A DNA stretch of 62,622 nucleotides from Agarophyton chilense. Its lineage: Eukaryota > Rhodophyta > Florideophyceae > Gracilariales > Gracilariaceae. The stretch lies in the NCBI GenBank assembly GCA_030374765.1, contig JARGXX010000024.1, positions 1 through 62,622 of the forward strand. The letters are read 5' to 3'. The position numbers were made by a program, and so were the translations under genes. Of this stretch, positions 1 to 62,622 are shown piece by piece; within the stretch, counting starts at the first letter, position 1, and every line of letters begins with the position of its first letter. Below the pieces are notes generated by a model. The model was not told the DNA's origin and ran no database searches. It was given only the letters and a program-made list of their open reading frames with translations.

Positions 1-2165
1 AAAAAATGTCTTAGAATGTTGGGCGACTGTGTACATTGGATACCCCGACTCTTTCCATGGTCACCGAGGCTCACCGTGTAAATCTTCTCGATAGAAGGAT
101 ATTATAAAAAAATTTGACATCGATTTTATTCTGTCTGGAGTGGAAAGTCATAACTCAATTGGGGTTTTCGAACGATATGATGATCCCCTAAGACGACTAT
201 ACCACAAAAGAAAGTCCAATGCCAACATTTCAAACGAGAACTTAATCCTCGCCACAGCTGTGAAAGCTATGAATGACATCATGAACCCGGAAGGTCTGGT
301 TCCATCACTATTATTCTTTGGTAATTTACCAAGATTTAGTGGCATTCTTACAAAGTTACCTGATCAATAAGATCGTATTCAACCTCTCTTGACTGCCCGT
401 TCTGAAATGGAAATCACCGCCAATGAAATAAGACTGAAAAGGGCCCTCGAACCACGTCTACCAAAAACCGTTAACCAAGATTTCGAAGCAGCACAAAAGC
501 TTTTGATCTACCGGGGAAAAAGATGGATCGATCGACTAGGCCGCCTGAAGAAATGAAGAGTTATTGGCAAACATATTTCCGTGAAAAAGAAGAATGGCGA
601 GGAAGTTCGACATAGTATTACGCAAGCCGAACCCTATGTTTCCAAAAATTTTGCGGTCAATTCTGAAATACCGATTCCTGACGGTTTAGGTAATCTCTCT
701 AACTACGTGTTAAATGAGTTCTCACACGGAAGTGAAGGAATTGTGGTCAACGATGAAGAATCAATATAAATCACTAAAACCTTGAAGCCAAGTAATTCTC
801 TCCGTAATTCTCCAAACTTTTCAGAAGCCAACAAGAAAGAAATTGAAGACCTAAGGCGACGAAATACTTAGATAGTTGTTACACGTGATGAAGTTCCAAA
901 AGATGCAAATATTATAGGATCTCGACTTGGGTTAGATATTAATAATCCAGGAACTGAAGAAGAAATGTACAAGACGAGACTTGTGGCCCAAGAATTTTCT
1001 GAAAAGGAAGAGAACTACTTAGTCCATAATGCCAATACCAATTGCAACAGTACTGTTCCACTACAACGTATGGAGTCACGATGTTACCAAAGCCTACATT
1101 CAGAGTAATGAAGGTCTTACTCGAAAAGTATATATACGACCTCCCAAGGACATGGATGCACCCAACGGTGGTCTCCTTCTTCTTTTCAAGCCAATCTATT
1201 GTTTAGCAGATGTCTGTGATTTTCGGAACTCGCCCATTATATCACATCTACAAGAGGAAGTTGAAGTGACCGCAATCAAAGGTGACATTTGCTGCCTTTC
1301 CAAGAAATCTAAGAGTAATCTCTATGAAATAATTGGATCATATGCCGACGACTGAGTCATTACAGGTGAAGATGAATTTATGAAGTTCCCAAACCAAACT
1401 GTAGAACGTTTTAAATCACGAGACAGAATTGTTTGATCTTTCAAACTCGGTGGAACTCAAGTTACGGTCAACCAAGAACAGTAGAAAATTCATCAGAAAA
1501 ATTTCAAGAATAGAATGATGCCAATGGAAAGCTACGATGAAGATGCAGAGTTTAGATCCAAAAGAGCTCAACTTGTCTTGCTTGGGAACACATTTCTACA
1601 CATATCTTTCTTTGTGAACAAAACTCCCCAGTCAAAGAGAAATGTTTACGAAAATTTTTGGACGAAGGATGAATAAGGTCATTGAAAAAATTCAAGAAAA
1701 AACAAGTACTTTGAAGTTTGTGAAGCGAGATCTCAACTCTCTCTGTATCCGAGCATACAGTGATTCCTAATTTGCAATTAATGAAGAAAGTACTTCCCAA
1801 CTTGGTTTCTTCATTCTATTGGCTGATCGTTTTAATCGTGGTAAAATTATTAATTACAAGAGTTACAATAGTCTTTGAGTGGTTAGGTCTGTATTGGAAG
1901 GGGAAGTTTATGCTTTTGTAGATGCATTTGATTTTGCATATACGCTTAAGTTTGACTTGGGAACTTTACTCGACCAAGTAATTCCAGTTAGAATATTCAC
2001 TGGTTCCAAGAGTCTTTCTGATGTCATCACAAAAGCTTCATCTACAGCTGAAAAGATCATTAATCAATATTTCGGCAGCCCGTGAAACTTATGAAAGGAG
2101 TGCAATATCTGCAATTGGATTTTTGAAATCTGAAAACAATCCTGCCGACATTTTTACGAAGTAAA
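1..2165 (+). pseudogene. Ty1/copia retrotransposon pol remnant (integrase C-term, RT, RNase H)
   Basis: Collinear but stop- and frameshift-ridden pieces of copia pol run through this stretch. The end of integrase is at about 115-360 (motifs NSIGVFERYDDPLRR and NPEGLVPSLLFFG). RT follows at about 820-1360, with EIEDLRRRNT, KTRLVAQEF, the HDVTKAYIQS block and a YADD catalytic box at 1342-1353 directly followed by TGA. RNase H is at about 1880-2165, with RSVLEGEVYAFVDA, FTGSKSLSD and the closing NPADIFTK at 2135-2158. The order IN-RT-RNaseH is diagnostic of Ty1/copia rather than Ty3/gypsy. I found no LTR; the 5' part lies outside the window. It is clearly inactive, with stops of all three kinds and an incomplete RT. 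Confidence 0.88.
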
Positions 2166-2921
2166 AAATGAACGCAGCATATAGAAATATTTAAAATACC
2201 AACCAGTGTGATCACAAAACTGAGCAACGGATAATACATCAATATGCTTGAACAATTGTTACGTTTAGAAAAAGAAAAGTACGAATGTTAAGGACGTCTC
2301 GCGAGAAAAGGATATTGAATTTCAACAACGAAACCTGTTTTAGGCAGTTGCATGGGTTGCACTACAATTCGTGCTAAAAATCACACTATTGGAATTTAAC
2401 GATAGATAAATACGAAAAAGAAATCTTTAGTCATATGAATTTGTATCCTAATCGAACAGACGTAGAACTAGAATGACGTTGCGTACTTGGTGCAGTAGAG
2501 ACCCACCCAATCTTCTACCGACCATGAAAGAGCTCGGAACAAGAGACCTTCTTTTCTTGTCCGACAGCTATCGAACAACAACCTTCAGCCCGTTCATCAC
2601 GGCCTTCTTCATCAGCATCACCATCTTTCCCGTCCGTCTTGTTTCTCTTTCAAATTCGGCAACGCGAATGCCGAATCCGCCGCATTCTACTTCACGTACA
2701 CCGAATTGCACTTTGCACAACAGTAGAGGACTTAAGCATCGGAAAACTTCTTGAGAATATCGCAGACTGGTATGCCACGTACCACAGAAGTAGCAGTCAC
2801 ACGAAAAATGAACGAGGATTTGGTGCCACTTTTCGTGAGCTGGGCCGATCTCACGAAAAATATTTCGTATGTCTCCACCATGCTGAAAATCAACTAAGTT
2901 CCATCTCTCCGCCAACCCAAC
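2166..2921. other. Intergenic; nothing recognised
   Basis: Open frames here are short and mutually overlapping and show no recognisable domain. The 3' part is the presumed upstream region of the Myb/SANT-like gene that starts at 2922. Confidence 0.5.
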
Positions 2922-3590
2922 ATGGCTTTCGAGGGGCACGCATCTCCCAATCCTCCCAACTCTGCTCACATTCCTGCTACCACATCACCAGCATCGCTCG
3001 CTTCCATTCCTACACAACTGAGCCCCCTTCCCGCCACCAACGAAAGGAAGAAGCTGAAGCGCTTTCGTTTCACAGACTCGTACGACACTGGCCTCCTTAA
3101 GGTCGTCTCGGAAACTGGAGCCCACCTTCCGGAGTGGGGCAAGACAGAAGCGCTGTACGAAGAAGTGCTAAGAATCGTTCTCCCACAATATCCTAGTTCG
3201 ACGTTCGACCACTCATATCGCCCCTCGTCTAAAACCATTTATGGTAGATTCAAGAGATTGGTATCACAACGCCGGCAGGTGGTTCGCTGAAATAACAGCG
3301 CATCTGGGATCGTCGAGAACGTGACGGAGAAGGACCAGGTTTTCGACGACCTCATTCTCGAGATGGATGAAAAAGAGGAGGCACTTCGGTAGAGAAAGAA
3401 GAACAGTCTGGGCAGGAGAAAAGCTTATGTGCTGCAGAATTGGCTATTCGTGAGGCAGCAATAAACAGGGGCCGTTGGTCTGATGCGGGTTCTAGTCGTG
3501 CGAATGATATGGCTACTGTTAGCAAACTGCCGTCATCGACCAAAGAAACGCAAGCTCCACGCCCTCGGTTTGGATGGTTACGTTTCATCT
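2922..3590 (+). pseudogene. Myb/SANT-like DNA-binding protein, frame-broken
   Basis: The start at 2922 opens a proline/serine-rich leader of about 45 aa. A basic Myb/SANT-type domain follows at residues about 50-120 (FRFTDSYDTGLLKVVSETGA, then YGRFKRLVSQRR), ending in TGA at 3288. The sense continues in a shifted frame with SASGIVENVTEKDQ and an acidic helix (DDLILEMDEKEEA). It then shifts again into AELAIREAAINRGR (about 3430-3475). This layout of SANT-like fold, S-G-I-V-E motif, acidic coiled coil and AG-x-x-I-R tail resembles a family I recall as expanded in oomycete and algal genomes and often transposon-linked; that is memory, not a search. At least two frame changes and one stop argue for a pseudogene. 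Confidence 0.6.
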
Positions 3591-4028
3591 TTTCTCATGA
3601 AAGTGGCTTTCTCGGCGCTTTGTACAGCTCTAGGCGTGTCGCAACCGTCACAGAAAACTTTGAGAAAACTCTTGCGGATGGTTTTAACCCGCACCCCGTC
3701 GAACGGCAAGAAGTGCTCCGCGTCAATCGCATAGGACTCATCGATGATTTCTTGATCTTTCCAGTGTTCAGTTTCCGCGATGGCTTTGACTAGTTTCACA
3801 AGGTATATACACTATCTTTCGCCATTCCTCGTCATCATACGTGCACTTCAATCCAACACAACCCGACTGACCATTTGTTTTTGACTCCACCTCCCTGTCC
3901 TGCCTAAGCCGATAGACTCCCGCCGCGCACTCAAGCACACATCCATATCCATCTACATCATCAATGCTGCAAATGATTTTTTCTTCGACCATAGATTGTG
4001 GCGCCAACCTGCCGAAAAACCAAGACAT
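3578..4028 (-). pseudogene. Unknown minus-strand reading frame, two overlapping pieces
   Basis: An 86-aa frame (4028 to 3768, beginning MSWFFGRLAPQ) and a 73-aa frame (3799 to 3578, ending ATFMRKDET) could be one protein split by a frameshift near 3790. The first piece has KCTYDDEEWRKIVYIP and the second has YAIDAEHFLPFDG and FLKVFCDGCD. The composition is balanced and non-repetitive, as in real protein. I do not recognise a family. It converges with the Myb/SANT-like gene. It could be spurious. Confidence 0.3.
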
Positions 4029-5455
4029 AGCGTCCGCACCAGTTTTGTTGAACGTTCTAGACCACTATTTTCTTCTCGCAGTTGCTAGCTCCGCTTAATT
4101 GTGATACCCCTTCTAGTCGCTCCCCAACCGTCTCTCAATGAGCAGTGCCGACCACGCCGTGTGTTTTCGGCTCTTTACAATATTCCCTAGAAAGTAGCTT
4201 AGCTCGATGCGCTGCTAATGCCATGGAACCCCAGTAAAACAACGCGCGTGTACATAGCGAACACTTTGAATCGCGATGCCCGCGTCTCACTTCTCGTGGC
4301 TGGGGACGGGCTCACGACGGGATCTCTGAAGAATAAGAGTATATATTTTGACCTTTCTCACGCGTTAAAGTACTTTTCTGAAGTGCAAAGTTCCACTAGC
4401 GAAGAAATCTAAAAAGGTGTTCATTCTTAATCTACATGTTAGTGAGAATAGATGCTTTTTACAATGCGCAATTCTTTTATATGCGCGTCTTTGAAGCCCC
4501 TTCTTGCTTTTTCGTTCATTGTGCTTGTCACAGAGTCCTGGCGTAAATGTGAAGTGTATGGAAAAGAATGAGGAATGATACTTTTCCGTAGTGAAGAAAT
4601 CTGAGAGGTGTTTCAAGAAAAAGAGTCAACTTCAGACTCGGTTTCGCGACAAATTCTGGCTTTCTTTACAATAAACTTCTCAGTGAAACTCCGTTTTCGC
4701 TTTTTTGGATTCACTGATGCATAATCGGGTGGTCAAATAGTTGACATGGACTCATAAGTGCCTTTGTCGTACCAATTGATTTGTTGATCTTTTGCATTGC
4801 TCTTCTGCCCTCCAGTGATATCGACTTCTTCATGAAGAGCAAAGTTTGAAATTTTCAAATCAACAAGCCGTTCAACTGCTTATGTAAGAAGAGCTTCGAC
4901 TCTTTCTAAAGCTAGAGGCCCAGATCCGGATGCCGAGCGATGGAGTTTATCGTACAACGCTTTCCCATTGGCTCTTTTGATATTTGTTCGTACTTCTTTC
5001 TCAGCTGCCTTTTGAATGAAAGCATCGACGTCTATTATCTAGGTGCTTGGACCTGTCTTAGCGTTTTGAAGCTTTTCCTTAAGCGCCTTCACATCAAAAA
5101 CTCCGCATTTCTTTCGAAGCTTGCATACACTATCGAAACAAAGCCTCTTTTGGCTTGACTTCGAGTAGGGATCAAAGAATGTTTCGATGTCAATCTATTA
5201 ATAAAGAAATTTTCTAAGTTCAGGTACAATTAGTATATATTAAATGTACGCAAACGCACATCTCATTATGGGCCTACACGGGAAACAAATGGACTCCATC
5301 TTCTTGCGGTTACGTCTCGCGACCAGCTGGCTCTCTCCACCTTCATCTTCAACAGTTCCTTTCCGTGCGAAGGTCACTTTCAAAGGCGTAGATGGTCTGG
5401 GAAAGTCTAGGTTTTCCAGCTTACGAATAAGATGAACACTCCAAGTGAGTTCGAA
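4029..5455. other. AT-rich intergenic; one short dispersed repeat
   Basis: No supported gene. Frames of up to 83 codons occur on both strands without recognisable motifs. The only notable item is a roughly 25-bp sequence near 4148 that recurs near 9706 (listed separately). Confidence 0.5.
4148..4172 (+). repeat. Short dispersed repeat, copy 1
   Basis: CCGACCACGCCGTGTGTTTT plus CGGCT here matches the stretch at about 9706-9730 with one substitution (G to A). The flanks diverge except for weak similarity in the next 50 bp. It may be a remnant of a common element terminus. Confidence 0.6.
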
Positions 5456-7848
5456 TCAAGCAACAGACCCAATTGTAGACCCGTCGTTTAATTGAATTTC
5501 AAACCAGTGCACATCTTCTAATGCGGACAAGTAGGCACGTTGGAACCCGTAATTGTTTGATGCATCTAAACCAATCTCCTTAAACTTCGTGGGAGCGTAG
5601 CTGGTACACTCTGATTTGTGCTCATCAAGAATTTTGGGAGGAATTGGCGAGCGGCAATCGCGAAGAGAACGATAAAGTGAGGTCAGTGCCGTCATCGAAC
5701 GTATTCTAGACTACTTACGAGCCTGTGTTTGTTTTCGTGTTAACATCTTAAGATGCTTTGGAATGACGCTGAATGGGACTGTTTGGGCTAGAACATACGC
5801 CCGATAACCGGAATTTGACGCCTCTGTGTATCCCGTTCCTTGAAAAAGCAACAATTTCGGCACGGAGAAATTGCGGAAACAAGCCACGAGCAGTTGGTGT
5901 CTACTCATATATATATGTTAATTAAACAAACTGAAGGCTTATTAGTGAACCTGGTAATGTTCTTTGATAGGAAGTCAGCACGCCGTATGTTGAAGATGAA
6001 GGGTGTTTCGGACGTTCTCAAATTAAACAAAATTTTTGACATATCATCGCACTAAGTACGTCTTCCGATGTGGCGACACAAAGCAACTACATTTTTCAGT
6101 TGGTTCTGGTTAACGTGCCAATCATCCAGTACAATAAAGGATTTTTCGAAGACTTTTTCGGTCGCGGCGATACAGGCAGCACTGTGGTCCATGGAAATTT
6201 GTGCAGGGGGGGGATAGGTATCATTGCCTTAAACCGCGTTAAAAAATTTAAAACGTCAGCCCCAGTCTCCCCCGCTGCTGATCCCCGTAAAGAAGATTCA
6301 GTTGAAAACGTCATTAGCTCTCCCGTTGATCGTGAAAAGAGGAAACCCATAGCAGTTTGCAACAGATTTAGAATCCAAAGAGATACCAGGCACAACACCG
6401 ATTGCTTTATAGTCTTCTACGCATCCCTTAATCACCCAAACTGCATTTCAATATACATTTCTGGAGGACACGGTTGTCGCCTACAACCACAGAATACCGT
6501 TGAACGTCCTTCTTGCCTACAAAGATGGAAGTCCTACATCGTACATTGTATTCTATGCTTTTTGAAATATACCGCACTTCTCAGACTACATCAAGACCTA
6601 GAGCATTAACTGGAATGCTTCTGACGTAAGAGATGATAGCTGCCTTGAAACAGTCGTGCACCTGCATCTCGTCCTCTTCGACGTCTATACATTTCCCTCA
6701 GAATTGTTGGACTCTTGGTTCTCAGCAGGTGACTTCTCGCTCCTACTTTCCCCTCCAGTACCTTATGTTGACAGAACCTCCTTGGTTTCTTCCATGCCCG
6801 AGACGTGTAAGAGCTCCAAGGGCACATCCTTGCCCTCATCGATGTAAACAAAACGCTGTACGAGGTCTGAGTCACTGGTGCCCCCAAGCTCTGAATGTTT
6901 TTCCATTCCCTACTTGTGGCATTCAATTCTAGAGAAAGCCGAATTAAGCGTATCACGTTCAAAAGAATTGAACTGTAACACAGGGATCTTCACCGTCCGG
7001 GATGTCTCCTGTTCGTCCTCTGACCGCGATTTTCTAAATATTGCGTTGTCAATATCAGCGCAGCTGACGTCACTGACGTCGTACCCCCTGCCATGAACGA
7101 CGTCTGCGACATTATATTCAGAGCCAACACGAACTAACACATCTTGTACTGGACGGGGTAATAATCTCGTAGGCTTTCGTAGATTACCTTTTTTAGTCTT
7201 CGTTCCACATGGTTTTGCGATTTCAATTGCGGTATGAACCATGTCAATCGGCCTTAACGTTCCCCATTTTCAAATAACACCATCTTTAAAGAGATCCACT
7301 GCATTTTAAGTGTGTTTTTGTATTTGTCAGCCCACAGTCGTTTTTGGGAAGCACTTTTGGTAAAAAGAATCCCAATAACACACCCCTTTTCCGCTTTCCT
7401 CGTGTTTCCAAGTCTGGAATCTGCTTGTCATCGTATTCTTCAGAGCCTCGTATCTCGGGACCAAAGTGATCTCGGAGAACTCCGTAGGGTTGTGTAAATG
7501 CTTGAGATTAACATCTACGGTCCATTTTTTTGTAACACTCTTTAAAGAAACCATGACAGTAGAACTGAATCTATGGTACCTGTTCTGAATACATCTGCAT
7601 CTTGCGTTGATGAGGCGACCACCCTTTTTCGCTCTCTTCACGACATATAGGAAGTAGCGGAGCCCATACATAAAGCCTTTTGTGAGCGCTATAGTGGAGA
7701 GAAGCTCTAACACATCTTGGACATCTCCAATTAGATTTCCACCCTTGTAGCGTGCCTCATCTTTAAAAATAGACACAGAACTGTCATTTATATCGCTCTT
7801 TACACTCTCTAGTCGACTAGAGCCATGTTTAGAAAACACATTTTCCAA
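5456..7848 (-). pseudogene. Mutator-like (MULE) transposase relic
   Basis: Minus-strand pieces of one degraded transposase. At 7848-7327 a 173-aa frame carries a FAR1/FLYWCH-like DNA-binding region: basic KRAKKGGR, then SLKSVTKKWTVDVN and LKHLHNP, the W...H-x-H pattern of that fold. About 1.2 kb downstream, near 6205-6060, an unlisted frame reads MDHSAACIAATEKVFEKS followed by LDDWHVNQN. This is the aspartate-helix-'C/D-x-W-H-v-x-x-N' signature of the MULE catalytic core. Pieces at 6962-6606 and 5908-5456 lie in the same orientation but I cannot assign them. Multiple stops and frame changes show that it is dead. I did not locate terminal inverted repeats. Confidence 0.65.
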
Positions 7849-8007
7849 TACGTCATAAAGAACCGATTGTACAACACTGTAGTTATCTTCAATCGTTCTT
7901 TTCCGTTTCGACTTTCGAGGAGGGAAGAGGGACCTGTTGTCATTCAGGTAACGAACTTTTGTCCTTACTTGCTCACGAACATTTCGTCGACGAGGTAGAT
8001 GCAGAGA

Positions 8008-8328
8008 CTACAATGCAAAGCTGTCGAAATCGTCCATATCTCCGTCATCCTCAGGGTCTACTTTTTGTTCCATCTCAACGCTTGGGCAAACCCTCTCAAA
8101 GTCGAGAACCTCGCGTAGTGTTTCTATTTTTTTGATAGTTTCCGGCATAATCTCTGTGGCTTTTGACTTAATTGCAGGACTACACGTTAACGGATCCAAA
8201 CTCGCTCTCTCCTTAATCACAGAACTCGTAGTAACGACAGGCCTAAATCCACTCAGAACAGTTTTCAGGCTCTCAAGTTTGACCTTTTTAAAACCGGGTG
8301 GCGCAATTTCTTCAGTCGAGAAAGACAA
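8008..8328 (-). CDS. Acidic 106-aa ORF between protease and transposase, unknown
   Basis: An open frame with a lysine-rich first half and a very acidic end (VDPEDDGDMDDFDSFAL). It lies between the Ulp1-like frame and the MULE transposase on the same strand, so it may be a linker or N-terminal part of one of them. I recognise no domain. Confidence 0.3.
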   Translation of the reverse strand: MSFSTEEIAPPGFKKVKLESLKTVLSGFRPVVTTSSVIKERASLDPLTCSPAIKSKATEIMPETIKKIETLREVLDFERVCPSVEMEQKVDPEDDGDMDDFDSFAL

Positions 8329-8432
8329 TCATCACGAAGTTGGAAGTAATCCTCCCGATGTTGAAGGCGATACTCGGACAGTATAGTTTCAGAGACATTG
8401 CTTGTATTGAAGTGCTGAGAGGCAAGAATTAT

Positions 8433-8836
8433 TTAAAGCACATAGCTCCCGATAGACATCCAACGATAAAACTCTGAAAGTTGTGAGCTACATCCAGATT
8501 TGTATGTGATTTTAGGCGCAAACCCTGTGTTCTCAGCAAATTCGGATGCGATTGAAATCACATAGCGAAAACAACTGAATCCGTCCTTTTGCTGTTTATA
8601 TGCTTCAAGATCTAGCATATATAGTTCTTCTTCGAAAAACTCGCGGAAAACTTTCCGTATAGTAGAGTCAACTCGAAAGCCTCTTTGAAGAAAGCCATCA
8701 CTTTCTTCGGACACGACCGCCTCAAACTGTGTCCGAAGCATACAATAGGTTGAATTTGGCGAGATGTATGACGCCCAATAAATTTCTTCCCGATGAGAAC
8801 ACCCCAATGCTTATTGTCTAGATTAAGCGGAACCAT
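8433..8836 (-). pseudogene. Ulp1/C48-type cysteine protease fragment, frameshifted
   Basis: Ulp1-type proteases cleave SUMO or related modifiers, and transposon-borne versions accompany some Mutator-like elements. Two overlapping minus frames hold the core. Frame one starts MVPLNLDNKHWGVLIGKKF with the catalytic His in N-K-H-W-G. Frame two continues with EEELYMLDLEAYKQQKDGFS, where the oxyanion Gln and the nucleophile Cys follow the Q-x-K-D-G-x-S-C pattern. The usual Gly after the Cys is Phe here, and the catalytic Asp region falls at the frameshift (about 8770-8700). It lies 5' of, and in the same direction as, the MULE transposase relic, so the two probably belong to one element. Confidence 0.6.
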
Positions 8837-9700
8837 AATGGTTTGAATTGCTTGTGAATCGTCACCAACATTCTGTAAAAACGACTTACGTAGAAGTTTT
8901 AGGTATTACTGGCGCTGTTATGGGGCAGTTTGGCCACGCTTCGCATAAGAAAACAAAGATACGCCTGTGTCACAAGGGCCAATGGAGACGCCTTGAAGCG
9001 GCTTCATTTCCATTAAAGAAGACGTGGTTAAATCGGCACAAAGCTTTGATTCTTTGAAAGAGATGTGGAAGAATGAAATTGGAGTTTCTTGTCGCTATTG
9101 AGCTCTTACGATAGGATAAGTGTGATTATGAAGGATTTGAAATCTATTTGAATCATCAGTGAGCGTGAGCCTTCCCAATCGTTCCAGAATTTTTGTGAAA
9201 CCTTCTACAAATGTTTGAAATTGTTTCATCCTGATCAGATGCAAGCAATGTGTTGAAATGTAGATGTTCTGCTTCGAAAAGTGCCAGAATGCTAGCAATA
9301 CATGATTTAAATACCCTAACGTACTTTTTTTGTTTTGGAATAGTGACAAGCTTACTTTCGTTGGCACTGCTCATTGAGACACGGTTGAAGAGCGACTGCG
9401 AGCGACTTTGAGAGACGGTTGGAGCGAGCAGAATAGATATCTCAATGAAGCGGAGCCAGCAATTGGGAGAAGTAGCTAACGATGGTTTGAATTTGAAGTG
9501 GAAACCAATGTAAAATTGTGCTCAGGAGCTGACAATGTTTACGTGATCTCGCTATTGTTTGACATGTCTGTGGCTAATTGGTAGTTAGCCTCATAGATGT
9601 TGAGGCCACCATTGCTATAGGCGGAAAGGCGAGATAGGCTAATGGTACCATTTTGGTGGGTACCAGATGTTGATTCAAACCCTCTCACTGGCTTCGTCCA
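8837..9700. other. No recognisable gene
   Basis: Minus-strand frames of 72-90 codons at 9095-9374 lie just upstream of the Ulp1-like piece and could be its eroded N-terminus, but show no motif. Nothing else stands out. Confidence 0.4.
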
Positions 9701-9705
9701 CACGC

Positions 9706-9730
9706 CGACCACGCCGTGTATTTTCGGCTT
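9706..9730 (+). repeat. Short dispersed repeat, copy 2
   Basis: Matches the stretch at 4148-4172 with one substitution, in the same orientation. It lies about 120 bp upstream of a longer dispersed repeat (about 9845-10060), so it may be part of that element's end. Confidence 0.6.
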
Positions 9731-9844
9731 TTGTCGCCTTACTCAACGCAGAACGCATTTGCTTTTCGTAATGAATATGTGGCTCTAAATTAATATTCCT
9801 TCTACAGCCCTACCTTAGAATAAAAGCTTCATTACCATATTAGT

Positions 9845-10060
9845 GGAAAGCAACTGTAGAACAGATGGGCTTTGTTTACGTTAACACACACGAAGCGGCG
9901 TGGTTTTCACTTGTGCGTTCCACACGCCTCAAAGATTTTGCAGCTTTTATATATGTAGGTCCCGTAATGCGTCCAGTGTCCCAGCATTGCTGGAACACAC
10001 GTTTATGGAGTGCCAGCAGGGTTTGCACTCTATGTTTTACCGCTGGCTTCGAAAGCCATA
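9845..10060 (+). repeat. Dispersed repeat, copy 1 (inverted relative to about 32.6-32.8 kb)
   Basis: The segment from the AACTGTAGAACAG region through ACACACACGAAGCGG to GTTCCACACGCCTC has an inverted diverged copy at about 32,640-32,815. Both read as similar peptides (VYVNTHEAAWFSLVRSTRL here, AYINTHEAVRVLLVCSTRL there). With no larger frame this is better taken as a shared non-coding repeat, such as a solo LTR or MITE-like piece, than as a gene. Confidence 0.6.
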
Positions 10061-10865
10061 ATGGCGCATTAGGGAAACTTATCTAGTTGTTATATTTTTA
10101 TTGGTTAGTGTGCTGCTTTAAACGCTGCTAGCAGCGCATAGAGGAACCTAGAAGCACATAGTAGTTACTATCGAGTAGTAATGCGTTTCAACTTGGTTTT
10201 GGAGGTTTTAGATCTCTATAAAAAGGGCTTTGATGTCTCTTAAAATTCTCCTAAACGACGTTAACTAACAAGTGACACCTAAAAAACTTTTTTTCTTTGG
10301 CTTTGAGCCGTTCAACTTTATCAAAAGGTAAGGCGTCTGCCTTCGGGGGTCCGGTGAGGTGACTGCCGCTGGAAGAGTGACCCCATACATTATAAAAATA
10401 TGTGAGGCGTTTGCTGCAGTGCATGGATCTAATGAGGCGTTTGCAGTTGAGCACAGCACCCCATGTCAGCCCATCGAATTGGTTCAAGCGCTTTCAGAAT
10501 AGAAGAGATACAGTCTGTTTGTACCACCGGTACTGGGTCGTTCTCGAAAACCCGCACAGAGTGAAACGCCTGTGACAGTCGTGAAGGCTCGTTAGAGATC
10601 TGGGATCTAGTACTGAACGGGAACCTGTCGCAAGTGGTGCTGCTTATCCCTTCTTGTAAATGTCCAGCTTCGAGTATAGCGCGAAAACATATATTTTTGT
10701 TGTTACCTCTTCTCTGGAAACCTTGTAGGGATTGTACACGTCTGCTTCTGGTTAACGCAGAAGTGGGAAGGCTGAAGAAATCGTTACACAGACCATGTCA
10801 TAACCTCACCACTGTTCCACAGTTTGCGAAAGCGTGTCAAACAGCTGTTACTTCAGTTCACACTG
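10061..10865. other. Intergenic; nothing recognised
   Basis: Frames here are short and antiparallel, with no motifs. The end of the region is the 3' flank of the minus-strand 604-codon ORF. Confidence 0.45.
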
Positions 10866-12680
10866 TCATGTCTCACGCCTTTCGCCCTCAGCATCGCTGT
10901 TTCCATCGCCCAAGCCCCCAAAAACGGAACGCAACATTTCACACCACCATACCGAGCACAGAGTCACTAACCCCCCGTTTTCGCTCCTCTCGTCGTTCTC
11001 ATCACTGTCTTCTTTGCATGACTGCTCGCATGCGCTTCCAAAATACGACGTGGAATCACTACTACTACGACTACTACTACAAGGATGCGAGCTATCGTGT
11101 TCACTACTTTCAACGCCTGCGTCGCCTGCGCCGCCATGCCCCTCATCGCTTCTTGCAACGTCTGTTTGCTCCGACGCCATGCCGCCGAGCAACGCAGAGT
11201 CACCTGCACAAGGCCAACTGACAACGTTTGCGTTTCTCTCTCTTTTGTCGTCTGCTTTGTTATCAGGCTTATCGCTCCCAGAGGCGAGAACCGACGGCTC
11301 CAGCCACATTTCTTCCTCAAATACCGACTCACTTGATGCATCACAGCCGCAACCTCCTGCGCTACTTGCCCCGTCGTCATGGGCTTGCTCATGATCACCG
11401 TTTCTATCTGCGTTGGCCACCTGCTCCGATGCAGGCCTAGAGTCAGTCGCAAAATCACACCAGGAATGCGACGCACGGTCTTTTTCACTGCTGTCGCTTT
11501 TGTCATCGACCACGTTGTGATTGTTATCGCTTTGGCCATTCACCGCCTGCCCGGCTGGCCCCCCGGCACAGGACGACGAAACATTTGATGATTTTGTGGA
11601 CTGCGAGGCCACACCCCATCTCGCATGCCATGCACTTCCGTCGTCTTCTCTGCTCTCTGCCTCACTCTCACTGCCTATATTTTCATCGTTTTCTTGCTTC
11701 TTCAAACGCTCTTCTGTGTCGTCCGAATCGTTAGAGTGGCGCGTTGAGCTCGCTGCACAAAAACGTCCCTCGCTACTTTGTGACAAAGCACCATGGGACC
11801 CACTTTGAAAGCTACGCCCAGATGGTGCGCCTGTCGATGAAGTGCGGTGGCTTCCTTGGTGGCCACTTTCCGCCTTGTCGGATGATGTATTCGAGTGGCT
11901 GGCGAAAAACTGTACGAAACTGTCGTCCTGGAAGGTGACGTCCTCATTAACACGCATTCTTTCTATACTATCATCTTCTGTGCCTTCGTGCAAACTGCCA
12001 GAGGTCATCATCACGTCCTCGTCGATGAACCTTTCTCTACATTCATCGCTATCGCTTTCGTCGTGTTCAAAGGCAACATTACTGAATTCGTTCGTGCCCA
12101 GACCAACCTTATTCACTTCAAGAGGCGCAGTGACATTTCCTGCATTCCTTTCATGCCCCAACTTGCTTTCGAGAATGTCACTTTGGCTCTTGTCTTCGTC
12201 ATCTGACGAATTTCGAGTTCGAAATCCGTCTTCAGAGCCCGTTCTCGCATCTGGCCCGCACCCCAGAGGCTCTGCCTGCTGTTCCTCATGTCCCACACGC
12301 ACCTCGCTCCCGTTGCTTTCGGGTTGTGGCTCAACCGAAGAAAGTTGAGCGTGATAATGGTCGTGCGGGCTGAGACCTGCCTTTCGAATCTCGACGGTTT
12401 CCACTTTAGCTGAAAAGTCTTGTCTGTGGCTGCTGTTGCATCCAAAACAACACCGGGCGGCTTTCCTGAAAACCGAGCCAACAACCTTAAACGGCTGCAG
12501 TATCGAACGACGTATCATATGGCGACGACGTCCAATATGCACGTGCTCGATTTGTTCGCCCCCTCCATTTTCCGGGGAGGTCAGAAAAGCTCTGTGATCT
12601 TGTCCGATGGGCTCTGAACAATGGCGCTGGTAAACTCCAGAGCGATCCACAAGCTCACTTTTTGCATTGATTCCATTCAT
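10866..12680 (-). CDS. 604-aa acidic, serine-rich, intrinsically disordered protein
   Basis: The longest uninterrupted frame of the first 30 kb, opened by ATG at 12680. Residues about 50-85 form a basic, cysteine-containing segment (RRRHMIRRSILQPF, then KAARCCFGC). The remaining roughly 500 residues are rich in Ser, Asp, Glu and Gly with little hydrophobic content (for example HDESDSDE and DDKSDSSEKDR). A short hydrophobic Trp/Cys patch near the C-terminus (TLCSVWWCEMLRSVFGGL) is the only other ordered-looking segment. I recognise no domain. The length and lack of stops suggest a host gene. The opposite strand also has long frames, as expected from biased composition, so coding needs transcript support. 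Confidence 0.5.
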   Translation of the reverse strand: MNGINAKSELVDRSGVYQRHCSEPIGQDHRAFLTSPENGGGEQIEHVHIGRRRHMIRRSILQPFKVVGSVFRKAARCCFGCNSSHRQDFSAKVETVEIRKAGLSPHDHYHAQLSSVEPQPESNGSEVRVGHEEQQAEPLGCGPDARTGSEDGFRTRNSSDDEDKSQSDILESKLGHERNAGNVTAPLEVNKVGLGTNEFSNVAFEHDESDSDECRERFIDEDVMMTSGSLHEGTEDDSIERMRVNEDVTFQDDSFVQFFASHSNTSSDKAESGHQGSHRTSSTGAPSGRSFQSGSHGALSQSSEGRFCAASSTRHSNDSDDTEERLKKQENDENIGSESEAESREDDGSAWHARWGVASQSTKSSNVSSSCAGGPAGQAVNGQSDNNHNVVDDKSDSSEKDRASHSWCDFATDSRPASEQVANADRNGDHEQAHDDGASSAGGCGCDASSESVFEEEMWLEPSVLASGSDKPDNKADDKRERNANVVSWPCAGDSALLGGMASEQTDVARSDEGHGGAGDAGVESSEHDSSHPCSSSRSSSDSTSYFGSACEQSCKEDSDENDERSENGGLVTLCSVWWCEMLRSVFGGLGDGNSDAEGERRET

Positions 12681-13390
12681 TTCGGCTACGTCGTCTTTTT
12701 TTGGTGCAAGACAGCTGATACTTGATGGCCAAACTAAAGCTTCGCGAGTTGTTGTACAGAAATAGCGTTTCGCCCTTGAGAGTTTTGCCTAAAAAATGAG
12801 GCTCCCAAGACTTGACGAAATGTGGTTCCCAAACAATTGGAATGAAAACGAGTGACGAAGAGTCCGATTGTTCGCAACGGCAGCAACGACGACCTTCTAT
12901 AGCTCTGTGGTATGCGCACAGGCCTCTCGCATTTATGAGAGCTTGAATGTGCATTTCTCGAGCAAATTGAATTTGCTAGCGACTTTCCTAATAAGGAACG
13001 GGCTTGGTACTTGGGCGATAAATCGCCGGTTCTTTGACCAGTGCTGCCAGAACATGACATACCAGTCACTCAGATTATTTCACAAGAAATCGGAGAGAAC
13101 CGCATTTGGCCTTACCTGCTGTGCAGCGATACCATCTCTCGCATAGTAGACTTCCTTTTCTCGTTTGAAAGGTCTTGGAACAACTCTTGCCAAGCTTTTC
13201 AACCCAGACACTCACAATTCAGAAAACACCGGAGGTTTTTACATTGGAATGGTTGAGTGCTGGGTGCAGGTGACACCAAGACGTACACACAAAGACTCTT
13301 CAAATTATGCTTGCGATCATTCCGAGTGTTGCTATACGAGCATGGGAAAAAAAAACTTTGTGCTCTCTTCAAGCTCGCCTCTCTAGCTAG
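12681..13390. other. Intergenic; presumed upstream region of the 604-aa gene
   Basis: No supported gene. Frames of about 70-110 codons on both strands show no domain. A short CTAGCTAGCTAG palindrome lies near 13,383. Confidence 0.4.
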
Positions 13391-13927
13391 CTAGCAAGTT
13401 AATGAAGAGTTGTGATCGGGCTGGCAATGTCGTCTGAATATGACAGGAACGTTTACCCTGACGGTCCTGCCATATTTGATCTGAACCGGACCGTATATTG
13501 CTGATACTGTACATACAGACCACCGGACAATTACAGTACACTCGTATTTGGACCTTTTTTCTGCTGGGCAGATACCCTGTCTGGTTAGTGTGTGTTCAGC
13601 GAGCCCTCTCCTCCAGAACCGCGCCGTAAAGCTGGTGGAATTCTTGGGTGCACGCGTCGCTTCGAAAATGAGATATAAGTACGGTTTGTGGCACCTCTGA
13701 ATCACATTCTGCCATATCAAGCTGACATGTGCCGCATCCCATCCCGAACTGCGAAGCCAAGTCACTTTGAGCTGGGCTAGTACTGACATGAGGGATCGGT
13801 CTGGAATCCCCAGTGCCGAATGTTTCTTTTTCTTGTCCATCTTCACGATCCTACCCCCTTCAACCCATCTTCCCCTTTCTGCCATACCATACCCACTACA
13901 GTCATTTTCATTCCCAACATTTCCCAA
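13391..13927 (-). CDS. 178-aa ORF, unknown
   Basis: Open from ATG 13927. It has a glycine-rich start, a KMDKKKKH basic stretch, then mixed composition with several Trp and Cys. No domain recognised. It overlaps both an opposite-strand frame (13767-14402) and a second minus frame (13843-14130), so at most one of these is likely to be real. Confidence 0.25.
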   Translation of the reverse strand: MGNVGNENDCSGYGMAERGRWVEGGRIVKMDKKKKHSALGIPDRSLMSVLAQLKVTWLRSSGWDAAHVSLIWQNVIQRCHKPYLYLIFEATRAPKNSTSFTARFWRRGLAEHTLTRQGICPAEKRSKYECTVIVRWSVCTVSAIYGPVQIKYGRTVRVNVPVIFRRHCQPDHNSSLTC

Positions 13928-14130
13928 CCAACTCTTTTCTTTGCGTTATGAATCGCTTGCCGATGCCGTTCACAACCGAAACGCATCATCTTGTGTGTGC
14001 GCCCGGAAATCACTCCGTCCAGATCCCCTTGCATCGCTGCGGGCCCCCCGGGCCGATGGCCGGCACCCGGCTCAAGGAAGACCAACAGCAACAGAAGACC
14101 GAGGGATAAAGCAAAGCTTGAAACTTTCAT
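13843..14130 (-). CDS. 95-aa ORF with N-terminal signal peptide-like segment
   Basis: The frame begins MKVSSFALSLGLLLLLVFLE and continues PGAGHRPGG: a basic n-region, a strongly hydrophobic core of about 14 residues and small residues at a plausible cleavage site. The rest is basic, with no cysteine framework and no family I recognise. If real it would be a small secreted protein. Overlapping plus-strand frames make this uncertain. Confidence 0.3.
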   Translation of the reverse strand: MKVSSFALSLGLLLLLVFLEPGAGHRPGGPAAMQGDLDGVISGRTHKMMRFGCERHRQAIHNAKKRVGWEMLGMKMTVVGMVWQKGEDGLKGVGS

Positions 14131-14569
14131 CCACTCAAATCTACCAATCCTTCGTCGTCGAGCCCCACCTCTGCGTCAACAAAATGCCTACGTGCTGTTT
14201 CCCGGATGTTCCCGTATTACCGCCGCCATGGCCGTCACCAACCGCCCATCGACCGCTCGGGCGACCTCAACGCCATCACTTTTCCTCCCCACAGTGCCGC
14301 TTGACAGCGAATGCAAGCGCACAACGTCTCTTCTCCAAGCTAATTTTCCTCCCCCTCACTTTCGCACAACCACCAGCGCAAGCTCACATTCATTGGTTCT
14401 AGCTTGAAACTCCAATGAACCAAAACACCCGCCCTCTATACATCAGCTAAGACCTAGGTATTGGTCAAACAAGTGAAGGGAGTTATTATTTTCATTGCGA
14501 CAGTCTAGCACGTTCTCCGTAATCCCGTTGATTCAGCCTGGAATATCGCGATCATTGCAACTGGCAGCC

Positions 14570-14883
14570 TTATCGTTTCACGGTCCGAGGACTAAACGGT
14601 GCAAGTGTGGGACGCGCAGAGTGAGGCGGCAGTCGCACAGTCTCTCCGCAGCCGCACTCTTTCAATAGAGTGCAATGAAACTGAAACGGCGTTTGATGTT
14701 TCACTGCACCGCTCTCACCCTTTGCAACCCGCTTGTAAGAGCGTTCCAACCTCGAAAAGGAGCTGCTGATACCGCTGTTCGTCCTTGTCTCTCGTTCATC
14801 CTCCCCACGCTCCCGCACTACAACACTCGATACCGATTTGGAACTGTATACTGCGCAGTTAAACTCACATACTTCTGCACTAA
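14570..14883. other. Region of competing frames on both strands
   Basis: A 202-codon minus frame (15178-14570; Arg/Gly/Ser-rich) and several plus frames overlap here. None has a recognisable domain. Composition alone could keep them open. Confidence 0.3.
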
Positions 14884-15445
14884 CAACGCATGCTTTCGCT
14901 AGCATCGAACGAGATCCACTCCGTGACCTCGCCCCAAGCAGTACAGAGCGCACATCCATCCCAACACCAAAATTCTCGCCGCCGACACACTCCTGCTCAT
15001 CTGCTGCCCATCTCGCAGCTGACGCCCCACCGCCGTGTCGCCGCCCATATCGATACCGACGCCCAACGCCGTGCCGCCTCCCAGTTCCCTGTCGACGCCA
15101 ATGGGTCACAGCCGAATTGAGATACACTAGTTGTCGACACTCAGTCAGCAGAATGGGCTGCTGAAACCATTCCCACACGCCTGCTTCGCGCCAGGCGTGA
15201 TCTCGAGCAAGGGCAGCGTAACCCTCTTCACATACAGCTAAACCTAGAGCAACAGTTTAATTCGGACTCATCGCACTGCACTTTCGCCGTGTTCTCTCCG
15301 TCTCTGAAGCATGTCGATGGGTACAAAAGCTGCTGCCGACGACTGCGATGGCCTCTTGAATTGTCTGGTCGTAGCCCCGGCGACGCTGAAGCATTCCCTT
15401 TCCTCGCACCGTCCAAGTCTTTCGTCGTTCTCCAGCACTGCCTGT
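14884..15445 (+). pseudogene. Unknown plus-strand frame interrupted by one TGA
   Basis: From ATG 14890 one frame runs to TGA at 15118-15120 and then continues in register to TGA at about 15445. The downstream half has protein-like composition (TLVVDTQSAEWAAETIPTR, then NPLHIQLNLEQQFNSD and HCTFAVFSPSLKHVDGYK). No family recognised. It ends about 50 bp before the 439-aa ORF on the same strand. It could be a decayed gene, or an upstream exon set joined by splicing I cannot define. Confidence 0.3.
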
Positions 15446-15498
15446 GACTGTTGAGGAAGGGGCTACCGGGTTACAAGTGAAAGTTCAAACGGCGTACG

Positions 15499-16818
15499 AT
15501 GGGTGAAAGTCCTGCCGCCAAGTCCAGCCGCACCCCGCGAGGAAGCAGCTCGATGTTGCGCTCGATGCCAGCGCTAGGGGGCTCTTCTCGAGCCACGTCT
15601 GGGTCTCGGAGCAACCACGGCGCGCGCAGAGCCAACAGGAGGAACAGGCCGTCGCCACGGATGGAGAGAGAAAAGCCGGCGAGGGCCATCAGCTACGGAA
15701 CATCATCTGCTGCTGGCTACAGCAAAAGCAGCAAGCATGGTGCGAGCCATAGCAAGCGCATTGCACCCCCCCGTTCGCCCCCCCTTCCGCGCCTTTCGCC
15801 TCTTCCACCACGAACAATAAGGAAGAGGCCGCAACCGACTGGCGAGGCAAAGCGCCCTTCCAACAGGCGCGGCGTCATGGCTCGTCTGGGGAAGGTGAAC
15901 GAAAAGCACCTGGCCACCGCGGCGGGTGCAACGCCTGTGAACGTTTCCAGCACCCCAACGGCCATGGGCAGCGACCCCGAGAGAAGGCGCGTGCGATATG
16001 AAGAGCCGCCGCGCCCGGGCAGAGCTGAGCGGAATTTGCCGCCCACATCCCGTGAGGTAAGAGCCCCGCCCGTCAGAACAAGACTCTCAACTGTTCTGCA
16101 CGTGACGGGTTTTGACATTGTGCCCTGGCAGGAGGAAGCAGGAGCAAAGGGCTCAGGAAAAGCGGGTCACTGTCCGATCCTACTCCATGGTCACCAAAAG
16201 ACCAGGACGGTGAACCCGCGGAAACGCAAGAGAGAGCTCCCGAGCCCCGGGTTTGAGGAACAAGCACAGCCACCAGCATGTAAGAAGGCTCGGCGAGGGC
16301 TGGTGTTTGACTTGGGAACGTACAATGAGTGGAGGATGGGGCGGCTCAACTGGGCGGCATACGCCCAACATTTGCTGTACCGGCGAATGATGCGGCACAA
16401 CTACCAAGCTCTAGCCATCAAGAAGATGATGATCGAGCGGGCGGCAGGGCTCAGCGTCGCAAGCGCTGCCACCGCCCCCGAGTCGAAGCCCTCGGGGGGT
16501 GACCCAGCGTTGGGGCAGGGGGTTCAGCGTCCAAACTGCAAGGTTTTCTCGGTTCTCAAGAACAGGACGCTGAACCTCCGTAAGCGCAAGAGGGAGCCCC
16601 TGAAAAACGCGCCCGACGATGAGGTGCAACCAAGAGCGCTGAAGAGGGCTCGACGAGGGCAGGTGTTCGACTTGGGCACTGCAATTAACTGGCGGCCATT
16701 CGCGGATTGTTCTCAGTACAAGCAAATGATGCACCACAGAGCCCAGGCGACGATCCTCAAGAACGCCATCACGAATGCACAGCTTCAGGTGTTGTTGGGG
16801 GCGTCACGCGGGTGGTAG
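15499..16818 (+). CDS. 439-aa basic protein with internal tandem duplication, unknown family
   Basis: Uninterrupted from ATG 15499 to TAG 16818. Residues 1-210 are Ser/Arg/Pro-rich and disordered. From about residue 235 a module appears twice. Copy 1 has KTRTVNPRKRKRELPS, then KKARRGLVFDLGTYNEWR, then a Tyr/His/Met-rich helix (LLYRRMMRHNYQALAIKKMM). Copy 2, about 110 residues later, has KNRTLNLRKRKREPLK, KRARRGQVFDLGTAINWR and YKQMMHHRAQATILKNAI. Each repeat carries two basic clusters that look like nuclear localisation signals followed by an invariant V-F-D-L-G-T box. I know no family with this box. A nuclear or nucleic-acid-associated role is only an inference from charge. Confidence 0.65.
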   Translation: MGESPAAKSSRTPRGSSSMLRSMPALGGSSRATSGSRSNHGARRANRRNRPSPRMEREKPARAISYGTSSAAGYSKSSKHGASHSKRIAPPRSPPLPRLSPLPPRTIRKRPQPTGEAKRPSNRRGVMARLGKVNEKHLATAAGATPVNVSSTPTAMGSDPERRRVRYEEPPRPGRAERNLPPTSREVRAPPVRTRLSTVLHVTGFDIVPWQEEAGAKGSGKAGHCPILLHGHQKTRTVNPRKRKRELPSPGFEEQAQPPACKKARRGLVFDLGTYNEWRMGRLNWAAYAQHLLYRRMMRHNYQALAIKKMMIERAAGLSVASAATAPESKPSGGDPALGQGVQRPNCKVFSVLKNRTLNLRKRKREPLKNAPDDEVQPRALKRARRGQVFDLGTAINWRPFADCSQYKQMMHHRAQATILKNAITNAQLQVLLGASRGW

Positions 16819-17955
16819 CGACCTAACCTTCTGCTAACGACAGGGCTCGTCACATGAGAGAAAGGCGTCGAGCTTGGAGTCAGAGGATTGTACCTTCGTA
16901 CCGTTTAGAACCCAAAAATCCATGATAAAGTGTTCTTTCAATGTTGTGGCACTGCCTGAGTGCGTCCGGGGTGCCGACCAGTTTGCAGTAGAGTCTATTT
17001 TCTCAAGGGAACGAGCGTTCTTTTCCTGTAACCTGCAGTTTCGCCTGCCTGCCCCTTTGGCATGATTACGGCGATCGGAATTGACCGTTGACGCTTCGTG
17101 GCGAAGCGGCTAGTGCTAGTCAACGATCCCTCCGTGTGAGAACAGCGTGAAGTCTGAAACTGTTTTCAGAATTAGAAAGTGCGGTATGTAAGGGAGGAGT
17201 GAGAATACATATGGTTATGAAGCCGGGTCATCGGTGAACGACAGGACGAGGAAGATGGATTTGATGGATGGACTTCGTGAAGGTGATGAAAGTGACGAAC
17301 AGGTGTCGCAGGGAAGAAAGTAGAGCAAAAGCATTCGGCACTGGGGATTCCAGACCGCTCCAGATATCTTCCACATATAAGATGCAGGGGTACGACACGT
17401 GTGATTATACACGTAGACTGTGCACCCGCGCGCCGCCACCGCCCTTGGCCTCCTTAGGGTCATTCCAAGACATTAAAACCTAGTCTGGTATGGCAATGTT
17501 TTTGCATTTTTTGTGCTATTTGGAGAATGCTGCCATTCCAACAGTTGGAACAAAATAGGGCATGCGACATGTCCCAGAACCGTCGTCTATTGTAACTCGC
17601 GTCAACCTTCTCTGCAAATCCCAATCCATGGAAGCCGGAATCCGGCGCCAATGATCGTTCGACAGAAACTCCATCTTCAAAAGCAATTTACGCTGCTATA
17701 TGTCACAAACGCCGCCAACAGAAACAAAAATTGCGTTTTCTTCACTTCTAGCAATGCCGCCTTCTTCGTTGGTCCCACGGCTTTATAGAATGCCTCAATT
17801 GGGTTTTATGGCACATGCTGACAAAGTAGCTCTAAAAAAACAATAAAACGTTTCGGCGGATCTGTACTCTTCTAAGGCTTTCGGTCAAAATCCGTTAGTT
17901 GTCAATAGATTCCTACTTAGACATTTCGTTGGCTTATATTACATAAACCTTTACA
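16819..17955. other. Intergenic between host ORF and Harbinger relic
   Basis: No supported gene. The last few hundred bases become AT-rich and may be the 5' part of the Harbinger element. I did not find its terminal inverted repeat. Confidence 0.4.
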
Positions 17956-18657
17956 TTGTACTATTACAGGAAAGACACAATTGATCTTTTGGATCAATGT
18001 CTCCTTATAATATTCCCATATGGGAACGAGACATGGTTAAGAGAAATGTCTGAAGGCTTTTCTTCCGGAGGTCAGAGTGCCTTGAAAATGTGCGGGGGGG
18101 CTTTAGATGGAATTTATATCAAAATAAAGAATCCGCAAGCATAATATGTACCACACTCATCGACTTATTTTAACAAAAAAAGGTTGGTTGGCTCTTAATA
18201 CTCAAGAAATGTGTGATTCTCTCTACAAATTCAAAATTTTCCTGTCTTTGTGCTGGTTTTACGCACGATAGTACGGCGTATTCAATTACTGGTTTGGCTC
18301 ATCTGCTTGCAAAGCAAAGCAAGACGGAGGCTTGCCCGCAGGAATTTGGATTGCTGTTCATAATGCTTACAACCGCATAAACAGGCTCTGGTCTTCACGG
18401 GCAGGAAGGAATATTTCCACTTCGAAAGATTTTCCAACTACGGGAAATCTGCTGCGCGGATCTTTATTGAGCAAGCTTTTTGAATTCTTGTTTCCAGATG
18501 GTGCATACTATGGAGACCGTTAAGCTGCACATTGAAGGAAAATGCCAAGGTATTTTTTGTCTGCTTCAAGCTTCATATTTTCATTATTGACCAAAATGGT
18601 GGTTTACAAGTCCCTCTACTCTCAGACATGGACATATCATCATACTGAAGAAGCTGA
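17956..18657 (+). pseudogene. PIF/Harbinger transposase (HARBI1-like DDE) relic
   Basis: Fragments in order and in three frames match the HARBI1/DDE_4 layout. First is CGGALDGIYIKIKNP (the G-x-x-D-G first catalytic Asp). Next is FNKKRL / KGWLALNTQEMCDSLYKFKI (the 'YfNrKgwhslnvQ' block). Then THDSTAYSITGLAHLL, where HDS is the second Asp. Then IWIAVHNAYNRINRL (the 'GD-x-A-Y' block, D lost), and finally SKDFPTTGNLLR and WRPLSCTLKENAKVFFVCFK ending in IIDQNGG and a TGA near 18,657. Several stops and frameshifts show that it is inactive. Harbinger transposases excise and insert with a partner Myb/SANT protein; one lies convergently downstream. Confidence 0.75.
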
Positions 18658-18829
18658 TGGACATGTAATTTTGCAGGATGACTGTGATTTGGATGAAGCA
18701 TTACATAGACAGGGACGAGATTTGGATTCCTCGCAGTTGCATGAAGCTGTACTGCAGAGATAGAAGCAAGTTGGCGTCGCCGTTGGCAATATATATTTCT
18801 ACACTCTGAAGGTATCAATGCCTGAAAGA

Positions 18830-20539
18830 TTATGACAAAGAACATGTCCTTACATCCTCACCCGTTGCTGACATGGCTCTGTCGATCATCTTTCTTGGTC
18901 TACGAAGCCGTTTGGTTAGCACGACACCGTTGTCATCCGTATTTTGCTCTGCCTTGCTACTGGACGTCCTCCCAATTTGATCAATAACCTTGGCTTCAAG
19001 CTCCATTAAACTGCCAACTGTTGATGCAACTTTAGTTGTTCGCTCAAGTTCAAATATACTCGGATCAGATGCACTCACTGTGCTAGCATTTGTTATGACA
19101 ATAAGCTGTGGGGTGCGGCTTGTCTCCGCCATTTTCGAAATGGCTGCGGCTACCTAGGATATTCCTTCATCTCGACGCCGTTTGCGTGCAGAAGACCTGT
19201 TCGGTGGCAACGAATTTCTGTTTTCATCAATGCTGGTTAGTCCAGCCTTGATCTGAGCATTTGTCAGAATAGCTCTGGTAAGATAATCGAGGCTATGGTG
19301 ATTGTAAAACACGCATTGTATATACGAAACGCTATCGACCCCATTAGTGATTGACGGAAAAACGTCCGGGTCACTTTGTCCTGATTTTTGGTAGTTCTCG
19401 CTTGCCGTGGTGTATAAAGAACACAGTTTCGCCCAGCGTTTCTTTATCTTTGTGCCATTCCGAACGTGTGGGTGGAGAGATGGGTCAAACTGAACCAAGA
19501 GGTCTTCTGTGACTCCATTAACTGGCTCTGGAGACCTGGCTACGAAACCAGTAGAGTTAAAAAGTTCCAGAAACTCATTTACAAAAGGGTCGTACCTACC
19601 GGCGTCTCATTCGGCCCATGCTTCGATGTGCTGGTACATCCGCCACACGGTAGTCTGATGCCGAGAGTCTGCAATAAAGTGGCACAGTCTCGAAGTTTCG
19701 TGATTTTTCCAATTCGGTGCTCTACCACGCCCCCCACCAACTCGAGCGGCATCAGTAGCAAACGAAGTATCAACGCATCGTTGATCTTCTCATTCAAATG
19801 CTAGAATTTCGATATGTCCACATTCGGACACACCTGCGTGCAACAGCAGAGATGCTAAAATTGCCTTCGTGCCAGATCCGTACAAACCTATTCGTCATAG
19901 TGCAGAAGAAAGTACATTTTGCGGTATTTTCTCTGGCTCTAGAATTGAGCAGGAGCTGCTTCGAGGGAAAACATTTAGCTCTTCATCAGCATCAACTGCC
20001 GCACCAGTTCCTGGGAAGCACAAATCGTTTGCGTCGTTGCTCTTAGTCACAAAGAGAGCGTTCATAGCTCGCGTTTTTTGCCTCCCATCACAGGAGCTGC
20101 TGTGAGAATTGGGCATAACCCCTGTTCCAACAGCGACATTTGCGCGTTTTCGACGAGGTGGTTGCGGCGGGGCAACAACATGTGCTCTAGAAACACCGGT
20201 TTTAATCCGTGTAGGCGGGGATGTTGGCATGCTTTCTGCGTTTATCCAACTTGCGGATGGTCTGCTGTCTGTGAAAATGTCATTCTGACTGCGTTTGTCG
20301 CTCTCAGTGTGATCGTCGTCATGACGGTGATGGCCATCATGAGGTTTTTGTATGTCATGTGGGTGTTCAACGTCGTTAAGATGGTGGTCATCGGAAGGGC
20401 GATGATCATAGCAGTGTTCAGTACGATGGTTTTCGGCATCGCTGATTGGCCTAGATGGTGTGTTGTTCTGAGCGTTTTTGAACACCCAATAGGGAGAAAA
20501 TCTACCCCTTGGATGTCTCGGACGTGTGTGTGGCGTCAC
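18830..20539 (-). pseudogene. Harbinger partner: Myb/SANT-like protein, broken
   Basis: Minus-strand pieces form one decayed gene. At 20539-19895 is a 214-aa His/Asp-rich leader (HHRHDDDHTESDK). It continues in a shifted frame as GRAPNWKNHETSRLCHFI and TTVWRMYQHIEAWAE, a SANT-type helix set interrupted by TGA. It then resumes as YDPFVNEFLELFNSTGF, the 114-aa frame 19498-19154 with TKIKKRWAKLCSLYTTASEN and the basic tail SARKRRRDE, and a last piece 19132-18830. PIF/Harbinger elements encode such a protein beside the transposase. Its position and tail-to-tail orientation with the transposase at 17956-18657 support common origin. Confidence 0.6.
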
Positions 20540-20584
20540 TAATTGACGCAGAAAGGGGCAGAGTGAAAGAGATTAGAGATGCTA

Positions 20585-21000
20585 CTAGGATGAAGGAGAG
20601 GTGAGGGTGGCGCTAAGGGTGACGGTGACGGTAGGATGAGGGTAAAGATGGGGTGGTGCAGAGGATTGATTGAAGGTAAGCTGAGAAGAGAGAGCGTCAG
20701 GCTGAGGAGAGAGACAGGGTGAAGCTGAAGATGACTCTGAAGATTTCTTGGCATTAAAGCTGAGAAGAAACAGTGACACTTAGGACTGGGTGACGCTGAG
20801 AGTAACGGTGACTGCAACGCTGAGGACGGGGTGAGGATGTTTTGAGGATATGCCACTGTCGATGGGGTGATGAAATAGTTGAGAAGAGGGAGAGTGATGC
20901 TTAAGATAGGGTGAAGTTGAAGGTAAAGCTGCCTGGGAATGAGAGTGACGATGTCGCTGCGGGCGGAGGTGAGGATATGCTTATGGTGAACCCGGTTGTA
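20585..21000 (+). repeat. Degenerate purine-rich minisatellite
   Basis: The plus strand is almost free of pyrimidine runs. It repeats loosely GGGTGACGGTGA / GGGTGAAGCTGAAG / GAGGAGAGAGA motifs with no fixed period. On the minus strand this yields an artefactual Leu/Ser/Pro frame of 164 codons that I do not regard as a gene. It may be subterminal sequence of the neighbouring Harbinger element or of chromovirus B. Confidence 0.55.
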
Positions 21001-21871
21001 ACGCAATGACTGTGGGGTCAGCGTACGGGTCACGACCGATGGTAGCGGTGTAGAGCGGGGCCTAACGTTCGAATCCTTGATGGTGGCACTCCCAGAGTAT
21101 TTGGTGCAATCAGCTGGCGTTTACTGCGTAGTCCTACAGGTTGGGGCTACGGAAACGATGGCTTGAAGACCAATTGGTGGAACTAATATATCAAAGAGGG
21201 TTATTTAGTATCCTTACGGTTCCTACCTTACTCTAAGGGAGAAGCGTCACTCGAGCCGAGTAACTAGTACTGGCGAGGCGCTGAGATCTCCCTGGCACTG
21301 TAGTGCTCATCAATTACACTAATTAAAAATAATAATAATCTACATGAGTCCACCTGAGTTCGACCTGTCCACGTGTCGTCTGTAAGATCCTTCAGGGCCC
21401 GGCGGCCTACAGAGCTCAACCGTTATCATCGCTCCTTCACATATCTCCCTCCTTAGCATTTGACACGGCGAAGTCCAGATTACCTCAAGATTGACCCAGG
21501 GGACGTGAGCGCTTAGTCCCTCCCAGGACCATTGGGCGCAACGGGACGTCGCGTCGTCATCGCCTGCGAGGATGCGGGGAAGCGTCAGCTGACCATTGGC
21601 GCCAAAGGGCAATTAATTCGCCTAAGAACTGAAACTCCCACGCGCCGTGAGCGCTATCCATATGTGCATCTCCGGCGCATTCCTCGCGTCGCGTTGCCGA
21701 GACGGTCCATTGGGTTTTTCTCTTCTGACAGTCATTGGGGCCTTCCTAAATGTCATTTCTTCATTTAGCGACCTCCGCGCTTCGTTAACCGTGGCTCACG
21801 CCTGTCAGTCCGCTTGGGTCAATTCCGTCACTCTCTTTACCATCGTGGTACTTTTCCATTGGTCGCACGCG
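21001..21871. other. Presumed 3' LTR region of chromovirus B; boundaries unresolved
   Basis: By analogy with elements A and C the 3' LTR of element B should lie here, directly upstream of the antisense ORF start. The CT-rich tract GTTTTTCTCTTCTGAC near 21,714-21,730 could be the complement of its polypurine tract. I could not define TG...CA ends because no second LTR is present for comparison. Confidence 0.3.
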
Positions 21872-24109
21872 ATGCCGAACTCGCCTTATAAGCCCGTCGG
21901 ATATGCCGTTCTCCCTCCGGACTTCGTCGCTTCCGTCGGTCGTTCTATTCACTTCCCGGCGGACCAACCTGTGGGCAGTGGCACCATGGCTTCGAACAAC
22001 CAAGCGAGGAGCTCCTCGGGATACCAATTGGCTTACGAACGTCCCGGGGACCGCTACGACCATACCATCGGACGGAATCCGAGGGCAGTGCGTCATGCCA
22101 TTCTTACGTCCTCTGTGGAAGAATACCAAAGGTTCTGTCATATGTATCTCGACGCCCGAAGGTTTGCCGAGATACCCGATTTCCGGAGAAGCAACAAGAA
22201 CGCGCGCAGCGTCTCGTGGTATAACCGATGGTTTCATTGTCCTGTGGATCCGCGTTCTGCGACGAGATGTCGCACCCTCATCAAAGCGGACATGCCATAT
22301 GCCCGCTGCGAGGGGGAAGCCGAATAGCAGCTCAGGGTGCACAAACTTTTTTCAGACCTATACACGGACTTCATCTCGCCTCATGTGCGATTTCCCCTCG
22401 CGGGTCACAACCTCTTGGCGCTTATGTGCCTCCAGCCGCCGTATGACCGCCTGTTTTGGATGCCCAATACGGTCTATTGGAACGAGATGCACGAGCCCGA
22501 TGGTCGTTTGCGTTAATTTCTGGGGTTCTTCTTTTGTTGGAACCAGGTGGAGTTTCACGAAATGAGCGCAGAAAAACGTCTTCCGTTATATCTTTCGCTT
22601 CCCCACGAGGATGAAAACCAATGGGCCATGTATTGGCGTGTCTCGCCGCTCTTTTTGGTTCCCACGCCGTCTGTGGTGACGTACCACTCGTCTCAACTCA
22701 TGGGCGATGACAATGACCGATGGTCGTGGCTGTTATGGCAGGTACTCTTCATTTAGTCCGGCGTGATGTCCCTTATGGCCTTCCTGGATACCACGAAATA
22801 CGCAATCCGTGGTAATGTCCGTTCGGAGGATTGGAGGGTATGGTGCGACGAGAACATACCCGGTCCTCGAGGTCGCCTAATCCCACTCCCGGATATCATG
22901 GTCCGCTTCGTAAGGAACCTGGGCATCCAGAATATTATTTGTGGGACCCAATCCGACGTCGAAGAGACCGAGGCCCTTTTGAATCGTGTCCTACAGTTGC
23001 AGTGGGGCAAGACTCCCGGGTTCCTTTTGTATGACCACGATGCCGACTCATTCACGCCGATTCCGCTACATCCGCAGGGTCGGGATGACGCTCGCTCTTA
23101 TCCCTCCAAGCCTTTGAGGAATCAACCATCGGACATCTCGAGGCGTCATGTGCCCGACTATTATCCAGAAGCAATTGGTTTCGATCCCCTGTGCTTCGAG
23201 CTTGATGTGGAAGCTACGCCGTTCTTTCCTGCTGGTATGTCTGATGGATAATCCTTCGGTGAAGATCCCTTCGTCATCCCCGTAGATGGCGTTAATCCTC
23301 CGGTCGAGCCCGCTGTGGTGTTGCCGACCGCTTCCCCTCCTCCAGCTCCTCCGGGCGCTGCTCCTCAGGATGAGCTTTTTTATGAGCCGCCCGTCGCCCA
23401 GATGGACATTACTCCTGGCGAGGTTACTGTCGAGGCTGGAAGTCCTGTAGGTGATGCCTCAGCTCAAAATTCCACTGGGCGCGTCGACATCGCTCCGTTT
23501 TCTCCGTTGCCACACTTTCCCGCTTTGGTCACGATTGCGGCTTCGGATCTCCGTCCTGTCTGCCGTACCGTTGGTATTACCGCCTCGATGGACATTGCGA
23601 CAGTCCTGAGAGAAGCGTGCTCCTGGGCGCGTCGCTCGGCGCACTACGCCGCGGTTGTCCAACAGGGTCAGGACCTGAAGACCGCCATGGTCAATATCCT
23701 GCAGCAGAATTCCCAAATGATGTCCCAGAGGGTTACTGCCGACTTGGATGCCCGGTATGGTCTACATTTGGGCGACCGGGAGGCTTCCGATGGTGACAAT
23801 AGTTTTTCAGGTGAATCTCCGCCGACGAAGCGTGCTCAGCTCGCTGGGGCCGGTCCTAGTGGTTCAGTAGGCTCCATAGGTGACCCTAATCCCGGCTTCA
23901 ATCCTGCAGATTCCAATGAGGACGACGGAGTTACTCCAGCGCCGCCCCCAATGAGTCCTGTTGGTGTTCGGAGCGCTTTCGCGAACCTTGAGGACATGGT
24001 GAGGGCTGTTATACCTCTCATATTTAATCCAATATATGAATGCTTGTGTTTTTCCAAGGTCGTTCTTCTCTCTCAAACGTGCGTGCCCATAGGCGTCGTC
24101 GAACCTTGA
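21872..24109 (+). pseudogene. Antisense ORF protein of chromovirus B (aORF-B), unknown family
   Basis: One plus-strand frame, opposite to pol, is open over 745 codons except for four stops (22325 TAG, 22514 TAA, 22754 TAG, 23249 TAA) and no frameshift. Homology to aORF-A and aORF-C is visible in LYLSLPHEDENQW followed by PTPSVVTYHSSQ and RWSWLLWQVLF (versus RYVSLPDWW, PPVFTYVGSS and GWWSVVVSEW in C). It is also visible in ETEALLNRVLQLQW and GFLLYDHDADSF (versus LLDFVEGVQWDEV and GDFIYFDPWDY). It is longer than the other two, with a Pro-rich, then helical and Ser/Asp-rich C-terminal part not shared with them. Its 3' end overlaps the end of pol by about 37 bp, tail to tail. No known domain, signal peptide or obvious membrane anchor. 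Confidence 0.7.
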
Positions 24110-26560
24110 GAGCGTCTTGCTTCTTTCTCATGTGTCGCCTTAGAACTGACATTGTTCTCTGATGCAGGATCTACGGCGAACCGTCGTGCTACGGTGAATT
24201 GTCGTGTCGAGAGGCGGTTTGGGAGGCGTTTGGGGGTTATTCGGACCAATCGTTGCCCCCTACTGAAGGCTGCGCTCCGTGCTGCCGATTTTGCGCCAAT
24301 AGCTGGCGATAAATTAACCGGAATGGTTTGAGGCTCTTGCCAAGTGTCTTCCTCAGGTTTGTAGACGAAACAACGGAAGTGATAGCGCATAGTTCCATCT
24401 TCTCCCCGAACGGCGGAGATAATGCGCTTAATCACATATCAGTATTGGTATTCATTCTCCGGCAGGAGAGTGTGGTCCAGAGGGGCGAATCAATCGGAGT
24501 CGGTTGGAAGAGATGGGTCATCGTCATTGGTATTGAAAATCGGGTCCATGGGGCTAGTTGGGTCTGCGGGAACTGCCTTGGGGTGTGTGGGGATTTGAGC
24601 GTGGACCTGAGGTGGCAGTGATTCCATTGGACCAGGGGACTGGGACTTTGGCGATTCGGGGGAGCTGGGGGCTCATATCACCCGATCAATCGAGACGGTG
24701 TCCTGTAGGCCGTCAATTAGTAACGTAATGGTATGTTGATTGGCCTTAAGAACTTTGTATGGTCCCGTAAAGCGGGGTAAGAGCTTTGGCGTAGTGTTCT
24801 CGAAGTCCTCACTGTCCTTCGGTGGTCGGTACAGGTAAACAAGTTCTCCTTTCCCAAAGGTCGGAGTGTTCCAAACGGCTTTGTCGAAATTGACCTTGTA
24901 ACGCCGTTAGGCTTTGGTTAGTATAGTTCCAGCCGATTGAATAATGCGTTCGATGCGTCGGCGCGAGTAGCGCTTCGCCTGGGTAGGAGTCATTCCTTCG
25001 GTTATGTCCTGGTGTATGATAAACTCCTGAAGGTCCACAGCTATCGGCGGCGTCGCTCTCGTTAGCGTTAAGTCGAAAGGTGTTGTCCCCGTGGAAGCGT
25101 GCACCTGCATGTTGTAGGCATAAAACCGTGGCTCAACGTAGTCGTCCTAGTCCAATTGGTGCTCCGATACGTATTGTGTCAATCGGTCCAGATGTGTTTG
25201 GTGAAAGCGATCGGCTTTGCCATTGGTTTGCGGGTGGTACGCCGTGATGGTCACAAGTTTGATACCTAAGGTGGCACAATCGCTTGAGAAGAATTTGGAT
25301 ACAAACTGGCTGCCTTTATCCGTAAGGAGGTAGAGTGGCATGCCATATGAATACACCAAGTGGGACAAGAAGGCCGTGGCGACATCCGTGGCCGTTGTCT
25401 TTCCTAGGGGTAGGGCTAGGATAAGTTTGGTAAACCTATCGGTTATAACCAAGACAAACCGTTTTCCACGGGACAACTTAGGCAAAGGCCCAAGTCTATC
25501 CATCGCGACAAATTCCATCGGACCTGCAGCGGGGAAGAGCATCAATTTGGCCTGATGGTTGGCGCGAGACCCTCGGATTTGTGCGCATGATGTACAGTTC
25601 CGTGCGTTTTGCCATAGGTCCTGCGCCATTAGTGGCCAGTAGAAGAACTTCCTTAGGGTTTGGTACATTCCTCGGCCTGCAGGGTGACCAGCCAAGCGAG
25701 GGAAATGGGGGAGGTGTAGGAATGGCGCCCTTAGTGGACTTTGTATCACCCGTTGGAGTGCTCCATCCAGCGGTGAGCGGCGACACAGTAGTCCAAATCT
25801 GCCATAGCCGAACAGGCATCCAGGGATTCCTACCACTTGGGCTGTTTCCTTGCAGTACTCGTCTTCGACCTGCGCCTGTAGGAGTTCCTCAATAGTTATA
25901 GGGAGGAGCTCTTTCTCCTCCGGGGCTATCGCGTTAACCTGAGGTGGTGTCGAATCGGGCGGTACTGTCACCCAGTCCAATAGGTATACTTCGTCGTTCT
26001 TTACCTCAGGATCATCCGATTGGACTTTACCCATAAGTTCATCCGTTTCCGTATGACCGTGAGGTCCATTATCTATAACAAGGGTAGGAATTAGGTCGTC
26101 CAATGGAGTGTCATCAGTTCCGTCGGTAATGATTCGCGATAGGGCATCTACTGCCTGGTTCTTGATTTCTGGCCTGTAGGTTATCTCGTAGTCATATTCT
26201 GACAGCCTGAGACGCCACCGAGCGAGGCTACTTGATGCATCGGTTACATTGAGTAACCAGCGGAGTGAATCATGGTCTGTCCTAATGGTAAACCTGGTTC
26301 CCTCGAGGTACGGACGGAGTGTCAATACGTACCATACGATGGCTATTCCTTTTGGATATTATTGTAATTTTGCTCCGCGCTGGTGAGCATTCTGCTCCAG
26401 TATCCAATAGGTCGGTAGTCCTTGCATGAGAGTGTGTACCTCTCCAAACTGGAAGTCGTAAATGAACGTTGTCACACGACGCCCAGGAATCTGCAAGCCG
26501 ACATTTCCAGTGCTATAATTATTTGGCACGGGGTCAGTCTGAGCAGATGCCTCCGACGCA
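24073..26560 (-). pseudogene. Chromovirus B pol: RNase H, integrase, chromodomain
   Basis: Read on the minus strand. RNase H is at about 26,500-26,130 (TLRPYLEGTRFTIRTDHDSL, RWRLRLSEYDYEITY, VDALSRI). The integrase zinc-binding segment is at about 25,720-25,570 (HLPHFPRLAGHPAGRGM, CTSCAQIRGS). The core follows with MDRLGPLPKLSRGK, LLTDKGSQFVSKFF and HPQTNGKADRFHQT; the catalytic Glu of the usual V-E-R-F is Asp here. The integrase tail reaches about 24,690 (KLLPRFTGPYKVL), and after a Pro-rich linker a chromodomain is at about 24,435-24,330 (VIKRIISAV, YHFRCFVYKPEEDTWQEP). In-frame stops (for example at 24,907 and 25,147) show decay. Confidence 0.82.
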
Positions 26561-27189
26561 CCAAAGCCTAGAAGACTTAGCATCCTACTTTTCTGCGCGT
26601 GTCGAAGGTCTCCAGCTTCTGTGCGGTACGCATCCGCGAAAGGAAAGACTAAACATCGCCTCGAGAGTATGCGGTTCCACCGCTCTCTCGTGCAAAGAGC
26701 TGAGGCTTCGTTTCCATTTCGAACAGAAAGGCGCTCTTCAACTTTTAATTCAGTCATTTCCGTGGATATTCGATGCCTATGCGCTGCGCGTTCCTTCCCC
26801 GAGGTTGACTTACTCCATCGCACTTTAGAAGCTGTCCCCTTTTCTGTCGATGACTACATGGCTAATTTAGGCAGTTTCCAGATGCGTGCAAAATAGTGCA
26901 CGTACTTAGCGAAAAGCAATCGATGATATCGGTGTGGCTGTTCCTCGAAAGGACGTGGAATCCGACATTCGGAATTAGGCACAAAATTAGAACGGTTTTG
27001 ATGTAGTGCTTTCCGTTGGGACCGTTACTAAAAAACTTCTTCGCTCTTGCCTATAGCAGACGACCGACACAAAACACCTTAGCAGAAACCTGATCTGATG
27101 TTTTGTCAAATAGTTCCTTCTCGGTCTGTCCTAAATTGTTCAACGCGGGTCTCTCGCACTCAACCATGGGGTGGAATCATCCAAGTCTT
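26561..27189. other. No recognisable gene
   Basis: Overlapping plus and minus frames of 90-150 codons cover 26,470-26,900 without any motif. Upstream pol domains expected for element B are absent. Confidence 0.4.
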
Positions 27190-28522
27190 TTAGGTCCGGA
27201 CATTGAGAAACAAAAAATCGTTCATATGGATGAGCATAGCTGCGCAGATATTGAAGATAACTGCCGTATTATTTCGGGCATGACTGTGTCGCAGAATGTT
27301 CTCCACTTGAGAGCTTGACAAACCTGCAGTTTTCGCCATTTCTTGTAGCCCGAACCCGTATAGCATTTCTCTACAAAGCGGGTAGAGGCATTGTTTCTCG
27401 ATGTGGAACAGACCTAGACATGGGATGAGCAATTCATGAGTGCGCGGCGTTGATGGACTTCATTACCCGTGCAGTGTGGTAGCCTTGGCGGATTGTTTCC
27501 AAATGGGCAGTAACATCTTGTAGGTCGGTTGGTCGCCAGATACAAGAACATATGTCGGACATCCTGGCTGACCTGGCTGGATGATTTCGTAGAGTTTTGC
27601 AACTTTGGCATGAATAGTGAGAATGTCGGCTGCGCTTAGGTGGCAAATATCAATGTACATAACCTCTTGATCCGAATAAAGGCTTGACTTCGGAGTTGCT
27701 CCGCCGTGAGGTTTGAAGCAGGCCAAGAAAAGTGTCTGGAAGTTAATTCTGCGTCGTTCACTCTAAGAGTTGGTTCGTGGAAAAGGAGATTTGCCGAAAT
27801 CGCTCCTTGGACCAGGACTGTCCCATTCACCTACTGAACCAATTAAGTCCCACCGACGCCTCCAAGCGATACCGAACGAGTGCACGAATCTAGAGTGTCT
27901 CCTTCTTTCGCGAAGGACGCCTTGAGTTGCTTTACCACTTATCACAGGATTTTTCATACCAGCTGCCTTCACAGAGTGAAGAGGCATCATGTCGAAATTG
28001 TCCATCTGAATGGTCAACAGACATTCATCCAGGTCCATCCCACTACGTGAACCCCTCTGTGATTGCTCCCTCTCGGATATGAGGGACTTTTGGTACCCAT
28101 CACTAGTGTCTTGTGACGCTACCAACCCGAATTCATATAGAACGTGGGTCCACGACGAAGAAGACTCGAGAATGCCTGCAGCAGACAGCAACGCAGTCGG
28201 GGGGGCCTGTCACTGAGTTCTTCCTAGCGAAAAAGACCTGCTCAATGACTCTGAATGCGCGGATCATCAATAAAAGATCTGATTTCGGAACCATTTCCCG
28301 GTCCACCTCCGCACGCAACGCAGTGAGCAAATGTGGAGCTGAGATTGAGGAAAGGACTTCAGACAGGTTTGAAACCGGAAAGATACTGGCGGTTGTCTTG
28401 TTCGACAATCTCGCTGAAACATGCCACGAAGAGAGACGATTATCGGAGCACATGTACAAGTTAGTTGCGAACCAAAGAAGCGGCGATATTCTAGACACTT
28501 CATCCCATAAACAACACTCCAC
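27190..28522 (-). pseudogene. DUF6589-like transposon-associated protein, eroded
   Basis: Minus-strand pieces in order: 28522-28133 (130 aa), 28191-27763 with TIQMDNFDMMPLHSVKAAGM, 27726-27463 with SAADILTIHAKVAKLYEIIQ and TYVLVSGDQPTYKMLLPIW, then 27432-27190 with LGLFHIEKQCLYPLCREMLY followed by GFGLQEMAKTAGLSSSQ. The sequence of D-N-x-D, G-D-Q-x-T, then 'G-x-F-H...l-x-x-m-Y...a-G-l-x-x-m-A-x-x-a-G' recalls DUF6589 proteins of uncharacterised repeat-like genes in animals and protists. That is recognition from memory. Frame changes every 200-300 bp show decay. Confidence 0.45.
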
Positions 28523-29045
28523 GCGCCATTATCTAGCCTTGTTCAACGAGAAGTTTTTTGTGAAAGTAGCCAGCATACTACGTCGTTCTGTCACACTGAG
28601 CGGCTTGGTTAACTTCTCATTCTTTGCGCAAAATGAGAAAAACGCGTCATTGAGAGAGTTCCCAAATGCGTAGCAACGTAATCTTGGAGTCGGGCAATAA
28701 AGATGTATACCTTTCCCTCCCAGTGTTGGTCATAGGGGCTCTCCAATGTCCTTGGGTCTACACTTTTCCCCTTCTTGTTAAAAGTGAGCAACCACTCACA
28801 TGAATCTCTAACAGCCCCTAAAGGGAGGAAGAGAGCCTTGGGCATGCCTGTACCGATGCAATCACCGAGCGACGTATAACAATGAGGTCATTTCTTACTT
28901 CTGGAAGCACCGACGCCCACCCCACACCCGAACCATTTGAGTCAAGAGCGCTTCTGATCATGTCCAGCAAGCACCGGTCACTTACGTCCTTCAAGAGTAC
29001 ATCGTGAACTGGCGGTGGACTTCCTTCAATGCATTTTGAGAGCTT

Positions 29046-29552
29046 TTAGTGGCAGTGGGTGCACACTTTCTTTCTGTGCACGTCTCGAGCTCGCAGCATT
29101 CTATCCGGCAAAGCGAATACGGAATCGTCAAAGTCAGCGGCTTCTTCGGCGTCTTCAATTGTATTGCTCTCGAAGCTAGGAAGGGGACGGAGAATTCCCT
29201 TTTTCTTTGGGCAAACTGTGTCAAAGAAAACACAACGAGCACGGGGACTCCCCAGCTTTTTCTTCTCTCGTAGTTCCGCAACATTGAGGGAGTGACTGGT
29301 ATGATTATGATGAAGTTTGCAAAGCAGTTTCTCAGAAATGTGGTTCAGCAACTCATCGACCTCACTCTCGGAAATTTGGGAGCGGTTTAATAGGTCCGTC
29401 TTACAGAAAAGCGAACCTGTCTTCCCTACTAGAAACACGGTGTAAAGCTTGAGATTGATGAATGGGTTTGCTTCTCGAACATTTCCTTTTTGAATTACTG
29501 CATTACCCAAGCATGAACAAATGTAGCATGATTTGTGCCGGTTGTTTCGCAT
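29046..29552 (-). CDS. 168-aa ORF with Cys pairs, possibly N-terminal part of the DUF6589-like relic
   Basis: It begins MRNNRHKSCYICSCLGNAV and ends KKVCTHCH, with further CKLHHNHTSH and CVFFDTVCPKKK in between, giving several C-x2-C / H-x-H combinations typical of zinc-binding modules. It has the same strand as, and lies upstream of, the DUF6589-like pieces. No specific family recognised. Confidence 0.35.
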   Translation of the reverse strand: MRNNRHKSCYICSCLGNAVIQKGNVREANPFINLKLYTVFLVGKTGSLFCKTDLLNRSQISESEVDELLNHISEKLLCKLHHNHTSHSLNVAELREKKKLGSPRARCVFFDTVCPKKKGILRPLPSFESNTIEDAEEAADFDDSVFALPDRMLRARDVHRKKVCTHCH

Positions 29553-30504
29553 TGGCTCGATTCTGGATTCTCAAAACTGAATAGATTTTCGAGCGCACAG
29601 CCCATAATGATGCTCTTCAGAAATTACGCTCCATCTTCTTCTACTTGAGCGACAATCCGTGCATAGAAGGAAACGTCCGGGTACATGCCCCACAAATGGG
29701 TTGGGATACGGGGAAGTGTCAACTTTCTGGCGTTTCTTGAGTTAGTTTTCGGAGATGTAAACGTAATGAGAAGGCCTCTTAGTAGACGACTGTGAACAAG
29801 CCATGCACAAATGTGATAAAAGGTCTGTGGAGGTGTCTGCGACGACTTTTTTGACTTTTGGTTGCATCGCCGCAACTCACTCTCACGGAATGGCCTCTTG
29901 AGAATTTGTGCAGAGCTGTGTTATTGGATGACGCTCGGGTTTCTGGATGGGAGTGCGGCGTCGCAATTCGGACAGAGGCAAGGCGGCCAATGCAGCTCAC
30001 CAACGAGATGGATAGAGCCAAGAAAAAGGGACGCAGATAACCTCCAGTACTAGTTTTGGGGGACGACAAAATCTGACTTTTTCGAAGGTGTGATAACCGC
30101 TTTTGCACTATCTACGGGCGCTTCGTACGGATTAGGCACACGTCAGATTGATATGGTCAAATTAAATTGACACGGCCGTCGAAATGCATATACGTGCCCA
30201 AACCCAAATATTACTTCAACAAGGCCTCTCTCTCTGCTCTGCTCAGGGCGCTCGTCAGCATGGCAAAAAAACAGGCATGATCCAAAAATCTTGGGTTTCT
30301 GCCGTAACAAAAGTCCTCGGTATCCCGAGCGGATCGCTGGGATATCGGCGCCTCTAATGCGCCGGTCTCCCAGCAGAAGTTTGTCAAAATGTAAGAGATG
30401 ATAGGAAAATTACTGCATATTCTTCCTTTATCGGACACTCCATCCAAACGTTTTGGTTCGCAAGCCACGTGCAGATATTATCTCCTGCGCCAGTTTAAAC
30501 CCAC
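29553..30504. other. No recognisable gene
   Basis: Frames of 83-109 codons on the minus strand and shorter ones on the plus strand, none with motifs. Confidence 0.4.
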
Positions 30505-30771
30505 ATGTTTGCTCTTGGGACTGCGCTTTCTCTCCGCACAGTTTTGAACATTCCCCCCCTACATTCCTCCCCAATTTCTCTTCTTCCACTAACTTCTACT
30601 CGCACTGAGTTGCAATCGCGTCTTTTTGTACTAACTTCTACTCGCGCTGAGTTGCCATCGCGTCTTTTTGTACTAACTTCTACTCGCGCTCTTTTTCAAT
30701 GGCGTTTTCAGATGTTCCCGGAGTTCGTCCAGGAAGAGATTGCTTCTCTCTCACCAAAGAAACCCCCATGA
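30505..30771 (+). CDS. 88-aa ORF containing a 14-residue tandem repeat
   Basis: ATG 30505 to TGA 30771. Residues about 29-63 are two and a half copies of LTSTR(A/T)EL(P/Q)SRLFV, encoded by a 42-bp DNA repeat that keeps the frame. The C-terminus is acidic then Lys/Pro-rich (EFVQEEIASLSPKKPP). The repeat period is a multiple of three, but there is no homology or transcript evidence. It may be a non-coding minisatellite. Confidence 0.3.
   Translation: MFALGTALSLRTVLNIPPLHSSPISLLPLTSTRTELQSRLFVLTSTRAELPSRLFVLTSTRALFQWRFQMFPEFVQEEIASLSPKKPP
30588..30691 (+). repeat. 42-bp tandem repeat, about 2.5 copies
   Basis: Units begin at 30588, 30630 and 30672 with ACTAACTTCTACTCGC. Units 1 and 2 differ at only a few positions, and unit 3 is truncated after about 20 bp. 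Confidence 0.9.
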
Positions 30772-31312
30772 CAAACGTCTCTACTTAGTGCCGCTGAACC
30801 GAACGTTGTTCTTATAGAGGATACAGTTCAGCTCAATCATGATGGAGACCCCATCTACTAGAGGTGAAGACCGCACGCTGTAGCCCCGGTTTCAAGGCAA
30901 AAATAAAGCTTCTGTAAGCCGTTCCGGCGCACAGGCGCCGCCAGCGGGCACAGCAGCTCGAAACTCCCAGTAATGCAACTGCCAGCAGCTGGAAACGTGT
31001 GCTTTGTTGGACGGTTTCATCAATCTTGAGATTTTCGTGCATACTTTGTATGCTTTCGGGTCCAGTGGATCAGAACGCATAAAAAGTATGCACGAAGATC
31101 TGTAAGAACCCCTCCCCAACTGATACGTTTCTGATTTAATCGGGTAGTCGCGTGTTACTACCCGCCGTTTTTGTCACAGAAATCCATCCAAAAATGTCCG
31201 ACCCGGTGTTGACGCGCACCCTCAGCAGAATCTGCTCAGCGGAAAAACATAACAGATATAAGTATAAGTGCTTGGTATTTTCTAAACATAAGATTTCCTA
31301 AAATCATTTCTA
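30772..31312. other. No recognisable gene
   Basis: Short opposing frames only. Nothing identifiable upstream of the RT relic. Confidence 0.4.
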
Positions 31313-32210
31313 GTGTCTATACGACCACTGGCCTCATATGACTCCAGAATTACAACATCGATAATTTTTGTAAACTTTGTCAATTTTCTTAAACGTTTAT
31401 GCCTGGACGTCATCAACACTCTTTTATTCTCTGGCGTCAACGTTAAAGATCACGAAAGATCGTCCACAACTTGTACACAACATCATCTTCACTTCAGCCG
31501 TGTTAGACCTAAAAAAGGCTTATGTTGGCGTTCCAAAACACAAACCTATGCCACTAGCAATGCGAGTGCTACCAAAAACTTTCGATAGACTGATACCCTA
31601 TCTGCCTCAACCGACTATCTCAAAAACGATTAAACAATTTCTGATGGTACAGATAGACAGAGCCACCTAAAAGCCCGAATTGGGGTACCTCAGGGTGATT
31701 CCTCTAGCACCACACTTGTCAATATCTACATGGATATCTACGCTGAAGACGTACTGAAAATCTGAAAACACTACTACACAGAAAATGAACGACTTATTCT
31801 CTTCGCAAACGATGTTAAGCTAGTGGCGAAAACAAAGAACGAGTTAAAAAATGCTGGATGTGTCAACAAGATGGACCAAGGACTACTGTATGACTTGAAA
31901 CACAGAAAAGTGCTTTACTGTACAACAGATTGACGGCACTAGCCCATCGTTTACACTTGTTTATACCATTCAACGAATACAAACTAGTGTGAAATATCTT
32001 GGGGTGATTGTCAGAGAAAATGAAATCACTGATAAAAGCTTCTTAAAAAGATTCAATCATGTACAGCTCCAACTGATGAAACTCGTGAACCAAAGGGTGA
32101 AGAAACAGATAATATCCCAAAAAGGTTTCATCTGTGTAAAACAGTAGTAATGCTACTCGCTGAATACGCCATACATCCTACTTCCCAAACGTGTAATATG
32201 AACCAAAACG
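31313..32210 (+). pseudogene. Non-LTR reverse transcriptase fragment, eroded
   Basis: The frame from 31377 carries VLDLKKAYVGVPKHKPMPLA (the 'lDl-KAYDsV' block with the Asp lost). It then changes frame into GVPQGDSSSTTLVNIYMDIY and LILFANDVKLVAKTKNELKN, where FAND is a mutated F-A-D-D catalytic box. Later pieces extend to about 32,200. Block order and spacing match LINE-type RT. It is not closely similar to the LINE at 52.2 kb, so it derives from another family. Confidence 0.65.
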
Positions 32211-32639
32211 GTAACGGGGTTGTAAGACCTGTCGGTTCTAGGGAGTGCGGGATGTGCTCAACCTATGAGGCAGAGATTTAAGATATCTGTAAGGTGTGGC
32301 ATCACCAGCCACTGAAGTGTGCAACAGGAACTGCGGGCGTACTGAGACTAAGTTGGTAGACGGTGATGCACAGCGCACGCGAGTCCGAAAAATCGTAAGA
32401 ACAATATACTAACCTTTATGGTCGACTGTGGAAACCAAAAGGGGTAGTAGTCTAGTAGGCGTTTAACTCTACCATGTTGGTCGGCGTGACCATACTTGAT
32501 GAAGATATATATATCACCGACCACCCGACCCACGGTGACGATTCTCGCCACGTGGCCACGGGAAGGAGCACTGGAGGTGCACCTCCCTATCAACTTAATT
32601 CTATCTATCTAATACTAAATTAGCGAAAATCTAAAATAG

Positions 32640-32815
32640 ATGCGAATTAAACCACTGTAGTACAAGGCGCATGCACGCAACCATCCAGGTCCAACACGTC
32701 GCATCATTACCTCATCGCTGTAGCTCACTGTGAGGCGTGTGGAACACACGAGCAAAACGCGCACCGCTTCGTGTGTATTAATGTAAGCGACGCGCGTCTG
32801 TCCTACAGTTTCACT
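32640..32815 (-). repeat. Dispersed repeat, copy 2 (inverted relative to about 9.9 kb)
   Basis: The minus strand reads GTGAAACTGTAGGACAGACG, a stretch with ACACACGAAGCGG, then GTTCCACACGCCTCA, matching 9845-10060 with scattered substitutions. AT-rich sequence flanks both copies on the 5' side. Confidence 0.6.
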
Positions 32816-33304
32816 CATGTAATATATTAATTAAGCTATTATTTGGACGTAACGCTGTACACAGAAGATTTATTTAGAGCCGTAAATTCAGTACGAAACG
32901 CACATGCGTTCTGCGTCGAGTAAGGCGCGCAATTAGGACAGTCTGCCCGGTACCGGACTGGAAGCCGCACGAATTCTCGCACTGGCCTTCCTCCTAATTG
33001 TCTATATAAGGCCAACTTCGGTCGGCTCCGACCAACTCTGGTCAAGTCAGCTCGACAAAAGCGGCTCACCCCCGCCCCTTTGGCATCAAAACTATCTCTT
33101 AGCACAGTCTGTGCCTCTTTTTCCATCAACTCTCTCCCTTTTCTTTCTTCACTTCGGGGTTGGATCCGCTTTCTACCGCCACTGCGCCGACCCTTTCTGC
33201 GAACCCGTCACTCACGTGGAACTGTTTAGCACCTCCTGTTGTTAACAGAACCGCGTGATATGGCGTAGGGCTAACACTCTACGGTCATTTGGAATTCGTT
33301 CAAG
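32816..33304. other. Upstream region and 5' exon of the zinc-finger gene
   Basis: No ORF of note. It contains a TATATAA-like stretch near 33,003 and a CT-rich segment at about 33,115-33,150 upstream of the inferred first exon, which ends at 33305. Confidence 0.4.
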
Positions 33305-33305
33305 A

Positions 33306-33371
33306 GTAAGTGACTTTCACTGCTCTTTTGGTATTGTGTGCAAGTACTGACTTTTTTTGTCTTGAATACAG
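33306..33371 (+). other. Predicted 66-bp spliceosomal intron; splicing would create the start codon
   Basis: Donor GTAAGT at 33306, T-run then TTGAATACAG acceptor ending at 33371. The exon 1 terminal A (33305) joins TG at 33372-33373 to give ATG with A at -3, in the same frame as the downstream zinc-finger ORF. Confidence 0.55.
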
Positions 33372-33668
33372 TGCCAACGTCTTCAATTTCTTCGAGCGAG
33401 TATTCAACTGTCCCAGGTTCCAATTTGAAAATGGAGGCCGTCAGCGTCCCCAAGGGAGCCACAGCCCTCACCGACTCTTCACCATCTCCCGAACCTCTTA
33501 GCAACTTGCGCACCCGCCACATCCTTCGAATCGTTAATCAGCTTAAGAAGCGTCGCCGCCGTCCTCCATCTCGTAAACTCTTCCTGAAGCGCTATGCCGT
33601 TTGCAGCATCAACATGTATAGCCAGCGCCAATTTGATGTACAACAAGGCGGTCGTAAGCACCAAAACA

Positions 33669-33673
33669 CACTA
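33669..33673 (+). repeat. Target-site duplication, left copy (CACTA)
   Basis: CACTA directly abuts the 5' LTR and is repeated at 44370-44374 directly after the 3' LTR. Five bases is typical for Ty3/gypsy integration. Confidence 0.95.
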
Positions 33674-34340
33674 TGTAGTATTCTACTATGTCGGGGAATC
33701 CCATAGGATGATTTTTCGCGAAGTCGCGGTTGGAACTCATAAGTGAGTGATGTCATCAAACTTGTGATATGAAACGGCACACCGCGTAGGATGCCAGGAG
33801 GCAGGGTACATTAGTGGAACACGTGGTATCACGAGTGGACTGGCTTGCAACGGCGCATGTAGTGGCGATCCACGTGGCAGGTTTTACTACCCTTTGTAGC
33901 TAGACGTCCATTAGGGACCATACCCATACAGTGGTTTGGCTAAGTGGCTGACCACTGGGTATTATTTATATATTTATTTGGGCACTCACCCTGGCACACC
34001 GTATATAGTGCACCAGAGGTGAGCGCCGACTCCAAGTAAAGGAGACAACATGGGCATCATGACTATTCTGTTCCTCGCTTAGGATTCCTTAACCGGAGAT
34101 CCGGACGAGCTATAATAGATAGTCAGCCCCCAACCACTTCACGAGCCGTCTCGTACCTACGTTCCCTCAACGTTTTACAGTTGCACTGTTCACCCTCGCT
34201 GGCGAGTAGTGGCCTTACACCCCACTTCCAGCTCGCTGGTGTTGTAGCTCTACCACCCCTTTTACTTCGCCGCAAGCGACCCATCGGCAGTCCGAACGCT
34301 GTTGCAAGTGTCTGCTCTCTCCGTTAGAGCGGATACTACA
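33674..34340 (+). repeat. 5' LTR of chromovirus A
   Basis: Starts TGTAGTAT and ends ATACTACA (8-bp inverted termini). Same length as the 3' LTR and identical to it except for seven substitutions clustered in the last 180 bp plus one near position 75. Confidence 0.97.
33961..33979. promoter_or_regulatory. TATA-like palindromic stretch in the LTR
   Basis: ATTATTTATATATTTATTT has a near-symmetrical TATATA core that could place transcription in either direction. The same stretch is in the 3' LTR at 43,990-44,008. No transcript evidence. Confidence 0.4.
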
Positions 34341-34342
34341 AG

Positions 34343-34360
34343 TGGTCTCCCGACTTAGAA
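34343..34360 (+). promoter_or_regulatory. Candidate primer-binding site of chromovirus A
   Basis: TGGTCTCCCGACTTAGAA begins two bases after the 5' LTR. A TGG start matches the CCA end of a tRNA. The specific tRNA is not identified. Confidence 0.5.
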
Positions 34361-34555
34361 CCACTGTGGTCAACTGCTTTGAACAATTCGTTCCTGGAAC
34401 GTGGAATCGATATCGATACTTGGAAGAAGTGGAATCACAACAGTTATTTTTTATCAAACCACCTCCGGCAATTGCGGAATTCATCGTGGTTGAACACGTG
34501 GTCGAGAAGTCGAAGACACCATTTTGTTCGCACCTGGACCCAGGTTTGGTCTAGG

Positions 34556-35458
34556 ATGCCGAAGACCCGAAGCCAGTCGAGTACTGGTCGCCCCGGTCCG
34601 GCGGGACCACCCCCGAAACCGAGGCTTGCCTCATCTGTTGAAGCCGGAGAGCGGCTGTATCGTCAAGCGATGTCGCGCTCACGCTCGGTGAATGATGAAC
34701 GAGATCTCTCGGATGTACCGGCCCCTGTGGCAGCGGCAGTCACGCCCACCACAGAAGCCGTAGTTGACCCTGAGGTCGTCGGACCTCAAGAAGAGGATGA
34801 TTTGCGCAGGGAAGTGCGTCGTCTCAAGTCTGAGTCAAGCGCTTCGCGTGTGCGCATGGTTGCGTTGGAATCGCAGATCGCTGCTCTTATCGCTGATGTT
34901 GAACAATTACGCAGTGCGCACCAAGCACTAGTTCGTCAAGACGATGGGAAGCAGGTCTCTGCATCAGGGAAAACACTACGTGAGGATTTGAACCATCTAC
35001 TGGAGAGGTACGGGAATACGCCCGATGCGCTACCCGGCTTAACAGTGGATGTAGAGGAAGTCCTCACTCGAGTTAACCCTCGTTTAGAACGCCTGGAGGC
35101 GGCAGTTCATGCGCAGACTGCTGCTAAACCAGTCGTGCTGGAAGAGGAAGGAGTTTCTTTGGAGGAAGCTCGTTCGAAGAAGTCGAAGTCACGACGTAAG
35201 AAGCCGAAGTCCGCACGTGATTCGAGTGATGAATCGTCAAGTACGGAGGGTTTCAGTTCCAGTACTGATGATTCTGATGATTCAGATACGTCAGATGACG
35301 ACGACAATGATGATGGTCATCAAAGGTCCCGATCTCGGAAGAAGAACACGTCTTCGTGTGTAATGAGAAAAAAAGGCTCACCTTACAGAGGATTGAAGGT
35401 GCTCCCGTGCACGAATCCGTTCATCGGAAGGTCCCGAATTACAGGTACTACCGTCTGA
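34556..35458 (+). CDS. Chromovirus A gag, N-terminal ORF
   Basis: From ATG 34556 (MPKTRSQSSTGRPGPAGPPP), in a longer frame open from 34379. It has a Pro/Arg-rich head and coiled-coil-like segments (RREVRRLKSESSASRVRM, LESQIAALIADVEQLRSA). A very acidic Ser/Asp tail (about 35,220-35,320) follows a Lys/Arg block. The frame meets AAAAAAA at 35368-35374 and, without a shift, ends at 35458 in unrelated residues. The capsid-like part of gag is in the -1 frame downstream, so the intact product needs either a -1 shift at the A7 run or repair of a one-base indel there. Confidence 0.75.
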   Translation: MPKTRSQSSTGRPGPAGPPPKPRLASSVEAGERLYRQAMSRSRSVNDERDLSDVPAPVAAAVTPTTEAVVDPEVVGPQEEDDLRREVRRLKSESSASRVRMVALESQIAALIADVEQLRSAHQALVRQDDGKQVSASGKTLREDLNHLLERYGNTPDALPGLTVDVEEVLTRVNPRLERLEAAVHAQTAAKPVVLEEEGVSLEEARSKKSKSRRKKPKSARDSSDESSSTEGFSSSTDDSDDSDTSDDDDNDDGHQRSRSRKKNTSSCVMRKKGSPYRGLKVLPCTNPFIGRSRITGTTV

Positions 35459-36708
35459 AGGTGAAGAGCAAGAAGCGCTCAGGACGCGAAACCGCGAAGG
35501 TGAAGGATCACATCAAACGATTGAAGATCGGCCTTAATGATTTAATATTTGATGCGCAAACCCCCATTCTCGTTATCGAGTTTCTCATTCGATTCGTTGC
35601 CGAAGCAGACACTCTAGAGATGAGTGAACCACAGGCATTTATGTCTTTACCACACTTCCTGAAGGGTTTTGCTTTAGAGCAATATCGTTCCGTACGCGGA
35701 TCATTGAAAGCCGATGAAGGCGGCGTTACCTCATGGCCAGAGGCGGTGCAGTATTGGCTGCGCAGTTACGCGACTTCAAACGCGATACCTCAGGCGATCC
35801 TGGACCTAAGGGATGTGACCCAAAAGCCTGAGGAAGGCGAAGCTGAGTACAGCTCAAGGCTTAACAAAGCTTCAGTCCGCAGTGGAAACGTCCACTCGAC
35901 GGAGGATAAGATTACCTTGTACATCAACGGGCTGGACCCGAGCATCAAGTCGGTGGTAGCTCGATATCGAGAGAAGCATGGAAGAGTCTCCTTTTTGGAG
36001 TTAGTTCAGTTTGAGAAAGCTGAAGGAGACGCGGCCAGAGCGCGTGGTAGTCCCCGTCATTTAGTGGCTTTTGGAACCTCAATGGGTAAGGAGAAGATCT
36101 CCGCCAGAGTTAATCAGCGCAGCAAACTGCGACATCTGGAATCTCCAGTTGACTCGCGAGATTTGCCGTTGGCACCCAAAGGGAGTGACTCGCATGAGAA
36201 GGCGGTCCATTTAATGGAATTTACGGACTCTTCTGTATCTACAATGGATCTCCCACACTCGGAGTCTCAGGACGAGGAAGCCCTAATGGCTGTGGAGGGC
36301 CGTCGCCCTATGTACCTTCTTTACACGGTGCCACCACAAGGAGGTTTTAAGAACGGGAAGCCCGGATGGGTGGATACTCGCACGGCATACCGTTCACAAC
36401 CTACGTTGACCAACAGTCGTGACGGTTTGATTTGTTATTCATGTTATGGAAAACACCATTTAAGTGCAGAATGCACGCTTCCTGCAAAGGATCTGAGCTG
36501 TATCATGACGAATTATGAAGCACTCTCAGAAGAGAAAAAGAGCCGCGTACCGGCGGGCATGTATTGGAAAGCCAAAAGTTGGTTTTCTCAAACACCAATG
36601 CGCCGGACGGACAGGGCGGTTGCTCAGAATGCTGAAGTGTTACAACCCGAAACCCCGGTAGGAAGAGGCGCCTTTGAAGCGAATAAGACGGTGCAACCGG
36701 AAATCTAA
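35356..36708 (+). CDS. Chromovirus A gag, capsid/nucleocapsid ORF
   Basis: Open in the -1 frame relative to the upstream ORF, entering through EKKRLTLQRIEGAP at the A7 run. The capsid-like region has FLIRFVAEADTLEMSEPQAF, LPHFLKGFALEQYRSV and WPEAVQYWLRSYA, the pattern of the Ty3 gag 'retrotrans_gag' domain. Near 36432-36473 a single zinc knuckle CYSCYGKHHLSAEC (C-x2-C-x4-H-x4-C) binds nucleic acid. It stops at TAA 36706. The pol frame, again at -1, is open from 36687, giving a 22-nt overlap. Confidence 0.85.
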   Translation: MCNEKKRLTLQRIEGAPVHESVHRKVPNYRYYRLKVKSKKRSGRETAKVKDHIKRLKIGLNDLIFDAQTPILVIEFLIRFVAEADTLEMSEPQAFMSLPHFLKGFALEQYRSVRGSLKADEGGVTSWPEAVQYWLRSYATSNAIPQAILDLRDVTQKPEEGEAEYSSRLNKASVRSGNVHSTEDKITLYINGLDPSIKSVVARYREKHGRVSFLELVQFEKAEGDAARARGSPRHLVAFGTSMGKEKISARVNQRSKLRHLESPVDSRDLPLAPKGSDSHEKAVHLMEFTDSSVSTMDLPHSESQDEEALMAVEGRRPMYLLYTVPPQGGFKNGKPGWVDTRTAYRSQPTLTNSRDGLICYSCYGKHHLSAECTLPAKDLSCIMTNYEALSEEKKSRVPAGMYWKAKSWFSQTPMRRTDRAVAQNAEVLQPETPVGRGAFEANKTVQPEI

Positions 36709-39700
36709 GTGAGGGAGCCCTTAGGGGGTCGGCACTAGTCGATCCCGTAGTGGTGACCAGGGAGAGATCGCCTCCTTGCTCCCGCGCTTGGAAGCCCAAA
36801 ATTCTCTTGAGGCCTCCAAAATTTCCGCCGTACGGAATCAATCCGCCGGACGGAAAGCGAGTACAGTTTGACTTTGAGTTACATCGTCCTTGGAGACGTT
36901 ATACTTATCCGTCAAAACGGGAAAGTTACCTCATGGTATTGTCTAAAAGAAACTATAAGCTCTATGCCAACATCGACTCTGACAGGAATCTGTTATCTCG
37001 TCAATTGACTATCCTGGACACAGGTGCTGGTCTGAACTTTATACGGGAATCGGAGCTCGCTCCTGCTGACTTAGAACGTATTCGATACGGTCCTTTACCG
37101 GACATCCGGGATGCCAACAAAAATGCTGTGAAGACACTGGGAACAGTTCGACTCGTGGTGCGTTTGGGACGCTTTGTAGTCCTAGTCGACTTCATCGTCT
37201 GTAAGACGTTAGCTGCACCAGTGGTACTGGGATGTGATTATTGCGACAAGTTTGTCGAAGCCATTCGCCCGCGAAGAAAACTAGTGGAACTAGATGATGG
37301 ATCAATGATACCAATTGTTCGCAAGCCAATGCGTCGTTGCCCCGAAGCACCTCCACTTCCACCATCTATGGAATACGGGAAATCCCGAGGACGTGTCTCG
37401 CCGAGGATTCGAGTAGCGAAGAGTGCCATGCTGAAGGCGCAAACCCAAACTTGGGTTCAAGTAAGAACAGAAAGACACGGACTGGTGGTAATTCAACCGA
37501 ATACTCGGATGTACGAATCCCGTGGATTGCTAGTCGCTAACGGCATTGCTCAGGTTGATCCTGGTAGCCCCTTTTGGATACTAGTGAGTACCTTCACCGA
37601 TAACGATTATCATATACCGAAGAATCAGGTCGTTGCAACAGCTTTGCCTCATCCCACAGTGGTGGTCGCTACTCATATTTCTACCCCAGAAATATTGGGA
37701 TTAACCCATGTCGGTGACACAGACGAAGAACTGCAAATTCCGTCTGGAGATCAATTGCAAACGGCAAAGGATCCAGAGAGCCTGGTCGATGAGCTAGACT
37801 TAGCACATGTGTCGGAACACTACAGAACGAAGATCAGGTCTATGCTGAATAAGTATACATCCATGAGGAATGGAAAACTAGGAGAGATCTCCGCTACGGA
37901 ACACCACATTGATTTGGTCCCAGGGTCACGACCCATCTCCCAACCACCCTACAGAGCGGGACCGCGAACTCGCCAAATCGAGGAGGAGAATGTCAGCAAA
38001 ATGCTGGAAGAAGGAGTAATCGAAGCAGCTCAATCTGCTTGGGCCTCATCAGTTGTGCTGGTTCCGAAACCTGATGGTTCTTTACGATTCTGCATCGCTT
38101 ATCGAAAACTGAACGCAGATACAGTTCGGGATACATACCCGTTGCCTCGAATGGACGAATGTATTGACAGCTTAGGAGAAGCGAACGTGTTCACCACGTT
38201 GGACGCCAACTCTGGCTATTGGGAGCTGCCTGTAGCGGAAGAAGACCAAGACAAAACCGCATTTGCGTGTCACGCCGGTCTCTACCGTTTCAAAAGGATG
38301 CCCTTTGGCTTAACGAATGCACCGGCTACTTTCCAGCGTACCTTGGACATCTTGCTCTCAAAATACAAGTGGAAGACTTGTTTAGTGTATTTGGACGATG
38401 TGATCATCTTTTCCCAGGATGTGGGAAGCCATTTACGGGATGTCGAGGAGATCCTCAAAGCACTATAGAGCGCAGGTATCACCTTGAAGTAAAAGAAATG
38501 CAAATGGTTCGCTGGCACCGTCCGGTACTTAGGACACGTGATCAAGCCGGGACAGCTTGCCATTCAAGAGGCACAAACAGTGGCTCTCCGCGAAGTACAA
38601 CCTCCGTCGACACAGAATCAATTGCGTTTTTTCCTCGGCTTGCGCAACGTCTACCGACGATTCGTGCTGCGATACTCGCATATAGCGGCACCACTCCACG
38701 CAAAGCTGCGTAAAGGACAACCAGTACAGCTGGAACAATTCAGAAAAGCTGAAGCTGAAGCGTTCGACACGCTGAATACAAAGATTATTACAGCCCCAGT
38801 CTTGGCGCTGCCCATCCCCGACCTGCCATACTCAGTGGATACCGACTCTAGCTAGTACCAAGTAGGGTGTGCTCTTTTTCAAACACACCCTGATGGTGAA
38901 CGCAAACCCATTGCTTACTGGTCAAGATCGCTGAACGCAGCTGAGAAGAAGTATTCAGTTTCAGAAAAGTAATGCCTTGCAGTCGTTTGGGCTGTAACCA
39001 CTTTGCGACCGTATCTCCAAGGAGAACGTTTTACCGTCAACACGGATCATTCGTCTCTACGATGGTTACTGTCCATTACAGACCCGTCTGGTCGTCTCAC
39101 ACGATGGCGCTTACGCCTTTCTGAATTCGGTTTCGAAGTGAAGTATAAGAAGGGATTGGCCAATGTCCAAGCTGACGCGCTATTGCGACTCAAAACACTG
39201 GGCGAAACCCAAGGCGAAATCGATGAAGAGATACCTTGCTTCCACATGGAGACCCATTCACCATCTTTTGAAGAAGAGGAACAAGAGACCCTTGATGATA
39301 ATTCGGATGCAGACCCGTTCCTTTCATTAGCAGACACTGATCCTTCATTTCAATTCGAGCGAATCTCGTGGACTGAGCTCCTCACTGAGCAACACGCCGA
39401 TACGTTTTATGCGTCGATACGCTCTCGTCTTAACGGGGGAAAAGAGCTCCCCTTTTCACTCGATTCACGAGGAATACTGTTACGACATGTCGAAAGGCAT
39501 GATCAAATCGTTGTTCCACACGTCTTGAAGAGTCGAGTACTCCATCTGGCACACTACAGCAGGCTGTCTGATCATCCAGGAGGAACGAAGTTGTTCATGA
39601 CTCTAAGAAGAGATTTTTACTGGCCTACTTTGGCAATAGACTGCCATGCTACAGTGAGGTTGTGTACAACATGTGTGAAGAATCGCGTGAAGCTTTACAG

Positions 39701-41447
39701 GAAGCGGAAACCGATGACGTTATTCCAGGCGAAAGCGCCTTTACAATACGTCAGTATCGACATCCTAGGGGAATTGGTTCGCTCAAGGCAAGGTTATCGC
39801 TACCTATTGGTAATCACCGACCGCTTCTCGAAGCTAGTGCGGACTGTGCCGCTGAAGCGGATAACCACAACCGTAATCGCACAGGCGTTTATCAAAAACT
39901 GGGTATTTATATACGGACCACCAGAAGTTCTGTTATCAGATATTGGGAAGCAATTCGTTTCGAAGTTCTTTCAGAATGTTTGCCGCATAATGGGCATTCG
40001 AAACGTGTTTACCACGACCTATCATCCGCAATGCAACAGTCAGGTGGAGCGTTTCAACCGCACGCTGATAGCAGCACTACGACACTACATCGCGGACCAC
40101 CCGAAAGAATGGGACATGTGTACAGATACTCTGTGCTATGCATTCAATACGCAAGTGCTTACCTCTACAAAGACGGCACCGTTCTACCTCGTGCTCTCAC
40201 GTAACCCTCCGGCATTACCGGTTGCGCTCGACGACGAGACCGAATTGGACGCGCCGACGCCGGCCAAGTACCATCTGAAATGGAGGAATGACCTGAAGGC
40301 CAGAGCGGAAGAAGCCGCTAAAGAGTTATCAAAGACGCAAGATCGCTATAAGCGAAACTATGACGCCAGAAGGCGAAGAGGAAATCCGGCAATCCGAGTA
40401 GGAAGTCACGTCTTCGTGCGAGTTGAAAGACCGGACAAACAGGAAGAATCTCGTCATAAGTTGTTGCCGATAGCGGCTGGACCCTTCAAAGTGGTGGACC
40501 TTGATGAAGACACAGTGGTCATCAAGACAGGTGAGGACGTTGAACGTGTATCGCGCGATCGCGTTGAAGTCGCGCCTGACCCGCAAGTGGAAGTCCAGGT
40601 ATCTGGTAGAACTAAGGAGGCAAGTGCGACGGAACGTCAAGGCAAAAGCCCAAGTGACTCTGGGGAGAGTGAACCGCCACCAATGGCTGGAGCGGAGGAG
40701 GAAGCTCCTGATCTCCCACCGCCAGCGGTTGCGTACGCCAATCACGGACAGCTTCCGAAATATCGGGATATGCCCCGTGGCACGCACACACCCGTAAGTA
40801 CAGAAATGGAACCTGAAAGCAGGAAAGATGTTTTGGAATTTGGCCCCAAGGACTTGAAAACGAGTGCACGCGAACACGCGCCGTTGCCCCTTCAGGCTGA
40901 ACCGTCAGGTGAAGCTCCACTTGCTGTTCCGCCGATATCGGCTCCCATCCCTCGTGGGCAGGAAGAAGAAGAGGTATCACCTCCTGTCGTGGTGCAAGCA
41001 CCATCATCCACCCAACAGCGGTTAGAATAGGATAAACGGAAGGAAGTTCATCCACGAATGGAATTGAGAAGTAGCAAGAAGTACGCTTCTATGGAACCTG
41101 GAAAACAGGATAGCTCTTTATCTGAGAAAGGTTCTCAAGGAATGAGTACACTGCCCCTGCGGGAAGAACGACAGTTAGTCGACGATCGAACGCTTAGCGA
41201 CGCGGAGACTGCTAACACAGAGACGCTTGGGTCAGCCCTAAGGCATTTCAAACCTGTTAACAGGAGTCTCGCGCCAACAGCGAAAGCATTGGGAAATGCC
41301 CAAAAATATGTTATGGATCGCATATGTGAACATGGCGAACATGAAGATACCAGAGAATTACTGTATCGAGTCCGTTGGTACGGTTTTCCTCCGGAAGCGG
41401 ATACGTGGGAACCCATAGCTCATATCCCCCGTTCGCAACTCGTGTGA
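36687..41447 (+). pseudogene. Chromovirus A pol: protease, RT, RNase H, integrase, chromodomain
   Basis: A single frame with no frameshift but five stops (38466 TAG, 38490 TAA, 38853 TAG, 38970 TAA, 41028 TAG). Protease: LTILDTGAGLNFI (37,010) and PVVLGCDYCDKF. RT: VLVPKPDGSLRFCIAYRKLN, GLYRFKRMPFGLTNAPATFQ, and YLDD at 38,389-38,400. RNase H: PYLQGERFTVNTDHSSLRWL, DALLRL (usual S is L). Integrase: H-x-H at 39,540, CTTC at 39,664, then SIDILGEL, LSDIGKQFVSKFF (usual N is I) and NSQVERFNRT. After a Pro/Glu-rich linker a chromodomain closes the protein (YVMDRICEH, LYRVRWYGFPPEADTWEP, 41,310-41,440). Chromodomains steer chromovirus integration to particular chromatin. The stops make this copy non-autonomous. 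Confidence 0.95.
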
Positions 41448-41640
41448 TATCATCGACGCATGCGATTACCACTCCCCAGGGAGATCGACTCCTCGATAGT
41501 AGGGCTCATGGGCACATCCCATTTCTAAGTATGGGCTACCAAGGTAGAAAAACTCGAAAGGCGGGAAGAGTACAAGAAGTCATGTGGAAGAAAAGTGAAA
41601 ACACGCAAGCACAGTAAATTTACTGATTATCACCTAGGAA

Positions 41641-41758
41641 GAACTAGAGAAGCGAGAGAAGAAGGATTGAAGAACTCGAGAAGCGAGAAGAGATGATTGA
41701 AGAACTCGAGAAGCGAGAAGAAGAAGTTAAGAACTCGAGAAGCGAGAAGAGATGAAGA
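41641..41758 (+). repeat. About 30-bp tandem repeat, four units, between pol and the antisense ORF
   Basis: Units start at 41641, 41672, 41702 and 41731 with GAACT(A/C)GAGAAGCGAGA, spaced 31, 30 and 29 bp. Purine-rich on the plus strand. It separates the convergent 3' ends of pol and the antisense ORF. Confidence 0.9.
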
Positions 41759-41856
41759 CTAGAAGATAAGAAGGGAACGTGAAGACACGAAGTCACCGGA
41801 GTTTATTGGTATCAAGATATCACCGCAAGGGTGTTGAATAGGAGCCTTTTCTAGGA

Positions 41857-43678
41857 TTATCCAATAGACGTGCGAGCACGCAGGTTCGCAAGAAGCTGTG
41901 CGCGATCACCCTCAACTTGGTCCACGGGAAAGCCCGCATCTAAGAGGAACTGCCTCAGCGGATCCAAGCCTGGATCTTCGACCGGCACTGCTCTCGGTTG
42001 TTGGGTAAACCCACGAGAGTACTCTTGAGCAACTCCCGCCGCTGCGGATTGATCGACGGAAGTCGCTACGCCTGCCAGCTCTGGCTCGTCCTCGTAACGG
42101 AGTTCAGCCTCAGCTTCCGGCGCTTCCTCATACGGTTCCTCTCCGTTCTCGGATGGAGTAGCATCGTACACGTATCCAGTAAGCTGGTTCGGTGGCATGT
42201 CACGCGGGTTCTCCCGAAGAAAGCGAGCCTGCTCGGAGGTGATCAACTGGCGCGTCCAGGGGTCGTACCAAACGAAATCTCCAGCACTTTCTGTTCGTCC
42301 AGGAGAATGGTCATAGTGTCTTGCACGGGTTCCGCGAGCAGATTGATCAGCTGGCACTCCAGACCATTCGACACTGTCGATTACATCTACGAGATGGAGG
42401 AAGTCGGCATGGTTCGCACGGGATCCCAGGACAAGGGAAAGATCGAGTTCTCTCGCATACTTTCGCGCTGTGGGCGACATGTACCAAACTCTAAAGGTAT
42501 CATAAGCATCCCACAGGAGGAAGACGGCCATATTGGCGATAAATTCGGTATAAACCACCGTCCAATATCCCGAGAACGGGTCGTTAACCAACGCGGACCC
42601 GATGTAGGAGATCGCCGGTGGAAGCTCCACAGGGCAACCACGAGGACTCTCGATCGCCGCCCAATGCTCCGGAATACCGATGTAGCGCCCGAAGCGCGCG
42701 TTCCGCCGGATGCGGTCAATCTCGATCATTTGATACGGCACCAAATAGCCCAAACGTGATCGAGTACGACGTTCCCAACGGGGATAAACCCAATAGGGAA
42801 TGTCACGCTTTCGAAGGAAGCGGAACTCCCCACGGAGAAGAGGTTGCTGAAAGAAGAGAGCTGCATCACGCACACCGCGCACACCGCGCCAACCGCTAAC
42901 ATCGACTTCAACGAGTGTCTCGATACACGAGTAACCATCAACGTCGGTACGGGCTTTCCAGGTATCTAGTTCCCAGTCGTGCGGGAGGAGAACCGTACTG
43001 ATTAATTGATGAAGACGCTGGTAAATCAGCTTGGTGAACCGCGTACGGGCTTCGGATAAGATTTCCGTTGAATATCGCGTTGTCTGGCAAAGCAATATGG
43101 CTCGCCCAGTCGTTGCTATAAATCGCGTGTTTTGGAATACCGTCGGGGAAGTACCCGCCGTGTACATACTGTTTTATCAACGCGTCATCGCGGATAGCAA
43201 CTGGATCAAACCAGGGCGCTTGCGGGAAAGGTTCAATGTTGTCGAGAGGATCTCGTCCATAGAAATCCGCAGGGTGCGGGTAGCTTCGCTGAGCAAAACG
43301 AAAAGGAGCTCGAATCAAACCCGCAGAGGCGACGTAAGCCGCGTTCGGCATCGGAGCCACGGTTGGCTGAGATAACGGTACCGACCGGAATGCGGTGTAA
43401 GGTGTGAGGAACGAACGGTATGGACCGAGTTGAGCAGTAGACTGCGACGCAGAACCAGCAGTGTTTGACGGAGCCCTAGAAGGTACATCCTCAGAGGAGG
43501 GCTGAAACGGGTTGGACCCGGCGTTCGGATCCATCGCGAAAGATCGAGCTGAAGAGCGGTGAGGAACAGAATGCTGTTGAGAACTGTAAGAGTTGGTCGT
43601 GTGGCGAGGAATTCGTGATGACGATGAGTACCCGTAACACCGGTCCGGCTGCGCATAAACGCTTTTTGCGTCCCCCAT
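41857..43678 (-). pseudogene. Antisense ORF protein of chromovirus A (aORF-A), unknown family, one frameshift
   Basis: Starts at ATG 43678, 24 bp inside the 3' LTR boundary, and runs antisense to gag-pol. Frame one (43678-42938) and frame two (43167-41857) join by a one-base shift near 43,060, giving about 606 residues. The order is: a Ser/Pro/Gln-rich leader; APWFDPVAIRDDALIKQY; DWASHIALP; an Arg/Tyr/Trp-rich middle with RGEFRFLRKR, RLGYLVPYQMIEIDRI and RYIGIPEHWAAIE; ELPPAISYIGSA; SGYWTVVYTEFIANMAVFLL; DFLHLVDVIDSVEW; GDFVWYDPWTRQL; an acidic tail; and FLLDAGFPVDQVEGD near the end. All of these blocks recur in aORF-C. No signal peptide, furin-like site or convincing membrane anchor is seen, so it does not look like an envelope gene. 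Function unknown. Confidence 0.8.
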
Positions 43679-43692
43679 GGTTCGCGCTTAAC

Positions 43693-43702
43693 GAGGGGGG
43701 TA
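43693..43702 (+). promoter_or_regulatory. Polypurine tract of chromovirus A
   Basis: GAGGGGGG followed by TA and then the LTR TG at 43703. This primes plus-strand DNA synthesis. The same G-run-TA-TG arrangement is found, inverted, in element C. Confidence 0.85.
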
Positions 43703-44369
43703 TGTAGTATTCTACTATGTCGGGGAATCCCATAGGATGATTTTTCGCGAAGTCGCGGTTGGAACTCATAAGTGAATGATGTCATCAAACTTGTGATATG
43801 AAACGGCACACCGCGTAGGATGCCAGGAGGCAGGGTACATTAGTGGAACACGTGGTATCACGAGTGGACTGGCTTGCAACGGCGCATGTAGTGGCGATCC
43901 ACGTGGCAGGTTTTACTACCCTTTGTAGCTAGACGTCCATTAGGGACCATACCCATACAGTGGTTTGGCTAAGTGGCTGACCACTGGGTATTATTTATAT
44001 ATTTATTTGGGCACTCACCCTGGCACACCGTATATAGTGCACCAGAGGTGAGCGCCGACTCCAAGTAAAGGAGACAACATGGGCATCATGACTATTCTGT
44101 TCCTCGCTTAGGATTCCTTAACCGGAGATCCGGACGAGCTATAATAGATAGTCAGCCCCCAACCACTTCACGAGCCGTCTCGTATCTACGTTCCCTCAAC
44201 GTTTTACAGTTGCACTGTTCACCCTCGCTGGCGAGTAGTGGCCTTACACCCCACTTCCAGCTCGCTGGTGTTGTAGCTCTACCACCCCTTTTACTTCGCC
44301 GCAAGCGACCCATCTGCAGTCCAAACGCTGTTGCAGGTGTCTGCTCTCTCCGTTAGAGCCGATACTATA
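43703..44369 (+). repeat. 3' LTR of chromovirus A
   Basis: 667 bp. The last bases are GATACTATA, where the 5' LTR has GATACTACA, so the terminal CA is mutated to TA. CACTA follows at 44370. Confidence 0.97.
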
Positions 44370-44374
44370 CACTA

Positions 44375-44515
44375 CACCGCGCTTATTACAAAGACACCGA
44401 CGTCTGGTGTCGTGTATGCAAGATCAAGTTCCCCGAAGCCGACGATCTCAAAGTTCATTACAGAAGTCTGTTTCATCATGCCATGGTCAGAATGAAGAAC
44501 AATACTGTTTTCTAG
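44375..44515 (+). pseudogene. C2H2 zinc-finger gene, 3' part, displaced by chromovirus A
   Basis: Reading on from the second CACTA copy in the register of the 5' part gives HRAYYKDTDVW, then the finger CRVCKIKFPEADDLKVHY, and RSLFHH with C-x2-C-x12-H-x5-H spacing, then a short basic tail and TAG at 44513. The spacing resembles U1-like/C2H2 fingers. Removing element plus one CACTA leaves an uninterrupted frame of 127 codons from 33431, or 147 with the predicted spliced start. Confidence 0.65.
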
Positions 44516-44950
44516 AAAGTTTGCGATATATACATCCAGTCTTAAAACCGTGATATAGGGCTTTACGCATTCCATGTATTACTTCACACTTTTATACCTT
44601 TGCCTCTGCCTACCACATATATATATATATTGGTCATTTTATCATTCGCACACCCTTCCCACTACAATACATCTTTCTGTCGTCGTTCTTTGACTTTTTT
44701 TCTTTGCTCTATTTTGGGTTGGTACTCTCTAGAGAATATCTACTACTTATGTCTCCTTGGGTTATAGCCACCCGCGCTGTGTTCCTTAACAAAATTTGAA
44801 GGGATATGACGTTTAACATTCCTATACTACAGGGGAGAAGATAGAAAAATCCAAAAGTTCTTTGCGGTTGCTCGTGTGATGCGTTTGAAATTTTTTAAGC
44901 TAAACGGAATTACTTTAGACTTTTATGCCAAACAAATTCGTTCTTCTGCA
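44516..44950. other. AT-rich 3' flank; nothing recognised
   Basis: Contains an (AT)n stretch at about 44,620-44,632 and no supported ORF. Probably the 3' UTR and downstream region of the interrupted zinc-finger gene. Confidence 0.4.
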
Positions 44951-45193
44951 TCAAGCGGCTTTCCATGGAGAGAATCCACTCTCATCAATTTTGAAGATCT
45001 GTTTGGGTGGTTCTATTTTGAACTGCTTAAACACTTGCGTGAGATGTGTATAGTGTTCTGCAAAAAGTCTCGAGAACATGTCCAGCTGTCGTGGTTTCTC
45101 CAACTGAGATCTTCGATTCAAATATACGTCAGAGTGCCGTCGCAAAAAGTTCCGACCAAAATCATTCCCGTGTTTCCTGTTGATGAAAAGCAA
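44951..45193 (-). pseudogene. Pogo/Tigger-type (Tc5-HTH, DDE_1) transposase fragment
   Basis: An 80-aa minus frame with NDFGRNFLRRHSDVYLNRRS (the 'G-x-x-W-l-x-x-F-l-k-R-h' end of a CENP-B/Tc5 helix-turn-helix), a connecting helix, and KIEPPKQIFKIDESGFS, the 'i-x-n-x-D-E-t-G-f' first catalytic Asp motif. Only this junction of the DNA-binding and catalytic domains survives. Confidence 0.65.
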
Positions 45194-46287
45194 TTATATC
45201 TTAGGTTCAAGTGAGAAAGGCTGTAAAAAAATGGTACAACGTCGGCGAAGCAGTTGCGTGAAAGAGGAGTTTTTTATGCGTAAACGACAAGACAGACTAT
45301 TTCGAAAGTGTTTCTTCTGGTCCTGAAAAGATTTGTTTACGGCTATTTGGTTTATATGTAACCAAGCTACTTTTTGCTTGTTGCTTGCGCTGAAAAGCGG
45401 AGTACGGTACATTTTGTGTCCAAGCGCAGTTTTGTATGAATGTTGTTGAGCTGCAAGGCTCCAGTTAAGCGTAGTGCAAGTTTGTTGAGCAACACCTGGT
45501 TTCGATGCAATTACACGTTTTCGTGTAATTTTGGCAACTCAAATGATGTATTGCGGATTTAGAGGGAGTCTTGGGGTCACGAGTGCGCTTTGCAAGTTCG
45601 GAAAATACCGCAGTTGACGACATGGTCGTTTTCCGTGGTAAAAAAACCCGCCAAATCTGATGGTGTCATTAGGGTTTGAATCATATGAGCCGTTTCGACT
45701 GTAGAGTAGTTATTGTACATGAGCGTTTCATATCCTTGGAAAGTATGGAGAAATATATTGAACAAAGCGAATTTATTTGGTCTACTTACCTACTTACCCC
45801 TGCTTTGGAGCACCCGATGATAGTGAATTGGGCGGCGGCGTGGACTTGTGTTGAATGGTAGTAAAGAGGTGTAGATGTCCTGGAGACTGTGTGAGAATGT
45901 TAGAGGTGCGGTGCGAAACGGTTGCGCGGAGCGCATGACTGCGAATTGGCGGAAAGCATGGCGACAACAACGGCTTTACGGCGGGGACGGAAGCGGGGGC
46001 AACGAAGGGGCAAGCGGCAGCGATGGACGACAGCGAGGGTTAAAATGGCGTTGACCCTGTAAGTTGCTCCTCGCAACACGAGACGGATTACCTTCGTACA
46101 GTACACGTAACCCTAGGCGTGTTTCTAGCAGATGAGAACATGACATGAAGATGGGCGAACAAATGGCACACACGTGTCCTCTTGTACCTCACGGAGGTGG
46201 CACGGGAGATGCAGCGCTTTCCGGCGGAAAGACGCACACGCACTTCTCCATCCGCCAGAGCAGCGCGAGGAATGCGAAGAGCGCGCG
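45194..46287. other. No recognisable gene
   Basis: Short frames only. The base composition changes from AT-rich to GC-rich near 45,840, marking the passage from transposon debris to the host gene cluster. Confidence 0.4.
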
Positions 46288-46733
46288 ATGGGCGCCGCCA
46301 GCACTGAGGCGTTGCGGCACGCACTGCGGCAGCGCGGGCTGCAGGCGTACGCGGCGCGCTTCGAGCAAGCCGCGCTACCGCCACACATGCTTCACTCGCT
46401 CACCAACCGCGAGCTTCGCGACGATCTGCACTTGGCTCCTCTCTCGCACCGTCGCGCCATTCTGCCCGTGCTAAGCGATCTTCGCGCCGCGCCAGCACTG
46501 CCTGACTTCGGGCGCGTGCTGGTGTATCTTTCTAACGTGCGTACGTTCCATTCGTGGTTGCGATTTGCCTTTCTGGCGTTGGTGCGATTGCACCCGTTGA
46601 GAGGCGACGGTTTGCTGCGTGGCGGCGCCCTGTGCGTCGCTTCGAGCCCGATCGCGTGGGCGTTGCGCTTGCCGCCCTCGCCGCCCTCGCTACATTATTT
46701 CCACGGAGAGAGACGACGTGGACCCAATGTTGA
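46288..46733 (+). pseudogene. SAM domain fused to DUF202 membrane domain, one frameshift
   Basis: From ATG 46288 (MGAASTEALRHALRQRGLQA) residues about 5-65 form a sterile-alpha-motif fold (YAARFEQAALPPHMLHSLTN, RELRDDLHL, HRRAILPVLSDL), usually a protein-interaction module. Then comes VLVYLSNVRTFHSWLRFAFL, matching the 'l-a-n-e-R-T-f-l-a-W-l-R' signature of DUF202. At about 46,575 the sense passes to another frame: VGAIAPVERRRFAAWRRPV and VGVALAALAALATLFP, a second membrane helix, ending TGA at 46731. Without the shift the ORF runs to 46920 in non-membrane-like sequence. DUF202 proteins are small membrane proteins of unclear function. Either this copy is damaged or an intron or sequencing error lies at the join. 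Confidence 0.7.
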
Positions 46734-47184
46734 CATTGCAATGCACGCTTCTGCCGCCCAAGTCGCCTCTCAATGTCAGTTTGAGCCTGTCAGTGCCGAC
46801 ATTCTTTCCGCTGTGCAACGCGACGTATCTTCGCAATTGTCTTTGCAGTGTACGCTCTTGCGCCGTGCCGTCTCTCCTCATCGGTGTACGTCGCATGCAC
46901 AGCAAAATATGTGGCTTTGAGCATTGTTCCTGCGGGAAGACGCGACGTACTCTCTTAATTGCGACTCAAATGTACGCTTCGGCGACGTGTGTCGTGGCGT
47001 ATCTCATCGTCGTTTCTGCGCTGTGAGCGTTGCGTTTTCGCTTCGAACGACGTCCACTGCATTGAGCTAAATACGGCCGCCTGGTCTCATCAACTCCGCC
47101 TCATGTCCATCTCTCCATCGTTGCAGACGCGGAACAAGCTTCTTATTGTTTCTAGCCGACCCATTCAGCTCATTTTCTAGCGTC
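46734..47184 (+). other. Intergenic, upstream of the tandem paralogues
   Basis: No gene supported. CATTTTCTAG at 47171-47180, four bases before the ATG of the next gene, resembles a 3' splice site, so a 5'-UTR intron is possible. Confidence 0.35.
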
Positions 47185-49104
47185 ATGGACCCCAATCCCG
47201 CCAACACTCGCCCTCTGGTGTCCCGCAAGCGCATCGAGCGTATTCTGGATACTATGACACGCACTCCGGCCCAAATTCTTGGCGAATGTCCTTTGCCACG
47301 TCTTCCGCCGCGCCGATTTCGACCATCCCCGATATCTTACGAAGCCGCGCTCGCTATCACGCAAAGCTATGGCAGCCCTTCCACATTGCTGGGGGAAGAA
47401 CCTCTCCCAAAGCACCTACCGCCGAGGAAGCCCAGAAGACAAGCACTCGTTCAAGACGATGAAGAGGCAGACACCACGCCGCCAAACAACAGCAAGAAGC
47501 GGGGTCGTCTCCAGAGCGATGGCGAGCGCCTAGCCACGCCGCCAAAGAAGAGAAAAAGGAGTACCTCTGTTCCTTCAACCTGCATCGCTCTTGCAAAGAG
47601 TGCCGCACCGTGCGATGAGCGACGCTTACCGCAAGTCGGCAACGCTCGGGAGCATGTCGCTAAGAATTCAGGGAGACAAAATTGTACCCGTTTGAAACGG
47701 GGGCTGGAGAGAGGTGGCGACCATGAAGAAGCGCGCCAACAGAAGGTCAGGCGCAAAGAGCACAGGCAGAAGCCAGATACAGCTCAAAAATGCTCTGGGG
47801 AACGAGAAGATACGATTCCTGACAAACAGAATCGTCGACCACCTCCTCTAGGCCCCTTTGCTTTCAGGTCTGTACCAGCAGACAAAATCTTGGCCGTACG
47901 TCAACGTAGGAAGGGAGCCGGGAGTGACGGATCTCCTTCCGGCGTGGAGAAGCAGAAGCTCAGGGAGAGAGCCGCCCGGAAACCAATGCTTAGGCCCGTG
48001 CCGGCTAGTGTTGTTTTAGGCGAGGCTGCATCAGCCGCCAAGAAGGCGCCTCAAAATAACCGAGACTCAAAGAAGGGCTACCAATGCGATGGCTCTTCTT
48101 CGAACACGGAAAGGCAGAGGGGAGGGGGTAACACCCCCCGAAAACCCATGCTGAGATCCGTACCGGTGGACGTCATTTTGGGGTCTGGAGCAGGCAAGTC
48201 TGCGCCCGTCGGGAAGATGGTGACCGGAAGTAACAGTCAGGTGAAAACCCCGCACCAACGTGATGGTGCTGCTTTCGGCGTAGGCATTGGAATGAGGAAC
48301 AATGCCCGGAACCCGATGCTAAGGTCCATCCCCGTTGACGCTGCTGTAGGGCCTGACAAACACAAGTCCAAGTTGCCTACAGTCGTCGGCGGGACACATC
48401 GAGGCATGAAGGGATCGGCATCACCAGCATTGGTGTCCGCCGCAGACCCGTTGCCGCAACCAGTTCACCAACCTGCCACGCAGGAGGAGCTTGGTTCTTT
48501 AGCGAAAAAACTAGAGCAACTGGCTGCAGAGCAACGAGAGCTGCTTGGTCATTTTGATACCCTCGACAAGCTCTGCAATTCTTTCTATTCAAAGAAAGCA
48601 CACAATGACTTCGAGGAGGTGGCAAGAAAGGCATTCGGCGTGCTTTTCAAATTCTGTCTGAAAAAGGAGACAGAGATGCGAGTGCGGAAACGCACAAATG
48701 GCGGGTGGCAGGAGGCTAGAAATCAAGCGCTGGCAAATTACAAATACCTTGCGCGACAGTTTGGATCGCAACGTATTCTAGAATTGGAGAAGATAGGACG
48801 GACGAGAACGGCTCGTTTTCTGTCCCATCAAGTGCGCAAGATTTATGTTCGTATATTCATCTTGCAGAGATGTTGGAACAGAGAACAGCGCATGGGCGAG
48901 AATGAAATGAAGTCTCTGATGAATTCCTTGCATCGCGAAGGGTCGTCGGCGGACATGAACAAAGCATTGTCGCAGAGGGAGACCGGATATATTGCAAATC
49001 TGTTGGACGACCATGCAAACATTGTTGGCTTACTCGACTCATTGATGTCTGATTGGAATGATGGGGACGATCAGGCCGGGTTTGAAATCACAATGCCATT
49101 CTGA
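47185..49104 (+). CDS. 639-aa basic repeat protein with helical C-terminus, uncharacterised (paralogue 1)
   Basis: ATG 47185 sits in a good context (GTCATGG). Residues about 15-80 contain RIERILDTMTRTPAQILGE and two copies of a LGE-x-PLP motif (ILGECPLPRLPP, LLGEEPLPKHLPP) around ISYEAALAI. A Lys/Arg-rich disordered middle holds four copies of a motif approximating (K)PMLRSVPVDxILG, at about residues 226, 265, 319 and 375 (AFRSVPADKILA, PMLRPVPASVVLG, PMLRSVPVDVILG, PMLRSIPVDAAVG). The last roughly 190 residues are helical (LAKKLEQLAAEQRELLGHF, YKYLARQFGSQRILELEK), ending GDDQAGFEITMPF. I know no family with these features. The downstream gene is a decayed tandem copy. Confidence 0.75.
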   Translation: MDPNPANTRPLVSRKRIERILDTMTRTPAQILGECPLPRLPPRRFRPSPISYEAALAITQSYGSPSTLLGEEPLPKHLPPRKPRRQALVQDDEEADTTPPNNSKKRGRLQSDGERLATPPKKRKRSTSVPSTCIALAKSAAPCDERRLPQVGNAREHVAKNSGRQNCTRLKRGLERGGDHEEARQQKVRRKEHRQKPDTAQKCSGEREDTIPDKQNRRPPPLGPFAFRSVPADKILAVRQRRKGAGSDGSPSGVEKQKLRERAARKPMLRPVPASVVLGEAASAAKKAPQNNRDSKKGYQCDGSSSNTERQRGGGNTPRKPMLRSVPVDVILGSGAGKSAPVGKMVTGSNSQVKTPHQRDGAAFGVGIGMRNNARNPMLRSIPVDAAVGPDKHKSKLPTVVGGTHRGMKGSASPALVSAADPLPQPVHQPATQEELGSLAKKLEQLAAEQRELLGHFDTLDKLCNSFYSKKAHNDFEEVARKAFGVLFKFCLKKETEMRVRKRTNGGWQEARNQALANYKYLARQFGSQRILELEKIGRTRTARFLSHQVRKIYVRIFILQRCWNREQRMGENEMKSLMNSLHREGSSADMNKALSQRETGYIANLLDDHANIVGLLDSLMSDWNDGDDQAGFEITMPF

Positions 49105-49260
49105 GGAATTGAATTCTGATTTTGTGTAAACCACTCTTGGTTGGCTCCGGTATGCCAAAAGAATGTGTACTTCAGCACATTCTACGCCGAGGCGAAGGAC
49201 AGGGAATGGTGTGATAGGGAATCCTCGCCGAGTGTGCGCCCAGCTTGCTCAACTTCGGCC

Positions 49261-51819
49261 ATGGCCATTCTCATTCCGAACTGTGGCTCGCCTTTGCGTC
49301 CCTCGCGCATCGAGGATATCCTCGAGGCCATGACGCGCACTCCCACTCAAATCCTGGGCGAGCCCCCGCTGTCGGCCCTTCCACTGTGCCCCTTCCGACC
49401 GCCCTGCACTTCTTATGAAGCTGCACTTGCCATCATGCGCAATTTCGTCGATCCCATCACCTTGCTTGGAGAATCCCCGCCTTCACAGCGACGACCAGCT
49501 TCCAAACACGCCGCCGAAGAGGCGCGAGAAAGGCCGCCAACATTCCGAAGAAAAGCGAGGCGGGTGTGCGCCTGAGCGTTGGTGAGAAGCTCAACGTGGA
49601 CCCTGTCAAACAGGGCAAATCGCTCAAGCTCACAGTCAGGCTTTCCAAAAAGACACCAACTGCATTCGGACCCGTTTCATCGAGTAGAAAGGAGGAAGGA
49701 GTTGCTGTCTGCTCCAAACCCGAAAGCGCCACAAAACCATCCGCAAAAGAACCATCCAAACAATCGCGGCGCCGAAAGGAAAAGTCGAGGCTCAGGTCTT
49801 CTCCCATCCCTCCTTCAGGGGCGATGGCCGTTCAGACCGCACTAAGGTCTTCACCAGCACCTGAGTCCGATTCAAAGCACGCGCGGAAACGAAAGGACCG
49901 CCCTGCGTTCAGGTTCTCTCCCGAACCACTTGCAGATACGAACGATGCGAGGAAGGTCATTGACAAATCAAGGTCCTCTGCCACGGTGGTGTCTGATAGG
50001 GAAGGGGATCGGAAAGACGCCGAACGACCCATGTTCGGTCCCCAGTGCCGTTCTCCGAGCTCAAGGACTCGCGGAAGAGTTCTGATAAGCTTAAGCTCAA
50101 GCGTTCTGCTGCAGAGTACTCTGACTCAAAGAAGAGCGACGGACGGAAGCCCAAGCTATCTCCCGCGGCTAGAGCAGGCATGAAGGATTCTAAGAGGAAA
50201 GGAGACAGGCAAAAATCGCACAAGTCGGCACTTCGTGAGAGCGAGTCGAAGGATTCTGCTTCCAGGTCCGCCAAGAAGCTTCCTTCCTCCGTCCCACTTC
50301 CTCGCCCTGTGGTTCGCATTCCCTGTTCCGAACCTGCTGCACCAAGGTCAACTACACCGAATTCGCGAAAATCGTGGGAGAAAGAGCGGCGTAACGAGCA
50401 TAGCGTTTCTCGGCGGAAGGAAAGTTCCGTGGAACGCAGTCGCCGTGATGACGCGGAGCTGTCACGCAGACGAAGAGAAAGCTCGGTTGAGGTAGCTTCG
50501 TCTCGCTCGGAGCCACGCGATACTGAAAAGCTGAGGAGTGGAATCGATGGTGATGGGTTTTGCAATGGGGATGAGGCTGTCTCTGGACAAGCTGAAAAGA
50601 AACGAGGCGCTGGCGGCGAAATCGATCACGCCCTGCTTCCTGACCATAAGAGGGAGCTCCCAAAGCGCAAGGAAAAAGAGCGAAGACAAGCCCAAGATCC
50701 TCAGAACAGTGTCGTCAGGGACAGTGACCTGGACAATGAAGCACTTCGAGACAAGGGCCGAGGGCGTGGAAGGAAGAAGTCCGCGAAGGCGATAGCTACC
50801 GTGAGAGCGAAAAATATCGTGATAGGGACTCTGTCAAAGAGCGTAAAAAACACAGAGATGTAAAACGGGATGGGGAACTCGGGAACGTGACCATCGAACA
50901 AGCCATCCGAGAACCTCAGACATCGTGGTTTGAAACGGGTGCCAGATAGGAATGACGAATTTGAGAATGAACGTGAACGAAAGTCAAAGCGGAAAGAACA
51001 AGGACAAAACTCCGAAATGGCCCAACGACTCTCCAAGGAACGAAAAGATACCCTCCATTCGAAAAGCCATCATCAGCTCCCTCCGAGAGGCCCTTTTGCG
51101 TTCAGGTCTGAACCAGCCGACAAGGTTTTGGCTAGAAACACTCACGATTCAAAGAATGGGCACCGAAGTGATGGCTCGCCATCCGATATCGAAAAGCAAA
51201 AGATGAAGGAGACCACCCCTCGCAAACCCATGCTCAGGTCGGTGCCAGCTAGCGCCATCGTAGAATCGAGAGGTGGCGAGTCTAAATCGAGTGAGGTTGC
51301 TGGTGCAGTGTTTCATAACACGACAGGATCGGCGTCACCAGGGTCAGTACATGCATCCGATCCGTTGCCACGGCCAACTCACCGCCCTCCCACAAAAGAG
51401 GAGCTTCGGCTTTTGTCGAGGAAACTAGAGCTCATGGCCACGGAGCAACGAGAGCTGCTGAGTCAATTCGACTCGCTCACCACTCCTTTGTGGTGGTTTC
51501 TAATCAAAATAGAAACACCTTGTTTTAAGACACGGCAAGAAAAGGATTTGGTGTATTTTTCAAATTCTGCCTGAAGGAGTCAGATATGCGAGTACTGAAG
51601 CGCTTAAATCGGGTGAACACTAGAGGAAAGAAGCGTTGACGAAATACAGACAACTTGCGCGACAATATGGATTACAACGCATCTCGGAGTTGGAGAAAAT
51701 AGGCGGATCTGTTGAACGACTATGACTATGCGTGCATTCCGTGCCTATTCGACACGTTGTGGTCTGACTGGACTGATGGGGATGATCCGGCTGGACCGGA
51801 GATTACAATGCCGGTTTGA
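49261..51819 (+). pseudogene. Paralogue 2 of the basic repeat protein, decayed and partly expanded
   Basis: ATG 49261 begins MAILIPNCGSPLRPSRIEDI and repeats the LGE modules (TPTQILGEPPLS, ITLLGESPP) and the YEAALAI box. The frame then shifts near 49,570 and again near 50,050-50,180 within a long Ser/Arg/Lys-rich stretch that has no counterpart of that length in paralogue 1 and carries degenerate LRSSP repeats. It realigns with AFRSEPADKVLA and PMLRSVPASAIV (about 51,090-51,260) and the LLSRKLELMATEQRELLSQF helix. It shifts again, loses about 80 codons of the helical region, and ends LWSDWTDGDDPAGPEITMPV, TGA 51817. The same start and end blocks as paralogue 1 show tandem duplication, now a pseudogene. 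Confidence 0.75.
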
Positions 51820-52207
51820 GGTTTTGAATTCTGGTGCTTGCACAAGCACATCAAGCTTAATTTTCTTCTTTTAACTCCCTCTCTTTATAAACACAATAGT
51901 TAATTGATTTCTTATAACTACTCATATTACAAAGTAAAAAAAGTCAAACACAGATGAGAGAAAAGTACATGGAAACACAGGCAATTATGATTCTGTTTCA
52001 TTTCCGAGCGCACGAGCTTTTCTAGAACAGGGTTCCAACTGTTTTTGAAGTTGGAGCCCTAAAACCCCAACCCTGATTGGCAAGAGAAAGCAATATGATT
52101 TGGAGATACATTTGCAGGTAAGTGAAGCCAAGCTGGTCACAAGCGATCCGCCTTCACGTGGTGTGACTGACTTCCCTCGTATCTAGGGAAGCGAAACGGA
52201 TCTGCGG
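51820..52207 (+). other. Presumed 5' UTR of the LINE
   Basis: Includes CAGGTAAGTG near 52,114 and TATCTAGG near 52,182, a donor/acceptor-like pair just upstream of the LINE ORF. The 5' end of the element is not definable from one copy. Confidence 0.35.
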
Positions 52208-55200
52208 TTGGGTCTCCAACGGAGACCAGCATATTTCAGGTTACCAAAGATGAAAAAATTAAAAAATGCTGGAACAAGAACGTTGCGCATACTACAACTG
52301 AACTGCAGAAGCCTTCTACGGACGGGGAAACGGAGTGAGATAGCGCGCCTCGCGCACACCTGGAGAGTAGACTTGCTTCTTCTGCAAGAAACTCACTTAC
52401 GCAAGGGAGATCGCAACCCGTCCATCCAAGGCTTCTCAGTAGTAGGCAGATGTGACAGAGAGTGGGATTTTAGTATGAATGGGGGCAGAGGTCGCGGGGT
52501 AATAACATACCAGAGAAACGATCTCAGTCTCGATCTTCTCACAGAACGCTCAATTACGACAGGATTTGAAAGAGTGACTGTTCTTATGCGGAGTCCACGA
52601 GGTTTACTGTCTATTGCCAATGTGTACATACCACCACAGCTCCGGATGACAAAATGGTATACATTACTCGACGACCAAGACATGATAGTCAAAGACTGTA
52701 ATATTTGTGGCTCATGGTACCCTTCAAGAGCCGAAGCAGCAGGAATTGAGTTTGAGGAGCACATGCAGAAGACGCAGCGAGAGGTATTGAATATGGATTG
52801 CGTTGCAACTCACACAGATCCGGCAAGCCGATCACAGAGTAGCATAGATGTGGCGGTCATCCCGGAAAAATGGCTACCTCTCACTACATGGGAAGCAGCA
52901 CCAGAACCTTTTACAGATCATCACGCATGCCTCATAACAGTAGATGTGGGAAAAAAGAAGTACGTTCAAGACAAAAGGAAGCACTGGAGCTTACGTAGAG
53001 CGGACTGGAAAAAATTCTCCATAGAAGTAGAAAACAGGCTTTGTATGATAGATAATAGAGAAGTAGAAAGTATTGATAAGCTCAATGAAATGTTTTATGT
53101 AGCAGTTCTAGAAGCAGCAAAGCATTCAGTACCATTTGGGAAAAGAAGACGAGAAGCACCATGATGGAGCCCGGAGGCAGCAGAAGTAGTGGAAATGAGA
53201 GCAATCAGGTGGAAAGAATTCCAAGTCAATCCGAGTGAGGAAAACAGAACCGCTCTACAAAGAGCCCAATATCACGCAAGAGTTGTCATTGATAAGCTAA
53301 AACGAGAAACATGGAAAGAAATGATGGAATCGTTACGACCACAAGACGAAGATGCAAAACTGTGGAGAATAGTGAAAGCAATTGACAAGAGCAGTATGGA
53401 ACATCCAAGCTTTTTTCCACCGGCTGGAGAACGCTGGCTGGATAAAAAGCGAGCAAAGTGGTTTGTAAAATCAGAAATTCGGAACGCCCGAACTCATGAG
53501 AAGGAAACAAGATCACGAAATGAGTACAGAAAAGCTCTAAACGATTACCGCACGAAAGCAAAGGACACTGAAGCATGGACGAACAATACATTTGACATGC
53601 ACCATTTGGAGGTGGAGCTCAAAGAAATGAACCCTAAGAAAGCCGGAGGTCCGGATCTAGTACAGATAGCCTTTCTTCAGCATCTTCCAGAATTGGGAAA
53701 GAAATGGCTTCTTGAAATAATTAACAAGAGCTACAAGGAAGGTAAGACACCGGCCAAGTGGAGACTTTCACGCCTTATCCCGATCCCCAAACCAGGAGTT
53801 AAAGGTAAGTTTCGGCCGATATCACTTACCTGTGTTGTAGCAAGGGTGGCAGAAAGAATGGTTAACAGGCTGTTTATGAACTGGCTGGAACCAAGACTAC
53901 CGGCATGCCAAGCGGGATTCAGAATGATGCGAACAACCGAGGAGCATGTTGTGGCTTTATGTGAACGAATTACACATGGCTGGCAGCATAGAAGACAGAC
54001 ATTAGCCTTATTCTGTGACTTTTCTAAGGCTTATGATTGCGTGCAACACCATAAGTTACTGGTGAAGTTAGAAAGAATGGGATGCCCAACAAAGTTGTGG
54101 AGATGGATTAGAGCGTTTATCATGGACCGACGATGGACCTGCAGATGGAAAACATCGGACACCAGACCGTTTGTCGTACCACAAGGACTCCCGCAAGGAG
54201 GGACCCTCTCCCCGGGATTATGGATAGCTTACGTTTCAGATCTTCCGAACAAGGTAAAGCAAGGCGACGATCGAATTGAGGTAAGCTTATTTGCGGATGA
54301 TGTTTCCATATCTTCGACCCAAAGAAAACTAGAGTTTAGCCGACATGCTATTCAGGCAGCAGTTGAAAGATTGGAAGTATATTGTGCAGAGAACAATATC
54401 CAAATGAACCCTAAGAAAACTTCGTTGGTGCCGTTTACTTATTCTAATTGGAAGAAAAAAAGAACAAAGTATGAAGTAAAACTGGCGGGCTCGTGGATAC
54501 AACTTTCGGAATGTGCGAGGTTTCTAGGGGTTGTACTGGACTGTAGACTTAACTTCCACCATCACCTCAACCGCGTAGCAGCAAAGTACAGAGCAAGGAA
54601 CCGAAAATTGCGCTGTCTCACTGGCACCACCTGGGGAGCAGATTGGAAGACCATGAACACCTTTCGGGTCGGCTTCGCAGAGCCAATCGCTAGATATGCT
54701 GCCAGTATTGTCATCCCTAACGCGATAATATGCGCAGCGGAGGAAGTAGAAAGGGCACGAAACGAGGCCTCCAGAATCCAGACCGGTTGCGCGAAATCCT
54801 CACCCATACTGAAGTTGAGAAGTTTATTGGACCAACCAAGTTTGTACAATATTGCAGTGTCTCAAGCGGCAAAACTCTACGAAAAAGCGAAACGATGTTT
54901 TAAGGATAGTTTATCACCGATCGCTCTGGCTGTGAAGAAAGAGTCGTTAACTCGCATTCGAAAATCAAGAAGTACTTTCAAAAAGGCAGCCGAACATCAA
55001 CTGGCTACTTGCGGGCTACTTATGCTACCAAGAGAACCAATGCCTGTACCGATCGTGATTCACAATTCCAAAAGTATTTGCTTTCATTACACCAGCTGCA
55101 CAAAGAAAGATAATATCGATTTTCAACGTCAGCAATCTTTAAGTATGCTACGAAGCTTGCGGAAAGCAGACTGTGAAATATGGAGCGATGGTTCTGTTGG

Positions 55201-56326
55201 GCGCCCAAATTGGCTTGAAATCAAGAAACCATTACGAGCAGCTGTCGAATGGAATGAGGGATGGTACACAGGGTATATAGAATACTTACGGAAAAGTGGT
55301 AACTACTCAAAAACAGTACAGAACTTTTACAAGAAACACGGAAGGTCACCGGATATTTCGATTCATTACGACGACGGGTTCGTTATGGCCTATTCTATAT
55401 CTGAAAACCACCGAAATCTTGTTGATGCAGATGGACACGAACTAAGCTGGAAAACTCTAGAAATTACTGAAGTAGGAGGGAGTGCGTTTGCAATTTGGTG
55501 GAACGATGATAAAGAACCGCAAAAAGGAATGTTCCCGGCAGGAGTTGAAACGTGCTCCTTTTTTACTGAGATAAAGGCTTTGAAAAAAGCGTTGCAAGTT
55601 GTTCTGATACGCGTTAGGGAGGAATGGATTGGAAATATAAGAATTGTTACCGACTCTCACAGCATATTGGATAATCTCAGAGGAGTTGCCCGACATCAAT
55701 CGTATTCTCTACAACAAGTATCTATCAGCCTTTCTGAAATTGGAAAGTACTGTACCGTTGATATGGTTTGGATTCCAAGCCATTGTGGTATCCCTCGAAA
55801 TGATATGGTGGATAACCTAGCAAAAGAAGCTCTGAATATTTCTATGCAAGATCAAGTCGCCGTTCCAGTTGATTTTGCGGATGTGAAGAGAAGGGTCATA
55901 ACGAAGGAAAAGAAGTCCCCATTAATAGAAAACATTCCAGAAGGACTGGAAAACATTGTTTCTCTACGAGAGGCAAACGTCGCTTTATCGCAACTTGTAG
56001 TTGGTCACACACCGTGCTTGCATCCATTGGGGTCGTACTTACAGAAGAAAAGGCTCTATTGTACCTGTAGGCCGGGGGTGCTCAATGATGTAGATCATTA
56101 TGTCTTAAGATGCCCGTCGAGAACTATGTCAAGAAGAATATGTTTGCCCCTTGTGCAAGAACGTCAACGCCTAGCGGTAGACGAAATCATCAAGAAGTGG
56201 CCAGAAAAAGTGCTGGTCTTCCTAGTGAGGGAACGTTTTTTTGACAAAGAACGCTCTGCACTACGTAGGAATTGGACAAGTGTGCCCGTAAAGAGAGAGA
56301 GAGAGAGAAGCCAAGCTATCTGCTAG
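52208..56326 (+). mobile_element. I/ingi-type LINE: endonuclease, RT, RNase H, C-terminal CCHC; one TGA
   Basis: One frame of about 1,372 codons, open except TGA at 53162-53164 (APWW context, TGG to TGA). APE-type endonuclease, residues about 15-255: RILQLNCRS, LLLLQETHLRKGD, KDCNICG in place of the usual G-D-F-N, SIDVAVI, FTDHHACL. RT: FRPISLTCVVARVAERMVNR, CDFSKAYDCVQ, PQGLPQGGTLSPGLW and the FADD box near 54,292. RNase H: IWSDGSVG, FTEIKALKKAL, IVTDSHSILDNL, WIPSHCGIPRNDMVDNLAKE. The C-terminal zinc motif CTCRPGVLNDVDHYVLRC is at about 56,060-56,110. The first RNase H Asp and the GGSAFAIWW strand are about 97 residues apart, much more than usual. The near-intact frame implies a recent copy. 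A GA microsatellite encodes RERER at the end. Confidence 0.93.
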
Positions 56327-57732
56327 ATTCAAATAACAACCTAAAAAGGCGACAGATACCTTTGAGCATCACACGAAATTTTTTTAACGAGTTTTTGAAC
56401 AACAGGTGGGTCGTTCCTTGAGAGAACAAAAGATCCGGACGTGCCAGCGCGAAGCAGAAATTGAAACAAAACGTTGAAAATCGTGTTGAATCTGGGCACT
56501 CGAGCCTATACAGGTTGATGACAGAGCCTGTTATCTTGAAAGCTGACAAAGGACGAAGCAAGCGAAAGCACAGTGTTGCTTTTCTTTTAAAAATCTCATC
56601 CTTCGATGGTAGACTCGCGTTAAACCGATGATCGTCTCAAAGCATCTTCTTCCAAACAAAACACTTCATCAAGAGCCACTATATAATATAGAATACTACT
56701 GTAAACTCTCTACTTTTATACCAAAAACGAATATAAATATAAAATAACCAGCAGTGCTCGGCGCACTCATTTACACATAGCGTGCACAACCAGTCCGTCG
56801 GAAATGATGCTCCCTGACAGGAGCAAGATTCGTGACAACGGGCAAGCGGTAAAAAAGCGGAAGTCGTAGAAAACAACCTTAACCAAGCTTTCCTTTCATT
56901 TCTCCCTCCTTACTTGTAGGTACGTCATCCGCGACGGCAGACAAAGCAGTGGAGATCCTGCATAAGAAGAACTCAGGGTTCCTGGTTCCAAATCCTAGTA
57001 AAAAGATCAAACAACTGAGAGCGACGCTCAAGTCTTTTGGCAGTGTACACTCTCAAATTTCATTATATACACCTTTTGCGCCATTTTGATCAACTCTTCC
57101 GATTTGTTAACTTCCACTAACGGTCGAACATGTGCATCTCCCGATTTTTGTGGAAAAATTCTCTCTGATAAACAACAGCAAAAAAACTCCATAACACTAA
57201 TAATAGCACAAAGGGGTATTTATCTGGGTTCTGTTTCATAGGCTTTCGGTATATGTCCTCGCCGCAAATTGGTGCGATAACAGCAGCACCAGTTGCCCTA
57301 TTCGAAACCCTAAGCGTCGTTCTTGTTCGAGAGTATCCACCTATGGTATGAACAACCCATAAAGGCTCTTTGTTCTGCAACTCAGCCTTAATCCATCTTT
57401 AATCTGGCTTGCGCTGTGGTTTCACCCAACTGCGGTGTTTAAAGAACCGCTGATGGGGATGTACACCAATGGAAAGAGATTGGCACCAAAAGATATTTCG
57501 GTCCTTGCAAACACTTCGTGGTATTGGTGGTATTGTGTGGCGGTTCTCATTCATACGATAAATCGTCGCGAGAGCGATTTCGTAGATTCATTGCATACGA
57601 ATTTTGTCTTTTTTGGTCATCATGGGCTTCAGAAGGCTACTTTTCAATACTTTATCTTCGACGGTCTGGCGGTTGATGTCGGTCTGTACCGCATTAACTG
57701 TGAAATTGAACATCTCGACCACGTAGCGAGTA
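56327..57732. other. LINE 3' flank and unresolved sequence
   Basis: No supported gene. A minus frame (57380-57117, beginning MQNKEPLWVVHTIGGYSRTR) and a plus frame (57435-57848) have protein-like composition but no motif I recognise. The second runs into the presumed LTR of element C. The LINE poly(A) or repeat tail was not identified. Confidence 0.35.
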
Positions 57733-58598
57733 TGTGTAGGACAATGCTCCCAAAGGGGAAAACCTACGAAGACGTCCGGATCTTCCTCTCACGAGGTAAC
57801 CGGCGCGGTAGAGCCCTCCCAGGGATCGGCGCGCAATGCCGGGTGTAAGCCGGAGCCGAACCGTCGCGACGGCGCAGGGAGGCTGAAAGAAGTCGAGAAT
57901 ATCCGCAGTAGTGGTGCTTGCGTATCCTTTGAGGAGGCAAAACCCACGAGAGTGGCGAGCACGACAGATGTCAGTGCGAGCCGCAAGAGTGGGAATTGCC
58001 CAATGAAGGGGAGAAAAAGGGAAGGAAAATGGGAACGGAGGCAAGAGGGCGAGGTTGATCACGGGTCGCAAGAGGGGACTCGGGAATAGCCGGCACTGCC
58101 GGGTGTAGCAAACCGTATACACGGGCGGAACCACGAAAGTGGGAATAGATACCCAACACACGAAGGCTGCTTGAACGTCCAAGGGGGTTGGGAAGCCGTG
58201 CACCACGGGAAATCCCTCCGTAAGGAGTTGTATATCCGCGCACGCGGTTCGACCCAGAGCCAAGATCTGGAAGACCAAGATCACCCTTGTTGGGGAGACT
58301 TTACTGGACCGGCGGCCGCGAAGCCGGCGGCCTAAGTACTGTAGTCACCGTAGAATAGAAGAAATAAAGTCTATCCTAAATAGCTAAATGTCCGTCTAAC
58401 AAAAGGGGCCATTCTGGCGACCACGTGTCGCGCAGGCGCTGCGGCCACGTGTATGGCACCCGGTCCCGCCGGTGCATCACCGGCGTTCCGGCCATCGCCG
58501 TAAATACGGATTACTCCTACTCATAACGAGGTTGCACGCCGGAGGCTCCGGAAAAAACTTAAGTCCCCAAAAACCTCCCTGGAGGACGTTGCTCTTCA
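57733..58598 (-). repeat. Presumed 3' LTR of chromovirus C
   Basis: The edge next to the internal region is well placed: on the minus strand a G-run, ATA, then TGAAGAGC at 58598. The distal edge is a guess from the change in base composition and a TGTGTAGG near 57733, since the other LTR is outside the window. Confidence 0.45.
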
Positions 58599-58601
58599 TA
58601 T

Positions 58602-58611
58602 CCCCCCCTTT
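58602..58611 (-). promoter_or_regulatory. Polypurine tract of chromovirus C
   Basis: Minus strand AAAGGGGGGG followed by ATA and TG of the LTR, matching the GAGGGGGG-TA-TG junction in element A. Confidence 0.75.
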
Positions 58612-58645
58612 AAGACAGAGCGAACACCTCGAAGAGGAAGTCGGC

Positions 58646-60421
58646 ATGGCAGCTCGTCATGATAAGAGCGCGTCCGACACCGGGTCTCCGGAAACCAACA
58701 CACCTTCACCAAAGATCCCACGCACGCTCTCCGCATCCGATTCCAACCACAGCACACCAACACGCACCATCTCCAACCCCGACCGTCATAACACATCCGC
58801 GACTCCCGCCCTTGGCGGTTCCACCGGCTTCCGGTCCGCGCCCCACCCTGTGGATGTTACTAACCTTGCGTACGAAGACCGCCGTATTGGCGCCCGCTTT
58901 CGCGGACAGGCGGACCCACCGCAGTGGCCGACCTACGACGCCCTTGTGGGTGCAAATCCGAGAACTCGGCATGGCTCCGCGATATTGCGGTATGCGCCTT
59001 GGTTTCACGCATTGGCTGTCCGCGACGAGGATTTGATCCAATCCTACACCGATAATTCGGAGATGCTCCCGGGCGACCTGCCCGGCGTGGTGACCATGTC
59101 CTGGGATTGGCGTAATCGCATCGCCATCCCGGTACACCACATTCTCCGCCGACGCGGTGAATCCTCTGCGGAGGCTCAGGTCACGCTTGTGCGGATCGCT
59201 TATCTCAGGCACCATCGGGCGCCTTTCGAGTTCCCGATACTGCCAGAGGTCGAATTCGCCGTCCACCTTTACCGCGCTCGCGGGGAAATGTCGTACTGCG
59301 ACCGTCTCAATGGATTGGAAACCCTCGCTTGGAGGGGCACACCGATCGCTCGGCAAGAAGCGTTTTGCTGGGTAAGACCGATTCTTCGGGCAGAGTTCCG
59401 CTACCAACCGCGGCAGTCGCGCTCGAACTTCCTTCAGAACTTCATCCGCGATGAGCGGCGTTGGCGGGCCCGGACCGGGTATTTCGTACCATACCAGAAC
59501 ACGGAGATTGAGCGCATCGCGCCTGCTCACCGACGTGGTCGGTACGTCAGTCTCCCAGACTGGTGGTCCTCCTTGGAGGCGTGCTGGGGTTGCTTCGTTG
59601 AGCTGCCCCCAGTATTCACCTATGTAGGGTCGTCGTTCTTGAAAGATCCCCAGTCGGGGTGGTGGTCCGTCGTGGTAAGCGAATGGGCCGTCCGCACTGC
59701 GGCTTTTATCCTCGCTGAGGCGTAAGACCAATACCGATTGTGGTACGTGCCACCGCGTGAGCGGGCTGCGATCCGCCGTTTGGACATGCGCATCCCCCTC
59801 GGGGGCGAGGCGAACGAAGAAGAGATGCTGGGCCTCCTCGACTTTGTGGAGGGGGTCCAGTGGGATGAGGTCCCGCTGGAGAGCTCCCAACGCATTCAAC
59901 CGCGTCGCGGGTCTGGCCCCGGATTCGGGAGGAATACAGCGCTAGCGGGGGATTTCATCTACTTCGACCCCTGGGATTACCACGAGATCAGCCGCGAAGA
60001 AGCGGAAGCCAACCGGCATGCGCCGCGTGAAGTCCCGGCCGACCACCCGCGAGGGTATATCGACTCGAGCGACTATTACCGCGACTATGCGGATGGTGAC
60101 CCGATGGTCGACAACGAACCGGAGGATCCGGGTTACGCTCCGATGGAGGGTGAGGAGTCCGGCGAGGCCGGTGAGGAGTCCGTTGAATACGGTGGTGCGG
60201 CTCCATCCGGGGCTGCTGATGCCGTGCGAACGGATTCCTATCCGACTCCATCGGTGGCGGGCCCGCCCGCCACCGCCGCTGGCACGGAGCGGGGCGAGGT
60301 CATCGCGCGCTTCCTTCGGGAGGTGGGGCTTCGCCCTTCCGAGATCTCTGGTGATGTGGCCTCCATGCGGGATGCCTTAGCCAACCGCCTGGGCGGGGGT
60401 CCACCTCGTGCGGAGGAATGA
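58646..60421 (+). pseudogene. Antisense ORF protein of chromovirus C (aORF-C), unknown family, one stop
   Basis: ATG 58646 (MAARHDKSASDTGSPETNTP) lies 47 bp from the LTR edge. One frame of 591 codons is interrupted only by TAA at 59723. A Ser/Thr/Pro-rich leader is followed by APWFHALAVRDEDLIQSY, DWRNRIAIP, LRAEFRYQPR, RTGYFVPYQNTEIERI, RYVSLPDWWSSLE, ELPPVFTYVGSS, SGWWSVVVSEWAVRTAAFIL, LLDFVEGVQWDEV, GDFIYFDPWDYHEIS, an acidic tail and FLREVGLRPSEISGD. Each block has a counterpart in aORF-A in the same order and spacing. It runs opposite to pol. No recognised domain. Confidence 0.82.
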
Positions 60422-60754
60422 CCGGAGCTTCCGGTAGAATGTAGGGCGGCGCCACTAGGGCGCCCTTGCCAGTAGTGAGAAATAAAAAGAAGAGGGTCGC
60501 CTTTCCGACGCCCTTTCCCAAGTCCACTTCTTTCTTTCCGGGGTACCGGCCTTCAACCGGGGTTCCGGCGTTGCAGGGAACCAGCCTAGCTGGGAGTTTC
60601 GTGTTTAACGGTGGGCGCTTCGCGCGCGGACCAGGTAACTTGCACGACCACCAACGAGGTTGGGATAGCGTGAGCGGTTGCTTCCTTCCCCGCGTTGGGG
60701 CATGGACGGAGATGGCGCGTGGCGCCACCAGCCATTCCATTCCGTGTTCACGGT

Positions 60755-62560
60755 TTATCCCTCTTGGGCGTTTACCAGCGTGGCTGGGAGTGCGGTCCCC
60801 GCAAGGCGGTGGTATCGCATTACCGCGGAGCGCGGGAGGTGCTCGATGGGCTCCGGGGTGTCCCACTCCGGCCCATATCCGTACCAGCGGGTCCAGTACT
60901 GGAGCAGCCCGTGCTCATCGTAGCTATGTCCGACGATTCGGTCGAGGACGTACTCCTGCACGTAAACTTGCCGGCCTTGCCGGGTGGTGGTGACCCGAGC
61001 CTCAGCGCCGCGTGGTGCTGGGCTCGTCGTCGCCTGTTCCGGGTCACCCGGTTTGTCATTCCGCTCTGCGGTTGTTGCCGGGTTGCCGGGGCTGCCGTAT
61101 TTCTTCGCGGAAGTTGCCGGCGCGGCCGGGTTGTGTTTCCGCTGGGCGGTAGGGGCTTCCCTGAAGTCCGCTCTTACCGCGAGTTTGCGGGGGTCCTTCC
61201 GTCTTGGCGACGGTTCGCCGGAGGCCTCCGCTTGATTTGCGGCATGCAACGTTCCCATTGGTGGGCAGTTTCCGCTGTGCGGTGCGCCGTGGGCGGTGAG
61301 TGGTTCACCGTCCCGGCGATCCGCCTCCGCGGGGTGGCTGTCAGCCAATGACCGTGATGCCGGGTGCCCATTGGTCCGATCTCCCGCCCGGGTCACGTGA
61401 CCTTGAGGACGGGTGGTCGGGCCTTCGCGGACGGTTGGCTCCGATTGTTCCGCAAGGGAGGCGGTTTTCGACTTGTCGTTGCGCCCCTTTTCCCCCATGG
61501 GGTTCGTACCGTTCTCAACGGAGTGGCTCGCTAGACCTGCTTGCGCGGCGCCCGCCGGAGTACCGGAATCGACCAAAACGCTCGGTGTGCCACCGCGAAT
61601 GTGCGGGGAGCCCTTAGTTGCTTCCACGCGATGCGGAGCGTCCGTAGGGTCTCGCTTCCCGGCTTCGGGTCTTCGAGCGCCTTGGTCCCCCTTGCGGGGT
61701 TACGTGGCGGTTGGGTTGACCGCCGCGTCCCGCGGGAGCGGATTGGCGTCCGGCGACGATGCCAGTTGCCCGCTCGGCGGCCTTGCCCGGGGTGTCCGGT
61801 TAAACTTCCGTTGCGACGGCGATGCTTCCGCGATTGAGCGGGTCCCCTCCCCCTCCTTAGACGGAGCGACGGGTGATGGTGGGCTAACCGCATGGCGGGT
61901 ATAAATACCGCTGCGCGGCGCCCGTAAGGGTAGCTGGCCGCGAGGGCCAGGTGTTTCCGGCATTGCCGGTGGTTCCGATAAAGTCGGTATATCGGAGAGA
62001 CCCCGTGAGGGGTGCGGTACCACGGCGGGGCTTCTAAGCCATTGTGACACGGGTACGGGTGTTTCATTCTCGCGCGCTGTGAGTAGCTCATCCATTTCCA
62101 TGGTGTCTTCCCCGGTTTCGGGCCAATCCGACTCCGTCGGTGTTTCCCCTTCCAAGGTAAAGCACGGGATCTCGTCGACCTCCGGGTCGGCAAGTGCTTC
62201 ACCTGTCGTATGTAATCGAGAGAGGGCGTCTGCTTGGGTGTTCTGGACACCCTTTTTGTAGACGACCTCGAAGTCGAATTCCGCTAAGCGGAGGCGCCAC
62301 CGCATTAAGCGGCCAGAAGGATCTGCGATGTTCAGCAGCCACCTCAACGAGGCATGGTCCGTGTACACGGTGAAATGAACGCCCATGAGGTATGGGCGCA
62401 GAGTGGATAGCGCCCAGACCACTGCGAGGCACTCCTTCTCGGAGACCGAGTAGTTGCGCTCGTGGACGTTCAGCGTGCGGGACCAATAGCCAATTGGTTT
62501 GCGTTCCCCATCGGGGGTGGTTTGGAACAGTGCGCCGCCCACCTGGTGGCTTAATCAAGG
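60755..62560 (-). pseudogene. Chromovirus C pol remnant: RNase H joined to chromodomain
   Basis: At 62560-61950 are the RNase H blocks QVGGALFQTTPDGERKPIGY, YSVSEKECLAVVWALSTLRP, TDHASLRWLLNIADPSGRL and DALSRLHTTGE, then EIPCFTLE as in element A. Where integrase should follow there is only a low-complexity Pro/Ser/Arg-rich stretch to TGA near 61,700, and a second minus frame (61627-60755) of similar composition ending in a chromodomain (YVQEYVLDRIVGHSY, YWTRWYGYGPEWDTPEPIEH). No H-H-C-C or D-D-E motif is present. A frame change near 62,550 separates the upstream RT side. This copy is non-autonomous for integration. Confidence 0.85.
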
Positions 62561-62622
62561 AGCGAAAAGATTCCGACTGATCGGTGGTAATGGCGCAAGC
62601 TTTGGTGGCTGGCCCTTCCGCA

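Follow-up and report, generated by a model that had tools for sequence, protein, structure and literature searches.

A conserved protein-coding gene lies on the strand opposite gag-pol, between the end of pol and the 3′ LTR, in LTR retrotransposons of the red alga Agarophyton chilense, and its protein forms one family in at least three, probably four, element lineages of this genome (A, C and D, with B probable). The window analysed is the whole 62,622-nucleotide contig C24 of a 79.8 Mb assembly. Elsewhere, this assembly encodes an NCBI protein of A. chilense (P0006), identical at 100% over residues 1–363, as expected for this alga or a very close relative. Three elements in it (A, B and C) had originally been predicted to be chromoviruses, each with an antisense ORF of 590–750 codons. 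Antisense coding sequence between pol and the 3′ LTR was found in all three elements, but no window copy is a single open ORF. The predicted sizes fit the intact sibling frames located elsewhere in the genome, which span 608 (A), 591 (C) and 682 (B) codons.

Element A lies on the forward strand between a 5′ LTR of ~667 bp (33672–34340) and a 3′ LTR (43701–44369) that is 99.1% identical to it (6 differences in 667), with CACTA flanks on both sides. It encodes a gag frame (35356–36708; Retrotrans_gag, 2.3e-7), frames for reverse transcriptase, RNase H and integrase (36750–41030; RVT_1, 5.1e-24; rve, 1.4e-13) and a chromodomain (41304–41414; PF00385, 8.1e-9), which is placed at the end of pol behind the integrase, as is characteristic of chromoviruses. 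The antisense gene (41857–43678, minus strand) consists of two overlapping frames, owing to an 8-nt gap relative to an intact sibling that shifts the frame, and the polypurine tract GAGGGGGG (43693–43700, plus strand) is located between its start codon and the 3′ LTR. Imperfect repeats of ~30 nt occupy positions 41534–41755, between the chromodomain and the antisense gene, and one sense frame across them reads as a charged repeat. At the site matching element A, contig C93 carries a solo LTR (G000:C93:498300-499060, L078), so that two closely similar stretches differ there; C24 and C93 may be haplotypes.

Elements B and C have their pol genes on the minus strand and their antisense genes on the plus strand. 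The 3′ LTR of element C (57735–58598, minus; 864 bp) is bordered on its left by GTATG, which is also present outside the opposite LTR of the corresponding element in contig C93. The LTR is succeeded by the polypurine tract (58601–58611, minus; a pyrimidine tract on the plus strand), the antisense gene (58646–60421, plus), which differs from an intact sibling by one premature in-frame stop, and a chromodomain (60827–60964, minus) scoring 21.3 of 25.1 bits, under the Pfam curated cut-off. No integrase was found between RNase H and the chromodomain in this copy. A decayed fourth antisense-gene fragment (57411–57734, plus) ends at the insertion point of element C and represents an older element of the same kind beneath the younger one. 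In element B, the limits of the 3′ LTR (20996–21443, minus) are inferred from an inverted nested copy in locus L047 and from a pyrimidine tract at 21444–21454. The antisense gene (21872–24109, plus) is degraded, with four stops, a 3-nt gap and 30 inserted nucleotides relative to the intact sibling L046. The end of RNase H and the integrase lie at 25147–26325 (minus; rve, 7.3e-12), and a chromodomain-like stretch at 24319–24438 (minus) was recognised by eye only and gave no Pfam match. The chromodomain, the hallmark of chromoviruses, is clear in A, below the cut-off in C and seen by eye in B. In L047, a B-type LTR (172–620) has inserted in inverted orientation, immediately in front of the antisense gene belonging to a B copy. 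Elsewhere in the window, a LINE-like element (52208–56326) has an endonuclease frame followed by a reverse transcriptase with RNase H, and a 604-aa open frame without a Pfam match (10866–12680, minus) is absent from the antisense-family profile matches listed.

The antisense ATG is separated from the 3′ LTR by 22–24 nt in A, 47 nt in C and ~430 nt in B, where the LTR is inferred. With both LTRs, the chromodomain and the polypurine tract as landmarks, the antisense genes of A and C are placed between pol and the 3′ LTR, and that of B occupies the same interval as judged with the inferred LTR. Both positional hallmarks of an antisense additional ORF of LTR retrotransposons (aORF-3R), orientation antisense to gag-pol and location between pol and the 3′ LTR, are thus present. 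We scored orientation across the genome from the coordinates of the nearest pol marker within 4 kb, among the marker matches listed, at 95 A, 31 D, 149 B and 112 C places; most of the places not counted below had no marker among these matches. The gene was opposite to the marker in 93 of 94 places (A, 22/22; D, 5/5; B, 5/6; C, 61/61), and in all 93 the pol gene lies downstream of the antisense gene in the gene's own direction. When family C was compared with the integrase matches listed, two markers fell within 6 kb, one on each strand and not necessarily in the same element.

The family also shows a further hallmark of an aORF-3R, a conserved protein encoded in many copies. A genome search returned at least 96 A-type, at least 150 B-type and at least 113 C-type places. 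The sibling frame was free of stops in 5 of the 12 A copies fetched, in 20 of 27 distinct C copies (from 30) and in 2 of 22 B copies, after exclusion of 8 gappy copies from 30.

The antisense proteins of A and C are clearly homologous at the sequence level, with 35% identity over 415 aa (E = 1e-70). The ordered blocks that had been predicted for the family are present in both proteins, the similarity being retained in a proper alignment, and the FLxxxG-type tail described for A and C was recovered there and in most full-length relatives. The protein of lineage D is about 54–55% identical to that of A. B had been described as a diverged member of the family, and its matches to C (2e-6), to A (1e-4; ~20% identity) and to the A/C-type profile agree with this, making membership probable but not certain. 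Profile–profile comparison (hhalign) of the A/C type with B gave a probability of 93.1 (E = 3.2e-7, 204 columns). A profile built without B rows (A6) matched one B piece in the window at 5.5e-4, and with this profile five of six B proteins outranked all 300 shuffles while the sixth fell under the best shuffle; E was below 0.01 for two of the six. We consider B a probable distant relative of the A/C type.

Comparison with pol provides a rough guide to co-inheritance, since the pol pieces compared differ between lineages. Identity to A in the antisense protein and in pol was 55% and 50% (integrase) for D, 35% and 48–51% (reverse transcriptase) for C, and ~20% and 35–38% (integrase) for B. The two thus diverge from A in the same order, which favours joint descent over recent capture. 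In one D copy, the antisense gene (55% identity to A) lies ~370 nt from the end of the C-terminal part of the integrase (50% identity to A), and the two are on opposite strands; a reversed C-type pol stretch is nested upstream.

Relatives were also found in other genera. Among the best 8000 candidates scored in each search of 5.8 billion proteins, there were 23 relatives, of which A. chilense accounts for 6, Gracilariopsis chorda for 3 and Gracilaria domingensis for 1, with 13 others. A 19-sequence tree places family C together with P0008 of G. chorda, P0012 of G. domingensis and one further sequence (100/100), separately from the A and D types, indicating that the lineages predate these genera, barring movement of elements between species. 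Across 21 aligned sequences, 30 columns were at least 90% conserved, and 9 of these 30 are arginine. Patterns from one relative (P0010) gave no match in IMG/VR viral contigs.

Family C occurs in two forms. In 28 of 93 places, including that of the window, RNase H runs directly into the spacer before the chromodomain, and no integrase was found in the two such copies that were read (the window copy and L073). In a further 64 places the match starts only at the spacer (residues 112–125), and in one it starts at residue 67; one of the 64 (C12:263580-264050) has an integrase core that shares 62% identity with its counterpart in A. The integrase-less form, to which the pol of element C in the window (60827–62622) belongs, has spread beside the integrase-bearing form. 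Three C-type units form a tandem array that repeats every 9197 bp (G000:C68:3138181, 3147378 and 3156575; L029–L031, L073 and L074). In the tandem integrase-less copies L029–L031 a 618-codon antisense frame is open, and the antisense gene is thus kept where the integrase is not.

To assess selection, we compared all six frames. Differences between A and D fell at codon positions 1/2/3 of the antisense frame in proportions of 26.5/23.3/50.2%, and those within C and B in proportions of 28.7/26.6/44.7% and 30.1/25.5/44.4%, respectively, all biased to position 3, whereas the young copies of A showed hardly any bias (33.5/30.9/35.6%). For the antisense frame, the pooled dN/dS was 0.776 for A, 0.509 for C and 0.409 for B, and 0.16 for A against D, a comparison in which dS is 2.3 and near saturation. 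The antisense frame had the lowest value in three of these four comparisons; within A, one sense frame was marginally lower (0.770 against 0.776). The A frames are generally alike (0.77–0.89, with one at 1.12), the pattern to be expected when most differences date from after insertion, and A alone therefore gives no evidence of selection. Codon models with kappa held at 1 gave omega values of 0.499 (B) and 0.521 (C), with gains of 149 and 28 log units, respectively, over omega = 1. The selected function that had been proposed from conservation is accordingly supported by codon-level purifying selection in B, in C and between A and D.

The antisense frame could in principle be open by chance or as the shadow of a gene on the sense strand: a 411-aa sense frame is found opposite the gene in many C copies, and one sense frame has a reduced dN/dS (0.63 in C, 0.52 in B and 0.32 between A and D). 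That frame, however, mirrors the third codon positions and holds 20–29 stops per copy (20–26 in B and C, 25–29 between A and D). The other frames have values of 0.92–1.17 in B and C and 1.18–1.77 between A and D, giving 0.92–1.77 for the other sense frames overall, and it is the antisense frame that shows homology with other genera. We therefore reject a chance ORF or sense-gene shadow on the six-frame dN/dS values and stop counts, and regard its probability as negligible; homology across genera together with codon-level selection excludes a chance ORF. It is also very improbable that an antisense RNA, and not the protein, is the functional product. Antisense non-coding transcripts occur in other elements (PMC7264820), but here purifying selection acts on codons of the antisense frame and the protein is conserved across genera. 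The RNA could still have a role in addition to that of the protein.

The antisense protein has a variable N-terminus and a conserved core of ~350 residues in which many arginines are invariant; an acidic linker follows, and then a short tail resembling a pair of helices. As originally stated, it has no recognised domain: no member exceeded a Pfam cut-off, no family in Pfam, NCBIfam or PHROGs was above cut-off for the antisense proteins, and a PDB sequence search gave no meaningful match. When the tail was scanned alone, three of the 15 members matched Ish1 (best 0.0024) and one matched HeH (0.2), and in single members Clp_N (0.017) and HipN (0.07) scored about as well; all were under the Pfam cut-off. 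The matches to E3_binding (4 of 13 members, best 0.029), Ish1, Clp_N, HipN and xylose isomerase are weak, and are either leads or chance. Most of the 22 antisense proteins are acidic. By a crude pattern, basic clusters occur in 4 of them (for example, PPKKR in B) and in none of the other 18. A mean hydropathy above 1.6 over 19 residues was reached in 2 of the 22, without a consistent membrane segment.

The likeliest role for this protein is that of a DNA- or chromatin-linked accessory factor, a reading suggested by its position, by analogy and by the weak motifs. A role of this kind is known for HBZ of HTLV-1, which is a bZIP factor; no bZIP match was listed in the Pfam scans of the antisense proteins. 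In the reading that we tentatively prefer to the others, an antisense promoter in or beside the 3′ LTR would drive the gene, and the protein would thereby be made independently of gag-pol RNA. The protein would act in the nucleus in association with DNA or chromatin, tuning the transcription of the element or a late nuclear step. That it would help the element that bears it is suggested by the integrase-less C copies, which keep open antisense frames. The same role has been proposed for plant antisense ORFs (PMC11963269, PMC7264820). Several observations speak against this reading: the tail matches stay under the cut-offs and are rivalled by Clp_N and HipN, most of the proteins are acidic and 18 of 22 show no basic cluster, family A by itself gives no sign of selection, and the start codon of B is ~430 nt away from the LTR.

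Other roles appear less probable. Instead of acting on the element's own transcription or integration, the protein might counter host silencing or defence at the level of small RNA or chromatin; families with at least 96–150 places in an 80 Mb genome would gain from such an activity, and the conserved arginine-rich core could bind RNA, but the protein matches no known suppressor or other domain, and we consider this unlikely. A structural function, as an envelope-like protein or a part of the particle, is more doubtful still. Sense Env-like ORFs occupy the same interval in some plant elements (PMC7264820), but the gene studied here is antisense, only 2 of 22 proteins pass the hydropathy threshold, and Gag is separately encoded in A; an Env-like identity is not supported. 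Equally doubtful is a very distant relationship to the TRP28 (PF04195) proteins of Retand, which share the place, the orientation and a proposed DNA-binding role (PMC11963269). Across the whole genome, nothing exceeded the PF04195 cut-off, in a search for which the control genomes held no positive control, and Retand belongs to a non-chromovirus lineage. The sole match (C115:1611170; 20.2 of 26.2 bits, E = 0.05) is at no listed antisense-gene place, in keeping with the original prediction that the family differs from the plant ones.

Most known examples of antisense genes in LTR elements come from flowering plants, one fungal family and some retroviruses. HBZ is likewise encoded by an antisense accessory gene near a 3′ LTR and offers a model of how a gene of this type could act, whereas in the present proteins neither bZIP nor any other Pfam domain reached cut-off. 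The antisense ORFs of plant Ty3/gypsy elements (Retand TRP28/PF04195, Grande gene23, RIRE2 and PvRetro13) are similarly antisense to gag-pol, placed between pol and the 3′ LTR, and present in many copies and several species (PMC11963269, PMC7264820); in Retand, antisense ORFs that encode TRP28 are present in 97% of clusters. HTLV antisense genes are also mentioned in PMC11963269. The red algal gene differs from these in its protein and in its hosts, red algae as opposed to flowering plants, and in the chromodomain of A (below cut-off in C), Retand being a non-chromovirus. Outside plants, brtn in the Boty-like elements of Botrytis cinerea occupies the same interval (PMC7264820 and PMC8365987), a comparison made by position only. 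The literature searched, mostly without subscription papers, yielded no report of this antisense gene in a red alga. Systems of this kind are known; the protein family appears to be new.

An apparently unrelated protein family is found at the same place in red algae, in lineages A, C and D and probably B, with relatives in other genera that are protein matches, and the usefulness of backward-facing accessory genes to such elements seems to extend further than flowering plants and fungi. If the recurrence is independent, the position beside an antisense-capable 3′ LTR would itself be useful. Its role can be tested on the numerous natural copies, among them those that lack an integrase yet retain the gene. 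With somewhat greater reserve than for the nuclear role itself, we propose that red algal chromoviruses have had, since before the genera of the Gracilariaceae split, a private antisense regulatory gene with a fold unseen elsewhere, which may have an origin separate from those of plant TRP28 and the retroviral antisense genes and may be so useful in cis that integrase-less copies keep it. If this is true, antisense accessory genes beside the 3′ LTR would represent a recurrent, convergent solution of LTR elements.
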